DNA of 29,071 bases. It comes from an uncultured Eubacterium sp. (GTDB taxonomy: Bacteria; Bacillota_A; Clostridia; Lachnospirales; Lachnospiraceae). The position numbers were made by a program, and so were the translations under genes. This document shows positions 1-29,071 of this stretch, one piece after another (the stretch's first letter is position 1; each line of letters starts with the position of its first letter). The notes below the pieces were generated by a model, which was given only the letters and a program-made list of their open reading frames with translations, was not told the origin of the DNA and did not search any database. Location of the stretch: contig CAOKJJ010000049.1 in the NCBI GenBank assembly GCA_948468465.1, forward strand, positions 1 to 29,071, in the 5' to 3' direction.

Positions 1-72
1 CTATGGTATGGGATTGGGGTCAAATTTTTTGTCCACATCTATGGGTACATTATATATGCCGTATTATTTTTC

Positions 73-1287
73 TCATTTTCCTTGTTCCAATCTATCATTG
101 AATCCTCCCGCATAGTTCAAAAATTTCCGGTAATTCACGATAACCGTATCCCATGAAAAATGTGTTTTCACATATTCCATCCCCTGACGTCCCATCCTAT
201 CAGCCATTTCCTTCCTGCACGCCAGATACTTTACCGCTCCTTCAAATTCAAAATAATCCGAAAAAAACAATCCTCCGCCGGCTTCTTTCACAAAATTTTT
301 CGTAACCGCACACCGTTCATTTACCAGAACCGGCCTGCCGCACAGCCAGCTTTCCATAACCACAAGGGAAAAACTCTCATTTACGGAAGGCTGACACAAT
401 ACTACTGCAGCCCCGTAAGCATCATATTTGTCCTGTACGGGTACATATCGAAGATCCGTGACTTCTCTTTTTATCGCATCCGGTATTTCGATTGTTCCGC
501 CGCCAATCAGAACCAGTTTCAGCGGAGTTTTATTTCTTTTTTTAAATTCCGCAAAATATCTGAGCAATATGCCGACATTTTTCCCCTCATCCTTTCTTCC
601 CGCATACAGAACAAACTGACCGTTTATCTGATACTTTTCCCGAAACCTCCCAGGACTGTATGTAATATCTGTGTCCACGCCCTCGCCAAGCACCACGGTT
701 TTTACGCGGCTCAGGTCATAGATCCGTTCAGCCAATTCATATTCCGGCCATGAATGAAAAATCATGCCGCCGATTCCCGCAAACAGTTTTTTAAATATGC
801 GCAGGTGAATATAGCTTTCATCATGCAGGCAGGGAATGAGCACCGATTTTTCCGGACAGATACGCATCCCGTAATACGTCGTGCCAAACATATATGGGAT
901 AAAGACAAACACGTCATATTCGTCTGCATGCCTTCTTATATAATCATAAAGCTGCGGGCTGTTCACCATTTCCCTAATATATGTATGCTCTTCTTCCCGT
1001 GTCAGCGGCAGCTGCCCACGCATCAGCTTTAAATTCACGGCATCAAATGCTGCCGTATCTCTTTTCCTTACCCGGAACCGGCGTACTGGAATGCCCTGTT
1101 CCACGCTCCGTCCCGGCGTATGATAATTAAGACTCCAGTCGCTTTGAAATTCCTTCACGCACGTTGTGAGAATTTCCAGCTTCATACCGTCCCGTACCAG
1201 ATGCAGCGCCAGATTCCTGATCTCTGCTTCCGCCCCGCCTGGGATGTTCATTCCAAACCACGGAGTAACAATTGCTGTTTTTTTCAT
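73..1287 (-). CDS. GT4-type glycosyltransferase
   Basis: Predicted cytoplasmic GT-B glycosyltransferase of 404 aa that adds a sugar from a nucleotide-sugar donor to the growing surface polysaccharide; donor and linkage cannot be told. The N-terminal half carries a glycine-rich GGAE at residues 17-20. The C-terminal donor half has an LYAGRKDEGKN strand-loop near residue 230 and the GT4 E-x7-E pair E304/E312 in ESFSLVVMESW. The ATG is preceded by AGGAGACAGG. It starts 9 bp after the stop of the gene at 1297-2466 and is the last gene of the operon in view. It resembles that neighbour along its length (GGAE, FDA-N, HDE, LYAGR-DE-KN, YFEFEG-V-YL), so the two look like tandem duplicates that diverged. 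The family is firm; the substrate is unknown. Confidence 0.88.
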   Translation of the reverse strand: MKKTAIVTPWFGMNIPGGAEAEIRNLALHLVRDGMKLEILTTCVKEFQSDWSLNYHTPGRSVEQGIPVRRFRVRKRDTAAFDAVNLKLMRGQLPLTREEEHTYIREMVNSPQLYDYIRRHADEYDVFVFIPYMFGTTYYGMRICPEKSVLIPCLHDESYIHLRIFKKLFAGIGGMIFHSWPEYELAERIYDLSRVKTVVLGEGVDTDITYSPGRFREKYQINGQFVLYAGRKDEGKNVGILLRYFAEFKKRNKTPLKLVLIGGGTIEIPDAIKREVTDLRYVPVQDKYDAYGAAVVLCQPSVNESFSLVVMESWLCGRPVLVNERCAVTKNFVKEAGGGLFFSDYFEFEGAVKYLACRKEMADRMGRQGMEYVKTHFSWDTVIVNYRKFLNYAGGFNDRLEQGK

Positions 1288-1296
1288 ACCTGTCTC

Positions 1297-2466
1297 CTAT
1301 ATCCGCTCAATCAGGCCACAGAGCCTGTCCATAATTCGATTCCAGTCATATGTTTCCTGCACATAGGCTTTCGCGTTCCTGCATAACTGCCCCGTGATCT
1401 GCGGATGATCCAGTAAATAATTCACCACGCCCTCAAATTCAAAATAGTTCTGATAGTACAGCGCTCCGCCGCTTTTCAGACAGTGCCCCTTTAATACGCT
1501 GCATGTTCCGTTCACCACGACCGGAACGGACAGGCTCATGGCTTCCAGCACGGCAATCGACAGACTTTCATAAACGGAAGGCATGACAAAGATATCCGCT
1601 GCCGCCATTGCGTTCCACTTCTCCTGCTCCTCCACAAATCCCAGACACACAATATCTTTATCCTTCGGAACTGGTATCACGGACTTTCCAAGCAGCACAA
1701 GCCGCAGATCGTTTTTATTCCTTTTTTTATATTCCTGAAAATAACGGAACAGCACATGACAGTTTTTGCTTTCGTCAATCCTCCCGGCATACAGCAGGAA
1801 CCTGCCTGGTCCATGCTTTTTCTTAAATGTGCGCGCATCCGTCGTTTGGGGCGGCGTAATGCCAAATCCCCCGATCTTATACGACGCCTTTAGACCCGGA
1901 AATTTTTTATATACCAGCTCTTTTTCCTCTTCCGTATTAAACAGAAAAAAACGTGGCGTACGAAATACCCGCTCAAACATCCGCATATTTAAAAAAGGCT
2001 CGTCATGCGCTTCCGGAACGAGGATCGCCTTGTTTCCCACTTCCCGGATGCCCATCACAGTCGGATAATACAGATATGTAAAAAAAACAAACGCGTCAAA
2101 TTCATCCTTCCTTTTTCTTATATACCGGATCAGATCCGGTACAACAGGCCCCTGCCTGTAAAGCCATGCATACTCTTCCCGTGGTCTTAAGCCTGACGAT
2201 AAAAATCTGGCATTGATCGCGTCAAAATCCTTCTGGTTTCTTGTATGTTTTACCGAAAAACGGTGCACATGCACACGGCCGGCCATTTCCTCCTTACGGG
2301 GACAAACGTTTTCCCATGTCATATAGTCCACTGCCCGTGTCGTCAGCACATGTACCTCCTGGTATCTTAAGCAGAGCCTTTCTGCCATTTCCAGGCACTG
2401 CAGTTCCGCCCCGCCGTTTACCTCCCTGCCAAAACGCTGTACCACAAGACAGATTTTATTTTTCAT
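1297..2466 (-). CDS. GT4-type glycosyltransferase
   Basis: A 389-aa GT-B glycosyltransferase of the GT4 kind, presumably building the same polysaccharide. The N-terminal Rossmann half has NGGAE near residue 18, HDEPF marks the middle, LYAGRIDESKN opens the donor-binding half, and the E-x7-E motif is E300/E308 in ESLSIAVLEAM. The start codon lies inside the end of the preceding gene (11 bp overlap with 2456-3541), with GGGAG upstream, so translation is probably coupled. It shares diagnostic segments with the downstream gene at 73-1287, which suggests tandem duplication. Sugar specificity cannot be assigned. Confidence 0.88.
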   Translation of the reverse strand: MKNKICLVVQRFGREVNGGAELQCLEMAERLCLRYQEVHVLTTRAVDYMTWENVCPRKEEMAGRVHVHRFSVKHTRNQKDFDAINARFLSSGLRPREEYAWLYRQGPVVPDLIRYIRKRKDEFDAFVFFTYLYYPTVMGIREVGNKAILVPEAHDEPFLNMRMFERVFRTPRFFLFNTEEEKELVYKKFPGLKASYKIGGFGITPPQTTDARTFKKKHGPGRFLLYAGRIDESKNCHVLFRYFQEYKKRNKNDLRLVLLGKSVIPVPKDKDIVCLGFVEEQEKWNAMAAADIFVMPSVYESLSIAVLEAMSLSVPVVVNGTCSVLKGHCLKSGGALYYQNYFEFEGVVNYLLDHPQITGQLCRNAKAYVQETYDWNRIMDRLCGLIERI

Positions 2467-3541
2467 TTTTTTCTCCCAGAAATTCGTTCAAATATTTTAT
2501 AAACCTTCTTTTTGTGCGGCTGCCTGAAAAATGTACCAGCCTTTTGCTCTCCCCCTCCAGCAGCGTCTGACGCACAGAATCATTAGTCAGTATATAGTTC
2601 AGCACGGATGCGTTCACCAGCGGGTCCTTTGTATCCGTTAAAAACCCGCTCCCTCCAAGTGTTTCCGTAACCGCCGTACTGTCATACGCAAGAATCGGAA
2701 GCTTAAAATACATCGCCTCCACAAGCGGCACACAGAATCCCTCATGCTCACTCATACAGACAAACGCATCTGCAATATGATAATAAGCCAAAAGCTCCTC
2801 AAATCGGATATGCCCGGTAAAATGTACGTGTTTCAGATGCAGTTTTTGTACATACTCCTGCAGTCTTTCGTAATAAGCCTCCATCCCGTCATAAGATCCG
2901 GCCAGAAACAGTCTGGATTTTGCGCAGTATCGTTTCTGATACTGGTAAAACATGCGGATAATATCTTCCTGTTTTTTATTCGGGGCAATTCTTCCCGTAA
3001 ACAAAATATTGATATAGCCGTCACCCGCATATCTGCCCATAATCTTTCTGTCCGGCTTTTTTTCATAATCCCGAAACGGTATTAATATCGGCAGCACGTC
3101 GATCCGGCAGGTATATCCGGCCTTTTGCAGCTGTTTTTTGTTAAATTCGGAAACTGCAAGACAGTAGTCCGCACGATCAGAAAGATACGCCATCCCGCGC
3201 AGCCCATCCTTCCCCATTTCGACACCGTGCCTGCTGTAGCCCTCAAAAAACTCCGGCGGGGTAATATTGTGATAAATGATAATTTTTCTTCCCTTATAAT
3301 TTTCCAGTGTGTAATTTAATGCCGTACCCGTTGACAAATGATAAATAATCACATCCTGTTTATGCAGACGGGGCAGCGAATGGAGCTGCCTGACAATTCC
3401 AGGCGGCAGACCCGGACCAATATTTTCCGCGTAAACGCCAGTTCCATATCCAAGACCTGCAATCAGCGCATGCAAAGCAAGCGCATCGTTGCTTACCGCG
3501 TCACCGTAAGAAATCGTGGGAAGCATCTGTATGATCTTCAT
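2456..3541 (-). CDS. GT4-type glycosyltransferase
   Basis: A 361-aa single-domain GT4-type glycosyltransferase. The donor half shows ILFTGRIAPNKKQEDII and the E-x7-E pair E267/E275 within EHEGFCVPLVEAM. The N-terminal half (MKIIQMLPTISYGDAVSNDA, then IIYHNITPPEFF) is of the type seen in enzymes acting on lipid-linked or polymer acceptors in the cytoplasm. The ATG has GGGAG 6 nt upstream. The leader is unusual: four 17-bp tandem repeats lie just upstream, and the last one begins an 11-codon open frame whose TGA overlaps this ATG as ATGA. Followed by an 11-bp overlap into the next glycosyltransferase. Substrate unknown. Confidence 0.88.
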   Translation of the reverse strand: MKIIQMLPTISYGDAVSNDALALHALIAGLGYGTGVYAENIGPGLPPGIVRQLHSLPRLHKQDVIIYHLSTGTALNYTLENYKGRKIIIYHNITPPEFFEGYSRHGVEMGKDGLRGMAYLSDRADYCLAVSEFNKKQLQKAGYTCRIDVLPILIPFRDYEKKPDRKIMGRYAGDGYINILFTGRIAPNKKQEDIIRMFYQYQKRYCAKSRLFLAGSYDGMEAYYERLQEYVQKLHLKHVHFTGHIRFEELLAYYHIADAFVCMSEHEGFCVPLVEAMYFKLPILAYDSTAVTETLGGSGFLTDTKDPLVNASVLNYILTNDSVRQTLLEGESKRLVHFSGSRTKRRFIKYLNEFLGEKNEK

Positions 3542-3560
3542 GTCGTTCTCCCGTTTTCTA

Positions 3561-3628
3561 TTTTTCTTTTCATCAGATTTTTCTTTTTATCTGATTTTTC
3601 TTTTCATCAGATTTTTCTTTTCATCAAA
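3561..3628. repeat. Four tandem 17-bp repeats in the operon
   Basis: Four head-to-tail copies of a 17-bp unit (plus-strand form TTTTTCTTTTCATCAGA) lie at 3561-3577, 3578-3594, 3595-3611 and 3612-3628. Copies 1 and 3 are identical, copy 4 differs at one base and copy 2 at three. The array spans the last codons and stop of the small gene at 3607-3981 and the leader of the next glycosyltransferase. On the transcribed strand three of the units contain ATGAAAAGAAAAAT. Because 17 is not a multiple of three, the units cannot encode one peptide repeat. Confidence 0.9.
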
Positions 3629-3981
3629 TCAATCTCTTTCTGCTGCCGGAAAACCGCTTCTGAAAGCTGTTCCACCGCATCCGCCGCAGCACGGTTAAAT
3701 GCTGTCTGGTCTTCTGCCATCGGCGCAACGATAAATCCTGCCAGCTTATACAGAATTTTTTTCAGTATTCCTTTGATTCCGCGATTGACCGGGTGTCTCC
3801 ATGAAACAGATGCCAGTTTTCTCATCTGCCTGACGCCGTCTGCTGTAAAATCCCGTTCTGCCGTATTCTTCTGGGGAAACGGCACATCCTCAAAACTTAA
3901 CATATCCGCCGTATAACCTTTTTCTTTGATATCCGCCCTGATCTGAGCCATGATCTGTTCCACATTTATCCGCTGCATCAT
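3607..3981 (-). CDS. Small helical protein, stand-alone methyltransferase N-domain-like
   Basis: A 124-aa protein without an enzyme domain; I do not recognise a named family. Residues about 70-115 (KKILYKLAGFIVAPMAEDQTAFNRAAADAVEQL in part) match in pattern the N-terminal segment of the methyltransferase at 9220-10245, which has a basic amphipathic stretch followed by PLLDHQTEFNASVVRCLNEY. Both then run into a predicted coiled coil. It sits 7 bp after a methyltransferase (3989-5269) that lacks such an N-terminal segment, so it may act as a separate adaptor for it; that is inference. AAGGAGG precedes two adjacent ATG codons (3981 and 3978), and the second has the better spacing. The stop codon lies within the 17-bp repeat array. 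Confidence 0.7.
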   Translation of the reverse strand: MMQRINVEQIMAQIRADIKEKGYTADMLSFEDVPFPQKNTAERDFTADGVRQMRKLASVSWRHPVNRGIKGILKKILYKLAGFIVAPMAEDQTAFNRAAADAVEQLSEAVFRQQKEIDLMKRKI

Positions 3982-3988
3982 TTCCTCC

Positions 3989-5269
3989 TTATTTTTCCTG
4001 GGAAGGAATATCTATTCTTATTTCTGAAAATCCGACTGCCAGCACTCTCTGATCATCACTTACTCCCAACTGTGCAGGTGAACACGCATCCGGGTATTCA
4101 AATTCCAGTTCCAGTTTCTGATCCTTCACACATCCTTCCTGCAGCATAAAAGAAATTTCCCTGTCCTGTTTCTCATTCAGACATCCGCTGAAAACTTCCT
4201 TTTTACCCCCCCCCATGCAAAAAATACGGATCCGCTGTCTGCCGGAAAATATATGCTTAAATTTTACTGTCACCCGCATGGCATATCTGTTAATCTCCAT
4301 ATCAGAAATCAGAAAACTTGCTTTTGCTTTCTTTCCGCACGACCATGCAAAATCTGTTTCAATACCGGATATGCCGGATACAAAATACCGGATCCCGTTC
4401 CCTTCCTTCGTAAACAAAACAGAAGTGCCCAGCTGATACTGCCGTCCGCATTTTTCCGGCGACCAGTTCGTAACGCGTTTGTGCATTCCCACAATCATAT
4501 CAAACAACTCCAGACAGTCCGAATCATAATACCGTTCGTAACAGGACCTGTATTTTAGCAGATGATCATCTTCCGGCATATACGACCATGTCAGCGAAAG
4601 CGCATGAAAGCAGTCCTGCACATACTTTTTCGTATCCAAACTGATGCAATATGCACCAATATTCGGATATCCGTATTCCCTGTCGGTATCTTTTATAATG
4701 ATCTTATCAGCCGTAACCGTATCCAGCAGCAGCTGGGTGGCAAATGTCTGACTGTCTCCCCATAAATGGCTGGCTGCAATATCATGCAGCACCACACATG
4801 CGCCCGCATGCAAATAAGGAAGCACTGCCAGAAAATCCAGCAGCTCACCGGGAAGGATATGCATCGTATCCAGAATGACAAAATCAATATCTTTTCCGAT
4901 TTTATCCAGATATTCCGGCAGCACATCTCCAAGCAGAAACGTATGATGTATATCCGGTTTTATCCTCTTTTTCACATTTTCAGCAGCAAACCCGGTCTGT
5001 CTGGCAGTATCCCGGTAATAATCTTTGGCCAGATCCACAGAATACATCTCACACATTTGCGTCTGGCCGATCATGTCCAGGCACTGTAGCATAATCGCTG
5101 TCGTACCGCCGCCAGCCACCCCGACTTCCAATATTTTATGCGGTCTTTTCTGTCTGAGCAGTCCGCATAAAAATGCGGACTCAAATTCAGTCATTTCCAC
5201 CCATTCTGCCGCTGCCGTCTGCTCGCAGACAATCGTTCTCGGTTCATAAAACAATTCCAGATTATCCAT
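3989..5269 (-). CDS. SAM-dependent methyltransferase with C-terminal beta domain
   Basis: A 426-aa class I SAM-dependent methyltransferase, probably methylating a sugar of the polysaccharide. The SAM-binding motif is ILEVGVAGGG at residues 46-55, with the acidic SVDLAKDYY at the end of strand 2, FLLGDVLPEYL and then FVILDTMHILPGE, the pattern of the Methyltransf_24 / CmcI-like group. From about residue 290 a second domain follows (GISGIETDFAWSCGKKAKASF to SPAQLGVSDDQRVLAVGF). This resembles the accessory beta-sandwich attached to many polysaccharide glycosyltransferases, where SPxELG-SxDxRxLG-like endings are common. A run of nine G on the coding strand (4206-4214) encodes Gly353-355 inside that second domain. 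AAAAGGAAA precedes the ATG, and it lies 25 bp after the triple glycosyltransferase. Confidence 0.8.
   Translation of the reverse strand: MDNLELFYEPRTIVCEQTAAAEWVEMTEFESAFLCGLLRQKRPHKILEVGVAGGGTTAIMLQCLDMIGQTQMCEMYSVDLAKDYYRDTARQTGFAAENVKKRIKPDIHHTFLLGDVLPEYLDKIGKDIDFVILDTMHILPGELLDFLAVLPYLHAGACVVLHDIAASHLWGDSQTFATQLLLDTVTADKIIIKDTDREYGYPNIGAYCISLDTKKYVQDCFHALSLTWSYMPEDDHLLKYRSCYERYYDSDCLELFDMIVGMHKRVTNWSPEKCGRQYQLGTSVLFTKEGNGIRYFVSGISGIETDFAWSCGKKAKASFLISDMEINRYAMRVTVKFKHIFSGRQRIRIFCMGGGKKEVFSGCLNEKQDREISFMLQEGCVKDQKLELEFEYPDACSPAQLGVSDDQRVLAVGFSEIRIDIPSQEK
4206..4214. repeat. Nine-base G tract within the methyltransferase gene
   Basis: Nine consecutive C on the plus strand (nine G in the mRNA) inside codons for Met-Gly-Gly-Gly in the C-terminal domain. 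Slippage would change the frame after about residue 353, removing most of the beta domain while leaving the SAM domain intact. It could also be a sequencing-sensitive site. Confidence 0.85.
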
Positions 5270-5294
5270 TTTCCTTTTCCCTTACTTGCTTCTT

Positions 5295-8200
5295 TTATAC
5301 AAACTCTGACAGTATTTTCAATAAATGAATCCTACTCTCATATCCCTGCGCACAAAATCCCATTTCATTCCAGATGCCTGTCTCTGCCTCCGGAACAATC
5401 ATGCGGACCTTATAATCTTTTAACTGTTTCATCTGTTCCCTGTCCGGCCTCTCTCCTTCCAGAACCACACATGCTTTCATTACCGCATAATCTTGCGGCA
5501 AAACAATCCAGTCCAACAGAAGAATCCTCTCATCCGTAACTTCCGCAATCGAAGCAGGCAGTATACTGCCTTTTATGGAAACAAACGGTTTTGAATGAAT
5601 CGTCTGCTTTTCGATGCTTCTGTATATATTCAGCAGTTCGCTGGCCTGATTGCTGATATCATATCTGCGAATCATTTTCTTACCGGCATCTCCAAAAGAC
5701 TTTTGCAGGGATTCATCATCCATCAGTGTGCGGATCTTCTCAGCCAGATCCTGATCATCTCCCGGACGGAATAAAAATCCGTTGATCCCATGTCTGACCA
5801 GCTCACGATTGCCGCCAAGATCTGAAGCGATTACCGGTATCCCGCACGCCATGGCCTCAGTTATGCTGACCGGCTGATTTTCCGGCCAGACAGACGGCAG
5901 GCAGTATACATCTGTTTCGGCAAATACACGAATCATATCGCTGTTGTTCAATTTTCCCCAGAACCGAATTTGTGAAAGCACTCCCAGTTCAACAGCAAGA
6001 TGCCGATAGTTGTCATACTCTTCTCCATCACCAGCCAGTTCTATTTCTATATTTTTTCTTTTCAACCGTGCAGCCGCCCGTATCAGCAGTTCAATACCTT
6101 TATGTTCTCCAAAATGACCTACAAAAGCAATTCTGAACTTTTCAGATTGCTTTTTTCTCATATTCGCATATTTTTTCGTATCAATCCCGTTCCACAGCTG
6201 GCGCATCCGATGCCATGAAAATCCCCCGCGGATATACGCATCTGCCAGATATCTGCTCGGTGAGAGAAATGTATCCACTTTTTCAAAAACTTTTCTGAAA
6301 TACCCCTGACGGATATTTACCGGAATGTGGATGTCACCTGCATTTAATACCGGCATACATGCGTTACACTGCCAAAAATGATCACATAATTTATGATCAT
6401 TATCCAATATTGTATTTTTCAGGCAAAATCCCCAATGATCATGCAAGGTCATGCAGACTGCCGCACCAAAATCCTTTGCGGTTTCCAGCATTCCCAGTGA
6501 CATACCGGTCATATTGTGACCATGCACCACAGTCGGATTAACCAGTCCGCAAAGCTGCCGGAACGCCTCGTTCATTTCCCTGTGGAAAAAACTGATGCCT
6601 GACGGATTCATGTGACTGCCTGAAACACAAAACCGAACAATCAGCACTCCATCATACATCCCTGCATGGCAATATCCATCACAATATGTTTCCGACAAAT
6701 CCATAGAAAAAACAATTAAAAATACCTTTTCATCATTTGCAATGATCCTGGACTGACCGTGCGCGATAATTTCCGCGCCGCCTATAAATCCGGGAGGGTA
6801 AAAATTACTGCATACGATAATACGATCTTCCGCATTTTTTTCCTTTATATATTTTTCTATCTGCCTGATCAGACTGTGTGAAAAATATGTATTTTCCCAT
6901 CTGGCATCCCTGCCGGTTATTTCCCCCAAACCTTCGATCATGCCATCCGCATAGGCATCCCATGTGATAATCTTTCTTTTTACCGCTTCATTTTGCAATC
7001 CAACAACATATGCTTCATCCGTAATCATTCTTAACAGGCTGCCCTTTATCTGTTCCACATCAAGGATATCTGTCAGACAGCAGCCTCCAGCTGCCCCCAG
7101 TCCACCCAGACTGCCGCTGTTGCTGCAAAGGCAGGGTTTTCCAAACCAGAGACTTTCCATCACAGGCATTCCATACCCTTCTATCTCGGATGGATAAACG
7201 GTAAATGCACACTCACGGTACAGCCGGCGCAGTTTTGCATCATCAACCACTCCCAGCCATTCAATATTTGCATATCTGCTGCACACATCTTCAACAAATG
7301 CCGGAATTTCAGTATTTCCTGCGTATCTGTTTCCAACCATAGTCAGGGAAACGCTTTTTTTTAATCGTACCTGCTCATCCATTAGTTCTGTAAAAGCTCT
7401 CAGGAAACGTTTATGATTTTTTCTCGGTTCCAGCGTCGAAACAAATAAAATACGGCATTTGTCTGCTCTTTGGGTGATTTTCGTCCGATTACGCGCAGCA
7501 TCATCCATTTCACCGGCAAGTTCAACTGTTTTCACAAATGTTCCACGTATTCCCTGTTCCTTCCAATACTTTCGCAGATCGGATTCATTATGCCCCGCCG
7601 TCGGAAAAACCATATCGCAGAAAGCCAGCTCCATCATATATTTCACATGATTCTGATGAATCGTGCCGCTGCACAAATCCGGGCGCAATACAGGAATCGC
7701 ATCATGAAAAACAGCTGAAATCAGTATGTGAAATCTATGTGCATAGTTTATGATGCAATGCATGCGATCATGTTCCACGGTTTCTGTCAGAAGCAGAAAT
7801 TTGCTTCGTCCGTCAAACCTGCACAATGCTTCATCCATACAGGTTCGCGGTTCCCCTTCCACAGAACGGTATCGTATATATTTTTTATCTGCTCCTCCAT
7901 AAGCACACAGAAGATCTGTTTCCTTTTCATATGGAAACACATATTTATGCATACCCTCATCCCAGATAACAAAAACCGTTTCCATTTTTTTCTGCATCTG
8001 ACGCGCTATTTTCCTTGTAACACGCATCACCCCGGAATTTGCGGTATCGTGACAGGCATTCGTAACATCTATAAAGAGCACTCCGGACAACACCATATCC
8101 TTTTGCATCTGACGCAGTATGGTATGCGCGCACTTTTTCCAGCTAAACTTCTGATGAAAATTTTCCAGTGACTGATGCAGTTCCGTTTCTTCTACCGGCA

Positions 8201-9239
8201 GCTCTCCCGCCAGCTCCTGGCATATTTTCTCGGCCGCTTCCTTTTCGTTCCCGCATAAAAAAAACGGATGTGCCGCAACTTCCGGATGTGCCCCCAGATC
8301 ATATACATACATATGCTGATACAAATACTGCATCTCGGCAAGCGGCAGATCAAATCCTTCCCAGAGTGTCGGTGAAAATCCGACATCCACACATTCCATC
8401 ACTGTCTTCAAAGTAAGATCGTCAATATGCCCCATACAGTAATAGCAGTCTTCCACATCCTGAGGAATCACTTCCATGTCCTGTCTTTCCGACAGAACCA
8501 GCATTTTTATGCGGAATCCGTTCTTTTTCAAAATCCGCGCGATCTGAAATCCTGCTGCCGAATTCTTGTAGTTTCCTGTTTCCCACCGTCCTGGCTGAAG
8601 GATAAGCCGGTATCCTTGCTCCTTTAGCTTTTTAATTTCCGTAAGAACATCCCTGCTGCGGATACCAGACTCTTCCTGCTGCCAGACTGCCATATCCATG
8701 TGGTCCGCTCCCAGATGCACATAAGAAGTCGGTATCGTATGATCCGTATCCGGTCTGCTCTGGGAAGATTCTATAAAACTGCTGATCGCAATGACACGGT
8801 CTGCCATTCTCAGATTTTCCTTCCGCAGCCTCCGTAGTTCCTTCTGGGTAATCATCTGCGGCTCGCTCATTCCATCCATTGGAACAGCGCCATAATCATG
8901 AAATACCGCATATCCGCATTTTTCACGCAGAAATGCGATGCAGCGGTAAAACGGCCATCCGGCAATAAACGCAATGTCTGGTTTATCCTCCGCGGTAAAC
9001 CATCTGTTCCAGTGTTTTTCCAGATATTCCAACGTAAAATCATTCCCATGCAGATAATCCGCGGCCTCCGGTATCCGTATCACCCTGTCGGAATACCGCT
9101 TCGCCGCCTGTTCATCCATCCTGTTGCCCATCATAATAATTTCATGCCCGGCCTTCCTCCAGTAAGAGCCAAGCAGCAGCAATACCCGGTCAACGCCAAA
9201 ACGGAATAAAAACCGTTCGTTACATATCAGTATTTTCAT
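5295..9239 (-). CDS. Giant triple-domain GT4 glycosyltransferase
   Basis: About 1314 aa with three consecutive GT-B/GT4 units in one chain. Unit 1 (about 1-380) begins MKILICNERFLFRFGVDRVL and has E294/E302 in WEGFDLPLAEM. Unit 2 (about 388-790) begins VLFIDVTNACHDTANSGVMRV and has E687/E695 in EGYGMPVMESL. Unit 3 (about 805-1210) begins IIVCSNFYPPGFIGGAEI and has E1120/E1128 in ENQPVSITEAM. A C-terminal segment of about 95 aa (from FVSIKGSILPASIAEV) is not recognised. Three intact active sites suggest it adds several sugars of the repeat unit in sequence. I chose the ATG at 9239, where family homology begins; ATGs at 9251 (AAAGGG upstream) and 9287 are in frame. It overlaps the preceding methyltransferase by 20 bp. 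Confidence 0.87.
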   Translation of the reverse strand: MKILICNERFLFRFGVDRVLLLLGSYWRKAGHEIIMMGNRMDEQAAKRYSDRVIRIPEAADYLHGNDFTLEYLEKHWNRWFTAEDKPDIAFIAGWPFYRCIAFLREKCGYAVFHDYGAVPMDGMSEPQMITQKELRRLRKENLRMADRVIAISSFIESSQSRPDTDHTIPTSYVHLGADHMDMAVWQQEESGIRSRDVLTEIKKLKEQGYRLILQPGRWETGNYKNSAAGFQIARILKKNGFRIKMLVLSERQDMEVIPQDVEDCYYCMGHIDDLTLKTVMECVDVGFSPTLWEGFDLPLAEMQYLYQHMYVYDLGAHPEVAAHPFFLCGNEKEAAEKICQELAGELPVEETELHQSLENFHQKFSWKKCAHTILRQMQKDMVLSGVLFIDVTNACHDTANSGVMRVTRKIARQMQKKMETVFVIWDEGMHKYVFPYEKETDLLCAYGGADKKYIRYRSVEGEPRTCMDEALCRFDGRSKFLLLTETVEHDRMHCIINYAHRFHILISAVFHDAIPVLRPDLCSGTIHQNHVKYMMELAFCDMVFPTAGHNESDLRKYWKEQGIRGTFVKTVELAGEMDDAARNRTKITQRADKCRILFVSTLEPRKNHKRFLRAFTELMDEQVRLKKSVSLTMVGNRYAGNTEIPAFVEDVCSRYANIEWLGVVDDAKLRRLYRECAFTVYPSEIEGYGMPVMESLWFGKPCLCSNSGSLGGLGAAGGCCLTDILDVEQIKGSLLRMITDEAYVVGLQNEAVKRKIITWDAYADGMIEGLGEITGRDARWENTYFSHSLIRQIEKYIKEKNAEDRIIVCSNFYPPGFIGGAEIIAHGQSRIIANDEKVFLIVFSMDLSETYCDGYCHAGMYDGVLIVRFCVSGSHMNPSGISFFHREMNEAFRQLCGLVNPTVVHGHNMTGMSLGMLETAKDFGAAVCMTLHDHWGFCLKNTILDNDHKLCDHFWQCNACMPVLNAGDIHIPVNIRQGYFRKVFEKVDTFLSPSRYLADAYIRGGFSWHRMRQLWNGIDTKKYANMRKKQSEKFRIAFVGHFGEHKGIELLIRAAARLKRKNIEIELAGDGEEYDNYRHLAVELGVLSQIRFWGKLNNSDMIRVFAETDVYCLPSVWPENQPVSITEAMACGIPVIASDLGGNRELVRHGINGFLFRPGDDQDLAEKIRTLMDDESLQKSFGDAGKKMIRRYDISNQASELLNIYRSIEKQTIHSKPFVSIKGSILPASIAEVTDERILLLDWIVLPQDYAVMKACVVLEGERPDREQMKQLKDYKVRMIVPEAETGIWNEMGFCAQGYESRIHLLKILSEFV

Positions 9240-10245
9240 CTGTTTCACCATTTTCCCTTTTGTAAGCCGCCACGGCATAATCCGCACAGCTGTTAAAATA
9301 TCCTGCCATCTGTTCGATCAGGTCGTAATTTGCCCCGTTTTTATCTGCCTTTGACAAATCTATGCCAGGATACGGACGCATACGGATAATTTCCGTTTCC
9401 GCGAGTCCCGCATCCTCCACAAGTACCTGCAGCAGCTTCGGCGGAATCTTTTGTATATGCATGGGATCAAAATAGAAATTGCATGCTCCCACAATCAGAT
9501 TTTCCGGATTCGGCGTTTCCAATATCAGCACGCCTCCCGGCCGAAGTACCCGGTATGCTTCTTTTAATACATCCATCAGAATATTTTTAGGAAGATGCTC
9601 CACAACCTGAAATGCCGTCAGAATATCCACCGAATCGCTGGTCTGGTTTTTCAGATGCGTAAGCAGGTCATTTTTTACGACATCCAGCCTGCGTTTTTTA
9701 CAGTACTGTATCATACTCTCATTTTTATCAACTCCAATCGCGGCAATCCCCTGTTCCTGCATCAGTTCCAGCCATTCTCCCCTTCCGCATCCAAGATCCA
9801 TGGCAAAAAGCCGGCACCCGTTCGTCTCCTTTACTTTCTGAACCACATCTTCATAAATTTTCAGACGGCTTTTTATTTCCTGTCTCGTGCCGCGCATATG
9901 GTCTTCAAATTTTTTATAAGCCGCACCTGTCCGAATTTCTTTTGCACGGCGGTTTTTTATCCTTTCCGCCTCCAGTTCCTCCTGAAGCTTTTCCCTGAAA
10001 GCGGTTATCATATCAATCGTTTTCCGGTACTCATTCAGGCATCGTACCACAGACGCGTTAAATTCTGTCTGGTGATCCAGCAGCGGCCTGCAAAATACCC
10101 GCACCGCCTTACATGCCGCACGCCTGATCAGCACGATCAGCCTGCCAATGCGGCGCCTGTTGCTGACCAGTGCATATCCGGTATCGGTTTTCCAGAATAT
10201 GTTGGCTTTTCTTAAATTTTCATCCAGTTCGTTTCTGTTTATCAT
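9220..10245 (-). CDS. SAM-dependent methyltransferase with N-terminal coiled coil
   Basis: A 341-aa class I methyltransferase. Residues 30-60 are a basic amphipathic segment (RRRIGRLIVLIRRAACKAVR) that may touch the membrane. It is followed by QTEFNASVVRCL and a charged coiled coil to about residue 140. The SAM site is DLGCGRGEW at 150-158, with GVDKNE (strand 2), DILTAFQVVEHLP (motif with His) and VLRPGGVLILETPNPEN. The same layout is common in O-antigen and capsule loci. A methyltransferase next to a Wzt that carries a carbohydrate-binding domain suggests a chain-terminating or chain-decorating role, by analogy with E. coli O8/O9a WbdD; that role is inference. AAGGGG precedes the ATG. A 13-bp-arm hairpin lies between wzt and this gene. 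Confidence 0.82.
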   Translation of the reverse strand: MINRNELDENLRKANIFWKTDTGYALVSNRRRIGRLIVLIRRAACKAVRVFCRPLLDHQTEFNASVVRCLNEYRKTIDMITAFREKLQEELEAERIKNRRAKEIRTGAAYKKFEDHMRGTRQEIKSRLKIYEDVVQKVKETNGCRLFAMDLGCGRGEWLELMQEQGIAAIGVDKNESMIQYCKKRRLDVVKNDLLTHLKNQTSDSVDILTAFQVVEHLPKNILMDVLKEAYRVLRPGGVLILETPNPENLIVGACNFYFDPMHIQKIPPKLLQVLVEDAGLAETEIIRMRPYPGIDLSKADKNGANYDLIEQMAGYFNSCADYAVAAYKRENGETDENTDM

Positions 10246-10274
10246 TTCCGGTAATCCCCTTATCTGTCTTTGTT

Positions 10275-10306
10275 CATAAAAGAATTCGCATATGAATTCT
10301 TTTATG
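10275..10306. repeat. Perfect 13-bp-arm hairpin over the wzt stop codon
   Basis: CATAAAAGAATTC at 10275-10287 and GAATTCTTTTATG at 10294-10306 are exact inverted copies around a 6-nt loop. The hairpin covers the wzt stop (10302-10304) and is not followed by a U tract on the transcribed strand. It is more likely an RNA processing or stability element than a terminator. A third GAATTC copy follows at 10307. Confidence 0.75.
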
Positions 10307-11684
10307 AATTCTTATACGAGTCATCAGCCGTCTTCCATGCATGCCCGATCCGGCAGATTCCTGTTTCTGTATACGGACTTGTCATCTCAAATGACGCCGC
10401 GTCGTACAAATAGTGGAATGCCGTTCCGTCCTCGGCATGCAGTGCAATGTCCATCTTATAATTTCCCTGCAGCAGCATAACAGCCGGAAACTCAACTTCC
10501 ACCGTACCCTGTTTTTGCAGCCTGATATTCTGCACCTTATCAATCAGCGTGTTTGTCCCGTAGCAGTCCGTACCGTCCGACTTAAAAATATGAAAACCAA
10601 ATACGCTTTCTTTTATCTTCTCATTCCTGCATTCGTATTCTGCCCTTAAAATCATTGCGGAGCCAGTCGTATATACCTTGGCCTTCCTGCGTGCTTCATC
10701 CAGCAACTCGCACCTTACAATCCGCACATCCACTCCGCCCACTTCCCTTAACGGCTCCTGTACGCGCTTTTCCTGCCCGGTTTCCTCTTCTTTTTTTTCC
10801 TTTTCTTCTTTTTTCTTTTCCTGTATCTCTTCCTTATTCTGTACAGTCACTGCCTCCTGCTCCACCCGGTTCCTGCGTTTCTGGCTCATATAATCCATAT
10901 AAACCGGATGTACTTCCCTGGGTTTTCCTTCTTTTCGGATTACGCCGTTGTCAATCCATACCGAGCGGTCACAGATCTGTTCGATCTGAGCCAGGGAATG
11001 AGACACAATCACAATCGTCATGCCGTCCCGCTTCATCTCGCGCAGCTTCTCAAAACACTTCGCCTGAAAATTCGCGTCCCCGACTGCCAGTATCTCATCA
11101 ATCAGCAGAATATCCGCCCTTACGTTAATGGCCACCGCAAATGCCAGCCGCATATACATCCCTGAGGAATAGGTCCGCACCGGATTGTCAATAAACTCCT
11201 CCAGTTCCGAAAATGTAATAATCTCTCCAACCCGCGCATCAATTTCCCTTTTCGTCAGTCCGAATATCGAAGCGTTGATATAGATATTTTCCCGGCCGCT
11301 CATATCCGGATGAAAACCGGCTCCAAGCTCGATCAGGCTGGACACTCGTCCGTTCATTACAATCGTTCCGCTGTCCGGATACATGATTTTAGTTAACAGT
11401 TTTAAAATCGTGCTCTTGCCGCATCCGTTGTGTCCGATCAGACCGACTGCCTCTCCTTTTTTCACCGTAAAACTGATGCCGCCCAGAACCGTACGTTCTT
11501 CATAGGAACGTCTTTTTCGAAAAAGCGTCTTTTCTTTTAGCGTATGCCCCTTGTCATAATATACCCTGAATTTTTTTGTCACATTTCTTACTTCTATTGC
11601 AATTTCTTTTGCAGTTTCTTTTGTAATTCCTTTTTCTTTCGCAGTTTCTATTTCAACTTCTATTGCGTATTCCGGCTTCATCAT
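10302..11684 (-). CDS. wzt: Polysaccharide ABC exporter ATPase, Wzt-like
   Basis: A 460-aa ATPase that energises export of the finished polysaccharide through Wzm. The nucleotide-binding domain (about 28-255) has Walker A GHNGCGKST at 84-92, signature YSSGM at 172-176, Walker B ILLIDE at 192-197 and the H-loop SHS around 229. A highly charged linker (about 280-310, mostly Glu/Lys) leads to a C-terminal beta domain of about 140 aa (AMILRAEYECRNEKIKES to FEMTSPYTETG) of the Wzt C-terminal carbohydrate-binding type. In E. coli O8/O9a this domain recognises the modified chain end. The start ATGATGA overlaps the wzm stop by 4 bp, indicating coupling. Oddity: about 28 extra N-terminal residues are made of repeated AIEV and ETAKE words. 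Confidence 0.9.
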   Translation of the reverse strand: MMKPEYAIEVEIETAKEKGITKETAKEIAIEVRNVTKKFRVYYDKGHTLKEKTLFRKRRSYEERTVLGGISFTVKKGEAVGLIGHNGCGKSTILKLLTKIMYPDSGTIVMNGRVSSLIELGAGFHPDMSGRENIYINASIFGLTKREIDARVGEIITFSELEEFIDNPVRTYSSGMYMRLAFAVAINVRADILLIDEILAVGDANFQAKCFEKLREMKRDGMTIVIVSHSLAQIEQICDRSVWIDNGVIRKEGKPREVHPVYMDYMSQKRRNRVEQEAVTVQNKEEIQEKKKEEKEKKEEETGQEKRVQEPLREVGGVDVRIVRCELLDEARRKAKVYTTGSAMILRAEYECRNEKIKESVFGFHIFKSDGTDCYGTNTLIDKVQNIRLQKQGTVEVEFPAVMLLQGNYKMDIALHAEDGTAFHYLYDAASFEMTSPYTETGICRIGHAWKTADDSYKNS

Positions 11685-12460
11685 AATTCCTCAACAAACC
11701 GCTTCTGCAGACGGTCAAACAGGATCCATCCGGCCAGGAGCATTACCATTCCGACAATTGTCGCGGACAGCAATGTCTCAAGCTGCGGCATTCTTCCATA
11801 ATATAATATATCCCTGTACGATACGATCACATACGTCATCGGGTTCGCCATAAATATCCAGTGCACCTGTTCCGGCACCTGTTCCATCGGATAGAGGACC
11901 GGCGTCAGAAACTGCCATGCCATCGTGACAATCCCAAGAATGTATTCCAGATCCCGCACATACACCGTAACGGCGCTCATCACCATCGTAAATCCCAGCG
12001 CCAGTATATATTCAACCGCCATAATTAACGGCAGGCACAATACCCCTGTCAGCCGCAGTGAATGACCCGTGCACGCCAGTACGGCAAAGATCACAAGAAA
12101 ACTAAGCAGCATATTGACAAACTGGCTCGTGACAAAGGATACCGGCAGCACCTCGCGCGGGAAATAGATTTTCTTTACCATATCCTGCTGTGCCAGAATA
12201 CAGTTTGCACCGCCTGAGAGCGAAGTACTGAAAAAAATCCACGGAATCAGCGCCACGAACAAAAACAGATAATAGTCTTCTATTCCCGAACGCATAATTG
12301 TCGAAAATACAAGCGTGTACACACAAAGCTGCAGCAGCGGATTTAAAAATGTCCAGAAAAATCCCAGGACAGAACCTTTGTATCTTCCTTTTAAGTCTCT
12401 TTTTACAAGTGAAACGATCATTTCACGATAAGCATAGATCTCTTTTATTCTTTCCAGCAT
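11681..12460 (-). CDS. wzm: Polysaccharide ABC exporter permease, Wzm-like
   Basis: A 259-aa ABC-2 type membrane protein that forms the export channel for the polysaccharide. The N-terminus is cytoplasmic and carries the family signature LVKRDLKGRYKGSVLGFFWTFLNPLL. About six hydrophobic segments follow, and QQDMVKKIYFPREVLPVSFV is the conserved coupling-helix region. Length is typical of Wzm/TagG (about 260 aa). AGGAGATT precedes the ATG. The stop overlaps the start of wzt (ATGA), so the two subunits are co-translated. It lies 21 bp after the two-domain glycosyltransferase. TagG (teichoic acid) is the alternative family name; the surrounding methyltransferases and multi-domain GT4 enzymes favour a polysaccharide. 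Confidence 0.92.
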   Translation of the reverse strand: MLERIKEIYAYREMIVSLVKRDLKGRYKGSVLGFFWTFLNPLLQLCVYTLVFSTIMRSGIEDYYLFLFVALIPWIFFSTSLSGGANCILAQQDMVKKIYFPREVLPVSFVTSQFVNMLLSFLVIFAVLACTGHSLRLTGVLCLPLIMAVEYILALGFTMVMSAVTVYVRDLEYILGIVTMAWQFLTPVLYPMEQVPEQVHWIFMANPMTYVIVSYRDILYYGRMPQLETLLSATIVGMVMLLAGWILFDRLQKRFVEEL

Positions 12461-12481
12461 AATCTCCTGTACACCTGTTCC

Positions 12482-14764
12482 TCATTGATCATAGAGCCGG
12501 CAGATCTCCACCAGCTTCCTCGCAGATTTTTCCCATGTAAATTCTCCGGCTCTTTGTATTCCAAGCCTTTCCAGGCGCTTTCTAAAAGCCTCGTCATAAA
12601 GGACCTTTCTCATCGCCTGACAGATTTCTTCTTCGCTTGCAGGATTTACTGTAACGGCTGCCCCTGCAGCCACTTCACGCAGCGAAGTCGTTTTCGAGGT
12701 AATCACCGCTGTACCGCAGGCCATTGCTTCCAATGGCGGCATTCCAAATCCTTCATACAAGGACGGAAACACAAATGCTTCTGCACCGCACATCAGCAAC
12801 GGACTGTCTTTTGGCTGTATATAACCGGTAAACAAAACCCGTCCTTCTTCCTCCAGTTTTCGCGCTTTTTCATAAATCCCACTGCACTTCCATCCTTTTT
12901 TTCCAGCAAGTACAAGCTGCGGTGTCTGATTTCGGCTGCGGCACAGCAACTCATAAGCGCCAATCAGCCTTTCCAGATTTTTGCGCGGTTCGATGGTACC
13001 CAAATACAGCATATATTCCTGTTGAATACCATATTTGTCCAGCGCTTTTTGTATCTGCCTCTTTGTATAATCCGGATGATACACGTTATGATCGACCGCA
13101 CAGGGCACGATGTGGATATGCTCTGGCGGCACTTTCAGATATTTCATAATCTCCGACTTGCTGAATTCGGATATCGTAATGATCCCATCTGCACGCCTGC
13201 AGGTCTGTTTCATATTTTTCTGCAGCCATATGCGGGTTTTTCTGCTCAGCGTCTGCGGACAAGCCCGATACGACATGTCATACACAAACGCTATCCGTTT
13301 TCCCCTGACTCCGGGCGGTATCACATAGTTGAAAAAAATGGTTAGGTCTGCCTTCGTGCGGAAAAACAGACGATGCGGTATCGGAACAACTGTCCACAAC
13401 AATTTATACATCGTATAACCAAGCCTTTTGCAGCATTCGATGACACATCCCGCTTTGCGGTATTCCTCCAGACGGTACATCTGTCCGGCCGCCTTTCTCC
13501 CTTTGAAACACTGCAGCGTGTATGCGTTTTCAGGGTATTTCAGCAGTTCCAAAAGCAGATGATGCGCATTCCATGCAATTCCTGTCTTATCTCCGCCCAA
13601 AAACAGCTGCCCGTCAAATGCGATCTTACGTTCCGGCTCCTGCGTTTTATCATTTAGCAGCTGTTGGAACGCTTTTTTATGCCTGTCCGCCATTGCCTTC
13701 ATGGTGTATCGCTCCCGTACCCGTCTTGCTGCGTTGTCTCCATAAGTCTTTCGCAGCTTCTCATTGTCCACCAGCTTCTGCATGGCCGCTGCCAGCTGAC
13801 GGACGCTTCCCGGCTTTACCGTCAGCCCCGTTACTCCGTCGATACTGACCGACGGTACGCCGCTTGGAAGCGCCGTATTAATCACCGGCTTTCCAAAAGC
13901 CATGGCTTCCAGCTGAACGACTGCAAACGCTTCCGCTTTGGATATGGACGGCAATACTAAAAAATCACATGCTTTCAGCCAGTCCACTTTTTCTTCCTCG
14001 GATATTCTTCCGGTAAATGTCACATTGCAAAGGTTCCCTGCCGCTGCCTGCCTCTTTAATTCTTCCTCCAGCGGACCGCCTCCGACCATTACCAGCCGGC
14101 AGTTTTGATGGTCCATTGCCCCAAATGCCCGCAGTAAAATATCACAGCCTTTATACCAAACGAGCCTGCCGACAAACAGGATGATGATCTGCTCTTTTTT
14201 TTCAGACGGCCGCATCATATGTTCCGTCCCTTTTTGCAAATATGCATCGCTGACGCAAAAAGGGATCACCCGGCATTTCTTTTGATATTCCAGGAGCAGT
14301 CTGGAATTTTTCAGATTTTCTTTGGATGATACGAATATCCTGTCCGCCTTTTTCAGCGTATGGCGCACCAGCGGCCCATACAGCAGCGCCAGCTTTTTAT
14401 TTTGTTCAAATCCGCAATGCCACCAGACGACCAGTCTGCCTTTGTACATTCCAAACAATATCGCCAGATCTGCCATCGGATAGGGAAAATGATAAACGAC
14501 AACATCCGAATCTTTTGTCCGCTTTTTCACCTCAAACAAAAACTGTGGGGAAACAGGCGTGGATGCGATCTCAAACAGCTGTCTGCACCGATGTACCGGT
14601 ATTCCTTTGTAGCTGTCATCTGCGCTTTTTTTGCGGCGCCGGTCCTGGCAGACAATGATTTCCTGCCTGCTTCCGGCAAAGGCATCTGCAATATTTTCCA
14701 TAATCCTGGCAATCCCACCGCCATTGTCCGGCCAGTATATTTTAAATAATTGTGTGATCTTCAT
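12482..14764 (-). CDS. Double-domain GT4 glycosyltransferase
   Basis: A 760-aa protein with two complete GT4 units. Unit 1 (about 1-375) begins MKITQLFKIYWPDNGGGIARIM, has ILFVGRLVWYKGCDILL and the E-x7-E pair E278/E286 in EAFAVVQLEAM. Unit 2 (from about 380) begins KIAFDGQLFLGGDKTGIAWNA, has MLYLGTIEPRKNLERL and E671/E679 in EGFGMPPLEAM. The second unit resembles the D-mannosyl/rhamnosyl-type GT4 of polymerising enzymes, and the same kind of N-terminus occurs in unit 2 of the giant enzyme at 5295-9239. It probably makes two successive linkages in the cytoplasm. AAAGGAAAATT precedes the ATG. It starts 29 bp after the XRE gene, so it is in the same transcript. Confidence 0.88.
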   Translation of the reverse strand: MKITQLFKIYWPDNGGGIARIMENIADAFAGSRQEIIVCQDRRRKKSADDSYKGIPVHRCRQLFEIASTPVSPQFLFEVKKRTKDSDVVVYHFPYPMADLAILFGMYKGRLVVWWHCGFEQNKKLALLYGPLVRHTLKKADRIFVSSKENLKNSRLLLEYQKKCRVIPFCVSDAYLQKGTEHMMRPSEKKEQIIILFVGRLVWYKGCDILLRAFGAMDHQNCRLVMVGGGPLEEELKRQAAAGNLCNVTFTGRISEEEKVDWLKACDFLVLPSISKAEAFAVVQLEAMAFGKPVINTALPSGVPSVSIDGVTGLTVKPGSVRQLAAAMQKLVDNEKLRKTYGDNAARRVRERYTMKAMADRHKKAFQQLLNDKTQEPERKIAFDGQLFLGGDKTGIAWNAHHLLLELLKYPENAYTLQCFKGRKAAGQMYRLEEYRKAGCVIECCKRLGYTMYKLLWTVVPIPHRLFFRTKADLTIFFNYVIPPGVRGKRIAFVYDMSYRACPQTLSRKTRIWLQKNMKQTCRRADGIITISEFSKSEIMKYLKVPPEHIHIVPCAVDHNVYHPDYTKRQIQKALDKYGIQQEYMLYLGTIEPRKNLERLIGAYELLCRSRNQTPQLVLAGKKGWKCSGIYEKARKLEEEGRVLFTGYIQPKDSPLLMCGAEAFVFPSLYEGFGMPPLEAMACGTAVITSKTTSLREVAAGAAVTVNPASEEEICQAMRKVLYDEAFRKRLERLGIQRAGEFTWEKSARKLVEICRLYDQ

Positions 14765-14793
14765 AATTTTCCTTTGATACAGCCAGGCTTTGG

Positions 14794-15138
14794 TTAGCAG
14801 CTGTCCTTGCTTTTCATAATATCAGCTACAGACTTCATAATCCGGATGTACATCTCATAGCTTCCATCGTCTTTCTGATCCGGCTGTCCCCACATTCCCT
14901 GCATCGCTGTTTCTGAAAGGTGCGTAACTCCCCAAAGCAACGCATCCGCATCTGTTTCAAGCTCCCGACAGAGTATGGCAAACGTGTCCATGCTCATTTT
15001 TCTCGTTCCACGCTCAATGTGTCCCATAAAATTCAGGCTGATCCCGCATTTTTTTGCAAGCGCATCCTGCGACAATCCCTTTGCCTTTCTGATCTGTCGG
15101 ATTCTTGTTCCCATTTTTGCGTAATCTAATTCCTGCAT
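14794..15138 (-). CDS. XRE-family helix-turn-helix regulator
   Basis: About 114 aa. The N-terminal HTH_3 domain runs MGTRIRQIRKAKGLSQDALAKK, then CGISLNFMGHIERGTRKMSMDTFAILCREL, the classic Cro/C1 pattern with helix 3 around SLNFMGHIERG. The C-terminal 40 residues are not recognised. Start: the ATG at 15138 has a strong AGGAAGGAAGG upstream; the in-frame ATG at 15159 and TTG at 15171 have none. It is the first gene of the polysaccharide operon, 29 bp before the first glycosyltransferase, so it probably controls that operon and itself. A TCTCnGATCnGAGA near-palindrome lies between the -35 and -10 of the putative promoter and is a candidate operator. Confidence 0.88.
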   Translation of the reverse strand: MQELDYAKMGTRIRQIRKAKGLSQDALAKKCGISLNFMGHIERGTRKMSMDTFAILCRELETDADALLWGVTHLSETAMQGMWGQPDQKDDGSYEMYIRIMKSVADIMKSKDSC

Positions 15139-15222
15139 CCCGACCTTCCTTCCTGGCATCCTGTTTTCCAAAAGCAGCTTTTTTGTAACAATTCAGATAA
15201 CCCTTGAACTGTTGCGCTTTTT

Positions 15223-15251
15223 TAACTATCTCTGATCTGAGAACCGTGCAA
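15223..15251 (-). promoter_or_regulatory. Candidate promoter of the polysaccharide operon
   Basis: On the minus strand TTGCAC (15246-15251), 17 nt, TAGTTA (15223-15228). The -10 is poor, so a regulator or another promoter may be needed. It lies about 85 bp before the XRE start codon. Confidence 0.4.
15229..15242. promoter_or_regulatory. Candidate XRE operator
   Basis: TCTCTGATCTGAGA is an inverted repeat (TCTC-n-GATC-n-GAGA) with two mismatched positions. It fills most of the spacer between the putative -35 and -10 of the promoter before the XRE gene, the usual place for a Cro/C1-type autoregulatory operator. Confidence 0.4.
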
Positions 15252-15252
15252 A

Positions 15253-15317
15253 ACAGATTACAGTTTTAATGCATAACTTTTTCTAATAAATTGTTATGCA
15301 TTAAAATTGTAATCTGT
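15253..15317. repeat. Long hairpin with 25-bp arms
   Basis: Arms 15253-15277 and 15293-15317 are inverted copies with a single mismatch (G-U in RNA), around a 15-nt loop. On the minus strand the stem is followed by CTGTTTTGC, so it might stop read-through into the polysaccharide operon. It also contains the left copy of the 27-bp site described separately. Confidence 0.85.
15272..15298 (-). repeat. Left copy of a 27-bp inverted site
   Basis: Read on the minus strand this copy starts CATAACAATTTATTAGA and ends GTTATG. It matches 24 of 27 bases of the site at 15585-15611, which lies in the opposite orientation. Each copy has outer CATAAC / GTTAT half-sites, the layout of a site-specific recombinase site. 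Confidence 0.65.
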
Positions 15318-15504
15318 ATTCTGCATGTCTTAGGAAATAAGGGCTGCGGGTATTTTGACTCCGATTTGTTTTAAAATACCTGCAAGCTCCTTCATTCTGG
15401 CAAAAATATCCTATTGAATGGTTCCTTTTTTGTATATATTGCATATTTTATGAAAACAAATAGATTTAAAAATTGTATATTAAACACAAAATTTATGAAT
15501 AGAC

Positions 15505-15533
15505 TTGCAAATTCCATGAAAAGCGAATAGAAT
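15505..15533 (+). promoter_or_regulatory. Promoter inside the inverted-repeat segment, facing right
   Basis: TTGCAA (15505-15510), exactly 17 nt, TAGAAT (15528-15533). As drawn it reads away from the polysaccharide operon. If the segment between the two inverted sites flipped, it would read into the XRE gene and the operon. Confidence 0.5.
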
Positions 15534-15584
15534 ACTTGTAGGCAATATTTTAGTCGTTAAATAGTACTATTAGAACAGCTTTTA

Positions 15585-15611
15585 CATAACAATTTATTAG
15601 AGAATGTTATC
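15585..15611 (+). repeat. Right copy of a 27-bp inverted site
   Basis: Starts CATAACAATTTATTAGA and ends GTTATC. It is the inverted partner of 15272-15298, with 17 identical bases in a row and 24 of 27 overall. The similarity stops at the ends of the site, so it is not part of a longer duplication. Confidence 0.65.
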
Positions 15612-15619
15612 TGACTTTT

Positions 15620-15772
15620 TCATTTGCAGATCTTTGCTATGTCTCCAATAGGAACTTTTATATCCATCTTTACACTCTCAGTCACATACGCTATAATAAT
15701 TGCAACAAATACTAAGGAACTGTAAGCAAATAATATGACAAACTTACTTGTCTTTTTCTCCGATAGCACCAC
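15620..15772 (-). pseudogene. Small membrane-protein gene, probably missing its true start
   Basis: A 50-codon frame from GTG 15772 to TGA 15620. The product has one hydrophobic segment (FVILFAYSSLVFVAIIIAYV) followed by a natural-looking tail, TESVKMDIKVPIGDIAKICK. A stop lies directly upstream of the GTG pair, there is no ribosome binding site, and the 5' half lies inside the 159-bp palindrome. It is therefore either a gene whose 5' end was lost in the rearrangement or an unusual small gene. Family not recognised. Confidence 0.35.
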
Positions 15773-15873
15773 TCAAAAATCAGTTACATAGCCCGCTATG
15801 CGCCTGATTTTTGAGCGGCACTCTCGAAGAAAAATCCTGCGCAAGTTTATCATATTATTTACTTACAGTTCCT
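15715..15873. repeat. 159-bp imperfect palindrome, MITE-like or inverted duplication
   Basis: The ends are inverted copies: AGGAACTGTAAGCAAATAAT at the left, and AGGAACTGTAAGTAAATAAT on the minus strand at the right. Pairing continues inward through the GATAAACTT-like segment and again at CTCAAAAATCAG / CTGATTTTTGAG near the centre. No transposase and no clear target-site duplication are seen. It could be a miniature inverted-repeat element or an inverted duplication of the 5' part of the small membrane-protein gene, because both arms can be read as SEKK-SKFVILF-YSS-like peptides. Confidence 0.7.
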
Positions 15874-15903
15874 AACTGCATCCATCCTAAAGGCGGTGAG
15901 AAT

Positions 15904-16086
15904 ATGGCGGTAATGGAAATGTCTGATAAAGAATTAATTACAACAACGATTGACAGATATACTGATCTACAGCAAATAAAAAAAGCTAATGGCGGTCACG
16001 AAAATGAAATGCTTGATTATCTTATCAAAGTAACTGCCGCCAAATTATCATCTTTGGGGGTAAACGTAGAAGACATAACGCTTTAA
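15904..16086 (+). CDS. Small protein of unknown function (60 aa)
   Basis: 60 aa from ATG 15904, with AAAGGCGGTGAG three bases before it; this clear ribosome binding site decides the start over longer frames that would begin inside the palindrome. The protein is acidic and soluble-looking, probably helical: SDKELITTTIDRYTDLQQIKKANGG, then EMLDYLIKVTAAKLSSLGVNVEDITL. No domain is recognised. It is the only intact plus-strand gene in the middle of the window, is followed by large hairpins, and sits in an accessory-looking AT-rich island. Its ribosome binding site shares eleven bases with that of the 50-aa gene at 16226-16378 on the other strand. Confidence 0.65.
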   Translation: MAVMEMSDKELITTTIDRYTDLQQIKKANGGHENEMLDYLIKVTAAKLSSLGVNVEDITL

Positions 16087-16106
16087 CCAGTAGCCCTATA
16101 ACTCAT

Positions 16107-16162
16107 GAAACAAAAAGTGTAAAGCCCATGGAATTGCCCATATGCCTGACACTTTTTGTTTC
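16107..16162. terminator. Bidirectional hairpin terminator
   Basis: GAAACAAAAAGTGT (16107-16120) and ACACTTTTTGTTTC (16149-16162) are perfect 14-bp inverted arms with A/T runs inside the stem. It lies 21 bp after the stop of the 60-aa gene and probably ends its transcript. Confidence 0.65.
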
Positions 16163-16172
16163 GTAAGGTTAA

Positions 16173-16215
16173 AAAGATGCAAAGCCCTGAACATTTCATA
16201 AGGCTTTGCATCTTT
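16173..16215 (-). terminator. Intrinsic terminator after the 50-aa gene
   Basis: AAAGATGCAAAGCC (16173-16186) and GGCTTTGCATCTTT (16202-16215) form a perfect 14-bp stem. On the minus strand it is followed by TTAACC after a T5 run, the form of a rho-independent terminator, 11 bp after the stop at 16226. Confidence 0.75.
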
Positions 16216-16225
16216 GGGTTAATGA

Positions 16226-16378
16226 TCAGTCATCTTCAATCATTGACTGAAAAATATCTTTTAATGCCTGCAGGTTTTTATTGTCTGGTGATTCTTCTAA
16301 TGCCTTTTCCAGCCATCCTAAAGCAAGTCGGATAAATCCCTGAAATTGTTTATTTGTCATCCCCATATCCTGTACCAT
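16226..16378 (-). CDS. Small protein of unknown function (50 aa)
   Basis: 50 aa, beginning MVQDMGMTNKQFQGFIRLAL and continuing as an amphipathic acidic helix (GWLEKALEESPDNKNLQALKDIF). The ATG at 16378 has AAAGGCGGTGAAAGG directly upstream, and a near-consensus promoter (TTTACA, 17 nt, TATAAT) lies 50 bp further up, so the longer frame reaching 16651 is not used. It has its own promoter and terminator, so it is an independent unit rather than the tail of the symporter operon. Function unknown. Proteins with an MTNKQF-type start are, as far as I recall, common uncharacterised genes in gut Firmicutes. Confidence 0.72.
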   Translation of the reverse strand: MVQDMGMTNKQFQGFIRLALGWLEKALEESPDNKNLQALKDIFQSMIEDD

Positions 16379-16426
16379 CCTTTCACCGCCTTTTATTATT
16401 GAAACAGTTGTTAGTTTGTTACAATC

Positions 16427-16455
16427 ATTATAGTGGATGATGTAAAAGGTGTAAA
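16427..16455 (-). promoter_or_regulatory. Strong promoter of the 50-aa gene
   Basis: Minus strand TTTACA (16450-16455), 17-nt spacer, TATAAT (16427-16432), close to sigma-A consensus. It starts 3 bp beyond the symporter stop codon. The predicted leader is about 40 nt. Confidence 0.72.
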
Positions 16456-16458
16456 GCC

Positions 16459-18006
16459 TTAAAAATACTGTTCCGGCACATCTTCCGCCGTCTTCCACCG
16501 AAGCATGGCGTCCTCCAGACGCATTCCTTTGCTGACAGCATCTTTTCGTACCGCGTTCACTGCCTGTATTTCTTTCATACGTGCCCCTGTCAGCGTATAC
16601 CCCTTCATTGCTGCCAGCGTCGCAATCCATGCAAGCATCGGCACAATACAAAACAGTACAATAACGACCATATGCATCCCCTCCGCATACGGTGTATTGC
16701 CGTCTGGCAGTGTATGGATTCCAATCATTGCTACCGCTGCTCCGACAATCGTAGAGCCGAGCGAGCTGACCAGCTTATCTACCAGTGAAAACAGCGTTCC
16801 CATAATGCCTGGGATATATCGTCCGGAACGATATGTCTCATAATCCGAGCAGTCTGCAACCATTGGAATCGGCATATCCGCCGTAGCATAGTATGCGCCG
16901 TATCCGATGCCAAAACAGAGCACAAACAAGACGGAATAAAGATTTGGCGGCATCAGGCTCAGATTTACTGCCGGATTTCCCTGTTTCCAAAAAAGCAGCA
17001 AGCCCAGCACGCCTATATACATCACAAGCGCGAGCGCTGTATACCGCACAAGCGATGCTTTCTGTCCGTGCTTTTGTGAGGTCCGTACCGTCAGCAGGAA
17101 AAACGGAACGGAAAATACATATCCGACGATCATCATAGGCAGATACAGGCCGCCATAATCCCCCATCATAGCGCCATAGAGCATGCATAATACCGTCATA
17201 TTCGTAGCGATCGAAAATGCCAGCTTGCATCCTGCCCCTGCAACCATCAGACGCTGCAGCTCTTTGTTTGCCTTTAATATCGCTACATATTCTTTTAGTT
17301 CCACTTTTTCCTGTGTACCGCCGACACCGAAAAACTCCGGCCTGTCCTTCTCCCAGATTCCGATCACTGCCAATACAGTCAAAGCCGCCGATACAAGGAC
17401 TGCTAACGGTATCATCACATTGAAAAAACCAGCGCTGTTGTATCCGCCCAGCTTTTCACTTAAAATCGGCGCCAAAAACTGAACAAGCCCCATCCCTATC
17501 AGACTTGCCACCGTATTAAATACCGTAAACAGCGGGCGCTGGTTCGGGTCGTTCGTCAGGCAGGTCTGCCCGGAACGGGTACAGGCCGTCTGAAACGTAT
17601 ATCCGATGACATACAGCGCGTAAAACAGTACAAAACAAACATATTTTAACCACGACAGATCATCCGGTATGACGCGTGTTCCAAAGTACAGCAAAATGGA
17701 CGATACAATCATAATCATATTGCCAAGTACCATATATGGTCTGAATTTGCCGAATTTTGTAGAAGTCCGGTCGATCAAAGCTCCAATCACCGGATCTGTC
17801 ACCGCGTCAAACAGCCGCATGACTGTTACCATCGTAGTGGCAAACATCAAAAACAATCCCAGAACTCCATTTGCATAATAAGCAATAAAGTTCATGGTGA
17901 GGATATAGTACACATTTGTCGCTCCGTTATTCATTGGAAATAAGACCAGCTGGTAAAGTTTTGCCCGATTTACATTTGTCTTTGCTCCCATCTTTTCATT
18001 ACTCAT
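16459..18006 (-). CDS. GPH-family sugar:cation symporter
   Basis: A 515-aa, about 12-helix transporter of the glycoside-pentoside-hexuronide (MelB/XylP-like, MFS) family that imports a sugar or short glycoside with a cation. The family motif is DAVTDPVIGALIDRTSTKFG at residues 67-86, including the D-x3-DP acidic pair; GYTFQTACTRSGQTCLTNDPNQR is the next conserved loop. Length is typical. AAAGGA lies 10 nt before the ATG. It follows the GH3 gene by 128 bp, so it probably takes up what the GH2 and GH3 enzymes release. A strong hairpin in that gap could set different mRNA levels. The substrate is not certain. Confidence 0.88.
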   Translation of the reverse strand: MSNEKMGAKTNVNRAKLYQLVLFPMNNGATNVYYILTMNFIAYYANGVLGLFLMFATTMVTVMRLFDAVTDPVIGALIDRTSTKFGKFRPYMVLGNMIMIVSSILLYFGTRVIPDDLSWLKYVCFVLFYALYVIGYTFQTACTRSGQTCLTNDPNQRPLFTVFNTVASLIGMGLVQFLAPILSEKLGGYNSAGFFNVMIPLAVLVSAALTVLAVIGIWEKDRPEFFGVGGTQEKVELKEYVAILKANKELQRLMVAGAGCKLAFSIATNMTVLCMLYGAMMGDYGGLYLPMMIVGYVFSVPFFLLTVRTSQKHGQKASLVRYTALALVMYIGVLGLLLFWKQGNPAVNLSLMPPNLYSVLFVLCFGIGYGAYYATADMPIPMVADCSDYETYRSGRYIPGIMGTLFSLVDKLVSSLGSTIVGAAVAMIGIHTLPDGNTPYAEGMHMVVIVLFCIVPMLAWIATLAAMKGYTLTGARMKEIQAVNAVRKDAVSKGMRLEDAMLRWKTAEDVPEQYF

Positions 18007-18089
18007 ATGTGTCTATCCTTTCTTTTTTACCGCAATGCCGGACCAGCTTCCCCTTCCTGACAGGCATTGTGTAAAACAAATCCGATCGC

Positions 18090-18117
18090 CTGCAGCGGCT
18101 TCTCCATTCCGCTGCAG
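18090..18117. repeat. Intercistronic hairpin between GH3 and symporter genes
   Basis: CTGCAGCGG (18090-18098) and CCGCTGCAG (18109-18117) pair perfectly around a 10-nt loop. A second stem, CAATGCC / GGCATTG, lies at 18033-18069. Neither has a U tract, so an mRNA stability or processing role is likelier than termination. Confidence 0.55.
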
Positions 18118-18134
18118 TCTTGGATTTTAAAAAT

Positions 18135-21125
18135 TTATATACTTTCCAAAGATCTATATGCCATATAATCTCTGTATATATCCGTATTTTTAAATTTCTG
18201 CTTCTTTATGAACCAAAGAACTGCCGATACCACAAACAACATGCCAATTACAATGCATCCCGTCCATAATCCTGATACAATTGCAAGATTTCTCTTTTTA
18301 ATGACCGTATCCGGCCCAATCCCGTTCATTCCGGCCGAATTGGCGATCGAATACAGATTTTGGTGGCATGCCTCTTTCATTGCCGTTACAATGACTGGAT
18401 CTTTTTCATAGTTTGGCAGCTGCCTTGTTACATAAGGAAGCATTGCATCAAAGGTAGATACGCCGCCTGCCATCAGGCCGTCTACTCCATTTACGTAGGT
18501 CGTTAATACGTTATCCGTAATATTCAGACCCTGTTTCCCCCATTCCTGCCTTACAATATTCGTCATCAGGCCGCGGTTGCCGCCAGACCAGATGGCACCC
18601 CAGCGCGTATACGCTACCATCAGTCCCGCGTCTGCTTCTTCTACCGCACCCTGAAACGCTTTCAGATAAATTTCCCTTGCGGCCTGTTCGTTCAGCCATA
18701 CCCCAAGGCCGATCCGGTCCTGCTCGCAATCGTTTAGCGCAAAGTGCTTTAGTACAACGAAGATTCCCCGGTCTGTCATTGCCTGCACTTCATGTTTTGC
18801 CATTTCTCCCGCAAGGAAGCCGTCTTCGGAATAGTATTCAAAGTTACGACCGCCGTACGGTGTTCTGTGTGTATTGCTTCCCGGTCCATACAGACATGCA
18901 ATTTCCGCCGAAATACAGTTATTCGCAATCACCCTTCCGATTTCATACATAATTTCCGTATTAAATGTAGCTGCCATCACGTCTTCGGAGGTAAAGGCTG
19001 TCGCTACAAGCGCTGTCTTGCCTTCCTCTTCCCCTGCCTTGAATAAGGAAGCTGTCAGCCCCTGCGGTCCGTTCTCGTCACGCGTTCCCGGCGCCTGCAC
19101 AGACTCGATCGGCATCGTCCAGTGGAAAGAATCGCCGATTAAAGATACCATATCGTCAAAAGAAAGCTGGTCTAATAACTGTTCCCATTTCGGGTCATCA
19201 TAGGCCAGGCCGATCAAGTCAACCAGCTTTAATCCGTTGTCCGCGCCAAGCACAGGCATTTCAACCGCTTCATAATCCGCCGCGTCATATTGTACATCCT
19301 GAAGCTTTGCGGTCAGATTTTCGGTCAGCATCAGCTTTACCGCCTCTGTCGGAAAAGTTCCTGTCCAGTCATTGCGGGAAAGATACTTGATTTTCTGGCC
19401 GCCCAGATCTTCGCTTAAATTAATATCCGAGCCGTCCAGCTGATTGGTAACAGCCGTCCCGTTTAAAGAAGCTGCATAAGTCGTTGTATCCTGTTTCGCA
19501 TTTTTCCACTTGTACGTAAGCGCCTTATTGCCGTCTGCGTCCATGCGCCCGTCTGATGCCTTGTAACCTTTTGCCGCCAAAATATTGTTGATGGCATTGT
19601 GCGCGTCTGTGGCCGCTGTAAAATAATAGTCTCCTTCGTCCAGCATATAGGTTTTGCAGCCATACGCATCATACGAGGCAAGCTCCCGCTTGTCTATATA
19701 GATTTTCAGCGTTTCACTGCCGCCAGGCTCTAAGACTGCCGTCTTCCCAAATCCGCAGAGCGCCACCGATGCTTTTTCCACCCCGTTTTTCACATTATAC
19801 GGCGTATACGGGGACTGTACGTACACTTGTACCGTCTCCTTTCCTGCATACGTATCTCCGGTATTTTTTACTGTGACAGACAGTTCAAACTGATCGGTAT
19901 CTTTATGATAATCCACAGCAAGATCGCTGTATGCAAAATCCGTATAGCTCAGCCCATATCCAAACGGAAACGCGACGTCTCCGGCATAATCGTAATCACC
20001 TGCGTTGCCCTTTTCCATTACATAGTCTTCATATCTTGTCTCATAATACTTATATCCTACATATATGCCTTCCTGATAGACCATATAGGTGCTTGCGTTT
20101 TTGGGTATGATCCCTTCTTCATAACCCTCATACACCACCGGCACAAAATTTACCATTGCGGGCGCGGAATAATTATTATAGCAGTAAGTATCTACCAGGC
20201 TTCCGGAAGGATTGATTTTTCCTGCCAGTATCTCTCCGACCGCGTCAATACCGGATATCCCCACATCTCCGATCCACAGGCATGCGTCCACGCCATATGC
20301 ATTGTCTTTCAAAAAATCCACCTGCAGCGCATTTGCCGAATTAATGAGTACGATAATCTTCTTGACGGAACCGTCCGCTTTCATCGCGGCGATATTTTCC
20401 ATCATTTCCTTTTCATTTTCATCTAAGGCCAGATAATTTACATTTCTGTGATCCAGATCCGCACCTTCACCGCCGACACGGGAAAATACAACAATCGCCG
20501 CGTCTCCGTACGAAATGACAGAGTCTTTCGCCACGTCGGTATACAATTCCCATGGGCATTCGGATACGGTCGCTGACGCTGTGGCAATCGTACCGCCTTT
20601 CTTACGCGTATATTCCTCATCCAGGTCAAGATAAAAGTCCCAAAGCGTCTGGTTCACTTCAAAGCCTGCTATTTCCAGCGAGCCTTTCAGTGTATCCGCT
20701 GTAGATGCGTCTATATTGCCGGAGCCTGTCCCTCCATAGACAAGATTAACCGAAGAATTGGAAAAACAGCTTACTTTTGCGCCTTCTTCCAACGGAAGCG
20801 CATCATTTTCATTCATCAAAAGCGCCGCGCCTTCTGCTTCTACCTGCCTGCAAAGCTCTTCTCCATAATGGACCATCTCTTCCTGCGAATCAAAATCCAT
20901 TTTATAATAAACCGCGTTCTCATCTTTATTTTTGATATTATTAAATGTGCCGCCGACAAAAATAGATAAAGAATTGTCAAAAACACTGCTAAACACTGCT
21001 AATGCAATCAAAATGGCTGTAATCGGAGCGCTGATCCAGGTCAGGATTTTCCATGGCCGGGTTGCTCTTCTGCGTGCGCGCTTGTATTCTTTTTTCATGG
21101 ATTTTATATCTCGATTTTTTTCCAT
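18135..21125 (-). CDS. Membrane-anchored GH3 glycoside hydrolase, reversed domain order
   Basis: A 996-aa GH3 enzyme (beta-glucosidase/xylosidase type). A hydrophobic helix near residues 27-49 follows a basic N-terminus, and another helix near 950-972 precedes basic residues, so the catalytic part should be outside the cell with both ends anchored. The alpha/beta sandwich domain comes first, with the acid/base Glu as E220 in GGEGADLDHRN. A fibronectin III-like domain follows (ETVQVYVQSPYTPYN to MLDEGDYYF), then the TIM barrel (MVSLIGDSF, ENGPQGL, YGPGSNTHRTPYGGRNFEYYSED, VLKHFALND). The nucleophile is probably the Asp of GLNITDN near 870. The reversed order is known from some rumen GH3 enzymes. 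AAGGAG precedes the ATG, 15 bp after the GH2 gene. Confidence 0.9.
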   Translation of the reverse strand: MEKNRDIKSMKKEYKRARRRATRPWKILTWISAPITAILIALAVFSSVFDNSLSIFVGGTFNNIKNKDENAVYYKMDFDSQEEMVHYGEELCRQVEAEGAALLMNENDALPLEEGAKVSCFSNSSVNLVYGGTGSGNIDASTADTLKGSLEIAGFEVNQTLWDFYLDLDEEYTRKKGGTIATASATVSECPWELYTDVAKDSVISYGDAAIVVFSRVGGEGADLDHRNVNYLALDENEKEMMENIAAMKADGSVKKIIVLINSANALQVDFLKDNAYGVDACLWIGDVGISGIDAVGEILAGKINPSGSLVDTYCYNNYSAPAMVNFVPVVYEGYEEGIIPKNASTYMVYQEGIYVGYKYYETRYEDYVMEKGNAGDYDYAGDVAFPFGYGLSYTDFAYSDLAVDYHKDTDQFELSVTVKNTGDTYAGKETVQVYVQSPYTPYNVKNGVEKASVALCGFGKTAVLEPGGSETLKIYIDKRELASYDAYGCKTYMLDEGDYYFTAATDAHNAINNILAAKGYKASDGRMDADGNKALTYKWKNAKQDTTTYAASLNGTAVTNQLDGSDINLSEDLGGQKIKYLSRNDWTGTFPTEAVKLMLTENLTAKLQDVQYDAADYEAVEMPVLGADNGLKLVDLIGLAYDDPKWEQLLDQLSFDDMVSLIGDSFHWTMPIESVQAPGTRDENGPQGLTASLFKAGEEEGKTALVATAFTSEDVMAATFNTEIMYEIGRVIANNCISAEIACLYGPGSNTHRTPYGGRNFEYYSEDGFLAGEMAKHEVQAMTDRGIFVVLKHFALNDCEQDRIGLGVWLNEQAAREIYLKAFQGAVEEADAGLMVAYTRWGAIWSGGNRGLMTNIVRQEWGKQGLNITDNVLTTYVNGVDGLMAGGVSTFDAMLPYVTRQLPNYEKDPVIVTAMKEACHQNLYSIANSAGMNGIGPDTVIKKRNLAIVSGLWTGCIVIGMLFVVSAVLWFIKKQKFKNTDIYRDYMAYRSLESI

Positions 21126-21140
21126 AACTGCTTCTCCTTA

Positions 21141-23075
21141 CTATACCCAGTTCTGACTCTTTCCCTTTTTCACTTTGTACTCCGGCCGCGGCTGCGCTGT
21201 CTTAAAAATAACCGCTGCGTCCGTCAGTGAACCGGATTTGGCCTCCAGATGATTTTCTTTTTCCATCTTAAGCTTAAAGTGAAATGCATGCTTCCCCTTC
21301 TGTGTCCCTACCAGCTTCCCGTTATTGTACAAAGATACCTGCTGCTGATTCGAATACACCGTTACGTCCGTTACCTTCTCGGCACGGTATTTATAACGTC
21401 TGCCGCAAAGATGCACGAACGGCTCCGTGCTCCACCATGCCTTGTAAATATAAAAACTGTCCTTCTTAATCCTGCGGTCAAACGTTACCAGCCCCTTATG
21501 GTTCATCCCAGGTTCCCCGCCCTGGTTTCTGGCATCCGCCGCAAAGTCAAACATATTCCATACATACGTAGACCATAAAAACGGATGCCTTTCAAAGCAT
21601 GCAAGCATATACTCATGGTATTTTGCCTGATATTCTTCCGAATGGTCCCCCCGCTTCGGCTTCGCGCTGTGCAGGTTCGGCATTCCTTCCGCACCGTATT
21701 CCGAATATCCAAGACAGCGTTTTGGATATTTCCAGTGATAGAACTTCATAAACAGATCATTTAAAAACATTCCCGGCACGTACCACCCCAGATACAAATT
21801 CCACGCGACCAGATCTGTAATTTTAGAAACCGGATGGAAAGGGTGACACATCGCATAGCACGCCAGCGTTGTGGGCCTTCCCGGATCCATCTCTTTTACA
21901 AGCTTTTGCAAAGCGTGATGGTTGTCCAGCATATCATCCCTGTGCTTTCCTGATATTGTAATCTCATTGGAAATCCCCCAGGTAACGATGCATGGATGGT
22001 TATAATTCTGCACAATCAGCTCCCGCATCTGGAAAAACGTATTCTGCCTGCCCTGCGGCATATGCGCCGAAATATACGGGATCTCCGCCCATACCACCAT
22101 ACCGTACCGGTCACACAGATCGTAAAAATACGAATGATGCTGATAATGTGCCAGACGGATCGTATTTGCCCCGACCTCGCGAATCAGCTCCATATCCTTT
22201 TCCATCTGTTTCAGTGAAATCGCATTGCCGATTCCTTTCCAGTCCTGATGTCTGGATACGCCGCGCAGAGGATAAGAAACGCCGTTTAAGAAAAATCCCT
22301 TGTCCGGGTCAAACGAAAATGTCCGGATTCCGCAAAATGTTTCGATCTGATCCAGCACCACATGCTCCTGCCTGATCTGTGCGGTTAATTTGTAAAGATA
22401 TGGATCTTTGACCCCATTCCATAAATGTGCATCCGGTACTTTGATCACCGCGTCCGTACCCTCAGCCGTACCAGCCGTCTCCCCCTGTGCGTCAGACAGC
22501 GTCAGACATACGGTAAGGTTTTCTTTTTTCAGCTCTTTCGTGCTTTTATTCGTATAAGCACGCACCGATACAAATCCTGTCTTACCCTTTACGTTCGTGG
22601 ATACCTGTAATCCAGGCCCTCCATAGTAATCCAGGTCAAAGTGCGTCTTGTGCACAATCAGGAATTCCACATCCCGGTAAATACCGCCATAAAAAGTAAA
22701 GTCCGCTACCTGCGGATAGACTTCCTGATTTTTACTGTTATCCACTTCCACGCGCAGCTCATTCATCTCTTTGAGCACATCCGTCACATCCGTACGAAAC
22801 GTGGAATACCCGTTATCGTGCGTAAGAATGGTAATTCCATTCAAAATCACTTTCGCACTGGCATTCACACCCTGAAACTGCAGATAAACCCGTTCTTCGT
22901 CCGAAAACTCCGGCATGGGAATCTTCTTCTCATACACGCAGGTTCCACGAAAATAGTCATCATTTCCATCCTGTCCATCTACAGCATTCCATGTATGCGG
23001 CAAATCTATCAGTCGCTTTTTCCGCCCCTGATATGTAAACTGCCAGTCTTCCATCAGCTTTACAATTCTTCTCAT
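21141..23075 (-). CDS. GH2 glycoside hydrolase (beta-galactosidase-like)
   Basis: A 644-aa GH2 enzyme, probably a cytoplasmic beta-galactosidase or related exo-glycosidase; there is no signal peptide. A sugar-binding jelly-roll domain (DLPHTWNAVDG, YFRGTCVYEKKI) is followed by an immunoglobulin-like domain and a TIM barrel (FFLNGVSYPLRGVSRHQDW, GANTIRLAHYQHHSYFYDLCDRYGMVVWAEIP). The acid/base is E371 in WGISNE and the nucleophile E459 in GYSEYGAEG. A short C-terminal beta domain follows. It is shorter than LacZ, closer to the compact GH2 group that also includes beta-glucuronidases; specificity is open. AAAGGAG lies 12 nt before the ATG. First gene of the GH2-GH3-symporter operon. Confidence 0.9.
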   Translation of the reverse strand: MRRIVKLMEDWQFTYQGRKKRLIDLPHTWNAVDGQDGNDDYFRGTCVYEKKIPMPEFSDEERVYLQFQGVNASAKVILNGITILTHDNGYSTFRTDVTDVLKEMNELRVEVDNSKNQEVYPQVADFTFYGGIYRDVEFLIVHKTHFDLDYYGGPGLQVSTNVKGKTGFVSVRAYTNKSTKELKKENLTVCLTLSDAQGETAGTAEGTDAVIKVPDAHLWNGVKDPYLYKLTAQIRQEHVVLDQIETFCGIRTFSFDPDKGFFLNGVSYPLRGVSRHQDWKGIGNAISLKQMEKDMELIREVGANTIRLAHYQHHSYFYDLCDRYGMVVWAEIPYISAHMPQGRQNTFFQMRELIVQNYNHPCIVTWGISNEITISGKHRDDMLDNHHALQKLVKEMDPGRPTTLACYAMCHPFHPVSKITDLVAWNLYLGWYVPGMFLNDLFMKFYHWKYPKRCLGYSEYGAEGMPNLHSAKPKRGDHSEEYQAKYHEYMLACFERHPFLWSTYVWNMFDFAADARNQGGEPGMNHKGLVTFDRRIKKDSFYIYKAWWSTEPFVHLCGRRYKYRAEKVTDVTVYSNQQQVSLYNNGKLVGTQKGKHAFHFKLKMEKENHLEAKSGSLTDAAVIFKTAQPRPEYKVKKGKSQNWV

Positions 23076-23139
23076 GACACCGTACCACTCCTTTCTTCTT
23101 TATTTTCAGCCTTTCCCTCCGTTTTTATACATACTAATC

Positions 23140-23190
23140 ATCTGCAGCAGTTCAACCCCATGGAACTGTTACAAAAATCTGCAGCAATTC
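23140..23190. promoter_or_regulatory. Repeat-rich candidate operator before the GH2 gene
   Basis: A direct repeat ATCTGCAGCA-n-TTC occurs at 23140-23153 and 23177-23190, 37 bp apart. Between them CAGTTC-n9-GAACTG forms an inverted repeat at 23148-23168. All lie between the putative -10 and the GH2 start codon or overlap the -10, as expected for a regulator binding site. Confidence 0.4.
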
Positions 23191-23217
23191 CATAAAACCG
23201 CTATTCATATGTTACAA
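23189..23217 (-). promoter_or_regulatory. Candidate promoter of the GH2-GH3 operon
   Basis: Minus strand TTGTAA (23212-23217), 17 nt, TATGGA (23189-23194). It starts just after the terminator of the kinase gene. The -10 is weak, which fits a regulated promoter. Confidence 0.4.
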
Positions 23218-23222
23218 ATAAA

Positions 23223-23268
23223 AAAAGGACTTTGCTGATTATTTATACACAATCTACAAAATCCTTTT
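23223..23268 (-). terminator. Intrinsic terminator after the histidine kinase gene
   Basis: On the minus strand AAAAGGATTTTG pairs with CAAAGTCCTTTT (12 bp with one U-G) and is followed by a T-rich TTTATTTG. It lies 60 bp after the kinase stop and separates the regulatory operon from the glycosidase operon. Confidence 0.75.
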
Positions 23269-23328
23269 ACTTTTTGCAATACTTATTACCTAAGTGGTCT
23301 TAAAAGTGCCCGATGTGGTCAAAATCTG

Positions 23329-24633
23329 TCATTCCGTGTTTGGAAAAAACTGCTGCGGTATTGGAATGAGCATCAGCAGCGAAAAACAGCCGTCTTCTTC
23401 CTGAATCGTAAGAAATCCATCGTATTTTTTCAAAATATGCCGAATGCTGCGCAGCCCAAATCCATGGACAAGACGGCTTCCTTTTGTCGTTACCGGCAGT
23501 CCTTCCTCATATACAAGCTGTCCCTCCATCGGATTTGTCACATGCATAGCCAAAAACTGCTGTTTGCGGTAAATGCACACATCAATCTGCCTTTTTTCTT
23601 TTTCCGGAAATTTCGCTACCTCTTCCACCGCGTTGTCCAACGCATTCCCAAGCACTGCATACAAATCTACGGTATTCATAAATTCCATCTGGCTACCGTC
23701 CGCCATACAGGATATCGTAATGCCATGATCCTTGCAGTACAGGCTCTTTTCTGTCAGAATCGTATCGAGCACCGCGCTTCCTGTATGAACAATGGATTCG
23801 TGAATACGCACTGAGCCTTCCAGTTCCGTCAGATACCGGTCAATCTCCGCCTGGTCAGCGCTGCGCATCGCCTGAATATGATGCTTTAAATCATGCACTT
23901 TCTGATTCATATAAGAAATATTTTCCCTGGACATCTGAAAGTGTTCCTTTTCTTTCTTCCAGAGCAGTCCCATGATCTCCAGTTCCTTTCGCAGTTCACT
24001 CTTATTAAACAGCTCATTTTGCAAATAAAGCACAATGCATAATAAAAACTGCACAACATAGACGATCAGCCATCTCAAATCATGAAAGCTGTACTCCAGA
24101 TCTCCCGGTACAAACGGAACAATCTGAAAATTAACAAAAGTCACCATCGCAAGCAGCAGCTGCCTTGGCCCAATCGTTTTCTTTCCTTTATTCGGGATGA
24201 TCCTGCCAATTGTAATCGCCACAATTACATATCCAACCGTAAAAATCAAAATTTCCGTAACCCACAGCTGCACATGCCTGCTGTCCCAATACGCGCCTCC
24301 CATATGGTAACAGACCAGATACCACTCATACATCAGCTGCCAGGAACAAAACGCCCATATTGAATAATAAAATGCTGCAAAGAGTGACAATTTTCTTCCT
24401 GTATAGCTCATATACCCGAGCAGTAAAAATCCGATCATCCGGGCTGCCATTTCCGCCCAAAATGCATCATATACATAAAATCTGTTTAGAACAGCAAAAA
24501 ACAGGATAGATAAAATTACGATACAAACTGTCTTTTTTCGGTTTTCCGGTTTTGGTTCGATCGAATGTACATAAATCTGTCCGCTTGCCAAAAAAGCACC
24601 CTGCATAATCCATCTGCTCACCTGGTCTTTCAT
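23329..24633 (-). CDS. GHKL sensor histidine kinase (Agr-like)
   Basis: A 434-aa membrane histidine kinase partnered with the LytTR regulator upstream. About six hydrophobic segments fill residues 35-205 as the sensor part. The dimerisation/phospho-acceptor region has KVHDLKHH with the likely phosphorylated His247. The GHKL ATPase has the N-box GNALDNAVEEV and the G-box GFGLRSIRHILKKYDG. The start ATG shares one base with the regulator's stop (TGATG), so translation is coupled. It resembles AgrC-type peptide sensors in layout, but no agrB/agrD-like genes are in the window, so the signal is unknown. A terminator follows, then the GH2 operon, its likely target by position. Confidence 0.88.
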   Translation of the reverse strand: MKDQVSRWIMQGAFLASGQIYVHSIEPKPENRKKTVCIVILSILFFAVLNRFYVYDAFWAEMAARMIGFLLLGYMSYTGRKLSLFAAFYYSIWAFCSWQLMYEWYLVCYHMGGAYWDSRHVQLWVTEILIFTVGYVIVAITIGRIIPNKGKKTIGPRQLLLAMVTFVNFQIVPFVPGDLEYSFHDLRWLIVYVVQFLLCIVLYLQNELFNKSELRKELEIMGLLWKKEKEHFQMSRENISYMNQKVHDLKHHIQAMRSADQAEIDRYLTELEGSVRIHESIVHTGSAVLDTILTEKSLYCKDHGITISCMADGSQMEFMNTVDLYAVLGNALDNAVEEVAKFPEKEKRQIDVCIYRKQQFLAMHVTNPMEGQLVYEEGLPVTTKGSRLVHGFGLRSIRHILKKYDGFLTIQEEDGCFSLLMLIPIPQQFFPNTE

Positions 24634-25340
24634 CAGCTATATCCTCCTACATATTCCGTAAGCGCTTTCAGAAACGGCGTCCGGTTCCGCCTGCTGATCT
24701 CCAGTTCATAAGCTCCAACAACTACCGTATTCTTTTTTACTTCCGTTACATGCCGCAGATTGACCATATACCAGTAATTGCATTTTGCAAAAGAATACGC
24801 CTCCAGCATTTGCTGCGCGCCCTGCATGGTTCCGCGTACCGTAAACGTTCCTTCCGCCGTATAATAGTGCAGCATGCGGTTTTGTACTTCCACATAATAA
24901 ATCTGTCCGACCTCCAGCATCTTTACCCCGTTTGGCAGCGTCAGCATAATCTGATGCGGGATTCTGGCCCTGCTTCGCTTCAGCGCCCTGGTCAGCCGCA
25001 TGGAAAAATTATAATAGTTCAGCGGCTTTACAACATAATCCAAAGCCCCTACCTCGTAGCCGCGGATCGCAAAGCTTGAAAGATTCGTAATAAACACAAT
25101 GACAACGTCCTGATCTGTCAGACGGATTTTTTCCGCGGCATCCATCCCGTTCATTCCCGGCATATCAATGTCCATTAAAATCATATCATAGACCGGCTCA
25201 TATCCATCCAAAAGATGCACTCCGTCTTCAAATGCAGATACTTTCAGCCGGACGCTTTTTTCTTCCTGATATTGTTTTAAAAATGCCTGAATCTGTTCGG
25301 AACATTCCTGTTCATCTTCTACGACAGCAATATGGTACAT
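24633..25340 (-). CDS. LytTR-family response regulator
   Basis: A 235-aa response regulator. The receiver domain (1-120) has acidic VVEDE at 6-10, phospho-acceptor D57 in LMDIDMPGMNG and the Lys of DYVVKPLNYY. The LytTR DNA-binding domain (about 133-235) has IYYVEVQNRMLHYYTAEGTFTVRGTM and the C-terminal NLRHVTEV-KNTVVVGAYELEISRRNRTPFL. Such proteins bind pairs of short direct repeats and usually control their own operon or a neighbour. The start ATG lies in the 3' arm of a small hairpin, and the Shine-Dalgarno sequence is a run of ten G followed by TGA, seven bases from the ATG. Co-transcribed and coupled with the kinase gene. Confidence 0.9.
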   Translation of the reverse strand: MYHIAVVEDEQECSEQIQAFLKQYQEEKSVRLKVSAFEDGVHLLDGYEPVYDMILMDIDMPGMNGMDAAEKIRLTDQDVVIVFITNLSSFAIRGYEVGALDYVVKPLNYYNFSMRLTRALKRSRARIPHQIMLTLPNGVKMLEVGQIYYVEVQNRMLHYYTAEGTFTVRGTMQGAQQMLEAYSFAKCNYWYMVNLRHVTEVKKNTVVVGAYELEISRRNRTPFLKALTEYVGGYS

Positions 25341-25378
25341 GCCGTCACCCCCCCCCCTTTCCTGTCAGCAGACGGCAT
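25339..25378 (-). promoter_or_regulatory. Start-codon hairpin with a ten-G loop tract
   Basis: ATGCCGTC (5' arm in mRNA, 25371-25378) pairs perfectly with GACGGCAT (25339-25346), which includes the AU of the response-regulator start codon. The 24-nt loop holds the ten-G run (25348-25357) that must serve as ribosome binding site. Structure and tract length could both tune translation. Confidence 0.55.
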
Positions 25379-25421
25379 CATCTGCCACTGGAGTTTAACA
25401 TCTGATGCTTGTGACCTGGCG

Positions 25422-25445
25422 CTTATCATTTGCATACAGTTCCTT
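25422..25445 (-). repeat. Solo copy of the palindrome end
   Basis: On the minus strand AAGGAACTGTATGCAAATGA and four more bases match the left end of the 159-bp palindrome (15715-15873 and one flanking base) at 21 of 24 positions. The similarity does not continue inward and no partner arm is seen. It lies just before the SDR stop codon side of the intergenic gap. Confidence 0.5.
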
Positions 25446-25446
25446 A

Positions 25447-26181
25447 TCACTTCTTTTTTATCTGATGCCGCTGCGGCTTTAACGTAAGATCGGTAATCAC
25501 CATGCCTTCCCTTTGACTTAAGATAAATGCAACTGCCTGCGCTACCTCCTCCGGAATCAGATAGCAGTCCGCTTCGTCTCCCTCCCTGAAATCCGCATGC
25601 CTGTACAGGTTCGTCTTCGTCATATCCGGTGCAACAGACACTACTTTCACACCATATTTGCGCGCTTCATCAAATAAACTTGCAGAAAAGCTGGCAAGCC
25701 CCGCTTTTGTCGCCCCATAAGCACATCCGTGCGGATTGGATTTGCCAGCCGTAACAGACGTAATATTGATGATATACCCCGCATGTTTTTTCAGTTCGCG
25801 CAAAAGCTGCTGCGTCACTATCATAGGCGCTTCCAGATTGATACGCACCATCTCCTGAATCTTTTTAGGATTCAGTTCCTCATGAAGCCCATAATAACCG
25901 ACTCCGGCATTATTCACAAGCACACGCACCTGCTTTTCGGCTTTGATCTGCCGGATGCAGTCACAAAGCCTGCCCGTATCGAGCATGTCACACACAATCG
26001 GATGCATATGATCCTCGTCCCACAGCAAGTCTTTGGGAAAATTCCTGCCGATTCCAAATACCTCATACCCCATCCCGGCCAGTTTCCGACTGACTGCAAA
26101 ACCTATGCCGGAGGACGCCCCCGTAACAACTGCTGCATAAGATAATACTGACGATAAAGATAAGCGCTCTGCACTGTTCAT
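25447..26181 (-). CDS. Short-chain dehydrogenase/reductase
   Basis: A 244-aa classical SDR, an NAD(P)-dependent oxidoreductase with unknown substrate. The Rossmann fold has TGASSGIG at residues 20-27, NNAG at 90-93, and the catalytic set S142, Y155 and K159 (YGATK). GRN after strand 2 favours NADP. The start is ATG 26181, which has GGGCGGGAAAGTC upstream; the longer frame to 26220 has no ribosome binding site. It lies 75 bp after the radical SAM gene and 106 bp before the response regulator, with no obvious promoter or terminator in either gap, so it may belong to a longer transcript. Nothing in the context fixes its role. Confidence 0.85.
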   Translation of the reverse strand: MNSAERLSLSSVLSYAAVVTGASSGIGFAVSRKLAGMGYEVFGIGRNFPKDLLWDEDHMHPIVCDMLDTGRLCDCIRQIKAEKQVRVLVNNAGVGYYGLHEELNPKKIQEMVRINLEAPMIVTQQLLRELKKHAGYIINITSVTAGKSNPHGCAYGATKAGLASFSASLFDEARKYGVKVVSVAPDMTKTNLYRHADFREGDEADCYLIPEEVAQAVAFILSQREGMVITDLTLKPQRHQIKKK

Positions 26182-26256
26182 GACTTTCCCGCCCTTTCTT
26201 TCATAATGAATCCATGTCAATCACGGATTTTTGAACAGATCTGCACCTGGCAGCCA

Positions 26257-27276
26257 TTAATTCCATAAAAATATCCGGTGGTCAGGCATATACTGCCGCA
26301 GCTGTGCCGTCAGCATCTGCTGCATTTGTTCCATTAATGCATCCGGATAATGGTAATATCCGTTGTCTATCTGATAAGGGAACCATGCGGCGGCGCTCTC
26401 CGGCTGCTGTCTGCGCATCTTTTTCAGATAATCCTTTGGTATCCGAAAGGACCCCACACTGACATCTGTCAGCTTTTGCACGTCTATAAAATCAAATACC
26501 TGATGCAGCATATCCGTATAATGCTCCTGCCAGTTCGGAACATAAATCATAGGATCAAAACAAAGCCGTACGGAAAAACCGGCTTCTGCCGCCTTTACAG
26601 CACATGCAATACGTTCGGTTAAGGAAGGCGTATCATGCTCGAAGCGTTCCACAACTGCCTGCGGCGACAGTGTGAAAGCATAGATAACATTTGACAATGG
26701 CTCCTGACTTTCAAAAAAACGTTTATTGGCACATTTGGTTCGTATTTCTATTTTTAACCGGGACGGATGATCCGCCGCAAACCTGCTCCACGCAGCCGCG
26801 TATCCGGCCGTCCCCTCAAGCGCAAGCAGATCCGTATCATAAGAAACACATAAATAAAGCTCCTTTGTTTCCAGCAAATGTTCCGCGCTGGCAAATAAAT
26901 CTTCCAGGTTTACAAATATTACAATATTCGCCGACGGATACATTCCCTTTAAGTAACAGTACTCACAATCAAACACACAATTCATGATGCAGGAAGTATA
27001 ATAAAAATTCGTATTTCCAAAATCCTGGCAGACCGGTGACCCCCGATAAAGCAGCTGCGTATCTTTTGCCGCCAGGATGAGCTTTTGGGAAGCATGCTGA
27101 TATTCATAATTTTGCCTGCTCCTGCAAAAAACATCTTTATAATGCCCAATTTCAATGATTTTTGCCTTCGGATATTTTTCCAGTATTTTTATTGTCCGCG
27201 GATGCTCCCGTACCTTTTTTTCCACATAAATATGAGAAAAAAAAGAATTAAAGCAGCCTCTGTTTAAGCGTTTCAA
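26257..27276 (-). CDS. splB: Spore photoproduct lyase-like radical SAM protein
   Basis: About 339 aa, matching the usual SplB length (about 340). It should repair the UV lesion 5-thyminyl-5,6-dihydrothymine in spore DNA using a [4Fe-4S] cluster and SAM. The N-terminus has SHIYVEKKVREHPRTIKILEKYP, typical of the family. The cluster motif is C100-x3-C104-x2-C107 in NCVFDCEYCYLKG. C143 in YLCVSYDTD is at about the position expected for the hydrogen-donor Cys. The C-terminal TIM-barrel portion has FTLSPQAVVERFEHDTPSL. Start: TTG 27276 with AAGGGAAG upstream fits family length; an ATG at 27327 is in frame but lacks a ribosome binding site. It overlaps the upstream gene by 29 bp. Non-canonical SPL homologues exist, so repair activity is inferred. 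Confidence 0.82.
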   Translation of the reverse strand: MKRLNRGCFNSFFSHIYVEKKVREHPRTIKILEKYPKAKIIEIGHYKDVFCRSRQNYEYQHASQKLILAAKDTQLLYRGSPVCQDFGNTNFYYTSCIMNCVFDCEYCYLKGMYPSANIVIFVNLEDLFASAEHLLETKELYLCVSYDTDLLALEGTAGYAAAWSRFAADHPSRLKIEIRTKCANKRFFESQEPLSNVIYAFTLSPQAVVERFEHDTPSLTERIACAVKAAEAGFSVRLCFDPMIYVPNWQEHYTDMLHQVFDFIDVQKLTDVSVGSFRIPKDYLKKMRRQQPESAAAWFPYQIDNGYYHYPDALMEQMQQMLTAQLRQYMPDHRIFLWN

Positions 27277-28177
27277 AGCATCGCTTCCCTTCTCTTTTAT
27301 CTTTGCATGGCAGCCTGTTTTCCTCATACATCTTTTGTACCGCATGCTGCCAGTCTGTTCCTGCCAGCGCGGCATACCGTACATACTGCCTCAGCGAATC
27401 TTCCATAGCCTTTGTGCAGTGCAGATCCGTACAAAGCTGCCGAAGCCGCTGCTCTGTCCCGCTTTGTCTTGCGTCATCTTTCGCCTGGCTTTCCTTATAC
27501 GTCATCTGCAGCAGCTGCCTTAAAAATCCACACAGGCTTTCTTTGTATGCTTCCATCTGAGTTCTGACACAGGCAGCGGATAATATTTCACCTGCGCCAT
27601 CATCCGAAATTACTTTTACAAACATCATTTGGTGCGGCCCAAAAAAATACGCGCCAGCCTGATATAGCGCGGCAGCTTCCATATCATACAGCTTAGAACC
27701 AGCATCTTTTTCATCCGTCAAAGACGCCTGCACGATACAGTCTGCCTGCACGGCGCGCTTCCAGGGTTTCATAACCGTCCAAAGCTCCGCTTCCCGAAAG
27801 CTGTGCCTGTACAGCAAATCCGGATAAAACGTTTTTCCCGTCGCCTGTTCCGTCAGCTTGCAGATATAATAAACGCCATGGCTGCCCACAGGCCCTGCGC
27901 AGGTACCGACGTTCAGCAGAATATCCTGCTCATCCGGGGGATATTTTGTGCATACGCTGCTGACTGCTGCAGCCGCAGCAATCTCCCCTGCTCCGGTAAC
28001 TGTAAGCAGAATCTGCCCCGTATCGTTTCTGAACTGCTGAAATCTGTCAGAAACTCTCTCCCTGTCAGGATCCAGTGCTTTTTTCAAATCAAACTGTTCG
28101 ATCAACATCTGTGCTTCGCAATATAATGCTGTAAATAGATAAATCATCTTCTTTTCACTCTGCCCCGCTGTTTTCAT
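27248..28177 (-). CDS. Nucleoside phosphorylase/nucleosidase-fold protein
   Basis: About 309 aa. Residues 10-230 have the pattern of the MTA/SAH nucleosidase - purine nucleoside phosphorylase superfamily: LLTVTGAGEIAAAAAVS, LLNVGTCAGP, LYDMEAAALYQ (with the Glu that binds ribose hydroxyls, E167) and FVKVISDDGAG (with the Asp that protonates the base). About 100 C-terminal residues are helical, charged and not recognised. An ATG at 28177 follows a near-consensus promoter by 25 nt, so the longer frame to 28348 cannot be in the transcript. The ribosome binding site is weak; ATG 28147 is an alternative. Its 3' end overlaps the splB-like gene by 29 bp, implying linked function. Confidence 0.75.
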   Translation of the reverse strand: MKTAGQSEKKMIYLFTALYCEAQMLIEQFDLKKALDPDRERVSDRFQQFRNDTGQILLTVTGAGEIAAAAAVSSVCTKYPPDEQDILLNVGTCAGPVGSHGVYYICKLTEQATGKTFYPDLLYRHSFREAELWTVMKPWKRAVQADCIVQASLTDEKDAGSKLYDMEAAALYQAGAYFFGPHQMMFVKVISDDGAGEILSAACVRTQMEAYKESLCGFLRQLLQMTYKESQAKDDARQSGTEQRLRQLCTDLHCTKAMEDSLRQYVRYAALAGTDWQHAVQKMYEENRLPCKDKREGKRCFETLKQRLL

Positions 28178-28201
28178 GAATCTGACTGTCTGCTTTTCTC
28201 C

Positions 28202-28230
28202 ATTATAATAAAAATGGCAGCGGATTACAA
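28202..28230 (-). promoter_or_regulatory. Promoter of the nucleosidase-splB-like operon
   Basis: Minus strand TTGTAA (28225-28230), 17 nt, TATAAT (28202-28207). It looks like a housekeeping sigma promoter rather than a forespore sigma-G one. The predicted start lies about 18 nt before ATG 28177. Confidence 0.65.
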
Positions 28231-28270
28231 CAATATATTGCAGATTATGCAGAATGAATTCTTCACCTGA

Positions 28271-28354
28271 CAATGTGGCAAAGAGCTTATGAACCAAGAC
28301 GAGATTTCCGTCATGGACGGCGGCAAGTGTATCGACATTACCAAGCACCCAAGA
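28271..28354 (+). pseudogene. Remnant of TraG/VirD4 coupling-protein C-terminus
   Basis: One plus-strand frame reads QCGKELMNQDEISVMDGGKCI, then DITKHPRY. This is the end of the type IV coupling proteins of Tn916/Tn1549-like conjugative elements, where about 14 residues (of the LQLRGVRPFLSDK type) normally stand between GGKCI and DITKHP. Here they are deleted in frame. A stop lies just upstream (28268-28270) and there is no start, so this is a fossil of a lost element. Confidence 0.6.
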
Positions 28355-28380
28355 TATAGTTTCCTGTTGGTTAACTTTTC

Positions 28381-28692
28381 ATGTTTTTGGTTTCGGGTAT
28401 TATGCTTTTCTTTTTGCCGGAACAAATACCGATGCTTCACAACGGGGCAATCGAATACCCGATTCCTGCTACATTAGGAGTCTGACTCTTTCCGATCATT
28501 GCATTGGTAATCAACATTTCTTTTATAAAGCAAAACCGCTTGTCTAAGATGAACAGCATTATTTTTGCTATTTTTGTGATGATGTTATTTTTATTGATAA
28601 ACAAAGGAATATTTTACAATTTAGTAATCCACAGGATTTTAAACAACTTGAGACGCTGTTTTTTCAGAAATGTGCTGGCTCCCGACTTGTAA
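28381..28692 (+). pseudogene. Stop-interrupted membrane-protein gene (DUF1648-like)
   Basis: A frame from ATG 28381 reads MFLVSGIMLFFLPEQIPMLHNG, meets TGA at 28483-28485, then continues LFPIIALVINISF and another hydrophobic stretch to TAA at 28690-28692. LPEQIPMLHNG-x-LFPIIAL resembles the LPDQIPMHxN-G-LLPII motif of DUF1648-type membrane proteins. The in-frame stop and the lack of a ribosome binding site suggest it is dead. The family call is moderate. Confidence 0.45.
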
Positions 28693-28715
28693 AATCAGGG
28701 GGTTTATGATAATAT
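28687..28715 (+). promoter_or_regulatory. Candidate promoter of the Rpn-type gene
   Basis: TTGTAA (28687-28692), 17 nt, TAATAT (28710-28715); an overlapping GATAAT at 28708 would give a 15-nt spacer. Either places the transcript start after ATG 28714, favouring TTG 28753 as start codon. Confidence 0.35.
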
Positions 28716-28752
28716 GGAGATACGAAAACAGAAGGGAAAGCAGGTGGGAAGA

Positions 28753-29071
28753 TTGACAGTGACGGAACAAATAGACCAGAAACATCAGGAAGATTTGCAG
28801 AGGCTAAGAGGTTTTCGCCTGCTTGATGATGATTTCCTCACAAAGTGTTTTGAGGGAGATACGGCAAGCATAGAACTGGTATTGCAGATTGTACTGGAAA
28901 AGCCGGATTTAAAGGTGCTGGACGTCCGCACTCAGGTATTTGTGGAGAACCTGCTGAACCGTTCGGTGAGGCTGGATATCCTGGCTACGGACAGCACAGG
29001 GGCAAAACTGAATGTGGAAGTACAGCGCTCCGACAAAGGAGCCGGGAGAAAAAGAGCCAGGTACAACAGCA
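28753..29071 (+). CDS. Rpn-family PD-(D/E)XK nuclease/transposase, 5' part
   Basis: The first 106 codons of a gene cut by the window edge. The sequence (RLRGFRLLDDDFLTKCFEGD, IELVLQIVLEKPDLKVLDVRTQ, then NRSVRLDILATDSTGAKLNVEVQRSDKGAGRKRARYNS) is the typical N-terminus of the Rpn / PD-(D/E)XK nuclease family 'putative transposase' proteins of gut Clostridia. The active-site Asp lies in RLDIL and the E-x-Q in NVEVQ. E. coli Rpn proteins are DNA nucleases that promote RecA-independent recombination. The TTG at 28753 has AGGTGGGAAGA just upstream; an in-frame ATG at 28714 probably lies before the transcript start. Whether the gene is complete cannot be seen. Confidence 0.8.
   Translation, partial: MTVTEQIDQKHQEDLQRLRGFRLLDDDFLTKCFEGDTASIELVLQIVLEKPDLKVLDVRTQVFVENLLNRSVRLDILATDSTGAKLNVEVQRSDKGAGRKRARYNS

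Follow-up and report, generated by a model that had tools for sequence, protein, structure and literature searches.

At positions 15272-15611 of the window (the whole stretch of 29,071 nucleotides that was analysed), we describe a segment that is very probably a phase-variation switch inverted by a tyrosine recombinase acting in trans. Two sites in opposite orientation enclose a predicted promoter upstream of a gene for an XRE-family regulator and a polysaccharide operon (Table 1), and in related genomes such segments occur in both orientations. A promoter switch before a polysaccharide operon had been proposed in a preliminary description of this DNA; the copies of the cassette in relatives, a spacer rule that governs the sites and the two orientations all argue for that proposal. 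As read, the window appears to be in the OFF state that was also proposed, judged by the direction of the promoter, away from the XRE gene and operon. Invertible promoters ahead of polysaccharide operons are a known kind of switch; tyrosine-type spacers that are specific to each locus, an XRE gene in first position and, at some loci, a hairpin confined to the OFF state would set this variant apart.

Table 1. Features of the predicted switch and of the operon behind it (positions in the window).
Feature	Position	Strand	Remarks
Three more glycosyltransferases	73..3541 (73-1287, 1297-2466, 2456-3541)	-	Glycos_transf_1 each; operon end undefined
Methyltransferase-domain protein	3989..5269	-	Methyltransf_24
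Large glycosyltransferase, 1330 aa	5295..9287	-	Glycos_transf_1, two stretches
Methyltransferase	9220..10245	-	Methyltransf_23/11
Wzt-like ATPase with Wzt_C domain	10302..11684	-	ABC_tran and Wzt_C
Wzm-like ABC-2 polysaccharide export permease	11681..12460	-	ABC2_membrane; weak Wzm/RfbD model match below cut-off
Double GT4-type glycosyltransferase	12482..14764	-	Glycos_transf_1, two stretches
XRE-family HTH regulator, first operon gene	14794..15138	-	HTH_31/HTH_3; start from conservation
Palindrome around proximal site	15250..15320	-	33-nt arms, 88% complementary; predicted OFF-only hairpin in transcript toward XRE
XRE-proximal recombination site (predicted)	15272..15298	+	Spacer CTAATA at 15283-15288
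Invertible segment (predicted), 286 bp between sites	15299..15584	.	OFF orientation as read; inversion inferred from relatives
Promoter TTGCAA-17-TAGAAT (predicted)	15505..15533	+	Faces away from operon; fixed distance in 41/41 pairs
Distal recombination site (predicted), inverted	15585..15611	-	Spacer at 15595-15600

The 27-bp site pair reported earlier was re-found in all its particulars, i.e., the opposite orientation, the 24 of 27 identical bases and the identical run of 17 bases. These inverted repeats flank the segment and are the only two copies in the window when up to three mismatches are allowed in a pattern search (100 shuffled sequences averaged 0.00). A Pfam scan of 22 window ORFs revealed no recombinase, and Rfam gave no match in 14500-16500. 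Likewise, a plasmid search with 14700-16200 returned no match, and viral contigs contained neither an XRE relative nor a site with the window spacer.

The promoter had been called a good one. It is present and faces away from the operon as stated, but its match to the consensus does not rise above chance (6 promoter-like matches versus 5.5 expected). What makes it credible is conservation rather than the consensus match: the motif TTGCAAA-N17/18-TAGAATA is enclosed, with at most one substitution, by all 41 tabulated site pairs (the window included; two loci, on contigs 42 and 47 of G003, are counted twice). The distance from promoter to segment end is 32-33 bp in 24 pairs and 75-76 bp in the 17 others, among which is the window. 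In each of the 41, the predicted promoter lies inside the segment and would be aimed at the operon in one of the two orientations.

To place the cassette among relatives, we compared the window with Eubacterium plexicaudatum ASF492 (G004), a member of the Altered Schaedler Flora, a defined community of the mouse, and with its genus, including three MAGs (G001-G003). Searching the genome contigs with the XRE protein identified 39 loci, 14 of them close (E 1e-36 or better; L001-L014) and confined to ASF492 and the three MAGs. All 14 have at least one site upstream of the XRE gene; L011 has a single imperfect site despite a contig that runs on, and five other close loci are cut by a contig end. 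The pattern ATAAC-N11-AATTGTTAT matched 14, 9, 21 and 8 times in G001, G002, G003 and G004, respectively (one ASF492 site being counted on both strands), compared to 0, 0, 0 and 1 times for a reversed control. Strict site matches are found in 9 of the 13 genomes of the genus. Across 299 genomes of the family, an exact site pair (strict arms, strict spacing) was detected only in ASF492; given how strict the pattern is and that the reversed control also matched one genome (G021), the family-level search indicates just that exact pairs are rare. An XRE paralogue adjoins 38 of the 41 pairs, with none within 1 kb for L172, L190 and one of the two pairs in L186. The window spacer occurs at a site in 1 of 204 loci searched (L167). 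Among the matches listed for the open-licence literature, no paper deals with such switches in E. plexicaudatum; the tables of Jiang et al. from 2019 reportedly may contain the locus.

Tyrosine recombinases are known to act on partner sites with a matching spacer of 6-8 bp, and serine invertases use a 2-bp overlap. Across the 41 pairs, not a single within-pair mismatch falls in positions 10-16 of the 25-mer, compared to 56 in the arms, and between unrelated loci positions 11-16 differ in 38-72% of comparisons. Since these pairs had already passed a filter on overall identity, the test was repeated with partners chosen on the arm positions alone. The same 6-mer was then shared by 38 of 40 pairs, whereas 2000 re-pairings averaged 1.7 and never exceeded 7. 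Of the two exceptions, one (in G007) matches a partner 620 bp off, beyond the search range; for the other (G010 contig 11), inspection by eye revealed a partner with GCAAC/GTTGC arms and the same spacer, CTAATA. No partner was in range for 15 of the 71 strict sites: two belong to a 938-bp locus of ASF492, and each of the remaining 13 has a contig end no more than 340 bp away. Thus each site has a pair of arms around a spacer of 6-8 bp that is the same in both partners, and this identity within pairs, together with the differences between loci, is as would be expected for a tyrosine recombinase. Given locus-own spacers, a site would recombine with its partner only. The distal site of L167 (8200-8232; arms GCAAC/GTTGC) resembles an intrinsic terminator, as its flanks read AAAA.../...TTTT.

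Both orientations occur in relatives. For the 38 pairs with an adjacent XRE gene, the promoter is directed toward it (ON) in 7 and away from it (OFF) in 31; L164 has two promoter-like matches and was called from the nearer one. The ON copies come from G001, G003 (two), G004 (two), G006 and G009, and are absent among the six pairs in G002, the two in G010 and the two in G005. As most loci are OFF, the system is possibly a mostly silent one. Two loci of G003 are present in both orientations within the assembly, on contig 42 (351 of 351 positions identical) and contig 47 (336 of 337). These cases, like the contig breaks described below, are indirect evidence, to which a misassembly or a genuine duplication may have contributed; even a genuine duplication would need an inversion, because the copies stand in opposite orientation. 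A single orientation in all relatives, or the loss of one site, had been named beforehand as what would speak against a switch, and the relatives instead show both orientations. In addition, the strict sites of draft genomes cluster at contig ends, with 5 of 62 falling within 10 bp (0.05 expected) and 16 within 350 bp (1.66 expected); G001 accounts for 11 of these 16. Contigs 31 and 69 of G001 share an exact 55-nt overlap and diverge at the first base that distinguishes the proximal from the distal site; contigs 46/59 and 6/68 start at a shared site or up to 30 nt before it. Such breaks match what an assembler does on meeting a segment end that is joined to two different flanks, and repeats between loci may contribute.

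The palindrome around the proximal site, absent from the preliminary description, has a predicted RNA folding energy of -34 kcal/mol (z -9.35; none of 200 shuffles as good). One of its arms lies within the segment, so that inversion would break the window hairpin: 21 of 24 flanking positions are complementary in the OFF state versus 8 after in silico inversion. We assessed 35 non-duplicate loci against a control in which flanks were swapped between loci. A rank of 0.05 or better was reached at 11 loci in the OFF state, at 2 in the ON arrangement and at 3 for the distal site, and with a median OFF rank of 0.44 most loci are without the hairpin. A universal OFF hairpin was rejected on this count of 11 in 35. 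A tally in which 33 of 37 loci are more stable in the OFF state includes duplicates and is confounded by composition, and we do not rely on it. No terminator-like site was detected in 14700-16300 and no T run follows the hairpin, which therefore does not have the form of an intrinsic terminator; it may act as a block to read-through. A precedent for termination specific to the OFF state is the flagellar switch of Clostridioides difficile, for which the excerpted account describes premature termination by Rho.

Downstream of the switch, the XRE gene more likely starts at the ATG at 15138 than at the TTG at 15171 of the listed ORF (14794-15171), because M12 of that ORF is conserved in 96% of 45 copies and is preceded by AGGAAGG. 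In the HTH region of the same copies, S45, F48, G50, I52-G55 and R57 are at least 96% conserved and H51 82%, and positions 46, 47 and 49 are variable (consensus residue in 51-64%). XRE paralogues that share DNA targets and cross-talk between loci are plausible. Out of 144 references to downstream ORFs, duplicates included, we scanned 46 first and 90 second or third ORFs, excluding two third ORFs of more than 1000 aa. Glycos_transf_1 was found in 32 of the 46 ORFs, each of 150 aa or more, that come first after the XRE gene; matches among the 90 second and third ORFs were to Glycos_transf_1 (26), ABC2_membrane (20), Glycos_transf_2 (16) and ABC_tran (10). By their domain content, the operons behind these switches are, as a class, surface-polysaccharide operons.

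Several groups of compact tyrosine recombinases (191-aa core) are encoded in G001-G004. One clade occurs in 7 of the 13 genomes of the genus (G001-G004, G006, G009 and G010), which are exactly those with at least three strict sites. Put by site content, the clade is carried by 7 of the 9 genomes that have one or more strict sites, by 7 of 7 with at least three and by 0 of 4 without. We refer to it as clade A/B, since the alignment places the recombinases of G009 and G010 near group B; their assignment to group A was discarded on the basis of that likeness. Clade members are at least 68% identical to the query, and the next matches are at most 49% identical. Among the family genomes, 6 of 299 contain a match at E <= 1e-60, with 49-56% identity outside G004. 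In 19 of 23 matches, no change is seen at R40, K70, K73, H139, R142, H165 or Y174, and we take the conserved R, K, H-x-x-R, H and Y of the clade to be the catalytic residues. With these and a length of about 200 aa, the proteins have the make-up of FimB/FimE/RecV-like enzymes, RecV itself lying outside the comparison; both tyrosine DNA invertase models matched them weakly, far below the cut-off. The surroundings of the clade A/B genes examined, out to a few kb, contained no ATAAC-type pair. Because the clade co-occurs with the sites and has no site pair nearby, it is, judged by co-occurrence only, the best candidate for a recombinase acting in trans. Two other recombinase genes lie inside inverted repeats of their own (ATGCAACAGTTTG.../GCAACACAATTT...), namely in L108 (5509-6248; G002, group D) and L178 (104-968; G010, a relative). 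These repeats have GCAACA/GCAACA-like arms, unlike the switch sites, as if the recombinase gene itself were inverting. L100, the other group D gene, has no flanking repeats at the same threshold. In L102 (3241-6290), copies of about 165 nt in opposite orientation flank a group E recombinase gene.

It is unlikely, in our estimate, that the sites are inverted by an enzyme outside clade A/B, such as one of the compact tyrosine groups C-E, a larger integrase or a serine invertase. Candidates abound, with 16-69 PF00589 matches per genome, and two genomes bear sites without a clade A/B match (G005 with two strict sites and G007 with one, both drafts of uncertain completeness). However, clade A/B alone is present in all seven genomes with at least three strict sites, and in G009 it is the sole match at E <= 1e-20. 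The group D gene of L108 and its relative in L178 have different flanking repeats, and a matching spacer of at least 6 bp better suits a tyrosine enzyme than a serine invertase. Very improbable is a static arrangement without recombination, in which the sites would be paired regulator-binding sites or a bidirectional terminator around the promoter. The strong palindrome that holds the proximal site would suit it, and repeats can cause assembly breaks. A common binding protein nevertheless leaves unexplained a spacer that is identical within pairs and variable between loci; the same segment stands in both orientations in G003, and the terminator scan of 14700-16300 was empty. There is a slim chance that the system is active in the relatives and that the window copy is locked OFF. 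The three mismatches in 27 between the window sites point that way, but they spare the spacer, and pairs elsewhere often differ in their arms, including the one on contig 47, where both orientations occur.

Under the preferred reading, inversion by a trans-supplied tyrosine recombinase, the enzyme would bind the ATAAC.../...GTTAT arms, and strand exchange inside the 6-7 bp spacer (CTAATA) would invert the segment. In the OFF state the promoter would face away from the XRE gene, and the long proximal hairpin may hinder read-through. Inversion would turn the promoter toward the XRE gene and the polysaccharide operon, with about 212 nt from the -10 element to the XRE ATG, and the same step would destroy the proximal hairpin. 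Genomes of the genus contain several to many loci of this design, each with its own spacer. A broader model is tentative and somewhat doubtful. In it, many promoters per genome (up to 21 strict matches in one) would be switched by a single compact clade by means of private 6-bp spacers, with a hairpin lock at about a third of the loci; the XRE proteins, switched along with their operons and largely conserved in the helix that reads DNA, would exert cross-locus control that keeps few operons ON.

Phase-variable capsules are best known in Bacteroides. In Bacteroides fragilis, many polysaccharide loci (PSA-PSH) lie behind invertible promoters under a master recombinase in trans, Mpi (excerpt of PMC5903667), and the likeness would lie in many polysaccharide loci that each have an invertible promoter and in one recombinase, a candidate only in the present case, serving them in trans. 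The first gene there encodes an UpxY-type antiterminator versus an XRE regulator here (excerpt of PMC11892184). Mpi is a serine recombinase, whereas both the spacer rule and the candidate enzyme here are of the tyrosine type, and B. fragilis belongs to a different phylum. RecV of C. difficile, also a member of the Clostridia, is described as a tyrosine recombinase that serves several loci (cwpV, flagellar and others) in trans. According to the same account, its inverted repeats are mostly unrelated between loci, whereas here the arms are shared and the spacer alone varies; unlike in the RecV switches, polysaccharide operons are the targets here, and it is the promoter that would invert. The fim switch of Escherichia coli is a single locus with adjacent recombinase genes. 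Its promoter segment of 296 bp (excerpt of PMC5903667) and compact tyrosine recombinases (FimB/FimE) recall the present segments of about 300 bp, although here there are many loci and no site pair lies beside the clade A/B genes examined. Inverton group 139 of hCom2 (33 invertons, 32 from Clostridia; excerpt of PMC11892184) is alike in its Clostridia origin and its tyrosine-type recombinase group, a likeness of description rather than of site motif; its recombinase is linked by proximity (at most 5 kb), and no such proximity was found here. Finally, cps1 of the gut commensal Akkermansia muciniphila is a phase-variable capsule locus governed by invertible elements (excerpt of PMC13343947), alike as an invertible capsule locus, enzyme and sites apart, and from a different phylum.

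If gut commensals of the Clostridia have a comparable system with many loci, surface switching would reach a further type of cell envelope and a further recombinase class. Locus-specific spacers would be a simple rule by which one enzyme could serve many switches without chromosome rearrangement, and the OFF-only hairpin suggests that one inversion may both supply the promoter and lift a block.

Several other elements were noted. A MITE-like element at 15715-15873 has 31-nt terminal inverted repeats (94%) and a 40-nt inner palindrome; the relatives' loci contain no full-length copy, only 30-nt matches in L102 and L141, and the copies of about 165 nt in L102 are related to it over about 30 nt. 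A 30-nt inverted repeat (80%) at 16102-16167, after a small ORF, is possibly a terminator, though the terminator scan lists none there. An ORF running off the window (28714-29070) has a weak match to the PDDEXK_2 transposase family, below the cut-off. In ASF492, the segment of L181 (7897-8859; ON) carries an insertion that encodes an IS200-like transposase (PF01797, E 4e-25) and brings its length to 938 bp, and at L180 (8887-9209; ON) the XRE gene matches as two pieces in different frames and thus looks frameshifted.
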